From Nitrosopumilales archaeon (GTDB lineage: Archaea; Thermoproteota; Nitrososphaeria; Nitrososphaerales; Nitrosopumilaceae): a DNA stretch of 38,570 nt. Shown here one piece after another: positions 1 to 38,570 of the stretch (positions are counted from its first letter, which is position 1; the number at the start of each line of letters is the position of its first letter). The stretch is from positions 1 to 38,570 of the forward strand of contig QYQE01000009.1 of NCBI GenBank assembly GCA_007280335.1, given 5' to 3'. The notes under the pieces were generated by a model. That model was not told where the DNA came from, did not search any database, and saw nothing but the letters and a program-made list of their open reading frames with translations. Both the position numbers and the translations under genes were made by a program.

Positions 1-135
1 ATTTTATTCTAGCAAGAAGCAGAATATCTTTTACTGATCTTCCATCCTCTTCTAATTTTATATATGGTATAAATTTCTTGAAATTTTATTTTTGCCCCTA
101 GAGAGATTTTATATATTTGTAATTTGACTGATGTT

Positions 136-687
136 ATGCTCGATTTAGTTGCAAAAAAAATGTTCCTCACAAGCGGTAAAGGAGTACATCAAGACCAGCT
201 TACAAGTTTTGAATATGCATTACGAGATGCTGGCATTCCAAACACAAATTTGGTGTTAATTTCAAGTATATTTCCACCCGGAGCAAAAATAATTTCGCGC
301 GCAGAGGGATTAAAGCTGATACGTCCAGGCAGCGTTCAATTTGTAATCTATGCACGAGAACAATCCAATGAGCCACATAGATTGATGGCAGCTTCAGTTG
401 GATTGGCAGAACCAAGTGACAAGAAAAAATGGGGATATTTATCTGAATATCACTCGTTTGGAGAAACAGGAAAAGAAGCGGGTGATTATGCTGAAGATAT
501 TGCAGCTCAGATGTTAGCCTCATCTATAGGAATACCGTTTGATGTAGACAAGAATTGGGATGAGAAAAGACAACAGTGGAAAGTATCTGGTCAAATATAC
601 AAGACTAGAAACATCACCCAGAGTGCAATTGGGGATTCCAGAGGAAGGTGGACTACAGTCTTTGCAGCTGCTGTCTTACTTCTCTAA
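136..687 (+). CDS. pdaD: Pyruvoyl-dependent arginine decarboxylase
   Basis: This enzyme converts arginine to agmatine, the first step of archaeal polyamine synthesis. The protein is about 183 residues, the normal family size. The self-cleavage site is visible as the Ser-Ser pair in LVLISSIFPP (residues 43-44 from this start); cleavage there creates the pyruvoyl cofactor on the new beta-chain N-terminus. A TTG at 124 is in frame, but I prefer the ATG at 136: a TATA-like stretch (TTTATATATTTG, about 108-119) lies 23-26 bp upstream, which fits leaderless transcription, and family members start with MLDLV-like sequences. The gene converges on deoxyhypusine synthase, which uses spermidine derived from this pathway. 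Confidence 0.93.
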   Translation: MLDLVAKKMFLTSGKGVHQDQLTSFEYALRDAGIPNTNLVLISSIFPPGAKIISRAEGLKLIRPGSVQFVIYAREQSNEPHRLMAASVGLAEPSDKKKWGYLSEYHSFGETGKEAGDYAEDIAAQMLASSIGIPFDVDKNWDEKRQQWKVSGQIYKTRNITQSAIGDSRGRWTTVFAAAVLLL

Positions 688-721
688 ATAACTTTTCTTG
701 AATAACAATAATCAGTGCTGC

Positions 722-1798
722 TTACGGCTTACCTGATCTTTTTTTGTTAAAATAAGTTTCAGATAGTTCCTTATAATACTGTCCTAACTTCTTGTACAAC
801 CGTTTTGGTTTTCGTGCACCTTCCTTACTTAGTGCATACAAGCACAGAACTGGAAACGCTATTGTGGCATCTGCATAAACTACAATGACATCCTCATGAG
901 AATCTTTTACCTTGCCCCAACTCTTGCCTTCTTGAAGCGTTGCACCAGATAAACCTCCAGTATCTGGTCTAGCATCAGTAATCTGAATGATGTAATCTTG
1001 TCCCCCATGTCCCAAACCCAAGATCTGATCTAATAGTGGACCAGTCTGCTGTGCAGTATTTTTGGGTACACCGCCACCAATCTCTACAATTCCTGCCTTT
1101 TTTGAATTGTACAAAATTGCAGCCTGTTCAATTATCTCTCTTACAAAATCTAATGCAAATGGTTTGTTGGCAAGTCTAAGAGGCGCCAGATCAAGTGCAA
1201 GCGAAGAATCTTTTAATGTTGAAATGTAGAGCGGTACATCATAATCATACGCAGAAACAACAAAGCTTCTTTCTGGATGTTTTGAATATTCTTTTGAATA
1301 TTTACCCATCCTGTTTGCAAATTCCGCCGTAGTAAATGGTTTTTCCATAGAATTATTTTCAAACATTTTTTGTACAATCAAATCTTGTTTCTTGAGCGTT
1401 TCCTTCCCTTTGATATAGACGTCTCTTATTCTGACAATATCTTTTTGATAAAGAATCATGTCATCTACTTCAAAATGCCCTTGTTTTACAGGTAGATTCC
1501 ATGCAAAATGATCCTCATGGTACAAATTAGAACCTGTAGATATTATCCAATCCACAAATCCTTTTTCAATAAGAGATTTGAACAGACCTCCAAATCCGAC
1601 TGGGGTCATGGCACCAGCAATAGTAAGACATATTGTTGCATCGTCTTCAATCATCTTGGAGAACAGTTTTGCAGCTTCACCAAGCTGTCTTGCGTTGTAA
1701 CCTGAGTTTGCATAAATTTCTACAAGATCCTCTATTTTCATGTCTGGGTTTACTTCTATGTGAGGAATATTTTTTCCATGAAAATTATGATAATCCAC
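722..1798 (-). CDS. dys: Deoxyhypusine synthase
   Basis: It transfers the aminobutyl group of spermidine to a lysine of translation factor aIF5A, the first step of hypusine formation. The 358-residue length is typical. Family signatures include TIAGAMTPVGFGG near residue 60, STGSNLYHEDHF near 88, and the catalytic lysine K246 in EIGGGVPKN. NAD-binding regions (ITDARPDTGGLSGAT) are present. It is convergent with pdaD, 34 bp apart, so the two genes are neighbours in one pathway but are not co-transcribed. The ATG at 1798 is the natural start. Confidence 0.95.
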   Translation of the reverse strand: MDYHNFHGKNIPHIEVNPDMKIEDLVEIYANSGYNARQLGEAAKLFSKMIEDDATICLTIAGAMTPVGFGGLFKSLIEKGFVDWIISTGSNLYHEDHFAWNLPVKQGHFEVDDMILYQKDIVRIRDVYIKGKETLKKQDLIVQKMFENNSMEKPFTTAEFANRMGKYSKEYSKHPERSFVVSAYDYDVPLYISTLKDSSLALDLAPLRLANKPFALDFVREIIEQAAILYNSKKAGIVEIGGGVPKNTAQQTGPLLDQILGLGHGGQDYIIQITDARPDTGGLSGATLQEGKSWGKVKDSHEDVIVVYADATIAFPVLCLYALSKEGARKPKRLYKKLGQYYKELSETYFNKKRSGKP

Positions 1799-2077
1799 TA
1801 GTCCGTAATCAAGACTCTACTAGATAATATTTTCTAATACTATCAACCATTTCGATGAAATTTTGTTAAACAAAAATATCTTATACATTTGGAGAGTATT
1901 GCAGAAAAATTCTATGAAATCATATCTGTGAAAAAATAATTTTTATAATTTGATCGTTAAACACCATTTTTAGACAATTATTCAATTTGACTGAAATTAG
2001 TAAATCACACATACTAAATTATGCAATAGTAGATCTACCAGAATCATAAAGATCAGAGATTCACTATGGATACCGTT

Positions 2078-2200
2078 CTAATCGAATTTTACCTCTTCTT
2101 GTTGTGTTGATGCGTTACAGTGTGCACACTTTTCTGATGGAGTTTTAAAATATACCATGTGGCACTGTTTACAGGCTCTCAGATCACTTAGTTTAACCAT
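2078..2200 (-). CDS. 40-residue zinc-ribbon miniprotein
   Basis: A short frame of 40 codons lies in an otherwise empty 560-bp gap. It has the pattern ACKQC (residues 9-13), then SEKCAHCNA about 14 residues later, i.e. two CxxC knuckles that can bind one zinc ion. This resembles the N-terminal half of Spt4/RpoE2-type zinc ribbons or a rubredoxin-like knuckle, but it is too short for full Spt4. The ATG is unambiguous and the frame ends in an acidic tail (QQEEVKFD). I infer a real small gene from the four well-spaced cysteines. The rest of the gap (1799-2077 and 2201-2362) shows only A/T-rich promoter-like sequence. Confidence 0.6.
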   Translation of the reverse strand: MVKLSDLRACKQCHMVYFKTPSEKCAHCNASTQQEEVKFD

Positions 2201-2362
2201 AATAATATGGCCTGTAATCATCATACAAAAATCTTATTTTAATTATAACGCCATCTTGTCATAATTTACATACAACTAAAGATTATCAGTGGTTGAAATC
2301 CCATCAACGAATGTCTTGATTTGACAATGTGATTTATTTGTAACATACGAAAAGACTGTGTA

Positions 2363-2815
2363 ATGAAGAAACAGTATAAAGAATATCTGATGCTAAACAA
2401 GAATATTCTTCTTGCTTTCTTTACATCTATTATTATTTCTGCTATAGCCGCACAAATATTCTCAATTCAAGCAAAATATGTCAATAGTTCAGCAACTCTT
2501 GCAGTTGATTTATCAGTTTATTATGCAGCTTTTTCAGGTTTTTTTTATATTGACAATAGAAAAAAATACCTCTCAGAATCAGGTAAATTAGACAAATCTA
2601 GGCTAAAAACAGATCTACTAAAAATTATCGCTTCGCTAGGATTAGGTGAAATAATTTATGTTATATGCAGATGGCTGATACAGTATTATCTATTAACTAA
2701 GGATTATGAAGCATACATTTCATCTGCTTTGGCTCAATCAATATCATTTGTAGTTTATTTGGTCTGTGTAAATCTCATAGCTAAATCGATAAGATTGTAT
2801 AAAGACAAAAATTAA
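2363..2815 (+). CDS. Four-helix membrane protein, unknown
   Basis: A 150-residue protein with about four hydrophobic segments: near residues 14-33 (ILLAFFTSIIISAIAAQIF), 45-62, 85-108 and 120-140. Short basic loops such as DNRKKYLSESGK lie on one side. I recognise no catalytic motif. The topology and size recall small GtrA-like or other archaeal orphan membrane proteins, but I would not assign a family. It converges on the next membrane gene with a 7-bp gap. Confidence 0.6.
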   Translation: MKKQYKEYLMLNKNILLAFFTSIIISAIAAQIFSIQAKYVNSSATLAVDLSVYYAAFSGFFYIDNRKKYLSESGKLDKSRLKTDLLKIIASLGLGEIIYVICRWLIQYYLLTKDYEAYISSALAQSISFVVYLVCVNLIAKSIRLYKDKN

Positions 2816-2822
2816 TTGAAGA

Positions 2823-3116
2823 TTATTTGATGAAAACAACTTTTGATTCGTCCTCAAAAAATTCTTTGAACATTATACCGCTAAAAAATAACAATCCTAT
2901 TCCTAATGCTATTTCAAGCAAATTTACAGGTACAAACCCAGCAACTTTCAGAAATACAAAATAAAGAAATATTCCAACAACAATACCAAAGATTGTAATC
3001 TTTAGGGTTTGTTTTATCCCTATTCTGCTTGCTACTCCTATTCCTACAAGTGCCTGCTCTCCGTCTTCAACAAAGATATACTTGAATGAAGTGAAAAATA
3101 CAATTAACTCAAACAT
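2823..3116 (-). CDS. Small membrane protein, FTR1/COG4280-like start, possibly truncated
   Basis: A 97-residue protein with three hydrophobic stretches. Its start, FKYIFVEDGEQALVGIGVAS, resembles the first helix of FTR1/COG4280-type permeases, in which an acidic motif (REGxEA-like) sits in the membrane; here it is VEDGEQA. Such permeases normally have about seven helices, so this copy would be an N-terminal half or a small relative. It lies just downstream of the CDF exporter on the same strand (36-bp gap), which supports a metal-related role by context only. Confidence 0.45.
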   Translation of the reverse strand: MFELIVFFTSFKYIFVEDGEQALVGIGVASRIGIKQTLKITIFGIVVGIFLYFVFLKVAGFVPVNLLEIALGIGLLFFSGIMFKEFFEDESKVVFIK

Positions 3117-3152
3117 GACGATGAATCACTATCAGAGACCATACGCTTCATT

Positions 3153-4028
3153 TTATTTGTGTGGATTGATCAAGTCATGTTCATCCTCTATCTGTATGGT
3201 GCAATGACCTATTCCAAACTTCTCGCTCATTGTCTTTTTTATCTTGTTAAGAAGTGCACTGTTTTTGTTGGCAAATTCTTCTTTTATCTTGACGTGTACA
3301 GACATTGCATACAGATTTGAAGTAAGAGACCAAACATGTAGGTCGTGTACCTCAGCTACTTCTTCAAGTCTGCCCAATGTATCAGATATTTCATCAACCT
3401 TGATTTCTTTTGGAGTTCCTTCCATGAATATGTGAAGACACTCTCTACATAATATGACACCTGAACGAATTATCATACCTCCTATACTGACACTTATCAG
3501 AAGATCTATCGTCGGATTTGGTACAAAATACATCGCTACTCCTCCTGTTATGACACCAATAGTTGAAACAAGATCCCCCATAACGTGAATGTAAGAGCCT
3601 TTTGCGTTAAGATTGGATTTGCTGTCTTTGTGTAGGAGGCGTGCCATTACCACATTTGCACAAAGACCTACTGCGGCAAAAATTATTAGAATCTGAGAGT
3701 TGATCTGTGGAGGATTGAAAAATCTGTTGTAGACCTCGTAGAAAATCACTATAGATATTACGACCAGAGATATGCCATTGACAAATGCGGCCAATATTTC
3801 TGCTCTGTGAAAACCAAATGTCAGTTGTGGAGAGTGTGGTCTTTTTGCAATCCTGAACGCAAAAAGAGAGATCCCAATTGCAACAAAGTCAAGCATTACG
3901 TGAAAAGAATCCGAGATCAGGGCAAGACTGTTACTTAGGAGTCCCCCTGCAAGCTCCAGTACAAACACTCCCACTGCAATAAAAAATACTATTCCAAGTT
4001 TTTCTTCTATGTTATGGTGACTTGCCAT
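3153..4028 (-). CDS. Cation diffusion facilitator (CzcD/ZitB-like) metal exporter
   Basis: A proton-coupled exporter of Zn2+ or related divalent metals in the cytoplasmic membrane. The 291-residue length is typical of CDF proteins. The metal site is visible as SDSFHVMLD in helix 2 (H43, D47) and YIHVMGD in helix 5 (H148, D152), the His/Asp pattern of zinc-selective members. A soluble C-terminal domain (from about residue 205) contains EVHDLHVWSL, the usual cytoplasmic metal-binding fold. It starts inside a decayed TIG-domain frame. The substrate within the Zn/Co/Cd group cannot be decided. Confidence 0.9.
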   Translation of the reverse strand: MASHHNIEEKLGIVFFIAVGVFVLELAGGLLSNSLALISDSFHVMLDFVAIGISLFAFRIAKRPHSPQLTFGFHRAEILAAFVNGISLVVISIVIFYEVYNRFFNPPQINSQILIIFAAVGLCANVVMARLLHKDSKSNLNAKGSYIHVMGDLVSTIGVITGGVAMYFVPNPTIDLLISVSIGGMIIRSGVILCRECLHIFMEGTPKEIKVDEISDTLGRLEEVAEVHDLHVWSLTSNLYAMSVHVKIKEEFANKNSALLNKIKKTMSEKFGIGHCTIQIEDEHDLINPHK

Positions 4029-4182
4029 TTACAGTATCGGTATTTGGTTGGCTTATTGGGATTATAAAATTACCTTCTGAAGAACTGTTTCCATTCTGAT
4101 TGGTAAACACAGCAGTGATTGGTCCAGTTGCGTTAGATGGAATGAGTGCATCAATCGTATTGTTTTGTATTTGTAGTTCTGA
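4012..4182 (-). pseudogene. Remnant of an IPT/TIG-domain surface protein
   Basis: A 56-codon open stretch without a start codon reads NNTIDALIPSNATGPITAVF, then NSSSEGNFIIP. This matches the consensus of an IPT/TIG immunoglobulin-like domain (a ...IxAxVPSxATGPITV... strand pattern followed by SxGNFxI). It is closed upstream by a stop at 4183-4185 and overlaps the first codons of the CDF exporter in another frame. I read it as the last domain of a lost secreted protein. Chance similarity is possible because only one domain is left. Confidence 0.45.
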
Positions 4183-4263
4183 TTAGATGTTGTAGGTTAG
4201 TAGCCTGAAATTCTCAGTGTTAGGTTTCGGGGTTTAATCAAAATGAAGTTTTGTTTAGAGTTG

Positions 4264-4962
4264 CTATTTTTTCTTGAAATTAACTAACGTAGATTTAGAT
4301 TCAGATCTTATTTTTTTATAAGATTCTAATGCAGTAATTGTAAACGTACCAACAAAGAGTGCTAGTGGTATGGACAACCATAACGAATGTCTGTAAAATA
4401 TGAAATCCACAATTAATGCAGTTAATATGCAGAAACTCTCAGAAACAACCAAGACGTAAAGGCTAGTTTTCAATATCTGTTTAGCATAAGGTTGCCTATA
4501 CAGATAGGGCATTTTTGTGACTCCTATTGCAAAATTTCTAAAAGTTGTTTTAAGACTTGGAATGAATTTCCTGTCCTTACAATCTAGTGCAGAACAGCAA
4601 CCTTCCATTACATTATCCAAATTGTATCTGCCAAGAATAGTGGCAAAGGTTGAGAATCCAGCAAGGGCATAGCCTAGAATAAATCCGATGGCTATTCCAT
4701 CAATCCTTTGGTATCCAAACAAAAAGAAGCCCGTGTTTTCTCCAATCTCGGCTGACATTATGCAAAGGATCTCAATGCCTAATGCAGATACATACATGCT
4801 TTTTATGTTCAAAAAGAATTTTGCAATTGTAGTCTTGTCAGGTTTTTTGGCGTGAATCTCAACACAGCAGCAATCATCTTTGATGCAGATCTTACACTTA
4901 GGTAATTCTCGATTACTACATACTTCAGGGATACACAAACAGTCAGCACATTTGATTTGCAT
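4264..4962 (-). CDS. Membrane protein with cysteine-rich N-terminus
   Basis: A 232-residue protein of unknown family. The first 35 residues carry nine cysteines in clusters (CADCLC, C, CKIC, CCC) typical of metal binding. At least four hydrophobic segments follow (about residues 55-72, 85-110, 165-190, 195-215). Between them is a loop with GCCSALDC. The basic C-terminus (SESKSTLVNFKKK) should be cytoplasmic. Context is metal and redox genes on both sides. A metal transporter or sensor is plausible, but this rests on cysteine content and context, not homology. Confidence 0.6.
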   Translation of the reverse strand: MQIKCADCLCIPEVCSNRELPKCKICIKDDCCCVEIHAKKPDKTTIAKFFLNIKSMYVSALGIEILCIMSAEIGENTGFFLFGYQRIDGIAIGFILGYALAGFSTFATILGRYNLDNVMEGCCSALDCKDRKFIPSLKTTFRNFAIGVTKMPYLYRQPYAKQILKTSLYVLVVSESFCILTALIVDFIFYRHSLWLSIPLALFVGTFTITALESYKKIRSESKSTLVNFKKK

Positions 4963-5021
4963 AGATCATCTTAGATTCCAAAGAGATTTAGAGTTAATGG
5001 TTAGATTCCTCATTGAACCAT

Positions 5022-5545
5022 CTATTTCGCTATTATTCCAATATCCATGTGATTGTTCATCATGGAATGCATTGACTTTCCAGCAGGAATTACATGTGTA
5101 TGTAATGTGTAATATCCAGGAGAATCAAGTGTGAATTTGACCAGATATGTTCCACCTCCTAGATTTTCAGCATCAAACATCCCGCCTATCATATTCATGC
5201 TACTCATAGGCGCACCTTCTTCTAATCCAACAGTTACCTGAGCGTCAGTTAGAGGATTACCAGTATTTTTGTCCAGTACAAGGAGTTTGACTTGAGCTTC
5301 TTTTCCCACTGTTACTTGCTGGCTTGATTGTATTTTTATATAACATTTTTTGGATCTTGATTCATCATACTTGATATCATACCGCCGCCTTCCATCATAG
5401 AATTAGTAGAAAGGTTCTTCCAGCCCTGCATCATCGATGTAGGTGAGCATCCCAGACCAAATACCGTATTTGAAAAAAGACCAGCTATCGTAACTACTGC
5501 AGCTATTGCGATTGCTGTCACTATCAAGGTTTTATTAAATGACAA
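5022..5545 (-). pseudogene. Secreted Met-rich YtkA/FixH-like protein, split by a frameshift
   Basis: Two adjacent frames look like one gene. The upstream part (5336-5545, TTG start) has a signal anchor (NKTLIVTAIAIAAVVTIAG) and Met-rich motifs (SMMQ, MMEGGGMISSMMNQ), then stops. The downstream part (5022-5309) has no signal peptide and is a YtkA/FixH-like beta domain (VKLLVLDKNTGNPLTDAQV, GGTYLVKFTLDSPGYYTLH) ending in a Met/His-rich tail. One inserted base at about 5346-5355, beside a six-A run (coding strand), joins them as ...DPKNVYIKIQSSQQVTVGKE..., about 174 residues. Met/His content suggests Cu(I) binding outside the cell. A TATA (5565-5577) and a palindromic operator lie upstream. It may be a true mutation or a sequence error. 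Confidence 0.7.
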
Positions 5546-5583
5546 TAGCTATAATGGTTTCTTGCCATATTTTAATTGAGATA

Positions 5584-5597
5584 TTTACAATTGTAAA
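5584..5597. promoter_or_regulatory. Palindromic operator TTTACAATTGTAAA, site 1
   Basis: A perfect 14-bp palindrome between the divergent Met-rich protein (start 5545) and the YHS miniprotein (start 5639). Its centre is 45.5 bp from one start and 48.5 bp from the other. TATA-like boxes lie on both sides (5565-5577 leftward, 5607-5615 rightward), each about 26 bp from its start codon. The site therefore sits just upstream of both core promoters. Confidence 0.85.
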
Positions 5598-5638
5598 ATA
5601 CTCTAGTTAAATATCTCCAGAACCATACGAGTTTGAAA

Positions 5639-5776
5639 ATGGCTATAGATCCAGTATGCAAAATGGAAGTAGATGGAAAGAGCGCGTCGTCATCAAGCCA
5701 CGGCGGTCAGACCTATTATTTTTGCTGTCCGTCATGCAAAGGCGCATTCGATAGGAATCCTGCCAAGTATTCTTGA
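5639..5776 (+). CDS. YHS-domain metal-binding miniprotein
   Basis: A 45-residue protein that is nearly all YHS domain: it opens with AIDPVCKMEVD and ends with TYYFCCPSCKGAFDRNPAKY. The three-cysteine set C7, C30, C33 (plus C29) forms the metal site, as in YHS/TRASH domains of copper chaperones and CopA N-termini. I infer a cytosolic copper shuttle or sensor. The ATG at 5639 lies 26 bp after a TATA-like box and downstream of operator site 1, so it is likely leaderless and part of the copper regulon. Confidence 0.85.
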   Translation: MAIDPVCKMEVDGKSASSSSHGGQTYYFCCPSCKGAFDRNPAKYS

Positions 5777-5848
5777 GTGCAGACTCCCACCAACAACAGT
5801 AGTGAATTTCTTAGAGAATTCTTTTCGTTGTATGATTCCATTACTGGC

Positions 5849-6994
5849 CTAGCCAAAAGTAAATGTGTAGATCTGAAAGCCTGATTGAGCCGCAATTGTA
5901 AGTGTATGTGAGCCAGCAGTACTGCTAGAGACAATATTGTATAATCTATTTTCTGACACGTGAATTATTCCATTTTGAACATCTGTACCTGCGTAGCTGG
6001 AACTAATTGGATTCCCATCAAGCATAATCTGAAGGTCAGCCTTGTTTGCTGCAACTATGTGAACATCTTTTGCAAAGTACGGCAATACTATCCTGCCTGT
6101 CTGTGATACGAGCTTCATGCTGTCGGGAAGATTCTGCCACTGGCCTTCCAAGTAAAATTTGTCTTGTTGCAGATTGGATGGAAGCGAATAACTCACGATT
6201 TCATCTGCTTTGAATCCTTCAGAATTTCCAAGAAAGCTTCTTCCAGTGGCAAAATTGTAACCAAAGTAGAGCTCCGGAGTCTGCTGGTTTGCAAACTGGT
6301 GTTCTTTTATGTTAACAAGAGACTGGTCTGAATTAACATTTAATCCCAAGCGTTGGTTTCGCTCGTCAAGAAGTTGTTGTATTACTTTTTCAGTCTCGTC
6401 ATATGCTCCCTCTCCAAAGTGCGTGTGTCGTATATGGCCTAAAGAATCCGTGAGATATTCAGCAGGCCAATATCTATTTCCAAAAGCGTTCCACGTGCTG
6501 TGATCATTGTCAAGCACTGTAGGATATTTTAGACCGTACTTTGCTACAGCCATCTTGACATTGTTGATGTCTTTCTCAAATTCAAACTCTGGAGAATGAA
6601 CTCCTATGATGAGCAATCCCTTGTCTGAATATTTTTCGTTCCACGCCTTCAGATACGGAAATGTCCTGATACAGTTGATGCAGCTGTACGTCCAGAAATC
6701 ATAGAGTACTACTTTGTCTTTCATTGCTGCCTTGAGATCTTCTGGCGTAGTGTTGACATATCCTGATATTCCTACAAGGTTTGGCGCAAGGGGATACTGG
6801 CTTTCATCAACTTGCGGCACGGTCTTTGTACCTATACTAGTTGCAGCATCAGAATTCTGCTTGTTGTCGCTTACCGGATTTTGCAGGGAAATTTCTTTTG
6901 GCTTGTCAAGTGTGGTAAAGTAATAACCAATTCCTCCTATTGCGACAACAACAATTATCGCAACTATTGCAGCGGTTTTTATTTCGTTTCTCAT
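5849..6994 (-). CDS. DipZ/TlpA-type membrane-anchored thioredoxin
   Basis: A thiol-disulfide oxidoreductase outside the cell membrane. Residues 7-27 are a signal anchor. A TlpA-like thioredoxin domain (about 75-225) has the active site WTYSCINCIR (C105, C108) and the partner loop KYPTVLDNDHSTWNAFG. The C-terminal region (about 240-381: TPELYFGY, FYLEGQW, DGNPI) matches the carbohydrate-binding-like domain of mycobacterial DipZ. In DipZ it is fused to a CcdA membrane domain; here CcdA is the separate gene just upstream, 4 bp away, so both form an operon. CcdA presumably feeds it electrons. Confidence 0.88.
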   Translation of the reverse strand: MRNEIKTAAIVAIIVVVAIGGIGYYFTTLDKPKEISLQNPVSDNKQNSDAATSIGTKTVPQVDESQYPLAPNLVGISGYVNTTPEDLKAAMKDKVVLYDFWTYSCINCIRTFPYLKAWNEKYSDKGLLIIGVHSPEFEFEKDINNVKMAVAKYGLKYPTVLDNDHSTWNAFGNRYWPAEYLTDSLGHIRHTHFGEGAYDETEKVIQQLLDERNQRLGLNVNSDQSLVNIKEHQFANQQTPELYFGYNFATGRSFLGNSEGFKADEIVSYSLPSNLQQDKFYLEGQWQNLPDSMKLVSQTGRIVLPYFAKDVHIVAANKADLQIMLDGNPISSSYAGTDVQNGIIHVSENRLYNIVSSSTAGSHTLTIAAQSGFQIYTFTFG

Positions 6995-6998
6995 AGAA

Positions 6999-7730
6999 TC
7001 AACTCAGAAGAAGATTGTTCAAAAGAGGAAAGCTGGCTATTGCTGCAAGCTGATTGGTAAAAACCAGTACTCCTAGTAACACTATGAGTGAACCCATCGT
7101 AATGGAATAGTACTTGAGATGTTTGCTTATGGATTTGATAAGTCTGGTAAATCTGGAAAAGAATACTCCCATCAAGATAAATGGAATTCCAAGTCCAAAC
7201 GAATAGCTTAGGAGTAACACAAAGGCATGGCTTGGAGTAGTAGCTGCCAAGGTGAGAATGCTTCCAAGAATTGGCCCTATGCATGGAGTCCAGCAGGTGG
7301 CAAACGCAAGACCAAAAATAAAAGAAAGAGGATAGCTGACCTTGGTTCTATTTGGAAAAATTTTTTTCTCAAAATTTAATCTTGGAATCTTGATTGACAA
7401 TAACATGAATGCGCCAAAGCCTATGATGATTATTCCTCCAACATGATTCAAATCAGATGTTAACGTGGAAGCAGCTTTGGAAAGCACGCTGTTTAGGATT
7501 ACACCAAATATTGAAAACACGACAGAAAATCCCAGAACAAAAAATATCGTATTCATCAAAACATTGAGTCTGTTGGTGGCAAGATTGATGGTACCATTGT
7601 TTCGTTGAAGCTCGGTAATAGTTGTTCCAGATATGTATGCAATAAATGCAGGTATTACAGGCAATATGCATGGAGCTAGAAAAGATCCAAGGCCTGCTAA
7701 AGCCGCAATTGCAATGGTAAGCTCCTGCAT
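6999..7730 (-). CDS. ccdA: CcdA/DsbD-type transmembrane electron carrier
   Basis: It moves reducing equivalents from cytoplasmic thioredoxin across the membrane to extracytoplasmic thiol proteins. There are six to seven membrane segments. The redox cysteines are in LAPCILPVIP (C21) and CWTPCIGPI (C146, C150), each next to prolines as in CcdA. An in-frame TTG at 7781 would add 17 polar residues; the ATG at 7730 gives the normal CcdA start (MQELTIAIAALAGLGSFLAP), so I chose it. It is followed within 4 bp by the DipZ-like thioredoxin and preceded by the His-rich secreted protein. Confidence 0.9.
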   Translation of the reverse strand: MQELTIAIAALAGLGSFLAPCILPVIPAFIAYISGTTITELQRNNGTINLATNRLNVLMNTIFFVLGFSVVFSIFGVILNSVLSKAASTLTSDLNHVGGIIIIGFGAFMLLSIKIPRLNFEKKIFPNRTKVSYPLSFIFGLAFATCWTPCIGPILGSILTLAATTPSHAFVLLLSYSFGLGIPFILMGVFFSRFTRLIKSISKHLKYYSITMGSLIVLLGVLVFTNQLAAIASFPLLNNLLLS

Positions 7731-7790
7731 GGCTTCAGGTCTGCATCTTTTTATTAATGCTTTATTCCAAATCTCTTCCAAAACATTAGA

Positions 7791-8255
7791 CTATTTTGTG
7801 CTAAAGGAAAGTATTATTTTGTCACTATCTTTGAGGATGTATTTTTGATAGTCTGGAACTGGCTGACCGTTGACTGTCATGGTTACTTGTTTATATCCAC
7901 TAAGATTCAGTCCCCAGATGTCGAGCAGCTGCCCAAATGTGTAATATCGGTTTGCGTAAGATTCCACATGAATGGTGCCAGAAGTATCATGCGTATGTAG
8001 TGGAGCCATTCCTTTCATGCCATACGAATCAAGCGAATGATCTTGCCACATCTGCGGATCTATTCCTATCTGTGCAGGTACTGCAGCAGGCTTGCCATCT
8101 ATTACAAGGGTGAGACTTGGATGAAAGTGCATCATGCCCATGGAGTCCATTGGCGGATTGGTATAGGCATTTCCGGTTAAGGTTTTTGGCTGTTGATGTG
8201 TCATAAAAATTGCAATTCCTACAGCTATTGCTATTGCCACACATATTGCAATCAA
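7791..8255 (-). CDS. Secreted His/Met-rich protein, paralogue A
   Basis: A 154-residue protein with an N-terminal hydrophobic anchor (residues 1-19) and a histidine- and methionine-rich body: MDSMGMMHFHP, MWQDHSLDSYGMKGM, PLHTHDTSGTIHVES. The C-terminal half (VTMTVNGQPV, DSDKIILSF) looks like a ubiquitin-like beta fold. It is paralogous to 13579-14145, sharing the PVPAQIGI-type strand, the HTH...GxIHxES motif and the FGQLLDIW motif. Copper binding is a reasonable inference from side chains and operon (first gene before ccdA-dipZ), not shown. The TTG at 8255 is used because no ATG is in frame upstream. Confidence 0.75.
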   Translation of the reverse strand: MIAICVAIAIAVGIAIFMTHQQPKTLTGNAYTNPPMDSMGMMHFHPSLTLVIDGKPAAVPAQIGIDPQMWQDHSLDSYGMKGMAPLHTHDTSGTIHVESYANRYYTFGQLLDIWGLNLSGYKQVTMTVNGQPVPDYQKYILKDSDKIILSFSTK

Positions 8256-8358
8256 TTTTGGTTTCTTTGATCTTGTTCTGTTCTTTGGATTCTCGTCTTG
8301 TTTTATTTTCTTTTACCTCTTTTCATACTCAGATAACTGCCATATTAATTACTAGTAG

Positions 8359-8372
8359 TTTACAATTGTAAA
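8359..8372. promoter_or_regulatory. Palindromic operator TTTACAATTGTAAA, site 2
   Basis: A perfect copy located about 110 bp upstream of the leftward His-rich/ccdA/dipZ operon (start 8255) and just past the 3' end of the YHS gene at 8405. Spacing to the operon start is longer than at the other sites, so a leader transcript or a different promoter position is likely. The following bases (8373-8400) resemble those after site 1. Confidence 0.75.
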
Positions 8373-8404
8373 ATATTCCAGTCATATCTCAAGAACCATG
8401 TATG

Positions 8405-8596
8405 TTAGCAACATCCGCCTCCACGGTCACGAGAATTTCTTCTTTCTTCTGCCATACTTTTTTCTTCTTCTGCTCGTTGTTCTATATACCGTTGTGCGTG
8501 TTCTTCAGAACAAAGATATTTCCCAAATCTTTTGATGCCTGATTCTTTGTTTACATCCATTCCGCATACAGGACAGTGTTTTGTTGATCCAAACAT
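8405..8596 (-). CDS. YHS/TRASH-like metal-binding miniprotein with GGGCC tail
   Basis: A 63-residue cytosolic protein. Residues 8-40 form a YHS-like metal site: CPVCGMDVN, then GKYLCSEEHAQRY. A charged, probably helical segment follows (EQRAEEEKSMAEERR), and the protein ends in GGGCC, a further thiol pair. I infer copper binding or delivery to CopA, whose gene lies next upstream. It has operator site 3 centred 45 bp before the ATG and a TATA-like AATTAAAATATC about 26 bp before it. Confidence 0.82.
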   Translation of the reverse strand: MFGSTKHCPVCGMDVNKESGIKRFGKYLCSEEHAQRYIEQRAEEEKSMAEERRNSRDRGGGCC

Positions 8597-8634
8597 GTCT
8601 TTACTGGGAAACCGATGATATTTTAATTCGATAG

Positions 8635-8648
8635 TTTACAATTGTAAA
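8635..8648. promoter_or_regulatory. Palindromic operator TTTACAATTGTAAA, site 3
   Basis: A perfect 14-bp copy centred 45.5 bp upstream of the ATG (8596) of the leftward YHS miniprotein, immediately outside its TATA-like box. Position relative to the start is the same as at sites 1, 4 and 5. Confidence 0.85.
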
Positions 8649-8665
8649 ATTTCAATGGGGGGAGA

Positions 8666-8724
8666 GGCCCGATTCTTAAAATAGTTATATTTTATGGCAG
8701 ACATAACCATAGGCGAATCGGACC
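8666..8724. repeat. Nested inverted repeats between copA and YHS gene
   Basis: An outer stem pairs CCGATTC (8669-8675) with GAATCGG (8715-8721), extended by two more pairs past one mismatch. Inside it TATGG (8693-8697) pairs with CCATA (8707-8711). The nested hairpin lies in the 190-bp gap downstream of copA. It could be a transcript 3' end structure or a small RNA; it lacks a clear T-run terminator. Confidence 0.4.
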
Positions 8725-8784
8725 CACACTTCATTTTATGAAATAGTAATAAAGAGATTTTTCCAAATCTATTCCAAATAATAA

Positions 8785-11244
8785 TTAATTATTCTTTTTC
8801 TTTGGTGTCCATCTTTTCATAGCAAGTGAACTCATTGTAACAGAGACAGAACTTGCTGCCATCGCGATTCCGGCAAGTGCTGGATACAGAAATCCCAAGG
8901 CAGCTACCGGAATCAATACTGCGTTGTACATGAAAGCATAAGTCAGGTTCTGCTTTATTTTTGATACAGTCTTCTTTGCAATCTCGATTGCAGTAACAAC
9001 ATCACGTATGTCGTCCCTGATTAGTATCACTTTGCCGGCCTCTATCGCAATGTCAGTACCGGATCCGATTGCAATTCCAACATCGGCTGCAGTAAGAGCC
9101 GGCGCATCATTTATTCCGTCACCAATCATGGCAACCTTCTTGCCTTCCCCTTGGATCTTTCTCACAACGTCAACTTTCCCAGAGGGCAAAACATTTGCGA
9201 AGATTCTTTCTATGCCAACCATTGCGGCTATCTTACTTGCAGTCTTTTCATTGTCTCCTGTAAGCATAACAGGTTCTATCTTCATTGATTTCAAAATCGA
9301 GACAGCCTCTTTTGCTCCGTGCTTTGGAGTGTCAAGCAGTCCTATAATTCCAAGAACTATATTGTCTGCTGAAACTATCACCGCAGTTTTACCTTCTTCT
9401 TGAAGATTCTCAATCACTTGGTTCGAATGCGAAGTGTCTATGTTTTGATTTTGCATGAATGCTGGACCGCCAACCTTCAAGCTCAAATTGTTGTAGGTAG
9501 CTATCACACCAAGTCCTGGAATCGCTTCAAAGTATGACGCATCATCTATTTTCATTCCGTGATTTTGTGCATGTACTACAATCGACTTGGCTAACGGATG
9601 TTCAGAGCCTTTCTCTGCAATAGCGGCAAGGTATAGTGTTGCAATATTATTTTTGTCAGAATCAATGGAAAAAACTACAGTAGTTAATTTTGTTATTTCA
9701 ATTACATCTGTCACTTGTGGTTTTCCTTGGGTTAGTGTACCGGTCTTGTCAAAGATTGCTACCGAGATCTTGTTTAACAGTTCCATGGCTTCTCCGCCTC
9801 TGAATATCACACCATTTGATGCACCTTTGCTCATGCCAACCATGATTGCAGTCGGAGTGGCAAGACCAAGTGCACATGGACATGCAACTACAAGCACAGC
9901 AACTGCCGGAATTATTGCAGCACTAGTAACTCCATGTGCTACTACAAAATACCAGATCAGGAAAGTAGATAGAGCAACAATCATGACAGCGTATGCAAAA
10001 TATCCTGCAATCTTGTCAACTAATTTTTGAAGAATTGGTTTTCTTCCCATTGCTTCTTCCACGAGCTTTACTACTTGCGAAAGAAACGAATCAGAACCGA
10101 CCTTGGTTGCCTTCACGAGAATCATGCCCTCTTGGTTAATCGTACCTCCAACCACACTGTCTCCTACTTTTTTTGTGGTAGGGATAGACTCGCCAGTTAT
10201 CATGGATTCATCTACTGCAGATGTTCCTAGAACCACGGAAGAATCCACAGGAATTTTCTCACCAGGTCTCACCACTAGAATGTCTCCTGGCTGTATGAGT
10301 TCTATCGCTATCTCAGTCTCTTCATCATTCTCCTTTCGGATTCTTGCAGTCTTGGGCTGGAGCTCAAGCATCTTCCTAATTATAGAGCTGGTCTTGCCTT
10401 TGGTTTTCAGCTCCATGTATTTCCCGAGAATTATGAATGTGATGACGACTGCAGCAGCATCATAATACATACTGTGCCAGTCAGGAACTGGAAACGTGTT
10501 GAATGCGCTAAAGATGTAGGCTGTAGTTGTACCGAGCACAACCAGAGTGTCCATGTTTGCAGATCTCATCTTTGCGATTCTGAATGCACCTGTATAGAAC
10601 CTGCTTCCGGTCACAAACTGAACTACTGACGCAAACGCAAACATCGCATATGCTGCAATGTTTGTTCCAGCTGCAGGCAAAAATTTGAAAACTTCTGGAT
10701 AACTAAATAGCATAACTGGAATTGTGAAAACAACTCCTATTATGAACAAGTGCTTAAGCTTTCTTGCCTCCATGTCCTGAGTTGACACTCCAAGATCCTC
10801 GCTCAGTATTTCATATCCAAGCTCCGTGATCTTCCTTCTGATATCAGCAAGTGACAGCAGTGCAGAGTTATATTCAATGTTAACTTGCGAGCTTCCGTAG
10901 TTGACAGACACAGACTTGATGCCGTCTAGTTGATGCAGTCTTTGTTCAAGTCTTTCTGCATCCGTGGAATCAGAAACTCCACCAAGCTTCATAGTTAGTT
11001 TCTCGTAGACTACCTTGTAGCCAATCTCTTCGATTGCTTTTTCAATTGAATCTAGTTTTACTTTGGTTTGATCAAATTCTAGTGTAGCTTTTTCTGTCGC
11101 CAGATTGACTTCAACCTTATTTACTCCTGGTACCTCTGAAACAGATTTCTGGATAGAGCTGACACATCCTGCGCAATGCATTCCGCCTATTTTTATCACG
11201 GTGCGTTTGGTCTTTTCTTCTTGCTTGGCTACATCTACGGTCAT
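8785..11244 (-). CDS. copA: Copper-exporting P1B-type ATPase
   Basis: It pumps Cu+ out of the cytoplasm using ATP. The 819 residues show two N-terminal HMA domains: the first has the metal motif GMHCAGC (C24, C27), while the second (about 83-147) has the fold but no CxxC. Then come the actuator TGES (350-353), the intramembrane metal site CPC (455-457), the phosphorylation motif DKTGT (499-503), the HP-type GSEHPLA motif and GDGINDAP. The C-terminal membrane helices carry the conserved Asn and Met-Ser residues ([12 protein letters not shown]). It is divergent from the TRASH-domain regulator across a 92-bp gap containing the 20-bp palindrome, centred 47 bp from the ATG. This strongly suggests copper control. 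Confidence 0.97.
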
Positions 11245-11281
11245 ACAATATCATATACCACTGACATTTACTTAACTATGG

Positions 11282-11301
11282 CACTTTACAATTGTAAAGT
11301 G
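11282..11301. promoter_or_regulatory. 20-bp perfect palindrome between copA and its putative regulator, site 4
   Basis: CACTTTACAATTGTAAAGTG is self-complementary over all 20 bases and contains the 14-bp core at 11285-11298. It is centred 47 bp from the copA start and 45 bp from the start of the Lrp-TRASH gene. On the right, GATATACA (11307-11314) is a TATA box 26 bp before the regulator ATG, so that transcript is probably leaderless and the site lies at about -53 to -39. Confidence 0.9.
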
Positions 11302-11336
11302 TACAAGATATACATCCATGAGACGTAATCTTTGTC

Positions 11337-11774
11337 ATGCCGTTCAGATTAGATGATGTTGATATTGCCGTTCTAGAGTCTCTCCTCAAGGACGGGAGAA
11401 AATCCTTCAGGCAGATTTCAAGGGAGATAAGCGTAAGCACTCCTACTGTCACGCAGCGATATGAGAAGCTAGTTAACATGGGCCTGATCAAGGCAGTCAT
11501 GCCTATCATAGATCTTGGCATGATCGAAAACAAAGCAAGCGAAAAGCTGGACCAGATAAGGCTCAAGACAATCAAGAACCACAACATCAAGATCAGCAAG
11601 GATACAATAGTGAAGATGATATGTGACTATTGCAAGGGCCCCGTACATGAGAAGCCACACATGCTCAAGTTCGCAAATCTTGAAAGATTTTTCTGCTGCA
11701 CATCATGTAAGTCGTTATACAAGGAAAAGTACAAGGGAAGAATAGATTCGCTTACAAGCCGGAATAATTTCTGA
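11337..11774 (+). CDS. Lrp/AsnC-type regulator with C-terminal TRASH metal-sensing domain (CopR/CopT-like)
   Basis: A DNA-binding metal-responsive regulator. Residues 5-50 form an Lrp/AsnC helix-turn-helix (LDDVDIAVLESLLKDGRKSF, SVSTPTVTQRYEKL). A linker with conserved helices follows, and residues 93-133 form a TRASH domain: CDYC (C96, C99), then RFFCCTSCKSLYKEKY (C120, C121, C124). In Sulfolobus-type archaea, TRASH-domain regulators of this architecture sit beside copA and respond to copper. The Lrp ligand-binding RAM domain is replaced by the TRASH domain. It is divergent from copA and its promoter carries site 4, so autoregulation is likely. Confidence 0.92.
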   Translation: MPFRLDDVDIAVLESLLKDGRKSFRQISREISVSTPTVTQRYEKLVNMGLIKAVMPIIDLGMIENKASEKLDQIRLKTIKNHNIKISKDTIVKMICDYCKGPVHEKPHMLKFANLERFFCCTSCKSLYKEKYKGRIDSLTSRNNF

Positions 11775-11865
11775 GACCTGTTGCAACTAATGCATAAATA
11801 ATTTCATTTTACATATACTGCAATTCTTCGCAAGTATTATTAACGGGGGAAAAATATTGTGGCAC

Positions 11866-12090
11866 ATGATGTCCTGCGGCACGGGAAAAATGACAAAGAA
11901 GAAAATCGCAATTTTCTCTGCTATGGGAGTAGGCACCGCAATGGTTCTTTACTTTGCATTTGCAACACATAATCCTGCCCTTGCAGCTGTGGCTACAATT
12001 CCTCTTACCCTTGGACTCTGTCTTGCTATGTGTGCTGCAATTGGAGGCGCAATGTGGTTCAGCAACCGATTCGCCAAGAAGAAAAATTAA
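11866..12090 (+). CDS. Small two-helix membrane protein in copper cluster
   Basis: About 74 residues from the ATG at 11866; a TTG three codons earlier is also open. I prefer the ATG because an A/T-rich box (ATTATTAA, about 11836-11843) is 26 bp upstream. The N-terminus has Met/Cys (MMSCGTGKM). Two hydrophobic segments follow (about 15-33 and 37-62, the second with LCLAMCAAIGGAM) and then a basic tail (NRFAKKKN). No family is recognised. Potential thiol and thioether ligands and the location after the copper regulator suggest a metal role by context. Confidence 0.6.
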   Translation: MMSCGTGKMTKKKIAIFSAMGVGTAMVLYFAFATHNPALAAVATIPLTLGLCLAMCAAIGGAMWFSNRFAKKKN

Positions 12091-12092
12091 TT

Positions 12093-12106
12093 TTTACAAT
12101 TGTAAA
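12093..12106. promoter_or_regulatory. Palindromic operator TTTACAATTGTAAA, site 5
   Basis: A perfect copy centred 46.5 bp upstream of the ATG (12146) of the rhodanese remnant, with a TATA-like CTAAAATAC (12115-12123) 26-27 bp before that ATG. The promoter architecture is intact although the gene is not. Confidence 0.85.
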
Positions 12107-12145
12107 GGTACCAACTAAAATACCACATGATTTTACAACAAGTAA

Positions 12146-12316
12146 ATGAGTTATGCAAATCCTAATGTGCTAATTGATACAGAATTGGTTGCAAGAAATT
12201 TATCAAATAATGAAATAAAACTAGTTGAAGTGGATTACGATCCAGAGAATGCTTACAGGCAAGGTCACATACAAGGTGCCAGCTTGATTTGGTGGAAGCG
12301 TGCCAGATCCGTTTGA
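12146..12316 (+). pseudogene. N-terminal remnant of a rhodanese (thiosulfate sulfurtransferase)
   Basis: Fifty-six codons from ATG encode the start of a two-domain sulfurtransferase: YANPNVLIDTELVARNL, then VEVDYDP, then YRQGHIQGASLIWWK. Full enzymes are about 280 residues with a catalytic Cys in the second domain; here the similarity stops after IWWK (about 12296) and the frame ends at TGA 12316. The sequence then continues in another frame as a different protein. I read this as a deletion junction that removed most of the rhodanese. The promoter and operator site 5 remain. Confidence 0.75.
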
Positions 12317-12674
12317 TATTAGCTCAGATTCAAAAGTGACTGTGACAGAAAGCAGTTTCAATTCACAGTATAAAATTAACATACAGATTAGTAAAATCGG
12401 AAATCCAGATTTGTCGTTCTATGACAACAGCACGATATATCTAAAAGAATCTGGGCCGGTAGACGTGGGGGGAAGACCAGTAAATATGACTCTGGAGCTT
12501 GTTCCCAATGAGATAAATTTGTCAGCAATAAAAGATAACAAGACAGTGTCACTTCTGGTAGGAAACTATTCTCACATATTGCCTGGGAATTATTATCTTA
12601 CAATAAGTGCAGGTAATGGGATCATTACAAAATCTATTTTCATCGACTTGAATATACGTAATACAAGAAAATAG
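12300..12674 (+). CDS. Probable C-terminal remnant of a secreted beta-rich protein
   Basis: A 124-codon frame beginning at a GTG that is probably not a real start, because a stop lies only four codons upstream and the frame abuts the broken rhodanese. The content looks like an extracellular beta-sandwich: repeated polar strands, many Asn/Ser/Thr (FDISSDSKVTVTESSFNSQY, PVNMTLELVPNEINLS, LPGNYYLTISAGNGI). No signal peptide and no cysteines. It is most likely the tail of a secreted protein joined to the rhodanese head by deletion. Function is unknown. Confidence 0.5.
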   Translation: MPDPFDISSDSKVTVTESSFNSQYKINIQISKIGNPDLSFYDNSTIYLKESGPVDVGGRPVNMTLELVPNEINLSAIKDNKTVSLLVGNYSHILPGNYYLTISAGNGIITKSIFIDLNIRNTRK

Positions 12675-12735
12675 TTACGTAGTACTGGTTCAAAAAAAGA
12701 TACGATTTAATATCAACAAGCAGATTTTTGAGGCG

Positions 12736-13572
12736 TTGGAAAAGCAGAAGATAGTTCAGCGTTCTCATAAGATGCTCATTATTGTTGGATTTGTCGCAAT
12801 GCTGATCTCGTTTCTAGCGTACTGGAATAACCACTCGCTCATGATCACACCAGCTGTCATGCCAGCATTACAAAGACTCGCGATAGTGGCATACGTAATC
12901 ATGTTCCTGTCTTTTGGTTCTATCGGATGGGGCTTGCACCGATTCTACAAGGTAAAGATCAGAGATGCCGACGATTCTACTTCATCCATAATTTCAAGCG
13001 TGATTAACAGCAAAAAGTCAAAGCGGATCTTTGTCATCAGTGCCATTGGATACGGCCTGTTCTTTGCATTCGGCTCAGGCATAATACTCTACAAGCCAGA
13101 GCTGAACTTTACTGATTACGGCCTTCCAGTGCCAATGGCAGAGTTATCCCCCTGCTGCGGTCTTCCAGGACAGATGCCCATGATTCTTGCCACATTCACA
13201 GAGCACTGGGGCTTTCAATTGATTCCACTCAATCTGGTGTTGTGGGTGATAGTCTCCTTCTTGGTTGGTCTTAACTTTACAATGATGGCAAAGGCATTTT
13301 CAATTGCAAAAAAAAGCAAGGGATTAGGAATCTTCGGAGCAGCTACAGGTTGTTTTGTTGGATGTCCGACATGCGCTGGTACCGTATTCTTTTTGCTCAC
13401 TAACATGGGGATTACAGCTACAACGACTGCAACCACAATATTTCTTACAACGTACGGACTGCAACTTCAAAGTATTTTCATGGCAATATCCATTCCAGCA
13501 CTGTTGGCAACTCCTTACATAATGGCAAAGGCAATCAGAAAATCTTCTCAAGAATCATGTTCATTGAAATAG
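12736..13572 (+). CDS. Polytopic membrane protein with CC and CxxxCxxC motifs
   Basis: A 278-residue protein with about six hydrophobic segments (near 13-30, 45-66, 97-118, 160-185, 196-225, 230-258). Two cysteine sites stand out: SPCCGLPGQ in a loop (C140, C141) and GCFVGCPTCAG at the edge of a helix (C206, C210, C213). No known family is recognised. The second motif can be lined up with SSACSACSTT in the membrane protein at 14915, suggesting a shared helix design. A TATA-like TTTAATATC lies about 27 bp before the TTG start. Neighbours (DsbA-like, CCCHC protein) suggest a role in extracytoplasmic thiol or copper chemistry; this is inference. Confidence 0.65.
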   Translation: MEKQKIVQRSHKMLIIVGFVAMLISFLAYWNNHSLMITPAVMPALQRLAIVAYVIMFLSFGSIGWGLHRFYKVKIRDADDSTSSIISSVINSKKSKRIFVISAIGYGLFFAFGSGIILYKPELNFTDYGLPVPMAELSPCCGLPGQMPMILATFTEHWGFQLIPLNLVLWVIVSFLVGLNFTMMAKAFSIAKKSKGLGIFGAATGCFVGCPTCAGTVFFLLTNMGITATTTATTIFLTTYGLQLQSIFMAISIPALLATPYIMAKAIRKSSQESCSLK

Positions 13573-13578
13573 ATTTGA

Positions 13579-14145
13579 CTATTCCCCTTCTGGGAACTGA
13601 TAGAACGATGGGATTTGTGAAGGCTCATTTCCGTACACGAGCACAATCTCATCATGCTGATTTATTTTGGTCTCGCTCAAGCTAGTGCTCACTGCTTGTC
13701 CGTTGACAAATATTTTTGGCGCGGCTCCTGAAATAGGAAATTCATTTGTAGCCTTCTAGATGTCAACGAACTGTCCCAAAGTGAACTCTAGTGATTTTGG
13801 CGATTCCATGTGTATTATACCATCTATTGAATGAGTGTGCATCCAGTAGAGGCATGTGTTGTCCACTATGCCTATTTGTGCTGGAACGGGGACGGAGTTA
13901 CCATTAACAAAGACATCAAGATGAGCATGGTTGTGCAGTACAGCATATTCGTTGATATTGCATGCTATGCCGTCGATTACCTGAGCTGCGCTCGTTGGAG
14001 CTTTGTCTAAATCGTAACTGACGTAAGCAATTGCAACAATGATCCCAGCAAAAATGCCTATCGCAATCAGTTTGTTTCTATGCTTAGAATTTTGTCCGAG
14101 TTCTTGTTTTCTTTCTGACAATGAGTTTAAACTATAAATGGGCAT
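13579..14145 (-). pseudogene. Secreted His-containing protein, paralogue B, interrupted by an in-frame TAG
   Basis: The frame from ATG 14145 stops at TAG 13756-13758, but the same frame continues with coding character to TAG 13579-13581 (188 codons in total). The stop falls in FTLGQFVDI-stop-KATNEFP. The paralogue at 7791 reads YTFGQLLDIWGLNLSG, so the TAG replaces a conserved Trp (TGG to TAG, one base). The remainder (PKIFVNGQAVST, INQHDEIVLVYGNE) matches the paralogue's C-terminal beta domain (MTVNGQPV, DSDKIILSF). The N-terminus has a membrane anchor (residues 27-43) and His motifs HNHAHLDVF and MHTHSIDGIIHMES. It is a recent nonsense mutation, read-through, or a base error. Confidence 0.75.
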
Positions 14146-14242
14146 AAATAATTATCAGTCATATATTAGGTGAAAAAATATTTCAGAAAAGCCACGTAAA
14201 CTAACTATTGATATCACAAAAGGAACGATTCTCCTTTTTGCT

Positions 14243-14911
14243 GTGTTTCTTGTCATTGGATATTTTATTGGAGGAACATTTCCCCCTAGTAATTTCACAG
14301 GAGCTGCAAAAGAATCCAATGTTATGATTCAACAACAACCACAACAGGCGCAACAAACGATGAAACTTCAGATACCGTCGTTTACACCAGCAAGAGGATC
14401 AGACTCGGCTCAGCTCAACATTGTGGAATTTGGCGACTATCAGTGCCCATTCTGTGAGAAATTCTTCCAGGAAACAGAACCTCAAATAATGCAAAACTAT
14501 GTTAACACTGGAAAAGTCAAATTTTATTTCGAGGGAGTTCAATTTGTCGGTCCTGATTCGCTCACATTAGGGCAAGGATCATGGTGTGCAGATGAACAGG
14601 GAAAATACTATGAGTATCACGATCAAATGTATTCAAATCAGGGAAGAGAAAACAGTGGTTGGGGAACTCCAGATAAAGTCAAAGCGCTCGCAGCAGGCAT
14701 AACAGGACTTGATACGCAAAAGTTCAACGCTTGCCTTGACAGTAAAAAATACGAATCTCGAGTGCAACAATTAACGTCGTTTGCGCAAAATGTTGGTGTG
14801 ACTGGGACTCCGACTAGTTTCATAGGAGACAACCAGAAAGGATACATCCCCATTGTTGGAGCACAACCTTATGATGTGTTCAAGCAAGTCATAGACAAGC
14901 AGCTGGGTTAA
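14243..14911 (+). CDS. DsbA-family thiol oxidoreductase, N-terminus apparently frameshifted
   Basis: An extracytoplasmic thioredoxin-fold enzyme of the DsbA/thioredoxin_4 family. It shows the active site QCPFC (C68, C71), preceded by IVEFGDY, a helical insertion with the conserved WCADEQGKYYEYHDQMY, and the cis-Pro loop GVTGTPTSF. The open frame from GTG 14243 has only half a signal anchor. Upstream codons stay open and read SEKPRKLTIDITKGTILLFA, a natural N-terminus, but have no start. Deleting one A from the run at 14173-14178 joins them to GTG 14170, which lies 26 bp after a TATA (about 14143-14153). I infer a true start at 14170 with an indel. The next gene starts 3 bp downstream. Confidence 0.85.
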   Translation: MFLVIGYFIGGTFPPSNFTGAAKESNVMIQQQPQQAQQTMKLQIPSFTPARGSDSAQLNIVEFGDYQCPFCEKFFQETEPQIMQNYVNTGKVKFYFEGVQFVGPDSLTLGQGSWCADEQGKYYEYHDQMYSNQGRENSGWGTPDKVKALAAGITGLDTQKFNACLDSKKYESRVQQLTSFAQNVGVTGTPTSFIGDNQKGYIPIVGAQPYDVFKQVIDKQLG

Positions 14912-14914
14912 ACG

Positions 14915-15451
14915 ATGAATGTTATAGTAATGAAAAGTGCGTTTCTAATAGTTTTCAGAAATCCAGCATATGTGATATCGTCAATCCTGATTTCCTCTTT
15001 CATGTTTTTTATTTTCATACTGGCAAACAACTTTTCAACTTTCGTCACGGTGATTGGTCTTAATGCTTCTCCAAAATTACTCCTTGATGTGACAACAAAT
15101 GGTGCTTCAAACATACTATATGCTGCCGGTGCTGCTCTGTTTTCGTCCATTATAGCTGTTTCAATACTTTCTGGAATAACAATCTCCATGATAATCTATC
15201 AGCTGCGCATCACAAGATCCTTTGGTGGTAAGAAAAACCTTGCAGGCTTTGGAGGAATTTTTGGCGGTGCATTTTCTTCCGCATGCTCTGCCTGTTCTAC
15301 TACATTAGCATCTATTTTTGGAGTAGCAGGGGGACTTGCCATATTTCCTCTGAAGGGATTAGAGATCAGCTTGCCAAGTATCGGCATTCTTGTTGCATCC
15401 ATGTATTTCATTTCCAAAGGCCTGATGGAATCAGGGAGATGTAAGATATGA
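14915..15451 (+). CDS. Membrane protein with a CxxC pair
   Basis: A 178-residue protein with four to five hydrophobic segments (about 18-38, 64-94, 112-142, 147-168). The sequence GGIFGGAFSSACSACSTTLA places C124 and C127 inside or beside a Gly-rich helix, an unusual place for a CxxC. It ends GRCKI. It follows the DsbA-like gene by 3 bp and overlaps the next gene by 4 bp, so the three form an operon. The Cys-Gly helix resembles that of the protein at 12736. A thiol relay partner for the DsbA-like enzyme is an attractive but unproven role. Confidence 0.65.
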   Translation: MNVIVMKSAFLIVFRNPAYVISSILISSFMFFIFILANNFSTFVTVIGLNASPKLLLDVTTNGASNILYAAGAALFSSIIAVSILSGITISMIIYQLRITRSFGGKKNLAGFGGIFGGAFSSACSACSTTLASIFGVAGGLAIFPLKGLEISLPSIGILVASMYFISKGLMESGRCKI

Positions 15452-16152
15452 AAATGGAAATACCGGTAAAGTATCTTGTGACGGGAGGATTATCTGCTGT
15501 TGCAACAGTTTTTTTCATCTTCATAGCTTATCATGGTCCTTCTGTTTCAGAATCTGCATCTCTCCATCCTGCAAACAGTCAACTGCTTGGGATTTACAAC
15601 TCAATTCCAACGAAAACCGGCAAGAATGTATTTTTAGTTCAGAGCAAGAACTTGACCAAGTCAGTAGATCCTGAGCTTGTAGATCTGGACAGCCAGATAA
15701 TTTCGTGTAGCCCTAATGTGAATGACCTGCTAACATCTTCTCCAAACATAGGTGGGAGTTGCACCGGACCAAGCGTACACATTGACAGCATAGATGGAAA
15801 ATATTTGAGCGGCCAGTGCTGTGGGGCCCTCAAGAACACTACAGAATATCATGAACATCTAGAAAAGCTCAAACAGTATTCAGACATATCAGACATACCA
15901 CTCAACCCCTATAAGACTTCGGTAGATGTTGCAAAGAAATGGATTGACTATAACAACAGAACCACACTTAGCACATCCGAGCAGGTAATGTACAATCAGG
16001 CCATGAAAATATCATCAGAGGGACCATGCTGCTGCCATTGCTGGCACTATTATGTCAACGAAGGCATTGCAAAGAAAATGATCCATGACTATGGATACAA
16101 CGCACAGCAGGTATCTGATTTCTGGGATGTTTCTGACATCTGTGGAATATGA
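15448..16152 (+). CDS. Secreted cysteine-rich protein with CCCHCWHYY motif
   Basis: A 234-residue protein with an N-terminal anchor (residues 8-28) and an extracytoplasmic body. It contains 11 cysteines: SCSPN, SCTG, QCCGAL and the cluster PCCCHCWHYY (C194-C196, H197, C198, H200), followed by YVNEGIAKKMIHDYGY and DICGI. The clustered Cys/His residues look like a metal site or multi-disulfide centre. I know of archaeal proteins with a similar CCCHCW motif but no assigned function. It is translationally coupled to the preceding membrane protein (ATGA overlap) and downstream of DsbA. Confidence 0.7.
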   Translation: MKMEIPVKYLVTGGLSAVATVFFIFIAYHGPSVSESASLHPANSQLLGIYNSIPTKTGKNVFLVQSKNLTKSVDPELVDLDSQIISCSPNVNDLLTSSPNIGGSCTGPSVHIDSIDGKYLSGQCCGALKNTTEYHEHLEKLKQYSDISDIPLNPYKTSVDVAKKWIDYNNRTTLSTSEQVMYNQAMKISSEGPCCCHCWHYYVNEGIAKKMIHDYGYNAQQVSDFWDVSDICGI

Positions 16153-16183
16153 AACGAGATAAAGTGAGAAGAATTTCTTTTGA

Positions 16184-16280
16184 TCATTTACTAGGTTCTA
16201 CATTTTCAAGGTCTTCTTCAAGCTCCTTTACCAAACCCTTCCACCATTCTTGAAATTCCACCTCCGAGATTTTCTTTCAT
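16184..16280 (-). pseudogene. Possible 31-residue microprotein, broken by one base
   Basis: On the minus strand a short run reads EVEFQEWWKGLVKELEEDLE and then NVEPSK-stop, a convincing acidic amphipathic sequence. It has no ATG in frame, but removing one A after the ATG at 16280 gives a 31-residue frame starting MKKISEVEF. Strict reading would allow only a 25-residue frame from GTG 16261. It lies opposite the winged-helix gene with an inverted repeat upstream. This is weak evidence: short length and no homology in hand. Confidence 0.25.
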
Positions 16281-16289
16281 ATTTTTTCT

Positions 16290-16310
16290 TATAACATATT
16301 TTTTGTTATA
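16290..16310. promoter_or_regulatory. Inverted repeat TATAACA-N7-TGTTATA
   Basis: Perfect 7-bp arms (16290-16296 and 16304-16310) around a 7-bp A/T spacer, placed 94 bp upstream of the winged-helix gene and 10 bp upstream of the possible microprotein. The symmetry fits a dimeric regulator site, perhaps for the winged-helix protein itself. It differs from the copper-island palindrome. Confidence 0.4.
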
Positions 16311-16333
16311 CGAAGAAATACCTTCATCTGGAC

Positions 16334-16348
16334 TTTACAATTGTCAAA
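16334..16348. promoter_or_regulatory. Variant operator TTTACAATTGTCAAA, site 6
   Basis: The left arm and centre match the island palindrome (TTTACAATTGT), but a C is inserted in the right arm before AAA. It lies about 63 bp upstream of the winged-helix gene start (16404), farther than the usual 46 bp. It may be a weak or decayed site. Confidence 0.5.
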
Positions 16349-16403
16349 ATGATATTCCATAACACCTTTTAATTATTCAACGGTACACGAAGCTGATTAA
16401 CAA

Positions 16404-16721
16404 ATGGCAGGTGATCCATATGCTAAACGTCTATTGTGGTTTGTATTTACAGGCTCAAAGGGTGGTTTAAACAGAATTCGATTGATATCAGTTATTAGAA
16501 AAATGCCGCTTAATGCAAATCAGCTTGCCAAAGAACTAGGATTAGATTATAAGGCAATTCAGCATCATGTCAACGTTCTTGAGAAAAATAATCTCATAAC
16601 TCGGGTTGGAGAAAAATACGGGGCAACTTTTTTCATTTCCACATTTTTAGAGGTTAATTTAGAAACATTTGATGAAATTGTAACTAAATTGGAACAAAGT
16701 AAATATGCTAAGAGAGGTTAA
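16404..16721 (+). CDS. ArsR-like winged-helix transcription regulator
   Basis: A 105-residue DNA-binding protein. Residues 25-75 form a winged helix: RLISVIRKMPLNANQLAKEL, then LDYKAIQHHVNVLEKNNLI with the recognition helix, then RVGEKYGATFFIS as the wing. A C-terminal helix (LETFDEIVTKLEQSKYAKRG) probably dimerises. No cysteine metal site is present, so it does not look like a metal sensor itself. Archaeal genes of this type often pair with a small membrane protein, as here (10-bp gap to the next gene). Confidence 0.85.
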   Translation: MAGDPYAKRLLWFVFTGSKGGLNRIRLISVIRKMPLNANQLAKELGLDYKAIQHHVNVLEKNNLITRVGEKYGATFFISTFLEVNLETFDEIVTKLEQSKYAKRG

Positions 16722-16731
16722 ATTTTTTTAA

Positions 16732-17016
16732 ATGGAACCAATAATGACTGCAAGTACTATTGTATCAGGAGCTAACCTAGTTGTATTGGGTGTGTTAGTT
16801 GGAGTTTTTATCAAAATCTATTCAAGAACAAAAGCACAGCTTCCACTTGGAATGATATTTTTTGCTGGACTGTTATTTTTGCATAATGTGATAGGAGTAT
16901 ATGCTTATTTTTCAATGATGGAACTTTATGCCATTGCTCTTTTACCTTACTTACTTGCAGTTCATGTTGCAGAACTTGCCGGTATCCTGATATTTCTTAA
17001 GATAACATTACAGTAG
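16732..17016 (+). CDS. Three-helix membrane partner of the winged-helix regulator
   Basis: A 94-residue protein with three hydrophobic segments (about 8-28, 38-58 and 66-90) separated by short loops (YSRTKAQLP). There are no charged catalytic motifs. It is the second gene of a two-gene unit with the winged-helix regulator. Such pairs are widespread in archaea and may form a membrane-linked sensing module, but the signal is unknown. Confidence 0.65.
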   Translation: MEPIMTASTIVSGANLVVLGVLVGVFIKIYSRTKAQLPLGMIFFAGLLFLHNVIGVYAYFSMMELYAIALLPYLLAVHVAELAGILIFLKITLQ

Positions 17017-17065
17017 ATTTAGATAATTGTAAATTTGAGTGCAAAATTAACAATGTTATACAAAA

Positions 17066-17422
17066 ATGTCACTTAACATCTATGTGGATGGTTCTGGTGG
17101 ACCAAATTCTGGCTTTGGATTCTTTGTAAAAGAGACAGGAGAATCGTTTTACAAAAAAGAACCAAATATAACAAATAATCAGGCAGAATACATGGCAATA
17201 ATCATGGTTTTAAAAAAATTTCTAGATCATAACAGCGAGATAAACATTTACAGCGACTCTAAAAATACTGCAGCCCAACTAAATCACGAATACGCCATTA
17301 ATAGTGACCAACTCCGAACTTTAGCAATGGAAGCCTGGAATCTAATAGGCAAATACACAAATCTTAAGATAATATGGATTCCAAGAAACGAAAATCTTGC
17401 AGGAAAGATGCTTGGAAGCTGA
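17066..17422 (+). CDS. RNase HI-like protein lacking the last catalytic Asp
   Basis: A 118-residue RNase H-fold protein. Three of the four usual acidic residues are visible: D8 (YVDGSGG), E41 (NNQAEYMA) and D64 (IYSDS). The fourth, normally in an (A)D(x)LA motif near the C-terminus, is G113 here (ENLAGKML), and the protein ends right after it. RNase HI cleaves the RNA of RNA-DNA hybrids using these acids and two Mg ions. Activity may be reduced, or a neighbouring acid may substitute. It stands alone between the regulator pair and the carbon-cycle genes. Confidence 0.85.
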   Translation: MSLNIYVDGSGGPNSGFGFFVKETGESFYKKEPNITNNQAEYMAIIMVLKKFLDHNSEINIYSDSKNTAAQLNHEYAINSDQLRTLAMEAWNLIGKYTNLKIIWIPRNENLAGKMLGS

Positions 17423-17499
17423 GTAATAGTTAAACAATTTATCTTCTGAAGTACGGATAAACTTATTATACAAATCAATTTGATCCCAATTCATTCAAA

Positions 17500-19605
17500 A
17501 TGACTGATTCTGTTTTCCTTTCTCCAAAATCTATTGCAATAGTAGGTGCGTCTGATAAAGAAGGCAGTGTTGGCTGTGCCATTACATCTAACATATTGAA
17601 AGGATATACAGGCAAAATTTTTCCTATCAGTCTAACTAGAGAAACAGTTTTTGATAAAAAAGCATACAAAAGTGTTTTGGATGTTCCAGAAGAAATTGAT
17701 CTTGCGGTAGTTATAACAAAAAATGATGTAGTACCATCTGTGCTTGAAGAATGCGGTAAAAAGAAATTGAAAGGTGTTATCATAATCACTGCTGGCTTTA
17801 AAGAAGTAAATGAGGAAGGTGCAACACTTGAAAGAAGATTAGGAAAAATTGCAAAACAATACAATTTGCGAATTATTGGTCCAAATTGCCTTGGAGTGAT
17901 GAACCTTGCTCCTCAAACAATGATGAATTCTACTTTTCTCAAAGTCACTCCAAAATCTGGAGAAATCGCACTTGTCTCACAAAGCGGTGCAATATGCGCT
18001 GCATTAGTAGAGGATGCAAGTGCACAAGGAATTGGGTTTTCTGCAGTAATTAGTATGGGAAACAAAGTAGATCTCAATGAAGTTGATATACTTAAGATGC
18101 TAGCAGAACACGAACAAACCAAAGTAATAGTAATGTATCTTGAGGACTTGGGAAATGGTCAAGAATTCTTGAAAATATGTAAACAGATAACACGTCTTAA
18201 TTCTGTAAAAAAACCAGTCGTTGTTTTAAAATCCGGTCGTAGTCCTGAAGGCGCAAAGGCGGCAATGTCGCATACCGGTGCATTGATGGGCTCTGACGAA
18301 ATTTATGATGCATTGTTAAAACAATCAGGAGCCATTAGAGTGGATACCATGGAAGAATTGTTTGATTATGCTGTTGCTTTTTCAAAACAACCTCTTCCAA
18401 CAAAAGGAGATTTGGTTATAGTTTCTAATGCTGGAGGACCTGCAATAATCTCTACAGATGCTTGTTCTAAGCTTGGAATAAAAATGGCAACCATTGAAGA
18501 CATACGACCAAAAATAAATGCGGTTATTCCACCATGGGGTTCTTCAAGAAACCCAGTTGATATTGTAGGTGATGCAGATTTTAATAGATTTGATAATGTG
18601 CTAAATGAAGTTCTTGCACACCCAAATGTGGGTTCAGTTATTGCAATGTGTACACCTTCTGCAACTTTGGACTACAACAAGCTTGCTGAAGTTATTGTTA
18701 GAGTTTCCAAAAAATACAACAAAACAATACTTGCAAGCCTTATGGGCTTGGACGAAGGAATAAAAAACAAAGAAATTCTTGCAGAAGGAGGAGTACCTCA
18801 TTATGGATATGCAGAAACTGCAATAAGGTCTCTAAATGCAATGCTACGGTTTACGGAATGGTCAAATACCCAAGAAGGAAAAACACACAAATTTGCAGTC
18901 AACAAAAAGAAAGTTGAAAAAGTATTTGAAAAAGTAAAAGAAGAAGGGAGGACAAATCTTCTTGAAGAAGAAGGACAAGAAGTTTTACGTGCGTATGGTT
19001 TCCCAATTCCTAAAAGTATCCTAGCTAAAAAAGACAAAGAAGCAATACAGGCTGCAAAGAAAATTGGATATCCAGTTGTAATGAAAATAGTATCTCCACA
19101 AATCATCCACAAGTCAGACGCGGGGGGAGTAAAGGTAGGATTAAAAAATTCTCAGGAAGTAAAAAATGCTTTTAAAGAAATAATTAAGAATGCAAAAAAA
19201 TACAACAAAAAAGCTATCATCAAAGGTGTTTTGATACAAGAAATGGTAAAGGGAGGAAAAGAAACAATCATTGGCTCAAAACTTGAATCAGGATTTGGAC
19301 CTGTCGTAATGTTTGGTATGGGAGGAATCTATGTCGAAGTTTTAAAAGATGTTACATTCAGACTCGCTCCAATTACTGATTCAGAAGCAGATGAAATGAT
19401 CTCTTCTATAAAAACAAACAAACTATTGCAAGGTGTTCGTGGTGAAAAACCATCTGACACCAAAAAATTATCCGAGTGTTTACAAAGAATATCACAACTT
19501 GTTAGTGACTTTAAAGAAATAAAGGAACTTGATATGAATCCAGTTTTAGTTTTTGAAAAGGGTAAAGGTTGTAAGGTAGTAGATGTAAGAATTGGTCTTG
19601 TCTGA
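17500..19605 (+). CDS. ADP-forming acyl-CoA synthetase, probable 4-hydroxybutyrate-CoA ligase
   Basis: It activates a carboxylic acid with CoA and ATP, releasing ADP. The 701 residues combine both subunits of the NDP-forming family: a CoA-binding Rossmann domain (5-130, KSIAIVGASDKEGSVG), succinyl-CoA-ligase-like domains with the phosphohistidine in AKAAMSHTGA (H258), and a C-terminal ATP-grasp domain (about 480-701, VMKIVSPQIIHKSDAGGVKV). In Nitrosopumilus maritimus the ADP-forming 4-hydroxybutyrate ligase (Nmar_0206) is next to 4-hydroxybutyryl-CoA dehydratase (Nmar_0207), the same order as here. Context thus picks 4-hydroxybutyrate over 3-hydroxypropionate as substrate. Confidence 0.9.
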   Translation: MTDSVFLSPKSIAIVGASDKEGSVGCAITSNILKGYTGKIFPISLTRETVFDKKAYKSVLDVPEEIDLAVVITKNDVVPSVLEECGKKKLKGVIIITAGFKEVNEEGATLERRLGKIAKQYNLRIIGPNCLGVMNLAPQTMMNSTFLKVTPKSGEIALVSQSGAICAALVEDASAQGIGFSAVISMGNKVDLNEVDILKMLAEHEQTKVIVMYLEDLGNGQEFLKICKQITRLNSVKKPVVVLKSGRSPEGAKAAMSHTGALMGSDEIYDALLKQSGAIRVDTMEELFDYAVAFSKQPLPTKGDLVIVSNAGGPAIISTDACSKLGIKMATIEDIRPKINAVIPPWGSSRNPVDIVGDADFNRFDNVLNEVLAHPNVGSVIAMCTPSATLDYNKLAEVIVRVSKKYNKTILASLMGLDEGIKNKEILAEGGVPHYGYAETAIRSLNAMLRFTEWSNTQEGKTHKFAVNKKKVEKVFEKVKEEGRTNLLEEEGQEVLRAYGFPIPKSILAKKDKEAIQAAKKIGYPVVMKIVSPQIIHKSDAGGVKVGLKNSQEVKNAFKEIIKNAKKYNKKAIIKGVLIQEMVKGGKETIIGSKLESGFGPVVMFGMGGIYVEVLKDVTFRLAPITDSEADEMISSIKTNKLLQGVRGEKPSDTKKLSECLQRISQLVSDFKEIKELDMNPVLVFEKGKGCKVVDVRIGLV

Positions 19606-19677
19606 TACCAAGTGTTTTCTTACTGTTGAATAAGACTTGTTTAGAATATTTATATTGCTTTGAGAGAGAATAGCTGT

Positions 19678-21192
19678 ATGCCAATAAGGACTGGTGCTGA
19701 GTATATTAACAGTCTAAGGGGAAGAAATCTCAAAGTCTATCTTTTTGGAGAACTGGTCAAAGAACCCGTAGATCATCCGATAATTAGGCCTTCTATTAAC
19801 GCGGTTGCTGAAACTTATGATTTAGCAGTAAGAGAGGAAGAACTTGCTACTGCCAAATCATCATTAACTGGGCAAAAAATTAATAGGTTTTTGCATATTG
19901 TTCAAAGCCCAGAAGATCTTGTCAATCAAAATAAGATGCAAAGGAAACTTGGACAAAATACTGGAACATGCTTCCAGAGATGCGTTGGTATGGATGCATT
20001 AAACTCGCTTTACTCTGTTACTTATGAAATAGATGAAAAATATAAAACAAATTATCATAAACGATTAATTGATTTTATAAAAATAGTACAAAATGAAAAT
20101 CTTGTAATTGGGGGTGCTATGACTGATCCGAAAGGAGATAGAAGTAAAGCTCCACATGAACAGGAGGATCCTGACATGTACTTACATATAGTAGAAAAAA
20201 ATGACAAAGGAGTTATAGTAAAAGGAGCAAAAGCTCATCAGACAGGTTGCATTAACTCTCACTGGATAATTATCATGCCAACGATGAGATTACAAGAAAA
20301 TGATAAAGACTATGCAATAGTAGGAACTGTAAAAGCCGATGCTCCTGGAATAACCTATATTTATGGTCGTCAATCGTGCGACACAAGAAGTATGGAAGAA
20401 GGAGATATTGATTCTGGAAATGCAAAGTTTTCCGGGCAGGAGGCTATGATAATTTTTGATAATGTTTTCATTCCATGGGAACATGTATTCATGAACGGTG
20501 AATTTGAATATGCTTCAATGCTTATTGAAAGATTTACCTGTTATCATAGAAGAAGCTATGTTTGTAAAACGGGCCTCGGAGATGTACTGATTGGTGCCGC
20601 TGCAGCTATTGCAGACTATAATGGAATTCCAAATGTATCTCACATAAAAGACAAGCTTGTGGAAATGACTCATCTAAATGAGAGCATATATGCTGCAGGA
20701 ATTGCTTCTTCATACCAAGCTCATAGAACAAAATCTGGAGCGTGGTTAAATGATGATATGCTTGCTAACGTGTGTAAACATAACGTTACAAGATTTCCAT
20801 ATGAAATAGGTAGATTAGCTCAGGATATTGCTGGCGGTCTTATGGTAACGCTTCCATCAGAAAAAGACTTTAGAAACCCCGAAACAGGACCAATACTTCG
20901 AAAGTATCTGAAAGGAAGAAAAGGCGTAGATGTTGAAAATAGAATGAGAATTCTTAGATTGATCGAAAACATGACTATGGGAAGAAATGCTGTAGGGTAT
21001 CTAACAGAATCAATGCATGGGGCAGGATCTCCACAAGCACAACGAATTAACATTGCACGTCTAATGCAACTTGAATATAAGAAAAAGCTTGCAAAAAATC
21101 TTGCTAGTGTAAAAGATGATGTTACTGATCTTACTCAAGAACAAGCAGATTATTTTGAGCGCGTATTCAAAGTAAGTAAAACTCAGAACTAA
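19678..21192 (+). CDS. 4-hydroxybutyryl-CoA dehydratase
   Basis: A [4Fe-4S]/FAD radical enzyme that converts 4-hydroxybutyryl-CoA to crotonyl-CoA, the signature step of the 3-hydroxypropionate/4-hydroxybutyrate cycle. From the ATG at 19678 it is 504 residues. The cluster ligands are in GTCFQRCVG (C98, C102) and CYHRRSYVCKTG (H290, C296), matching the Cys-Cys-His-Cys set of the clostridial enzyme. An in-frame TTG at 19660 is open, but a TATA (ATATTTATATTG) lies 26 bp before the ATG, so I use the ATG. It follows its pathway partner and likely has its own promoter. Confidence 0.95.
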   Translation: MPIRTGAEYINSLRGRNLKVYLFGELVKEPVDHPIIRPSINAVAETYDLAVREEELATAKSSLTGQKINRFLHIVQSPEDLVNQNKMQRKLGQNTGTCFQRCVGMDALNSLYSVTYEIDEKYKTNYHKRLIDFIKIVQNENLVIGGAMTDPKGDRSKAPHEQEDPDMYLHIVEKNDKGVIVKGAKAHQTGCINSHWIIIMPTMRLQENDKDYAIVGTVKADAPGITYIYGRQSCDTRSMEEGDIDSGNAKFSGQEAMIIFDNVFIPWEHVFMNGEFEYASMLIERFTCYHRRSYVCKTGLGDVLIGAAAAIADYNGIPNVSHIKDKLVEMTHLNESIYAAGIASSYQAHRTKSGAWLNDDMLANVCKHNVTRFPYEIGRLAQDIAGGLMVTLPSEKDFRNPETGPILRKYLKGRKGVDVENRMRILRLIENMTMGRNAVGYLTESMHGAGSPQAQRINIARLMQLEYKKKLAKNLASVKDDVTDLTQEQADYFERVFKVSKTQN

Positions 21193-21219
21193 ATTTAGTA
21201 ATCGTTTTTACGAAATTAA

Positions 21220-21879
21220 TTATTCTTTTAAATCTTTATTTTCTGTACTAATGTTTGTATATTCATTATCAGGAATTTTATCAAACTCATTTGAAGTTAT
21301 AGAATCTGGCATTTTGGAATCTTCAGTAGGGAACATTTTGGGATCTTCACCCGAAGGTTTATCCGAAAGAATTCCTGATTCAGATTTTTTTCCAAATTGT
21401 TTGACAAGCATTATTCCAATAATTACTGCAATTATGATGTAATTTATGGGAGGAGTAAGTATTCTTGTAACATATCCTATTTGTGGTATTACGTATTCTA
21501 CCTTACCTATGTAATCTTGTTTGGTTATTGGGAAATCGGTTCCTGGAATTGAGCCTGGATTGGCATCTCCCTTTGTTCTAATTACAAGAGGGTTCTTCTG
21601 TAGAATCTCAGCTACTCTGTGTACAATTACCCTGTCATGACCATTCGGTCTATTGAAAACTATGATGTCGCCTACTTTGATGTGATCGAAGGGGACATTA
21701 CCTTGTACGACAATGACATCAAAAACATTGAGATTGGGTATCATACTACCACTTGAAACCACATAAAATGGATTTTCTGTTCCAAATGTTACGCGTAAAC
21801 CGATCCATATTATCGCAATACCTATTGCAACTATTATTACGTCCTTTACAATTGCTTTAGTTCCAGAACGCTTTTTCAA
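21220..21879 (-). CDS. Archaeal signal peptidase I (Sec11-type)
   Basis: It removes signal peptides from secreted proteins at the outer membrane face. Residues 12-31 form a membrane anchor. Conserved boxes follow: SSGSMIPNL with the nucleophile S45, GDIIVFNRPNGHDRVIVHRV with the catalytic H87 (archaeal enzymes use Ser-His in place of Ser-Lys), and TKGDANPGSIPG. A second membrane helix lies at about 140-162, then an acidic, low-complexity cytoplasmic tail (SGEDPKMFPTEDSKM). It converges on the dehydratase gene, 27 bp apart. Confidence 0.93.
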   Translation of the reverse strand: MKKRSGTKAIVKDVIIVAIGIAIIWIGLRVTFGTENPFYVVSSGSMIPNLNVFDVIVVQGNVPFDHIKVGDIIVFNRPNGHDRVIVHRVAEILQKNPLVIRTKGDANPGSIPGTDFPITKQDYIGKVEYVIPQIGYVTRILTPPINYIIIAVIIGIMLVKQFGKKSESGILSDKPSGEDPKMFPTEDSKMPDSITSNEFDKIPDNEYTNISTENKDLKE

Positions 21880-21932
21880 TCACGTTTTGTTCTTAAAGTT
21901 AGTAAGATAAATCTTACTTAACATTGTTCATT

Positions 21933-22667
21933 CTATTTTGTCTTTTTACCGCAACTTTCACAGAATTTTGAATCAGAATTATTTACATAACCACACCCAT
22001 CGCATTTTGTAGAAGTTCCTGATTCCATTCCACCTAATAATACAATTTCACCAATTTTTTTTATTTCATCCCACTTTATTGCTACGTCATTCCCATCATT
22101 TTTTGTAACTATAAGAACGACACCGGCTTGCCCCATTTGAATCCCGACCTGTTTTACATTGCCAATTTTTCGCGCTTCTGAATCATAAACAGACATTCCA
22201 GTTATGGAATTAAAAGTTGTTACTCCTGATAAGGCAAGCTCTGATTGATAACCTGCCTGCGGTGGTGTATAACTAGGAATAGAAGGTTCAATTATATTTT
22301 GACTTGTCACTGATTGCTGTTTTGCTAATCCAATCTCTACACTCTCGTTTGGCTTGCTAAAGTTTCTGTACTCTGCAAGAACAGAACCACAAGTTGTGCA
22401 AACATACTGCCCTTTCTCCAAAAGAACCAAGTTATCTGCTACAATTTCATTTGGCGTTTCATAATCGATTTTTGGACTGCCCTCATAATCCTTTTCGCAT
22501 GTGTTGCAAAAATATTTTGAAATCTTATCTACATCTATTCTACCTACTGGAGCCAAAAATAGATCTGGACCACCAAGGTTTCCTTTCCTTTGTTGGTCAT
22601 CTGTAACAGATGCCATAATGTATCCACCAGAGCCTCTTAATTTTTTTAATCGTAAATCATTACTCAT
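21933..22667 (-). CDS. PRC-barrel protein with zinc ribbons
   Basis: A 244-residue soluble protein. An N-terminal part has CxxC pairs (FCNTCEKDYEG near residue 53, VCTTCGSVLAEY near 95). The middle (about 145-205) reads ITGMSVYDSEARKIGNVKQV and then DVAKWDEI-like sequence (VAIKWDEIKKIGEIVLL), a PRC-barrel domain found in ribosome-maturation and photosynthetic-reaction-centre proteins. The C-terminus is a zinc ribbon (CDGCGYVNN, then KFCESCGKKTK). Role unknown; PRC plus ribbon suggests binding to RNA, protein or metal. It has its own start near a divergent gap with the helicase. Confidence 0.75.
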   Translation of the reverse strand: MSNDLRLKKLRGSGGYIMASVTDDQQRKGNLGGPDLFLAPVGRIDVDKISKYFCNTCEKDYEGSPKIDYETPNEIVADNLVLLEKGQYVCTTCGSVLAEYRNFSKPNESVEIGLAKQQSVTSQNIIEPSIPSYTPPQAGYQSELALSGVTTFNSITGMSVYDSEARKIGNVKQVGIQMGQAGVVLIVTKNDGNDVAIKWDEIKKIGEIVLLGGMESGTSTKCDGCGYVNNSDSKFCESCGKKTK

Positions 22668-22854
22668 GATTTAGGATAATAAAAAAGTCATTTAAGTATG
22701 TTCAGATCTAAATATTGCAAAAAATTAACTTGAAATGACTCATCTATGGTTTAAATGTTATACAAATTTAAAAAATCACGCTATTTTTTTCAATAAATTG
22801 GAAAGGGTTAATAGAGGCAAAAACTGAGCTAAAACATCGAAAATAATGACGGAA

Positions 22855-22884
22855 TAAGCAATGAGCTTTCTCTGTCATTGCTTA
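22855..22884 (+). promoter_or_regulatory. 10-bp hairpin in the leader of the DEAD-box helicase gene
   Basis: TAAGCAATGA (22855-22864) pairs perfectly with TCATTGCTTA (22875-22884) across a 10-nt loop, ending 19 bases before the helicase start. Most genes here are leaderless, so a stable leader stem is unusual. It may regulate translation, possibly through unwinding by the helicase it precedes. The rest of the 236-bp gap (22668-22903) holds A/T-rich promoter sequence. Confidence 0.55.
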
Positions 22885-22903
22885 AGAAAGATGATGAAAG
22901 AAA

Positions 22904-24217
22904 TTGAAAAAATTTGAAGAATTAGGAATTAAAAAATCCATACTCGATGGGCTAAAGGATATGAATTTCCAGGAACCTTTTCCAATACAAGCAGCGGCAA
23001 TACCAGTTCTTCTTTCAGGTCAGGATGTTATTGGGCAAGCACATACCGGAACAGGTAAGACTGCCGCATTTTCGTTACCAATTTTACAAAATATTGTTCC
23101 AAAAGGAGGAATACAAGCACTAATTTTAGCTCCAACAAGAGAACTTGCAGTTCAAATTTCTGGTGAGATTAATAAATTTGCTAAATATACAGGAATAAGA
23201 AATGTTACCATTTACGGTGGACAAAGCATCAATGTTCAATTCAATGATCTTGATAGAGGTGTAGAGATTGTTGTCGCAACACCAGGTAGACTTATTGATC
23301 ATTTGAAACGAGGTTCAATTGAACTGAATGATATCAAGTTTGTAATACTTGATGAGGCTGATACAATGCTTGACATGGGTTTTATTGATGACATTAAATT
23401 CATCTTAGATCTAGCTCCTGAACGTAGAATAACTGCACTCTTTTCTGCTACAATACCAGCGGAAATACTCAGACTTGCAGAAAAATACATGAGACATCCA
23501 CAACAGATCTTTATAGATGCTGATGACTTGAGCGGAGAGGGAATAGATCAAGCATTCCTAATCATAAAAGATCGAGAAAAAACTGATTATTTAATGAAAT
23601 TTATAAAAGAAAACAAGACTGGTCAAACTATAGTATTCTGTTCTACAAAAGATAGAACAAGACGAGTTTCACATGAACTTACCAAGGCAAACTTTAACGT
23701 TGTAACAATCCAAGGAGATTTGTCACAATTTAGACGTGATAAATCAATGTTCCTGTTCAAAAAAGGGAAAGCTGACATTCTAGTGGCAACTGATGTTGCT
23801 GCTAGAGGAATAGATGTACCAGAAGTTGCACTTGTAATAAATTATGATGTTCCAAACCAGGACTTGGTTTACTTTCACAGAATTGGACGAACTGCAAGAG
23901 CCGGCGGTACAGGAAGGGCAATTACACTAGTATCTTATTCTTCAGTTGGAGATTTTAGAGCAATAGCTAGACAGACAAAAGTACAGATGACCGATCTTAA
24001 CAAAGAACTAGGAATTGAAGTAAAAATCCCTGACACACTAAAAAGAGAAACGGGTCATAGAGGATTTGGTGGTAATCGCAGATACACCGGAAGAAGTCGT
24101 TATGGTGGTGGAGGAGGAGGCCGAAAATATGGAGGTAGATCTGAAGGCAGATCTGAACATGGAGAAAGACATTCAGGCGGCGGTAAACATTATTACGGTT
24201 TACGAAGTAGATGGTAA
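22904..24217 (+). CDS. DEAD-box ATP-dependent RNA helicase
   Basis: It remodels RNA structure, likely in ribosome assembly or cold adaptation. The 437 residues show the Q motif (FQEPFPIQ), motif I AHTGTGKT, Ia APTRELA, Ib TPGR, II DEAD, III SAT, V ATDVAARGID and VI HRIGRTARAG. The C-terminal tail (about 385-437) is Gly/Arg-rich (RYGGGGGGRKYGGRSEGR), a typical RNA-binding extension. The TTG start gives MKKFEELGIKKS; a tiny overlapping frame from ATG 22891 to 22917 precedes it. A hairpin sits in the leader. Confidence 0.95.
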   Translation: MKKFEELGIKKSILDGLKDMNFQEPFPIQAAAIPVLLSGQDVIGQAHTGTGKTAAFSLPILQNIVPKGGIQALILAPTRELAVQISGEINKFAKYTGIRNVTIYGGQSINVQFNDLDRGVEIVVATPGRLIDHLKRGSIELNDIKFVILDEADTMLDMGFIDDIKFILDLAPERRITALFSATIPAEILRLAEKYMRHPQQIFIDADDLSGEGIDQAFLIIKDREKTDYLMKFIKENKTGQTIVFCSTKDRTRRVSHELTKANFNVVTIQGDLSQFRRDKSMFLFKKGKADILVATDVAARGIDVPEVALVINYDVPNQDLVYFHRIGRTARAGGTGRAITLVSYSSVGDFRAIARQTKVQMTDLNKELGIEVKIPDTLKRETGHRGFGGNRRYTGRSRYGGGGGGRKYGGRSEGRSEHGERHSGGGKHYYGLRSRW

Positions 24218-24280
24218 AAAACTACAAATAAAATCGCTCAATATATTTAGGGATGTTATAATTAATTAATTTAGATAAAA

Positions 24281-24613
24281 ATGGAAAAAGCAAAATCTAT
24301 AAATGCAAAAACTTGGCAAACTGAAGTAATCGACTCACAGATCCCAGTATTTGTAGACTTCTGGGCTGAATGGTGCGGTCCGTGTAGAATGGTTAGCCCA
24401 GTTATTGAAGAACTTGCCGGTGAATACGCTGGAAAAGTCAACTTTGTCAAAGTAAACGTGGACGAAAGCAATGATCTTGCTTCAAAATATAATGTCTTTA
24501 GTATACCCACACTTGCTATATTCAACAAAGGTGAAGTGATTTCTCAGCAAGTAGGTGCCGCCTCAAAGTCCTCTTACAAAAACATGATTGATAAAGCACT
24601 AGAGAAGGCCTAG
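24281..24613 (+). CDS. trxA: Thioredoxin
   Basis: A cytoplasmic protein-disulfide reductant of 110 residues. It shows the active site AEWCGPCRM (C32, C35), the cis-Pro loop FSIPTLAIF, and the conserved VDFWAEWC strand. No signal peptide is present, so it could supply electrons to CcdA. It starts at ATG 24281, about 64 bp after the helicase gene, in an A/T-rich gap with its own likely promoter. The shorter N-terminus separates it from the second thioredoxin at 37482. Confidence 0.95.
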   Translation: MEKAKSINAKTWQTEVIDSQIPVFVDFWAEWCGPCRMVSPVIEELAGEYAGKVNFVKVNVDESNDLASKYNVFSIPTLAIFNKGEVISQQVGAASKSSYKNMIDKALEKA

Positions 24614-24681
24614 CCATAAAAAAACTAGACCTGGAATTTTTTAATCTAAAATAATTAATAACGGTCAACGCAACTTTTTAC

Positions 24682-25200
24682 ATGTCATTTGGAGATGTAG
24701 ATACATTTAACCTCCTTTTTGATAAACTTCAGAATCTTTTAAACGATTCTCAGGGATATTATGAATCATTTCTTGATGCTAACAACTTATACAAACAGGG
24801 AAAAATGTCTGACAAAGAATTTTTTGAAAAACTTGGTGATTATGTTGTTGCATACTCTGCATTAGAATTTCTTGCAGTAAAAGTAATTTTTGAATTAAAA
24901 AAATCAGTTGATAAAATTGCTGGAGGTTCTGCATCAGGTACTACACAAGTAACTGGTTCTGTACCTATGGGGGGATTTGGCAATCCATCACCTACACACA
25001 TTTCATCTGCAACAATGCCAGGGCTTGGTAGACCGCCTTCAATAGTTTCTGCTGCTTCAGCATTCGGTAATCCTGGAACACTTCCGGCACCAGATCCTAG
25101 CTTGATGCCACAATCTTCCAGTGGACCAAGTTGTTCTTCTTGTGGTGCACCACTAAAATCAACAGCAAAATTCTGTACAAAGTGCGGAAAAAAAGTCTAG
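24682..25200 (+). CDS. Helical protein with flexible linker and C-terminal zinc ribbon
   Basis: A 172-residue protein. Residues 1-75 are predicted helical (FDKLQNLLNDSQGYYESFLD, LEFLAVKVIFELKKSV). Residues 80-145 are a Gly/Pro/Ser/Thr-rich linker. The last 28 residues form a zinc ribbon (CSSCGAPLKS, then KFCTKCGKKV). No membrane segment is visible. It shares this tail type with the proteins at 21933 and 25240, which suggests a common binding partner. No function is recognised. Confidence 0.7.
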   Translation: MSFGDVDTFNLLFDKLQNLLNDSQGYYESFLDANNLYKQGKMSDKEFFEKLGDYVVAYSALEFLAVKVIFELKKSVDKIAGGSASGTTQVTGSVPMGGFGNPSPTHISSATMPGLGRPPSIVSAASAFGNPGTLPAPDPSLMPQSSSGPSCSSCGAPLKSTAKFCTKCGKKV

Positions 25201-25239
25201 TAATCTTAAATTATAACATTGAATTTAGAATTTGGAAAT

Positions 25240-25617
25240 TTAGTCTTGATTTACTCCACATTGAGTACAAAACTTTGCATTCAATGAAAGCTTAAAACCA
25301 CATTCTGGACAGAATTTTGTGGTAGAACCAGTCTCAGTTTGCACGCTTCCATAAATTCCACCACCAACTGATTTTACTGCACCTGTAGGGACAAACGTCT
25401 CATCATCAATAATTGGTACCGGCGCAAAATCTTTCTCTTCTATGAGGGTCAGTATCCTTGGCATTGTCTGACCAAGGTTTTTAGGATCTGGCACTATATC
25501 TCCCAACCAAAATGCAAACCTTGTTAGTGTAAGTTCAGGTGTAGAGAAGGCCAATGTATGAGTTGACATATAGTCTTCGGCAGCTGCTTTTCCATTGAAC
25601 ACTTTCATTATTTCCAT
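25240..25617 (-). CDS. Small protein with C-terminal zinc ribbon
   Basis: A 125-residue soluble protein. The first 75 residues have mixed helix/strand content (FNGKAAAEDYMSTHTLAFST, MPRILTLIEEKDFAPVPIID) without a motif I know. The C-terminus is a zinc ribbon (FCPECGFKLSLNAKFCTQCG) with four cysteines. It converges on the gene at 24682, 39 bp apart, which carries the same type of tail. The 284-bp gap to its right (25618-25901) contains A/T-rich promoter sequence only. Confidence 0.68.
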   Translation of the reverse strand: MEIMKVFNGKAAAEDYMSTHTLAFSTPELTLTRFAFWLGDIVPDPKNLGQTMPRILTLIEEKDFAPVPIIDDETFVPTGAVKSVGGGIYGSVQTETGSTTKFCPECGFKLSLNAKFCTQCGVNQD

Positions 25618-25901
25618 TATTACCTGTAGCTGTATATTGTTTTTTGTACGTTTTTTGACTCAAAAAGATACTATTTGTGGGAAATAGACTATATGATAAA
25701 TTAAAGATTAAACGCCAAAATAACTTTCATATGATATATCTGCAATAAAGGTAAAAAGGAAAAATGTCTGAAAAACAAGAAATTCTACCCGAATGATACT
25801 GTAAAAAGGATCGGAAATGGGTTGGTTGTAATTTTTTATTTTAACCAACAAAACAATGAAGAGAAAGGTTTTAATCAGTGTAAATTACCAATTTTACTGA
25901 A

Positions 25902-27302
25902 TTGGATTACAAATTTTCTATTGCCCTATTATCGTTATTAGTGGTTTTTTCTGCTACAATGCCAAGTCTTATGGTACATGCACAAACTGCGTCCTCTACA
26001 GGTGTTGATAGATCGATCGATGCTTGTATTAATCAATACAATAGCGGCCAATTAACATCAGATTGCTATTACATACAACAAATGGCATACCTTGGTTTGC
26101 ATTATGATCGTTTCATGCTGACAAAAGGTAATGTCATACCAGCAGATACTTTAATAGTTACTGAACAAACACCAATTACACTTTCAGGCTTGAGATCAAG
26201 TGATCCAAACCAAGATAAATTATCATACTCTTGGACACAAACCGCGGGCTATATGGTAAAATTATCTTCTACTACTGATCCTACAATATCATTTGTTGCA
26301 CCAGCAGTTAATGCAGGTCAAGTAAAATTATTACGATTCGGATTATCTGTAAACGATGCACATGGTGGAATAGATCAAACTTCAATCAATGTTATAGTTA
26401 TTCATCTTAACCGTGCACCAATTGTAACCGTAACAACTCCCCTTGCGGTTAATGAAGGAAGCCAGGTAACACTTTCAGGTTCTGCAACTGATCCCGATAA
26501 TGATAGTCTATCATATGCGTGGGGAGAAACTTCAGGTCCACGTGTAAAATTAGCATCTTATTCTGATACAACTACCACATTTACTGCACCAATAATTTAT
26601 CCTGCTGCAAACAAAGTCCTAGTGTTTCTGCTTACAGCAGATGATGGACATGGAGGCAGATCAAGTGCTACAGTAACAGTTAATGTTGTAAGTACTCATC
26701 ATACCCCAACAGTAGTATGTCAAGATATGACAGTTAGTGAGAAATCTGAAGTAACACTTTCATCTACAATAACAAACCCAGATAACGATATGTTATCATA
26801 TGCTTGGAAACAAATTTCAGGTCAACCAGTAACATTATCATCTACTACTGATGCAAGCCCGACATTCACTTCACCAGCTTACAATGCAGTTGGTAATGAA
26901 CTTAAATTCCAACTTGATGTTACTGACGGCCTATTGGATGTTCAATCATGTCAAATGACAGTTACTGTAAACCCATTACCAGTACAGGTATTGCCACCAG
27001 TAGCAAATGCAGGTCCTGATCTAACTGTGACTAAGGGAATTCAAGTTACCTTGGATGGTAGTGCAAGCACTGGCAAACATCTGACCTATTCTTGGAAACA
27101 AACTGGAGGAGAACCAGTGGCATTGCTCTTTGCTAGTACAGTCCACCCAGTATTCTTTGCACCAGGTGTTGACGTTGGTCAAACAAAGGTGTTTGAGTTT
27201 ACACTAACAGTCAGTAATGGAAATGGACAAAGCACAGACTCTGTGAAAATCACAGTAGTGCATCCCAACTTGGGTCCAACTGCTGTAATTACTCCCCAAT
27301 AA
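25902..27302 (+). CDS. Secreted surface protein with four Ig-like (PKD/K319-type) repeats
   Basis: A 466-residue cell-surface or S-layer-associated protein. Residues 1-28 are a signal peptide (ALLSLLVVFSATMPSLMVHA). After a short linker with two cysteines come four repeats of about 95 residues (about 62-165, 167-258, 262-356, 360-457). Each reads like VTLSGxAxDPDxDxLSYxWxQTSGxxVxLSS with FTAP and a closing FxLTVxDxxG strand, the PKD/REJ-like pattern. There is no C-terminal anchor. The TTG start fits a TATA (GTTTTAATC, about 25868-25876) 27 bp upstream. Confidence 0.82.
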   Translation: MDYKFSIALLSLLVVFSATMPSLMVHAQTASSTGVDRSIDACINQYNSGQLTSDCYYIQQMAYLGLHYDRFMLTKGNVIPADTLIVTEQTPITLSGLRSSDPNQDKLSYSWTQTAGYMVKLSSTTDPTISFVAPAVNAGQVKLLRFGLSVNDAHGGIDQTSINVIVIHLNRAPIVTVTTPLAVNEGSQVTLSGSATDPDNDSLSYAWGETSGPRVKLASYSDTTTTFTAPIIYPAANKVLVFLLTADDGHGGRSSATVTVNVVSTHHTPTVVCQDMTVSEKSEVTLSSTITNPDNDMLSYAWKQISGQPVTLSSTTDASPTFTSPAYNAVGNELKFQLDVTDGLLDVQSCQMTVTVNPLPVQVLPPVANAGPDLTVTKGIQVTLDGSASTGKHLTYSWKQTGGEPVALLFASTVHPVFFAPGVDVGQTKVFEFTLTVSNGNGQSTDSVKITVVHPNLGPTAVITPQ

Positions 27303-27435
27303 GAAAAACATACTCGTTGCCTAAACTGGATTAAGATACTATTTCTTTTTCCTTAATGTTTTCTAATTATTTCTAAATTTTATCATTGTATACATAGACA
27401 ATCATTTGGAATCTGCTTGTTAATGGGAGAAAAAA

Positions 27436-27511
27436 TGGTGGACCGAGGGGGATTTGAACCCCCGACATCCGCGTTGCGAACGCGGCATCACTACCACTAG
27501 ACTACCGGCCC
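27436..27511 (-). tRNA. tRNA-Ala (anticodon CGC)
   Basis: A full cloverleaf on the minus strand. The acceptor stem begins GGGCCGG and pairs with the 3' strand, with the G3-U70 wobble that marks alanine tRNAs. The anticodon stem CCGCG/CGCGG holds the loop TTCGCAA, anticodon CGC. The T arm is GGGGG-TTCAAAT-CCCCC. The 3' end encodes A73 followed by CCA. No intron is visible. Confidence 0.95.
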
Positions 27512-27589
27512 TTTTGTTATCAAGAATGTCATCTGTTTTTATTCATTTACTCTCAAAGAATAATACTAGGATTCTGAAGAAAATCACTG

Positions 27590-28984
27590 ATGACTTTTGA
27601 TACGGTAATTACTGATTCACATGTAGTTCTGCCAAGCGGAATGGCAGAAAAAAACATCGTAATTGATGATGGTAAGATTGTTGATTTTACAACTGAAGTT
27701 CCACAATGTAATTTAAGAATTAATGCTAGGGGTTTGGTATCTATACCAGGAGTTATAGATCCGCATGTACATTATGGTGTTTATTCACCCATAGAAAAAG
27801 CCGCAATTACAGAATCTCGAGTAGCAGCTATTGGCGGAGTTACTACAATGATGAGGATGTTAAGATTGGGGGGTTCATACAAAAAGCTTCTTGATTCACA
27901 TCTTTCGGAAAGCTCTACTTCTCATTATATTGATTATACAATTCATGCATCAATTCTCCAGAAAAATCAAATTGAAGAAATGGAATTTTGTACAAAAAAA
28001 GGAATTAACTCATTTAAAATTTACATGAACTTGGGTGAAGATGTAGGCCACGTCTATATGGATATGGCTCCTGGATCAAATTCCTTACACGAAGAAAAAG
28101 TAGAAATGGGTTTAGATATAATTGAGAAAATAGTTTCAACTGCAGCATCACTACAATGCCCTGTCTTGGTTCATGCTGAGGATTATCAAATGTGTTCACG
28201 TGGTATACGGGAAGGAAAAGAAAAAAAGAAAGATGGGCTTGGTGCATGGTCAGAGAGCAGATCAGTTGAATCTGAGATAAAATCTATTAGAACTATTTCT
28301 AAAATTGCCCGAAAAGTTGGATGTGTTTTATACTTTGTACATATTGGATCACAAGGAGCTATGAATGCTATAAAAGACGAGAAAAAGAATGGTACAAAAA
28401 TTTTTGTTGAAACATGTCCTCATTATCTTACATTGTCATATGAATCCCAAAAAGGTTATCTGGCAAAAGTAATGCCGCCAATTAGAACATCAAATGATGT
28501 AGATGCTATATGGAAAGAAATCCGATTCGGTACTGTTAATTCAATAGGAACAGATCATGTTGCAAATAGGCTAAATCTTAAACTAGCGGGAAATGCGGTA
28601 TGGGATGCACTTGCTGGCTTTCCTGGAATAGGAACAATGCTGCCTATCTTGCTTAGTGAAGGTGTAAACAAAAGTAGGATGACATTAGAACAACTTGTCT
28701 CTCTAACAAGTATCAATACTGCAAAAATATTTGGAATGTTTCCAAAAAAGGGAAGCCTTCAAAATGGTTCAGATGCTGATATTACTATTATTGACTTAAA
28801 AAAAGAGAACAAAGTTTCAAGTCAACTGCTTGACGGTTTTTCAGATTATACAGTATATGAGGGTTGGAACCTGAAAGGGTGGCCTGTTAAAACACTCGTA
28901 AGAGGAGAAATTGTGGCAGAAGACTTTGAAATAATAGGTAAACCAGGTTATGGAAAATTTGTTACTAGACCTGTTCTAAGTTAA
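27590..28984 (+). CDS. Dihydroorotase/hydantoinase-family amidohydrolase
   Basis: A metal-dependent cyclic-amide hydrolase of 464 residues. The binuclear metal site is complete: DPHVHYG (H59, H61), the lysine to be carbamylated in SFKIYM (K143), VHAED (H195), FVHIGS (H251) and GTDHV (D322). The C-terminal barrel strand (ADITIIDL) is typical. Length and the HAED motif favour the D-hydantoinase/dihydropyrimidinase side or class I-like dihydroorotase. Without the pyrimidine genes nearby I leave the substrate open. Its 3' end overlaps rpiA by 9 bp on the opposite strand. Confidence 0.88.
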   Translation: MTFDTVITDSHVVLPSGMAEKNIVIDDGKIVDFTTEVPQCNLRINARGLVSIPGVIDPHVHYGVYSPIEKAAITESRVAAIGGVTTMMRMLRLGGSYKKLLDSHLSESSTSHYIDYTIHASILQKNQIEEMEFCTKKGINSFKIYMNLGEDVGHVYMDMAPGSNSLHEEKVEMGLDIIEKIVSTAASLQCPVLVHAEDYQMCSRGIREGKEKKKDGLGAWSESRSVESEIKSIRTISKIARKVGCVLYFVHIGSQGAMNAIKDEKKNGTKIFVETCPHYLTLSYESQKGYLAKVMPPIRTSNDVDAIWKEIRFGTVNSIGTDHVANRLNLKLAGNAVWDALAGFPGIGTMLPILLSEGVNKSRMTLEQLVSLTSINTAKIFGMFPKKGSLQNGSDADITIIDLKKENKVSSQLLDGFSDYTVYEGWNLKGWPVKTLVRGEIVAEDFEIIGKPGYGKFVTRPVLS

Positions 28985-29650
28985 AACATCAAATTTTCCA
29001 TTTTCTTTTGCTTTGTATATTATGTCTGGTTTTGTAAAGAGTCCAACTTCTATAACACCTGGAATTTCTATGAGTTTTGTAGCCAATTCTTTTGGTTTTG
29101 GTATATTGCCAAAATCACAATCCAAAATTATATTTCCATTTTCTGTCACAAAAGGATATCCTCTTTCTATAATGCGCAGGTTTGGTTTTCCACCATATTT
29201 CTTAATTTGTTTTGCTGCAGTATTTCTTGCAAATGGATGTACTTCAACTGGAACACTTCGGTTTAATTTTTTAACAAATTTTGATTCATCAGCAACTATG
29301 ACGACTTTCTTTGCTGTATTTATTAGAATTTTTTCGCGTAATAGTGCCCCCCCTCCACCTTTTATCATATTTTTATTTTCATCAATTTGATCTGCACCAT
29401 CAAAAACTAGATCTATATATTCAATTTGATCTATTTCAATTATTGGTATCCCGGCTTTTTCTGCTTCTATCTTGATTTGTAAAGATGTGGGAATTGCTTT
29501 TATCTTGATTTTATTTTTTTTTAGATAAGAGCCAAGTGATCTAACTATAGCAGTCGCAGCCCTTCCACTACCCAGTCCCAAAACATAGTTGTTTTTAATC
29601 AACTTTAATGCATCGCTTGACAATGCCTTAAAGGCATCATCTAATGTCAA
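28976..29650 (-). CDS. rpiA: Ribose-5-phosphate isomerase A
   Basis: It interconverts ribose 5-phosphate and ribulose 5-phosphate for nucleotide synthesis. The 224-residue length is typical. Signatures include LGLGSGRAA (phosphate loop), IPTSLQ, DLVFDGADQID (catalytic Asp), KGGGGALLREKI (with catalytic Glu/Lys) and VVIVADESKFV. It is the last gene of a leftward run with the coiled-coil protein, L37e and LSm; adjacent ORFs touch end to start (29650/29651). Confidence 0.96.
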   Translation of the reverse strand: MTLDDAFKALSSDALKLIKNNYVLGLGSGRAATAIVRSLGSYLKKNKIKIKAIPTSLQIKIEAEKAGIPIIEIDQIEYIDLVFDGADQIDENKNMIKGGGGALLREKILINTAKKVVIVADESKFVKKLNRSVPVEVHPFARNTAAKQIKKYGGKPNLRIIERGYPFVTENGNIILDCDFGNIPKPKELATKLIEIPGVIEVGLFTKPDIIYKAKENGKFDVLT

Positions 29651-30571
29651 CTATTCTACCTCTACTTGTTCTAGCTTTGAAAGAGCTTTCATTATTTCGC
29701 TTTTAATCTTATCAATATCTTTGTCATCTTCTTCTAGTTTTTCTTCCTCTGGAATTTTTAATGCAGTAGGAATCTGAATTTTTTTCTCAATGGGTGTTTG
29801 TTGTTCAATATGAGACATTTCTATGACTGGCTGTGGCATTTCTAATGGCTGAATTTCAACTTGTTTTGGTTGCTCGATTTCAACAACTGGATTGATAACT
29901 TCTTGTTTGGCGATTTGTTTTGGTGTGGCAACGACTGGTTTTACAAACTCTAGTGGGAATTCTGGAATTCTATTTGGGATTTCTGTCAGAGTTGTAATTT
30001 CTACTGATCTATGCTTCTCTGGAATTGGAATTTCAATAAATGGTTTTGAAACATATTCTTCTTTTGGTTTTTGAATATCAGTTTGTGTTTCAATTTTCTT
30101 CATTTGTGGTTTTTCATAAATAATTTCTTTGATTGATTCTGGTTGTTTTATTTGGGGTGTAGGAATGATAGTAATCGCAATCTTGGAAGAAATTTCATTT
30201 AGTCTTTGATCTAAATGTGATAGCTTTTGATCCATTAATGTTATCAATCCATCTCCAAGTGGACCAAGATCTGGATGCTTACTGGCCGTCTCTAGTTTCT
30301 CTATTCTAGTAATCACAATACCAAGCTGGTGCTGATATCTGAGTAACAATTTATCACGATGTACTTTTGAGAGTTCAGATTCCTGTTGATATAATCTAGA
30401 TATTGTTTTTGTAAGAATTTCTTTTTCTATTTTAAGTGATTGAATTTGACTTTTGATAGTTGAACTTGTTCCGATAATTTGTTTGTTATTTTTTCGTTTT
30501 GGAATTTTGTCCATGGCAACTGCCGTACAAGCTCCTGCAACTGAACCTAAAACCAAAACTAATTCTTCCAT
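29651..30571 (-). CDS. Coiled-coil protein with Pro/Glu-rich tail, unknown
   Basis: A 306-residue protein. A short hydrophobic N-terminus (LVLVLGSVAGACTAVAM) may be a membrane anchor. Residues 40-140 form heptad-rich helices (EKEILTKTISRLYQQESELS, ITRIEKLETA, MDQKLSHLDQRLNEISSKIA). Residues 150-265 are a Pro/Glu/Ile/Gln-rich extended region (IEIPIPEKH, PVVEIEQPKQVEIQPLEMPQ), and an acidic helix ends it. The ATG follows the L37e stop codon directly. No family is recognised; a structural or tethering role is guesswork. Confidence 0.7.
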   Translation of the reverse strand: MEELVLVLGSVAGACTAVAMDKIPKRKNNKQIIGTSSTIKSQIQSLKIEKEILTKTISRLYQQESELSKVHRDKLLLRYQHQLGIVITRIEKLETASKHPDLGPLGDGLITLMDQKLSHLDQRLNEISSKIAITIIPTPQIKQPESIKEIIYEKPQMKKIETQTDIQKPKEEYVSKPFIEIPIPEKHRSVEITTLTEIPNRIPEFPLEFVKPVVATPKQIAKQEVINPVVEIEQPKQVEIQPLEMPQPVIEMSHIEQQTPIEKKIQIPTALKIPEEEKLEEDDKDIDKIKSEIMKALSKLEQVEVE

Positions 30572-30739
30572 CTAGGTATACCATTTGATCCAAGTGTATT
30601 TTCTTATTCTTGCATCTGGATATCCACAACTAGCACAACGTTTGTGTCGTGCATGATATGCATTTTTTCCACATCTCCTACACCTGATATGGGTATGCTT
30701 TTTTGTATACCCACCCATCGAGGTTGTTCCTTTAGTCAT
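30572..30739 (-). CDS. rpl37e: 50S ribosomal protein L37e
   Basis: A 55-residue zinc-binding ribosomal protein. It starts TKGTTSMGG, then [20 protein letters not shown] and [14 protein letters not shown], i.e. the L37e pattern of CxxC...CxxC with basic flanks. It is immediately downstream of the LSm gene (7 bp), the standard archaeal LSm-L37e pair, and its stop codon abuts the next start. It binds 23S rRNA in the large subunit. Confidence 0.95.
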
Positions 30740-30746
30740 TATGCAA

Positions 30747-30977
30747 TCACTTTGGTGGTGGAGAGATAATTACCACATTGTCTCCTCGGACAACTATGGT
30801 TCCAAGACTTTTTGTCTCGCCCTCAGAAGGGATCTCTTCTGAAGAGTCAAGTAGCAGGTTCATGTGTTGGTCAAAACCATGTAGGTTTCCTCTGATTACT
30901 TTGCCGCCCTTTAGTTTGATAAGAACGACTTTGTTGAGGCTTTCATCCAATACTTTTACTGCCATGTCTACTGACAT
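30747..30977 (-). CDS. LSm (Sm-like archaeal) RNA-binding protein
   Basis: A 76-residue Sm fold that assembles into a heptameric ring binding U-rich RNA. Sm1 motif: [21 protein letters not shown], then [12 protein letters not shown]; Sm2: [16 protein letters not shown]. It is first in the leftward cluster with L37e. Upstream, a TATA (TTAATATATA, about 31009-31018) is followed by an inverted repeat just before the start region. Confidence 0.96.
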
Positions 30978-30990
30978 TTATTTCACTTAT

Positions 30991-31010
30991 TACCCTCTGT
31001 ATCGAGGGTA
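30991..31010. promoter_or_regulatory. Inverted repeat in the LSm/L37e promoter
   Basis: TACCCTC (30991-30997) and GAGGGTA (31004-31010) are perfect 7-bp arms with a 6-bp centre. They lie between the TATA-like box and the expected start of transcription (about 30989) of the leftward LSm operon. Binding there would block transcription, so a repressor site is the simplest reading. Confidence 0.5.
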
Positions 31011-31047
31011 TATATTAAAATTTCATTGGTGTAATTTTCGGCTTTTA

Positions 31048-31755
31048 TTAGTAAGGCAAGTTTGACTCTTTTAGGAGATTTCGCACAATATCTGATAATA
31101 TTATCTTACCATCTTTTGCAGTTGCTTTAGTAGGATCTCCCCATACACCATTTTTAGCTACAGCCAAAAATGATCTAGATGCAAGTTTGTTTAATCTGTT
31201 TTTTTGTTTTTCAGAATACTTGTCAATATTGAATCCATTTCGTGCCTTTTTCATCTCTACTTTTTTTGATATTGCAAGCATTATTGATGTTTCAACAAAA
31301 CCCGCATGATCAAACTTTCTTTTCATAAAATGCCAATAGGAAAACACTAAAACTTGCACTTTTCCCCTTGTAATTTTATTCATTATTTCAGGAATGTTTT
31401 TTAGAGATGGTTGATTACCGTGATGGCCATTAAGTATTATGATCTGATTGATTCTATTTTTTGATAAAGAGGTACACAAATCTATGAGAAATTTTTGTAA
31501 TGTTGACTTTGGTATACTAAGATTAAAGCGCGGGTGATGTTCAAATGAAACTCCATAATTTATTGTAGGTAGAAGCATAAGGCCTGTTTTTTCTGAAAAC
31601 CGTCTTGCAATTTCAGATACAATATCTGAATCTGTGGAAACTGGTAGATGCGGTCCGTGTTGTTCTATGGAACCCACCGGAATGAGAGCGACTCGTCTCT
31701 TGGTTTTAATTAATTTACTTAAAGCGGGATCTGAAAGATCTTTAACTTCGATCAT
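31048..31755 (-). CDS. Creatininase-family amidohydrolase, candidate ArfB-like deformylase
   Basis: A 235-residue metal-dependent amidohydrolase. Metal and active-site motifs: IPVGSIEQHGPHLPVSTD, NGHHGN and HAGFVETS. Archaeal members include ArfB, which removes formate from the FAPy intermediate in riboflavin and F420 synthesis; creatininase itself is another member. ArfB is a good guess for an F420-making archaeon but not proven. The ATG overlaps the end of purU by 4 bp (31752-31755), so it is translationally coupled to another formyl-group hydrolase. Confidence 0.8.
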   Translation of the reverse strand: MIEVKDLSDPALSKLIKTKRRVALIPVGSIEQHGPHLPVSTDSDIVSEIARRFSEKTGLMLLPTINYGVSFEHHPRFNLSIPKSTLQKFLIDLCTSLSKNRINQIIILNGHHGNQPSLKNIPEIMNKITRGKVQVLVFSYWHFMKRKFDHAGFVETSIMLAISKKVEMKKARNGFNIDKYSEKQKNRLNKLASRSFLAVAKNGVWGDPTKATAKDGKIILSDIVRNLLKESNLPY

Positions 31756-32609
31756 CTAGATCGCTTAGGTTTCACATGGACCTTTCCCCAGTAGACTTCT
31801 AGTCTTCCATCTAGGTGCATTTTTACTGCTTCCAAAAGCGTTTTCGCTTCAATTCCCCGTCCTTTATTTTTTAGGGATTCTACAGTTTCATCTGAATCTA
31901 TTGCAAACGCATCTTGGAAAATTATTGGACCTTGATCCAAATCTTCGGTTACATAATGTGCAGTACAACCAACTATCTTTGCACCGCGTTCATATGCTTG
32001 CATATATGCAAAAGCCCCTGGAAATGCTGGTAAAAGTGATGGATGTATGTTGATTATTCTATTAGGATATCTCCAAACAAAGTTTGGTGATAAAATCCTC
32101 ATGTATCTTGCTAAAACTATCAAGTCAATATCGTATTGTTTTGTAATTGCAAGTATTCTTTCTTCAGCTTTTGACTGATCAGCGTCTTTAACAAGTACAA
32201 ATGGGATCTTTGCTCTTTTTGCAATGGGAGCCAGTGTATTTTCTGTACCAATAATTACTATAATCTCACCTTTTAACTGGTTTTTTGTTCTAGCTTCAAG
32301 AATGGCTTGAAGACAATGCAATTCTTTTGTAACAAGAATTGCTACTCTTTTTCTAAGTGTAGCTTCATGATGTATATTTACTTCCATCTTTAGATTTTTT
32401 GCTAGCTGTTCTACTTCATGATTGAATTTTTTTATGTTAATTTTTTGTGTAAATGACGATTCAAGATACATTCCAAACAAACCCCTGATTACATTCTGAT
32501 TAATTTTTTCAATATTGCCGCCTTTTTGAAATATAAAATTTGTAAAGCCTGCTACTACTCCCTCATGATCTCTACCTACTACAGTTATCTCTATTCTCGT
32601 TTTGTTCAT
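31752..32609 (-). CDS. purU: Formyltetrahydrofolate deformylase
   Basis: It hydrolyses 10-formyl-tetrahydrofolate to formate and tetrahydrofolate. Residues 5-80 form an ACT-type regulatory domain (ITVVGRDHEGVVAGFTNFIF). Residues 85-285 form the formyltransferase-like catalytic domain with INIHPSLLPAFPG (Asn and His) and HYVTEDLDQGPII (catalytic Asp), and the RYMRILSP box. The 285-residue length is typical. It is the upstream gene of the pair with the creatininase-family protein. Confidence 0.92.
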   Translation of the reverse strand: MNKTRIEITVVGRDHEGVVAGFTNFIFQKGGNIEKINQNVIRGLFGMYLESSFTQKINIKKFNHEVEQLAKNLKMEVNIHHEATLRKRVAILVTKELHCLQAILEARTKNQLKGEIIVIIGTENTLAPIAKRAKIPFVLVKDADQSKAEERILAITKQYDIDLIVLARYMRILSPNFVWRYPNRIINIHPSLLPAFPGAFAYMQAYERGAKIVGCTAHYVTEDLDQGPIIFQDAFAIDSDETVESLKNKGRGIEAKTLLEAVKMHLDGRLEVYWGKVHVKPKRSR

Positions 32610-32766
32610 TCTAAATTTGTTGGAAAGCCGTACTTTATTAATGCTTAAATACCCTTTTGAGATATCTCGTAGTGATAAAATGCGTGGACGCTATAAACTT
32701 CCAATCCTATAATGCGTGAGCGATGAGTTTGAGTTTTTTAATATTATACAAAACTGAGGAAAAATA

Positions 32767-32952
32767 ATGGATAGATCTAGAGGCTCAGAAAAGAATCGTA
32801 ATAGAGGAAAAAGTTATGATCACAATAATCCAGTAAGAATTTGTACAGTATGTTCTACTTTAGGTGATTGGCATTGTTATGAATGCTCCAAAGACTTCTG
32901 CGGTTCTCATTTTACAAACCACAAAGAAATGCAACTTTGTGTAGCACATTAG
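32767..32952 (+). CDS. Zinc-finger miniprotein
   Basis: A 61-residue protein. The first 22 residues are basic and disordered (RSRGSEKNRNRGKSYDHNN). The rest is a compact finger: CTVCSTLGDWHCYECSKDFC, then GSHFTNHKEMQLCVAH, giving six cysteines and several histidines like a B-box or HIT-type zinc finger. It could bind two zinc ions. It ends 1 bp from the 3' end of tRNA-Leu on the other strand. No function is recognised. Confidence 0.72.
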   Translation: MDRSRGSEKNRNRGKSYDHNNPVRICTVCSTLGDWHCYECSKDFCGSHFTNHKEMQLCVAH

Positions 32953-32953
32953 G

Positions 32954-33038
32954 TGCGGGAGGTGGGATTTGAACCCACGAACTCCTAAAAGACAGGGTCC
33001 TAAGCCCTGCGCCTTTGACCAGGCTTGGCAACTCCCGC
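32954..33038 (-). tRNA. tRNA-Leu (anticodon UAG)
   Basis: A class II cloverleaf on the minus strand. The acceptor stem is GCGGGAG/CTCCCGC with A73. The D arm is closed by GCC/GGC. The anticodon stem CAGGG/CCCTG holds the loop CTTAGGA, anticodon TAG. A long variable arm follows, and the T arm is GTGGG-TTCAAAT-CCCAC. The 3' CCA is not encoded (CCT follows), unlike the tRNA-Ala in this window. No intron is seen. Confidence 0.95.
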
Positions 33039-33084
33039 ATGCACCATGACTTTTAAGACAAATTTATCTATTGTTGATGATAAC

Positions 33085-34434
33085 ATGACAAAGCTATTTG
33101 GAACAAATGGAATTAGAGGGGTTTTCGGAGAAAATTTCACACTAAATTTTGCATCTGAAATTACATTATCACTAGCAAATTTTTTCAAAAAAGGACCTAT
33201 TCTTATAGGATATGACGGTAGAGATTCTAGCATCATACTTTCAAAAATAATATGCTCCTCTCTGAATTCGGCAGGATTTGATTGTGCTATTGCTGGATTA
33301 GTTCCTACGCCATGCCTACAATTTGCTACAAAAAAGCTTGGCTACAATGGCGGTATAATGATAACAGCTTCACATAATCCACCACAATATAATGGAATAA
33401 AGCCAACTGCAAAAGACGGTGTGGAAATTTCAAGAAAAGATGAACTAAAAGTAGAAGCAATTTTTTTTAAAAAGAAATGGAAAATAAACCTAAAGAATTT
33501 TGGCAAAACACAAAAAGAAGAAAAAGCCATCCGAACCTATCTTGATGGAATAAAGGTACAGGTTGATACTAAAAAAATAAAGTCTAAAAAATTCAGAATA
33601 GTTATGGATCTGGGTAATGGGGCTCAGGCAATGACTGCTCCAAGATTGTGTCGTGAGCTTGGATGTGAGGTGATAACTATTAACGAAGAAATTAACGGGT
33701 ATTTCCCTGGAAGAGGATCTGAGCCAACTCCGGAAAATTTACAGGATCTCTCAAAAAAAGTAGTTAGAACTAAAGCAGATCTAGGAATTGCATTTGATGG
33801 TGATGGCGATAGGAGTATTTTTTGTGATAACAACGGAAAAATTTTAACTGGTGACATGTCGGCACTTCTTCTTTCTAAATTTATTCTAAACAAAAACCCA
33901 AAATCAAAACTGATTACAACAATTAATTCTACATCTGGAATAGAAGAAATTGCAGAAAAAACAAATTCTAAAGTTATCAGAACAAAAGTAGGAAGTGTAG
34001 AAGTTTCAAGAGAAATGGTTGCCACAAAAGCAATAATTGGATTTGAAGAAAATGGCGGGTTTATGTATGGAAAACATAATCAAGTCAGAGATGGTGCAAT
34101 GACTATGGCATTAGCACTAGATTTGCTTGCACATTCCAACAAAAACATTTCAGAAGAATTGAAACTTTTACCTTCATCATTTACTACAAAAGGTAAAATT
34201 GAATGCTCAAAACAAGAAGCAAGAAAAATAATTCAAACATTGATGAAAGAAAATCAAAAGAAGGATACAACTGATGGAATCAAAATAATCTTTGATAAAT
34301 CAAGTTGGGTGATGATTCGACCAAGTGGAACGGAACCAATAATGAGAATTTATGCAGAATCTGATTCTCTAGAAAATCTTCATGATCTTTTTGTAAAATA
34401 TATGTTAAAAATAAAATCAATTCTTGGCAGATAA
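33085..34434 (+). CDS. glmM: Phosphoglucosamine mutase / phosphomannomutase family
   Basis: It moves phosphate between C6 and C1 of a hexosamine or hexose, feeding cell-surface glycan synthesis. From the ATG at 33085 (TKLFGTNGIRGVFGE) it is 449 residues, the family length. The phosphoserine loop ITASHNPPQYNG carries S96. The Mg loop DGDGDR is at 238-243. The sugar-binding loop GFEENGGFMYG and the phosphate loop RPSGTEPIMRIY follow. An open frame from 33025 would overlap the tRNA-Leu gene and add 20 unlikely residues. Specificity (glucosamine versus mannose) is not certain. Confidence 0.9.
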   Translation: MTKLFGTNGIRGVFGENFTLNFASEITLSLANFFKKGPILIGYDGRDSSIILSKIICSSLNSAGFDCAIAGLVPTPCLQFATKKLGYNGGIMITASHNPPQYNGIKPTAKDGVEISRKDELKVEAIFFKKKWKINLKNFGKTQKEEKAIRTYLDGIKVQVDTKKIKSKKFRIVMDLGNGAQAMTAPRLCRELGCEVITINEEINGYFPGRGSEPTPENLQDLSKKVVRTKADLGIAFDGDGDRSIFCDNNGKILTGDMSALLLSKFILNKNPKSKLITTINSTSGIEEIAEKTNSKVIRTKVGSVEVSREMVATKAIIGFEENGGFMYGKHNQVRDGAMTMALALDLLAHSNKNISEELKLLPSSFTTKGKIECSKQEARKIIQTLMKENQKKDTTDGIKIIFDKSSWVMIRPSGTEPIMRIYAESDSLENLHDLFVKYMLKIKSILGR

Positions 34435-34494
34435 CACTTTTAAAACCAATTGGAAGCACTCTAGGGATGGAAATGATCCAAATGGGTGATACAT

Positions 34495-34881
34495 GTGGCT
34501 AAGGCTTATTATGTGAAGTTTCAGGTACCTGAGGACTTGGTCAGTCCAATCTATGAGGCACTAAGAGTATCCCATCAGAGTGGAAAGGTAAAGAAGGGTA
34601 CAAACGAAGTTACAAAAGCAATTGAACGCGGAATAAGTAAACTTGTTATAATAGCCGAAGACGTGGAACCTCCAGAAGTAGTGGCACACCTTCCAATACT
34701 TTGTGAGGAACATGGTGCAGCATATGCATTCGTTCCAAGCAAGCAGGATTTAGGTAAGGCTCTTGGAATAGACGTTACTTCTGCAGCTGCATCAATTATT
34801 GATGCAGGAGATGCTCAACACATAGTAGATCAAATCATAGCATCACTTTCACAGATTAAGGGTGGACAAGCTAGCAAATGA
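34495..34881 (+). CDS. rpl7ae: 50S ribosomal protein L7Ae
   Basis: It binds kink-turns in 23S rRNA, box C/D and H/ACA guide RNAs and RNase P. Key features: [20 protein letters not shown] (RNA-binding helix), [20 protein letters not shown], and [17 protein letters not shown] choose GTG 34495 because GGGTGAT (34484-34490), complementary to the 16S tail, lies 4 bp before it and homologues begin at this point; GTG 34486 is also open and falls inside that site. It leads the L7Ae-S28e-L24e-Ndk-IF2 operon and overlaps S28e by 4 bp. Confidence 0.95.
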
Positions 34882-35084
34882 GTAGTGAAGGAGTTACTCC
34901 AGCAGAGGTCATCCAAATAGTTGGTAGAACCGGTATTGCTGGTGAAGTTATCCAAGTTAGAGTAAAAATAATGGATGGAAGAGACAAAGGAAGAATCTTA
35001 ACAAGAAATGTAAAAGGTTCAGTACGAATGTCTGACATTTTGATGTTACGCGAAACTGAACGTGAAGCTAGAAAAATAAAGTGA
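34878..35084 (+). CDS. rps28e: 30S ribosomal protein S28e
   Basis: A 68-residue OB-fold protein of the small subunit. Conserved core: [19 protein letters not shown] and [19 protein letters not shown], ending [12 protein letters not shown]. The ATG overlaps the L7Ae stop (ATGA), showing translational coupling. Confidence 0.96.
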
Positions 35085-35090
35085 TTATAA

Positions 35091-35294
35091 TTGAGTGTAC
35101 TAGTAAAACCATGCAGTTTTTGTAATAGGCCAGTAGCAAAAGGATCCGGAACAATGCTTGTTAAAAACGATGGCACTGTTTTCTGGTTTTGTTCATCAAA
35201 GTGCAAAAAAAACATGCTTGTTTTAAAACGAGATCCAAGAAGACTAAAGTGGACTAACAAATACGTTAAAGGCGGAATAAAGGTCAAAAAATAA
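35091..35294 (+). CDS. rpl24e: 50S ribosomal protein L24e
   Basis: A 67-residue zinc-binding large-subunit protein with a TRASH-like fold: [17 protein letters not shown], then [20 protein letters not shown], then the basic [14 protein letters not shown]. The cysteine pattern CxxC...CxxxC is complete. It starts with TTG, 6 bp after S28e, in the same operon. Confidence 0.96.
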
Positions 35295-35295
35295 A

Positions 35296-35697
35296 ATGTC
35301 TGAGCAATCGCTTTTTATTGTAAAGCCAGACGGAGTGGAACGAAAATTAATCGGTCAAATTTTGTCAAGATTTGAAAATAAAGGATTCAAAATTGTAAAA
35401 CTAGGGATGTTTACTTTTACAAAAGAAATGGCAGAAGAATTTTATTCAGACCATAAATCAAAACCGTTTTTTGGTGAACTCGTGTCTTTTATAACGTCAG
35501 GCAGAGTAGTAGCAGCAGTAATCGAGGGCAATAATGCAATCGCTACAACTAGGTTCATGATTGGTTCCACAAAATCTTTCGAGGCATCTCCAGGCTCAAT
35601 TAGGGGTGATTTTGGACTTGGATTTACAGACAACATAATTCATGCCTCCGATTCTAAGGAAAGTTTTGAAAAGGAAGTATCTGTAGTATTCAAGTGA
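35296..35697 (+). CDS. ndk: Nucleoside diphosphate kinase
   Basis: It balances NTP and dNTP pools by passing phosphate from ATP through a histidine. The 133 residues include [14 protein letters not shown], the [20 protein letters not shown] loop and the active-site H116 in [12 protein letters not shown]. The ATG follows the L24e stop by one base; it is the usual partner of L24e and IF2 in archaea. Confidence 0.97.
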
Positions 35698-35703
35698 AAC
35701 TAG

Positions 35704-37485
35704 TTGCAAATACGACAGCCAATCGTAGTAGTTCTTGGTCATGTAGATTCCGGTAAGACTTCGTTACTTGACAAAATTCGTGGAACTGGAGTCCAAGGGA
35801 GAGAAGCAGGTGGTATTACCCAACATATTGGAGCAAGTTTTCTTCCATCTGATACAATAAAGAATGTCTGTGGTCCGCTCTTTGCTAAACTAAGCGGTGG
35901 AAAGGATGAGATTCCAGGTCTTTTGGTAATTGATACACCGGGACATGAAGTTTTTACAAACCTGCGAGCTCGTGGAGGATCTGCTGCAGATATTGCAATA
36001 TTAGTTGTTGATGTAAACAGAGGATTTCAACCACAAACTAATGAAAGTTTGAAGATATTGCAGAGCAGAAAAGTACCGTTTGTAATAGCATTAAACAAAG
36101 TAGATCAGATTTCTGGTTGGAGAAAAACTAATACCAAATTTATTTCACAATCAATAAAAGAACAAGATGCGTTTATACAGACTGCACTTGATGAATTACT
36201 TTACAACGTTGTCGGAACACTATCAATTCTAGGTTATAATTCAGAGGCGTTTTACAGGGTTAAGGACTTTACAAAAGAAATATCTATAGTACCAGTAAGT
36301 GCACGAACTGGAGAAGGAATTCCAGAACTACTTGCTGTGTTAGTCGGTTTAACCCAACAATACATGCAAAAAAAATTAGAACAACAAGAAAAATCTACAA
36401 AAGGTATTGTACTTGAAGTCAAAGAAGAAATTGGTTTAGGTGTAACTGCAAACATTATTTTAATTGATGGTAACCTCAAAAAAGGCGATACCATTGTTCT
36501 AGCAAAAAGGGATTCTGTAATTGCTACAAAAGCAAAAGCGATACTTTTACCAAAACCGCTTGATGAGATGAGGGATCCACGAGATAAATTCAAACCCGTT
36601 AATGAAGTTACAGCTGCAGCAGGTGTAAAAATTGCTTCACCTGATCTTGCTGGTGTTCTTCCAGGAAGTCCGGTATATGCCACTTCTGACGATTCTGAGG
36701 TAGAGGAGTTAAAAAAATTGGTTGAATCTGAGATGAAATCTGTTTTTGTTAAAACAGATACAAAAGGAGTTATTCTAAAATGTGATACAATTGGTTCTCT
36801 TGAAGCTTTAACTGATCTATTAAAACGCCAAAACGTACAGATATCAATGGCAGATATTGGACCTGTTACAAGACGTGATGTAGTTGAAGCACTTTCAATA
36901 AAAGAAAAGGACAGACATCTGGGTGTTGTAATTGCATTTAATGTTAAAATTTTACAAGACGCCCAAGATGAAGCTGATGCAAATCACATACGAATTTTCC
37001 ATGATCAAATAATTTACAGTTTAGTTGATAACTATACTCATTGGGTAGATGAAGACACGGCAAATGAAGAAAATGCTGTTTTTTTGGAGCTTACTCCATT
37101 ATGCAAATTTACATTTCTAAAAGGATACATATTTCGAAAAAGTAATCCTGCTGTTTTTGGTGTTCGTGTAGATGTGGGTATTCTAAGACAAAAAGTTCCA
37201 ATAATGAATATGTCTGGAAGAAAAATAGGGATAATTCATCAGCTACAAGACAATGGTAAAAGTATTGAAGAGGCTAAAAAAGGACAAGAAGTTGCCGTTT
37301 CAATCCAAAATATAACAATTGACAGACAAATATCCGAAGAAGAAGTTTTCTATTCTTTTCCACCTGCACCTGAGGTAAAGCTTTTGCTTAAGCAATTTGC
37401 TCACAAATTAAATCCTGAAGAATTTCAAGTATTACAAAAAATAGTGCAAATACAAAGAAAGCTAAATCCTATGTATGGATACTAG
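35704..37485 (+). CDS. infB: Translation initiation factor IF-2 (aIF5B)
   Basis: A GTPase that joins ribosomal subunits and positions initiator tRNA. G motifs: GHVDSGKTSL, the switch GGITQHIGASF, DTPGHE, NKVD and SARTGEG. The 593-residue length fits archaeal aIF5B. Beta-barrel and linker domains follow to residue 593. It starts with TTG 6 bp after ndk, the last gene of the operon. Its 3' end overlaps the opposite thioredoxin by 4 bp. No intein is present. Confidence 0.97.
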   Translation: MQIRQPIVVVLGHVDSGKTSLLDKIRGTGVQGREAGGITQHIGASFLPSDTIKNVCGPLFAKLSGGKDEIPGLLVIDTPGHEVFTNLRARGGSAADIAILVVDVNRGFQPQTNESLKILQSRKVPFVIALNKVDQISGWRKTNTKFISQSIKEQDAFIQTALDELLYNVVGTLSILGYNSEAFYRVKDFTKEISIVPVSARTGEGIPELLAVLVGLTQQYMQKKLEQQEKSTKGIVLEVKEEIGLGVTANIILIDGNLKKGDTIVLAKRDSVIATKAKAILLPKPLDEMRDPRDKFKPVNEVTAAAGVKIASPDLAGVLPGSPVYATSDDSEVEELKKLVESEMKSVFVKTDTKGVILKCDTIGSLEALTDLLKRQNVQISMADIGPVTRRDVVEALSIKEKDRHLGVVIAFNVKILQDAQDEADANHIRIFHDQIIYSLVDNYTHWVDEDTANEENAVFLELTPLCKFTFLKGYIFRKSNPAVFGVRVDVGILRQKVPIMNMSGRKIGIIHQLQDNGKSIEEAKKGQEVAVSIQNITIDRQISEEEVFYSFPPAPEVKLLLKQFAHKLNPEEFQVLQKIVQIQRKLNPMYGY

Positions 37486-37862
37486 GCATATTTTTGTGCA
37501 AGCATGTGAATACCCGGTTCACCGACTGCACCAATTGCCTTGTCTACTAGTTGACCATTTTTAAAAATGATAAAGGTTGGAATTGCATACACACCATATC
37601 TTGAAGAAATCCCCTGAGCATCATCAACATTTACTCGAGCAAATTTGATAGTTTTATATTTTTTAGATAATCTGGTAAATATTGGAAGCATGTATTGACA
37701 CGGACCACACCAAGTAGCCCAAAAATCAACAAGTACTGGTTTATCACCAGCAATGGCATTGTCAAAATTTGTATCTGTTAGTTCCAGAATTTCTGGTTCT
37801 TTTTGAGTTGTCATTTCTGCCATTTTCTTTTTCATTATTTCCTCAAGTTCTTTGTCTACCAA
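37482..37862 (-). CDS. Thioredoxin with N-terminal helical extension
   Basis: A 126-residue thioredoxin with the active site ATWCGPCQYM (C52, C55), the cis-Pro loop YAIPTFIIF and the C-terminal helix GEPGIHMLAQKYA. The first 25 residues form an extra charged helix (DKELEEIMKKKMAEM) absent from the thioredoxin at 24281; no signal peptide. Two different thioredoxins in one window fit the rich thiol-redox content. Confidence 0.92.
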   Translation of the reverse strand: MVDKELEEIMKKKMAEMTTQKEPEILELTDTNFDNAIAGDKPVLVDFWATWCGPCQYMLPIFTRLSKKYKTIKFARVNVDDAQGISSRYGVYAIPTFIIFKNGQLVDKAIGAVGEPGIHMLAQKYA

Positions 37863-38485
37863 CAGGAAGTCAAAGAAGTAAATACTATTTAATAATTTAA
37901 TCTAACACTGTTTTTTATATTGTATAGCACCACCATTTTTTGTAAAATGTTGTAAAATTTGCAACATTTCAAAAGTTGTTGAAAGTTGACTTTTGGAGTT
38001 ACATTTTGAAGTAGTTAAAATGAAGTGCCTGAAGATTGCTAAAAGTGAAATTTTGGTGTTTTTTGCATTTTTTAGATACGGAAAGTGATGATTTTTCATA
38101 TATGAATTTCAAAAAAATGGGTATGTACTTTTTTCTTGTTAGCTAATTTCAGTTTATAAGCTAATGAACCTAAATGATTTTTTTCTAGAAAAAAACCGAA
38201 AGAATGTAGTTTATGATGTCACATCTAGTCAGTTTGTATGATCAGTGTCCTTGGGGGAAACTAGCTAACTTGAACTGATGAATTCATAAACGCGCCAAAA
38301 AGCTCGTAAAAATTGAATATTATACACTAGGTCAAACGTACCAAAATTAACGATATTAGTAATATTGCAATTACAGTTTTGTAGAATATCGCTGAATATT
38401 TGACTATTTCAGCAATTATGATACGATTATCGTTGTACAAACCCTATCGGTTAGTTTAACTACATTTTTCTGACGGAGACTGACA
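37863..38485. other. 620-bp noncoding stretch with clustered inverted repeats
   Basis: No convincing gene is seen. Near the left end, TGTTGTAAAATTTGCAACA (37948-37966) is a palindrome with one mismatch, preceded by a direct repeat of TTGTAAAAT. CAAAAGT (37970-37976) pairs with ACTTTTG (37989-37995). Farther right, TTAGCTAA-type motifs recur near 38139 and 38263. It is very A/T-rich. It could carry regulatory sites, a noncoding RNA, or the edge of an inserted element. Confidence 0.5.
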
Positions 38486-38570
38486 ATGATATCGAGAATC
38501 ACAGTAAGATTTGATCAACAAACAATTGATCTTATAACTAATATTTCTCATAAAAGAGGCGAACAGGCTG
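38486..38570 (+). CDS. Partial ribbon-helix-helix DNA-binding protein
   Basis: The first 28 codons of a gene cut by the window end. The start ISRITVRFDQQTIDLITNIS followed by KRGEQA matches the beta-strand and first helix of MetJ/Arc-type ribbon-helix-helix regulators (strand RITVRFD, helix QTIDLITNI, turn KRGE). The true function depends on the missing part: a regulator, an antitoxin, or a plasmid-type copy control protein. Confidence 0.6.
   Translation, partial: MISRITVRFDQQTIDLITNISHKRGEQA

Follow-up and report, generated by a model that had tools for sequence, protein, structure and literature searches.

The closest described system is CopR of Pyrococcus furiosus, a protein with an Lrp-like helix-turn-helix (HTH) and a TRASH domain. 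Its motif TTNNCAWWWTGNNAA is situated directly upstream of the BRE, and it activates copA and other genes (PMC7830388). The bacterial CopY/CopR regulators of the BlaI/MecI family have the cop box TACANNTGTA and the 16-mer operator RNYKACANNTGTMRNY (PMC7253601). For the Nitrososphaera genes no operator is described in PMC7785015, where regulation is called an open question. The copper-limitation motif TTCSGSMTTTGWACYANT of N. viennensis given there differs from the palindrome considered here, and the published copper-limitation motifs of this organism were rejected as equivalents of our box, as the sequences differ.

We analysed a window of 38,570 nucleotides, the whole stretch of DNA under study, from a Nitrosopumilales archaeon. 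The locus resembles the P. furiosus system in several respects. Firstly, an HTH and TRASH regulator gene is divergent from copA. Secondly, a semi-palindrome with half-sites TTNNCA/TGNNAA lies just upstream of BRE/TATA. Finally, there are several predicted copper and redox targets. However, the spacer is 2 bp long rather than 3 bp, the 14-mer is nearly fully determined, one box lies midway between the copA and copR starts, and the protein has no C-terminal His stretch. The targets here include small YHS/TRASH proteins, rhodanese and Dsb-type genes, and the regulon resides on an accessory island. The TTNNCA half-site and the 3-bp spacer are traits of P. furiosus and do not define the archaeal CopR family.

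Clustering of a TRASH regulator with a copper ATPase and a small metal-binding protein is also seen for CopT/CopR of Sulfolobus solfataricus (with CopM and CopA) and for Nitrososphaera viennensis CopT, the latter assigned by similarity only (PMC7785015). With CopY the locus shares a predicted control of copper export and an identical operator core, since the middle of the copB and yahC operators of L. lactis has exactly the letters of the 14-mer. On the other hand, the regulator is from an unrelated family, CopY was not found in this genome, and CopY acts as a repressor. The outer bases are mostly Y...R, opposite to the R...Y of CopY, and no site among the five in the window fits RNYKACANNTGTMRNY at both ends.

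Results

Pattern searches found five exact copies of the 14-letter palindrome TTTACAATTGTAAA in the whole genome of 1,296,374 bases, all of them within 6.5 kb inside a copper/thiol island (for five sites inside 6.5 kb of 1.3 Mb, p is about 3e-9). The window scan confirmed the five perfect copies reported by the first-pass annotation, starting at 5584, 8359, 8635, 11285 and 12093. Its remark that no other full copy was seen in the window holds genome-wide, the same five being the only exact copies. With up to two mismatches allowed, the window contains 9 matches compared to 0.95 expected from shuffles. The same annotation had named an even spread of the motif through the genome, or its absence before orthologous genes, as evidence against a local regulon. 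Both points came out in favour of a local regulon: in its exact form the motif is confined to the island, and orthologous genes in many genera, and in at least one further family, have it upstream. The sites are as follows.

5584 to 5597: predicted CopR box 1, exact match, between divergent genes starting at 5545 (minus) and 5639 (plus); TATA-like boxes at about 5567-5575 (minus) and 5607-5614 (plus)
8359 to 8372: predicted CopR box 2, exact match, upstream of the His/Met-rich protein, DsbD and thioredoxin operon (minus); TATA-like box at about 8342-8348
8635 to 8648: predicted CopR box 3, exact match, upstream of a small TRASH-like protein (minus); TATA-like box at about 8618-8626
11285 to 11298: predicted CopR box 4, exact match, common to copA (minus) and copR (plus); TATA-like boxes at about 11268-11275 (minus) and 11306-11313 (plus)
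12093 to 12106: predicted CopR box 5, exact match, upstream of the truncated rhodanese gene 12146 (plus); TATA-like box at about 12115-12122

The right flanks of the sites at 5584 and 8359 resemble each other.

The distance from the palindrome centre to the start codon is 45.5 bp at 5545 (a TTG start), 48.5 bp at 5639, 45.5 bp at 8596 and 46.5 bp at 12146; from box 4 it is 47.5 bp to the start of copA (11244) and 45.5 bp to that of copR (11337). A TATA-like box lies between palindrome and start at all six. These re-measured values agree with the spacing of 45-49 bp claimed earlier. The same geometry is seen over 173 oriented promoter sides, where the TATA-like TTAAATAT occupies +16 to +23 from the box centre, start codons peak at +44/45, and the positions that flank the 14-mer directly are mostly Y...R. 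The palindrome edge is only about 9 bp from the TATA-like box.

The predicted genes served by the boxes are listed below together with the island.

2818 to 16246: island, missing in G005 and G043 of the same genus with about 2 kb in its place (blastn against L149 and L150); outer limits inferred
5022 to 5545, minus: YtkA-like exported protein, frameshifted near 5335-5351
5639 to 5776, plus: YHS-domain metal-binding protein, 45 aa (Pfam YHS, 3.6e-15)
5849 to 6994, minus: exported thioredoxin-like protein (Pfam Thioredoxin_10, 4.1e-33; Redoxin)
6999 to 7781, minus: DsbD/CcdA-type membrane protein (Pfam DsbD_TM, 4.8e-12)
7791 to 8255, minus: exported protein rich in His and Met, its gene opening the box 2 operon (77% to the L051 homologue)
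8405 to 8596, minus: small Cys-rich TRASH-like metal-binding protein, 63 aa, with CxxC motifs
8785 to 11244, minus: copA, predicted P1B-type copper-exporting ATPase (Pfam E1-E2_ATPase, Hydrolase, two HMA)
11337 to 11774, plus: copR, predicted sensor and binder, divergent from copA
12146 to 12316, plus: rhodanese remnant, aligning with residues 1-52 of the 281-aa L049 rhodanese

This gene content marks the island as a copper/thiol one and bears out the initial description of the served genes as metal-binding or redox with a TRASH regulator among them. The copR product is the only recognisable DNA-binding protein of the island. The CopA protein has two HMA domains and a CPC motif. The 8405-8596 product is a candidate CopM-like chaperone, judging by its sequence; it had no confident match in Pfam. 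Predicted targets include the P1B copper ATPase and, as further copper proteins, multicopper oxidase and plastocyanin. Two served genes are damaged in the assembly: the 5545 gene is frameshifted, its intact 174-aa homologue from L035 matching in two frames, and the rhodanese gene at 12146 is truncated, with about 52 of 281 residues left.

Orthologous sites are observed in relatives. Box 1 has counterparts in L035, L036, L049, L051 and L090, and box 2 is kept at the same operon in the same five. Box 3 has orthologous sites with different centre bases in L035, L036, L049, L051 and L052. The L049 orthologue of box 5 precedes an intact 281-aa rhodanese. Box 2 precedes the 7791-8255 gene with its operon, a position that it also has in relatives, but there is no canonical start at the usual distance, because the start ATG of a relative is missing here; homology of the gene reaches 8309.

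The variant at 16334 does exist as a one-mismatch copy. However, it is not part of the set, as it lies 63 bp from its gene and outside the island, in backbone DNA common to island-free relatives. In a genome without copR this place reads TTTATAATTGTCAA; G005 has only a degenerate form of the near-copy, and L148 has none. It was thus rejected as a sixth copy, having the wrong spacing and not being kept in relatives. Other one-mismatch matches in the genome (contigs C11, C18 and, twice, C25) are in sequence that reads as coding.

CopR has an AsnC/Lrp-type winged HTH at residues 5-52 (Pfam HTH_24, 8.9e-12; HTH_AsnC-type, 1.4e-10), with Lrp-family structures matching residues 4-60, and a C-terminal TRASH domain at residues 95-133. 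The Arc_trans_TRASH score is 27.9 bits at a cut-off of 27, and this is the sole TRASH match above the cut-off in the genome. Residues C96, C99, C120, C121 and C124 are invariant, and the region of the DNA-reading helix is conserved along with the box. The AlphaFold model, of modest confidence (mean pLDDT 70), has HTH and TRASH parts joined by a flexible linker. The protein has the traits of the archaeal CopR family, namely an AsnC/Lrp HTH, a Cys-bearing TRASH domain and a copper ATPase as neighbour. Relatives of copR were also sought in viral contigs, as a possible viral origin, and none were found.

Upstream of copR, TTTACANNTGTAAA (at most one mismatch) occurs 37-48 bp before the gene in 51 of 72 orthologues, 0.08 being expected from shuffles; the reversed pattern occurs in none of the 72. 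The other 21 upstream regions have no box. In several of these cases copR closely follows another gene or the site is more degenerate, and one genus of family f8 has copR orthologues without the box. The box is found at copR in another family too, and in many relatives, including that family, it lies between copR and the copper ATPase. The exact box is present in 49 of 61 genomes with copR and in 15 of 90 without it (Fisher p=3e-15; within-genus permutation p=1e-5), shared ancestry being incompletely removed in these tests. The same-genus genomes G005, G027 and G043 have neither copR nor any exact box. Some of the exact copies in the 15 copR-less genomes may be due to chance or incomplete assemblies, but G041 and G133 hold 2-3 each. 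Relatives retain the boxes although flanks and centre bases vary, and in many genera the neighbouring genes are of the same kinds. The conserved sites consist of half-sites TTTACA/TGTAAA with a two-base spacer.

Discussion

The conservation of the palindrome in many relatives strongly suggests that the copper sensor CopR docks there. The palindrome is probably the operator of the island's CopR-type regulator, forming a copper-dependent activator module on an accessory cassette. A CopR dimer would bind the box TTTACA-NN-TGTAAA just upstream of BRE/TATA, at about -52 to -39 of largely leaderless promoters. With Cu(I) in the C-terminal TRASH site, bound CopR would help TBP/TFB to load, raising transcription of the genes for CopA, the small YHS/TRASH proteins, DsbD and thioredoxin (envelope thiol-redox functions) and of copR itself. 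A single box midway between divergent starts would serve both promoters. Since the island carries both regulator and operators, the regulon would move as a unit.

The sites with their number, geometry and conservation, their co-occurrence with copR, the distribution of the island and its genes are observed, whereas we infer CopR binding, copper as the signal, and activation over repression. Activation agrees with where the sites lie and with what has been published on Pyrococcus CopR (PMC7830388). Positive autoregulation of copR is only a guess, as in P. furiosus the protein represses copR.

A rather unlikely alternative uses the same operator and the same CopR, with apo-CopR beside the BRE blocking TFB/TBP or polymerase until Cu(I) frees it. 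In vitro, copper lowered the affinity of P. furiosus CopR for DNA, and this protein represses copR (PMC7830388); the gap to the TATA-like box is only about 9 bp. However, the site is upstream of BRE/TATA and not over it, and in P. furiosus sites so placed go with activation, loss of copR leading to copper sensitivity (PMC7830388). The near-constant distance at almost all targets also suggests contact with the basal machinery.

Binding by another local regulator is very unlikely. One candidate is the ArsR-like product of gene 16404, a winged-HTH protein with the one-mismatch copy upstream of its gene. This gene is outside the island, next to the poorly kept near-copy, and occurs in 110 of 151 genomes, including G005, G027 and G043, three genomes without the exact palindrome. 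A CopY/BlaI-type repressor, as in Firmicutes, is a highly improbable binder, even though the box contains the cop box TACANNTGTA and the operators of L. lactis CopR (CopY family) at copB and yahC contain the identical 14-mer (PMC7253601). A search of this genome with PF03965 (Penicillinase_R, E <= 0.001) gave no match, no more than 7 of the 151 genomes of the family score above the cut-off, and these weakly, and the mostly Y...R outer bases disagree with the R...Y that the CopY 16-mer needs (PMC7253601). Both the ArsR-like protein and CopY/BlaI homologues were rejected as binders on their distribution. That the palindromes are a repeat, a mobile element or freshly duplicated promoters with no regulatory role is extremely improbable: some flanks are alike, as those right of 5584 and 8359, but the boxes outlast changes in flanks and centre, keep their distance to TATA and start, and have similar neighbouring genes across many genera.

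A broader picture is possible, though on balance doubtful. Lrp-TRASH CopR of ammonia-oxidizing archaea and BlaI-type CopY of Gram-positive bacteria may independently have arrived at one 14-bp operator core. In the archaea it would travel together with the regulator on exchangeable copper islands and form an activator module of fixed spacing at divergent leaderless promoters, positive control of copR included. This would be a clear example of a common operator core for metal sensors that are not homologous and belong to two domains.

The energy metabolism of ammonia-oxidizing archaea is copper-dependent. The proposed link between palindrome and CopR offers an answer to how these organisms turn on copper defence. 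A conserved operator of fixed geometry singles out a regulator, its targets and the precise bases for mutation, which makes the question of the copper switch directly testable. The palindrome may also serve as a simple motif for locating the copper regulon in new genomes.

Palindrome copies and genes of the island

Across the genome (1,296,374 bases in 84 contigs, 95% complete), a search for the palindrome TTTACAATTGTAAA returned five exact copies and no more, at 5584, 8359, 8635, 11285 and 12093 of the window. These are the copies listed in the first-pass annotation, which had seen no other full copy. The chance of five points falling within 6.5 kb of 1.3 Mb is p ~3e-9. Other one-mismatch matches across the genome are in sequence reading as coding. 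The constant spacing described earlier was also confirmed, the palindrome centre lying 45.5 to 48.5 bp from the starts at 5545, 5639, 8596, 11244, 11337 and 12146. The island carrying these sites encodes the following proteins.

8785-11244, minus strand: copA, P1B copper ATPase with two HMA domains (Pfam and direct reading)
11337-11774, plus strand: copR, regulator with an AsnC/Lrp-type HTH and a TRASH domain (Pfam and direct reading)
start 5639: 45-aa YHS protein (Pfam and direct reading)
8405-8596: 63-aa Cys-rich TRASH-like protein (direct reading; no confident Pfam match)
further genes: DsbD/CcdA protein, thioredoxin-like protein, DsbA-like protein and cation-efflux protein (Pfam and direct reading)

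In this assembly a frameshift near 5335-5351 divides the gene of a YtkA-like exported protein (5022-5545, minus strand) and may reflect either genuine decay or a fault in the assembly; the homologue in L035, a related locus, is a single 174-aa ORF. The rhodanese gene (12146-12674, plus strand) ends after about 52 of 281 residues and is followed from 12300 by a 124-aa ORF of other origin, suggesting that a deletion fused two genes. Two His/Met-rich exported proteins (7791-8312 and 13639-14145, both minus strand) are distantly related (31%) and have no Pfam family; the former has lost the start ATG present in the related locus L051.

The genome contains archaeal amoA, and the organism is therefore an ammonia oxidizer. 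Its closest relatives by CopR are thaumarchaeal MAGs, then Nitrosotenuis, Nitrosotalea and Nitrosarchaeum.

The box upstream of copR

The palindrome was present in all 18 copR loci returned by a genome-collection search, and lay approximately 37-48 bp ahead of the copR start in every full-length one. Of 72 distinct regions upstream of copR, from proteins sharing 47 to 100% identity, 48 contain a perfect TTTACANNTGTAAA and 51 a match allowing one mismatch at most, located 37-48 bp ahead of the start codon; the reversed pattern gave 0 matches and shuffled sequence 0.08. Two variable bases at the centre (AT in most cases, otherwise AA, TT, AC, AG, GT or CT) make the box TTTACA-NN-TGTAAA. Several of the copR genes without it closely follow another gene. 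Outside the family, f8 and f4 also have the box between copR and a YHS-ATPase gene, in f4 with one mismatch; it was not found in the copR upstream regions of one f8 genus. Nitrosotalea sp. TS (L042, L051) and REEA14 (L049, L050) each have two copR copies, one of which is on an island-like stretch and, in REEA14, truncated; these are signs of island gain and decay.

Promoter geometry was considered at 169 distinct perfect sites, with 173 promoter sides oriented to downstream ORFs starting at 36-62 bp. Start codons peak at +44/45 from the centre (62 of 173 sides), and the flanks contain a TATA-like TTAAATAT at +16 to +23, mirrored on the opposite side; selection by ORF distance weakens the range as proof and leaves the start peak and TATA-like box unaffected. 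Such a geometry is expected of leaderless transcripts whose operator abuts the BRE.

Some loci have two boxes. In L039 (9912/9956) and L043 (5457/5501) they lie 44 bp from each other, with copR on one side and a DsbD-like gene on the other, and each promoter has one box at the proper distance. L089 (4127/4180) and L188 (7294/7348) have pairs 53-54 bp apart in the space separating divergent genes, one of which is DoxX-like; here the boxes may act on one promoter apiece or be occupied jointly by two dimers. A further box near the L089 pair precedes a DUF4396 gene.

Candidate binding proteins

The regulator encoded at 11337-11774 is the sole TRASH match above the cut-off genome-wide and the sole recognisable DNA-binding protein encoded within the island. 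Even CopR proteins only 51% identical show strong conservation of the HTH and, within it, of the recognition-helix region, which would be expected of proteins reading the same DNA. CopR orthologues, separated from other Lrp proteins by a wide score gap, occur in 61 of 151 family genomes. The exact palindrome is found in 49 of these 61 versus 15 of the 90 without copR (p=3e-15; within-genus label permutation, p=1e-5), tests that correct only in part for shared ancestry. Within the genus to which the window belongs, two genomes with copR have five and seven exact copies, and three lack both. No copR was detected in G041 (L099, L129) and G133 (L100, L130, L131), yet these genomes have 2-3 exact boxes. 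In G041 one box separates a DsbD-like gene from a second typical target, and in G133 one is ahead of an aconitase gene; possibly copR has diverged or is missing there.

The product of the ArsR-like gene at 16404 might bind the box instead; however, this gene occurs in genomes both with and without the box. A CopY/BlaI protein is the other candidate, as the Gram-positive cop box TACANNTGTA is contained within the window box and two L. lactis operators contain the identical 14-mer (PMC7253601), but none was detected in this genome. Moreover, the bases flanking the 14-mer are mostly Y...R in archaeal sites versus R...Y in the Gram-positive operator, and thus the full operators are not the same; archaeal CopR and the Gram-positive cop-box proteins are unrelated.

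CopR itself resembles that of P. furiosus in its HTH and TRASH build and in a gene divergent from copA (PMC7830388). The binding site of the latter protein is TTNNCAWWWTGNNAA, immediately upstream of the BRE; the protein activates copA, among other genes, and represses itself (PMC7830388). The half-sites of the two motifs are the same, the window box having a 2-bp spacer. Published N. viennensis motifs differ from the window box, and no prior report of the 14-mer in archaea was found in the literature searched. CopR binding, its dependence on copper and the direction of regulation are inferences. In the most likely mechanism, a dimer of CopR occupies the box and, with Cu(I) in its TRASH site, helps TBP/TFB to load at either or both of the adjacent promoters.

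Apparent mobility and predicted regulon content

In two same-genus genomes without copR that were aligned with the window, region 2818-16246 is replaced by approximately 2 kb that, by reading, encode dehydrogenase-like and radical-SAM-like proteins. The variant at 16334, proposed as a sixth copy, lies outside this region in the backbone shared with island-free genomes (G005, of the same genus, reads TTTATAATTGTCAA there) and thus was dropped. In the relative G058 the island is about 1 Mb from the 16404 orthologue. Given this distance and the replacement, the island is an accessory cassette, apparently an exchangeable one, carrying regulator and operators together.

In other genomes the box precedes genes of DsbA- and DsbD-type proteins, an HtrA-like protease, a multicopper oxidase, a plastocyanin-like protein and a ZnuA-like binding protein. 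There it is also found ahead of genes for DUF192, DoxX and DUF4396 proteins, for YHS-domain ATPases and for a two-domain rhodanese that is intact. Export of copper, copper proteins located outside the cytoplasm and thiol repair are the common thread among these predicted targets.

Follow-up and report, generated by a model that had tools for sequence, protein, structure and literature searches.

The stretch of DNA analysed here (the window, 38,570 nucleotides from a Nitrosopumilales archaeon) holds an island of genes that, on balance, probably constitutes a copper(I) homeostasis regulon of the CopR type, with an extracytoplasmic copper(I)/thiol module and MerT-like membrane cysteine relays. 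The genes described in the earlier note (those for membrane proteins A and B, a His-rich paralogue, a DsbA-like protein and the Cys-rich protein C) were all found where they had been placed, between positions 12736 and 16152 (Table 1). The copper context lies mostly outside that segment: CopA, an Lrp-TRASH regulator, a YHS/TRASH-like protein, CcdA and TlpA are encoded at 5022-11774.

Table 1. Genes and putative operators of the copper island, with positions in the window
Feature	Positions	Strand	Description
Operator TTTACAATTGTAAA	5584..5597	.	Upstream of small ORFs 5336/5022
TlpA	5849..6994	-	TlpA/ResA-like extracytoplasmic thioredoxin; Redoxin, Thioredoxin_10
CcdA	6999..7781	-	CcdA/DsbD-type membrane thiol-reductant protein; DsbD_TM 46.1 bits (cut-off 27.1)
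HisSec	7791..8255	-	Secreted His-rich protein
Operator TTTACAATTGTAAA	8359..8372	.	Upstream of HisSec-CcdA-TlpA genes
YHS/TRASH-like	8405..8596	-	Cys-rich, 63 aa; label by reading, no Pfam family over cut-off
Operator TTTACAATTGTAAA	8635..8648	.	Upstream of YHS/TRASH-like gene
CopA	8785..11244	-	Copper P1B-type ATPase, N-terminal HMA domains; TIGR01511 554.9 bits (cut-off 397)
Operator TTTACAATTGTAAA	11285..11298	.	Between copA and regulator
CopR-type regulator	11337..11774	+	Lrp/AsnC-type HTH and archaeal TRASH domain
Operator TTTACAATTGTAAA	12093..12106	.	A side of island, upstream of rhodanese/beta-propeller deletion scar and A
A	12736..13572	+	278-aa membrane protein, about 6 TM (predicted), MerT-like core
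HisSec2	13756..14145	-	His-rich secreted protein, paralogue of 7791-8255
Dsb	14180..14911	+	DsbA-like extracytoplasmic thioredoxin; Thioredoxin_4/DSBA, active site CPFC, N-terminal TM
B	14915..15451	+	178-aa membrane protein, about 4 TM (predicted), MerT-like family
C	15448..16152	+	Membrane-anchored extracytoplasmic protein (predicted), 8 invariant Cys

A putative palindromic operator in the copper island

The regulator gene is divergent from that of CopA, and its product matches PF13412 (44.8 bits) and PF08394 (27.9 bits, cut-off 27.0). The 1.296-Mb genome contains the palindrome TTTACAATTGTAAA in exact form five times, always in the island. As the exact copies are found only there, at CopA, the Lrp-TRASH regulator and their neighbours, the link to copper is more than a guess. 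When up to two mismatches were allowed, the window contained nine matches, versus 0.95 expected, a number reached by none of 100 shuffles. We then find 43 exact sites in 22 other genomes, compared with none for the reversed control pattern, and 38 of these sites are located in stretches encoding a homologue of CopA, Lrp-TRASH, Dsb, A, B, C, YHS or His. The other five (L169, L170, L172, L173 and L181) were scored as misses, L169 having a weak propeller match only. An exact site precedes CopA in all 10 C-bearing contigs that cover that region, and precedes Dsb-B-C in five of the six genomes with that gene order; the window is the exception, no operator having been found at its own Dsb-B-C operon.

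The arrangement resembles that of the archaeal cop cluster (CopA, CopR/CopT, CopM/CopZ) in its divergent P1B ATPase and Lrp-HTH-TRASH regulator and in the presence of a small Cys-rich protein; the one here (8405-8596), a candidate for the TRASH/HMA chaperone of that cluster, passes no Pfam cut-off. The operator is likewise similar to the sequence TTNNCAWWWTGNNAA, to which CopR of P. furiosus, a regulator of the same type, is reported to bind (PMC7830388), but its centre is one base shorter, and many additional extracytoplasmic genes (A, Dsb-B-C, HisSec-CcdA-TlpA) come here under the same operator. A regulon of the CopY/BlaI type, with its TACANNTGTA box, was considered and rejected: PF03965 is absent from the organism's own genome and present in 7 of 14 controls. 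A multicopper-oxidase/cupredoxin/CcdA cluster in the genome of another ammonia-oxidising archaeon (AOA), G046, also bears the operator TTTACAATTGTAAA. The product of ORF 5022, one of two small ORFs in the window's island (5336/5022), is weakly YtkA-like.

Protein C and the Dsb-B-C operon

The tight coupling that had been described for dsb, B and C is present: the dsb stop codon (14909-14911) is separated from the B start by 3 bp, and B ends 4 bp into C (15448-15451). The Dsb protein matches PF13462 (89.7 bits, cut-off 23.2) and PF01323 (56.1 bits, cut-off 25.6). The GTG at 14243 is not the start of its gene, which begins further upstream: the alignment with relatives extends to about 14174-14180, and the ATT at 14180, the only plausible start in that region, is the probable start codon. 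In the neighbouring HisSec2 gene, the 3′ part is cut off by an in-frame TAG at a position that codes for Trp in its relatives.

Eight cysteines of C (residues 105, 124, 125, 194, 195, 196, 198 and 232) are kept in all 13 aligned C proteins, and the CCCHCWHYY cluster occupies residues 194-202. The soluble domain of C is predicted to span about residues 29-234. As the earlier note had anticipated, neither C (best score DUF5714, 18.3 bits versus a cut-off of 26.2) nor A and B match any Pfam or NCBIfam family over the cut-off in single-sequence and profile searches, and none of the three turned out to belong to an unrelated, well-characterised family. Searches among PDB sequences gave no family for B or C. 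The structure model of C (mean pLDDT 66.7) is well resolved in a helical part at about residues 130-230 and finds no structural match in the PDB, and that of B (mean pLDDT 60.0) is of low confidence and too poor to interpret; neither model is decisive. PCYCGC- and CcmH-like readings of C found no support, PCYCGC being absent from the Pfam/NCBIfam profile matches.

C is rare, being encoded in 10 of 300 genomes of the class Nitrososphaeria, a count that leaves out a weak match in G028 (27%, E 5.9e-4) and a broken fragment in G058; L022, L024 and L183 duplicate the contigs of L016, L018 and L017, and every such pair entered the counts once. No virus contig in the virus contig search encodes it. 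The genes are conserved together elsewhere: among the 14 C-bearing archaeal genomes, 12 have a DsbA-like gene alongside C and 11 have CopA. One C-bearing genome, that of Nitrosotalea sp. TS, encodes A, B, C and CopA and has no Dsb between A and B. On rhizobial plasmids, DsbA, CcdA and C genes are adjacent in four of the five copper-resistance clusters fetched, which also hold SCO, MCO, DUF411 and RND efflux genes, and the C homologues there are 40-47% identical to the C protein of L028 over most of their length. In these operons the C homologue directly follows DsbA and CcdA, as a gene annotated "hypothetical protein" and hence unnamed there too; they differ from the archaeal operon in that neither A nor B was seen in the plasmid stretches fetched. 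C thus belongs to an unnamed protein family spanning archaea to rhizobia.

Membrane proteins A and B and their distant kinship with MerT

Membrane topology was predicted for both proteins from hydropathy only. In A, C140C141 would lie in an extracellular loop, C210xxC213 within the membrane and C275 at the cytoplasmic end. The C206xxxC210xxC213 motif pointed out previously is found in the sequence together with the C140C141 pair, but its first cysteine is not conserved, whereas all 38 aligned A proteins share C140, C141, C210, C213 and C275. In B, a Gly-rich stretch runs into C124xxC127, predicted to be intramembrane, and C176 is located at the predicted cytoplasmic end. The CxxC is kept in 57 of 57 B rows and the C-terminal Cys in 56 of 57 (38 of 38 for A); one gene is present twice in the B set, as L049 and L109 carry the same B gene. 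The Gly-rich helix leading into a Cys pair, noted earlier as a feature common to A and B, was borne out by profile comparison (hhalign 97.7%, E 2.1e-12) and reflects true homology rather than chance.

Neither A nor B of the window matches MerT in the Pfam profile search (PF02411), and two bacterial relatives of B score 16.3 and 17.3 bits, below the cut-off of 32.9. As MerT was found in only 2 of 200 genomes searched in the phylum, MerT sequences were taken from plasmids instead. In profile-profile comparisons, the complete B set (B_all) matches MerT with 95.0% (E 3.7e-8) and actinobacterial B with 96.0%, but AOA B with only 39.6%, the window-type B subset alone with 2.2% and A alone with 0.8%; reversed MerT controls gave 0.1-3%. 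The A/B core is a distant relative of the mercury permease MerT, the link being transitive via bacterial and haloarchaeal relatives of B. The CxxC, the LGxSGA and a downstream Cys are aligned with those of MerT. A and B share with the MerT/MerP system a pair of membrane cysteines within a Gly-rich helix, the LGxSGA turn, a downstream cytoplasmic-side Cys and an extracytoplasmic CxxC partner. They differ in having CxxC in place of the vicinal CC of MerT, additional N-terminal TM helices, and a partner with a thioredoxin fold rather than the HMA fold of MerP, and the B superfamily stays below the PF02411 cut-off.

Of 14 bacterial or haloarchaeal loci with a relative of B, 11 also have a thioredoxin-fold gene close by; in actinobacteria, genes for Trx, CcdA and B are direct neighbours, and Trx adjoins B in haloarchaea. 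For many B-like genes of AOA, the nearest 1.5 kb or so contain no thioredoxin gene, so that B is not always tied to the module proposed here. Rhodanese, DsrE, TauE/SafE or MBL hydrolase genes also occur near B relatives in actinobacteria and haloarchaea, and rhodanese and beta-propeller genes near A in L023, L024 and L026.

The A family is present in 223 of the 300 Nitrososphaeria genomes searched. This wide distribution, the retained C-terminal Cys and the remote MerT homology, together with the report that MerT hands Hg(II) from Cys24/25 to the cytoplasmic Cys76/82 (PMC5715351), would suit A and B as MerT-like Cu(I) importers that receive their load from C and the DsbA-like protein, which would stand in for MerP, and supply the cytoplasm or cuproenzyme assembly. 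We consider this possible but rather unlikely, taking into account that the A and B genes share their operator with the exporter CopA, that the bacterial neighbours of B relatives are thiol and sulfur genes and not genes of metal uptake, and that A does not strictly track ammonia oxidation: A and AmoA occur together in 182 of the 300 genomes, A without AmoA in 41, AmoA without A in 19, and neither in 58.

It is also conceivable, if doubtful, that B (and A) are DsbB/CcdA-like electron carriers, whose CxxC would swap disulfides with the DsbA-like protein and move reducing or oxidising equivalents instead of metal. The match in gene order between archaeal DsbA-B-C and rhizobial DsbA-CcdA-C argues for this, as does the adjacency of Trx and B in actinobacteria and haloarchaea, but similarity between the B_all and CcdA profiles is not detectable (1.1%), and the only outside kin detected is a metal carrier. 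A transfer of electrons rather than metal by A or B is not supported; MerT, their distant kin, moves Hg(II). As CcdA and B often co-occur, B is not simply a CcdA replacement.

The rhodanese, DsrE and related neighbours described above would fit a role in reactive sulfur or persulfide handling, with B moving sulfane sulfur or thiols and the copper genes as bystanders; this is improbable, the linkage to the operator and CopA holding across genomes and the rhizobial C clusters containing SCO, MCO, DUF411 and RND efflux genes. It is very improbable that A and B are Hg carriers in a mercury-resistance island, a reading to which the MerT-like core and a MerA-like protein elsewhere in the organism's own genome (312.7 bits, short of the cut-off of 454) lend themselves, but against which stand CopA, the TRASH regulator and the copper-type operator, the lack of merP and merA in the island, and the finding of MerA over the cut-off in only 1 of 10 C-bearing genomes, on another contig.

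A proposed copper(I)/thiol module and its meaning for AOA

In the copper(I) homeostasis regulon that we favour, the Lrp-TRASH regulator would bind the palindrome TTTACAATTGTAAA and thereby control the genes, and CopA would export Cu(I) from the cytoplasm. Outside the membrane, C, held by its N-terminal helix, would bind Cu(I) through its eight invariant cysteines, which the DsbA-like protein, with electrons from the CcdA and TlpA of the island, would keep reduced. The DsbA-like protein may also carry Cu(I) itself, as does ScsC, which is reported to bind Cu(I) and to work with the copper protein CueP (PMC8900818). A soft cargo, either Cu(I) or a thiol/electron, would be handed by the partner outside to the CxxC of A or B within the membrane and then to the conserved Cys at the cytoplasmic end. 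Of the extracytoplasmic thiol/copper system envisaged in the earlier note, the conserved extracytoplasmic unit with a copper-type operator stands. A relay that oxidises C is not supported, as the parallels with CcdA, TlpA and ScsC suggest reduction instead. The note had named two outcomes that would refute its idea, a lack of joint conservation elsewhere and membership of the unknown proteins in a well-characterised unrelated family; neither was observed, and the idea holds in altered form.

The proposed module is comparable to ScsABCD/CueP of enterobacteria in combining a DsbA-like protein with a reductant supply of the CcdA/DsbD type in a copper locus, C taking the part of CueP in our model. 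It differs in that the DsbD membrane domain of ScsB is flanked by periplasmic domains on its N- and C-terminal sides, whereas a DsbD_TM-only protein and a separate TlpA are encoded here; in that A and B have no counterpart there and no similarity to a named family is listed for C; and in its regulator, archaeal TRASH here and bacterial there.

AOA are described as depending on copper enzymes, while their copper uptake, buffering and sensing are largely unknown (PMC7785015). The locus offers a concrete candidate operator, a regulon, an unnamed protein family reaching from archaea to rhizobia and a candidate family of membrane carriers, each open to direct test. As a speculation that we ourselves think unlikely to hold, A and B may represent an unrecognised class of MerT-related Cu(I) carriers, for which a thioredoxin-fold partner would take over from MerP, either loading them or keeping them reduced. 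In this island they would be paired with C, a novel copper protein with eight cysteines that occurs in both domains of life, and the A form, which nearly all AOA possess, would then be their missing core copper permease.

Gene organization and copper-related neighbours

Inspection of the window sequence placed A and B (membrane proteins with a CxxC motif), C (a membrane-anchored protein with eight cysteines), the DsbA-like protein Dsb and the His-rich secreted protein HisSec2 where an earlier note had located them, and reproduced the close coupling of Dsb, B and C that it had described (a 3-bp gap, then a 4-bp overlap). The genes neighbouring this group are copper genes. CopA exceeds the TIGR01511 cut-off (554.9 bits), the product of the gene divergent from it combines a TRASH domain with an Lrp-type HTH, and CcdA and TlpA exceed the cut-offs of DsbD_TM and of Redoxin and Thioredoxin_10, respectively. 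Dsb is over the cut-off for PF13462 and PF01323. A, B and C, for which the same note could name no family, reach no Pfam or NCBIfam cut-off, and the profiles of B and C, the two searched, matched no PDB sequence at E 0.001.

Features of the island region of the window
Feature	Position	Strand	Remark
CopA, CcdA and TlpA, with the Lrp-TRASH gene	5022-11774
Lrp-TRASH gene	11337-11774		divergent from CopA
Deletion scar	12143-12674
A	12736-13572
HisSec2	13756-14145	minus	in-frame TAG at 13756-13758
Dsb start-region element	14169-14182		GGTGA, then ATT
Dsb	about 14180-14911
B	14915-15451
C	15448-16152
TTTACAATTGTAAA, exact copies	5584, 8359, 8635, 11285, 12093
TTTACAATTGTAAA, single mismatch	16334

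The Dsb reading frame extends upstream of a GTG at 14243. Because relatives align across that stretch, and because six Dsb loci (the window, L016, L017, L018, L020 and L023) share the GGTGA-ATT element, the start codon is probably the ATT at 14180; neither ATG, GTG nor TTG occurs in the conserved N-terminal stretch of the gene in these loci. HisSec2 is cut by its TAG, at a position occupied by Trp in two relatives (L025, L026), and the remainder of the gene beyond it is still readable. In the scar, the beginning of a rhodanese gene continues into the end of a beta-propeller (Vgb-like) gene; L023 and L024 carry intact copies of the two as neighbours, immediately upstream of A.

A palindrome upstream of the island genes

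The upstream regions of the island genes have the palindrome TTTACAATTGTAAA, a probable copper operator, in common. With up to two mismatches allowed, the window holds nine matches versus 0.95 expected, a number reached in 0 of 100 shuffles, and all five exact copies in the organism's own genome (1,296,374 bases searched, 95% complete) fall within the island. We searched 22 other genomes, 12 with C and 10 without it. Exact copies, 43 in total, were present in 16 of them, versus none of the reversed control pattern, and for 38 of the 43 the surrounding stretch contains homologues of island genes. A copy precedes CopA in all 10 readable C-bearing contigs, and Dsb-B-C in five of the six genomes with that order, the window being the exception: here HisSec2 abuts Dsb. 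In other gene orders, C stands behind CopA or behind an operator-bearing His-rich gene, the operator sometimes having one mismatch.

The palindrome fits the Pyrococcus furiosus CopR motif, given as TTNNCAWWWTGNNAA in PMC7830388, except for one central base. It is also identical to sites of the unrelated Lactococcus CopR (PMC7253601); the organism's own genome contains no CopY-type gene. The copper-limitation motif of Nitrososphaera viennensis differs from it (PMC7785015). We infer that the Lrp-TRASH protein would bind TTTACAATTGTAAA.

One genome of an ammonia-oxidising archaeon (AOA) without a C match has seven exact copies within 17 kb (L167, G046:C1 1032000-1051500). They surround genes for CcdA, DsbA-like proteins, a Met-rich and a plastocyanin-like protein and two multicopper oxidases, as well as for two regulators, one a metal-dependent repressor and the other of the Lrp-TRASH type, and this cluster is likely a copper regulon of its own.

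Distribution of the families and likeness to MerT

Among 151 genomes belonging to the same family as the window, 12 gave a match to C, the one in G028 being too weak to be counted further; C was also matched in 10 of 300 genomes of the class and in Nitrosotalea sp. TS from a named genome collection. We counted 14 C-bearing archaeal genomes (G000, G054, G057, G058, G068, G102, G105, G112, G117, G130, G147, G260, G297 and TS). Within the stretches read, several of which end at contig ends, a DsbA-like gene is present in 12 of them and CopA in 11. C adjoins B or a B-like gene in 10, as Dsb-B-C (six), A-B-C (TS) or C followed by the B-like gene (three); a B-like gene lies farther from C in G105 and G054, and none was seen in the stretches read around C in G068 and G260. 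In G260, a distant genome without an AmoA match, C follows a His-rich gene (L189, contig C24); close by are cupredoxin-like and ZIP-like proteins and a PadR-like regulator whose tail resembles TRASH, all named by reading of the sequence.

A tblastn search of plasmids returned C relatives in 13 records, mostly of Sinorhizobium and Ensifer (best E 4e-42); by sequence similarity, C is a family spanning archaea and bacteria. Four of five plasmid neighbourhoods fetched show the order DsbA-CcdA-C, surrounded by SCO, multicopper oxidase, DUF411, CusA/CzcA efflux, P-type ATPase or PCu(A)C genes; in the fifth, from Microvirga, SCO and TlpA lie within 7 kb, with C standing apart. Eight cysteines (105, 124, 125, 194, 195, 196, 198 and 232) are conserved without exception in the 13 C proteins compared, which come from archaea and bacteria. 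The predicted structure is confident only in a helical part around residues 130-230, and the model matched no solved fold.

Comparison of profiles from 38 A and 40 B proteins (97.7%, E 2.1e-12) indicates that the two are homologous. Plasmids of actinobacteria and haloarchaea commonly carry B relatives, annotated as hypothetical proteins (one query gave 16 records, another 85); two of these relatives gave weak Pfam MerT scores (E 0.0099 and 0.005) and one a weak NCBIfam MerTP score (E 0.0015). Against a profile aligned from six proteins of the mercury transporter MerT, the score was 95.0% (E 3.7e-8) for all B proteins together, 96.0% for those from actinobacteria and 39.6% for AOA B, versus controls of at most 3% (reversed MerT), 4.4% (CcdA) and 4.8% (MerC) across all sets. 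As the window-type B subset alone gave 2.2% and A alone 0.8%, the window proteins are tied to MerT transitively, via their relatives. The aligned part comprises the membrane CxxC, where MerT has CC instead, an ALGxSGA turn, a second helix and, farther downstream, a Cys. All 57 rows of the B alignment have the CxxC, and 56 have the downstream Cys; the CC, CPxC and C-terminal Cys of A are present in 38 of 38. By hydropathy and the positive-inside rule, a rough method, CxxC falls within a membrane helix, whereas the last Cys faces the cytoplasm and the CC of A lies in an outside loop. In MerT, Hg(II) passes from MerP to Cys24/25 and then to cytoplasmic Cys76/82 (PMC5715351).

We fetched 14 bacterial or haloarchaeal B neighbourhoods (L121-L124, L127-L136). 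Eleven contain a thioredoxin-fold gene, DsbA-like or TlpA (about 3 kb from B in L135), five of them also with CcdA; L122, L123 and L134 have none in the stretch fetched, and L123 encodes an HMA protein and a metal-sensitive regulator along with a P-type ATPase for heavy metals. Among 25 AOA B-like loci (L044-L068), 18 (L050-L052, L054-L068) showed no thioredoxin-fold neighbour within about 1.5 kb on scanning, and the association is therefore not universal. BlaI/MecI/CopY-family regulators lie near B relatives on actinobacterial plasmids (L128, L130, L131, L135), and a GCPACT-type B gene adjoins EgtB-/EgtD-like (ergothioneine-type) genes, so named by reading, in L110 (9737-12681).

Across 300 Nitrososphaeria genomes, A was found in 223, B-type proteins in 137 and AmoA in 201; A and AmoA co-occur in 182, A alone in 41, AmoA alone in 19 and neither in 58, some absences possibly reflecting genome gaps. 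None of the five AmoA-positive genomes with the genus label g23 has A, so ammonia oxidation in itself does not require it. The neighbours of core A genes, among them TatC and PurP-like genes, have no obvious function in copper handling. In the organism's own genome, stops and a frame change disrupt the core copy, which is otherwise near-universal (L099, contig C5 7570-7955), and the island copy is the intact one.

Proposed function

The data support a single regulon, conserved partners, conserved cysteines and a MerT-like core. C may bind Cu(I), Dsb would reduce C with electrons from CcdA and TlpA, and A and B could transfer cargo, copper or thiols, in one direction or the other. The nearest functional precedent is ScsC, a DsbA-like protein that ScsB maintains in the reduced state; it binds Cu(I), and CueP is its interaction partner (PMC8900818).

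Searches of an open-access library brought up no account of A, B or C, which is weak evidence, as most subscription papers lie outside it. According to PMC7554672, AOA have gained Trx and Dsb families repeatedly; its accessible part does not name the present unit. Nitrosotalea sinensis is reported to be very copper-sensitive (PMC13003922). The components represent new families or remote members of families already known, and the kind of system is one already known, extracytoplasmic copper and thiol homeostasis.
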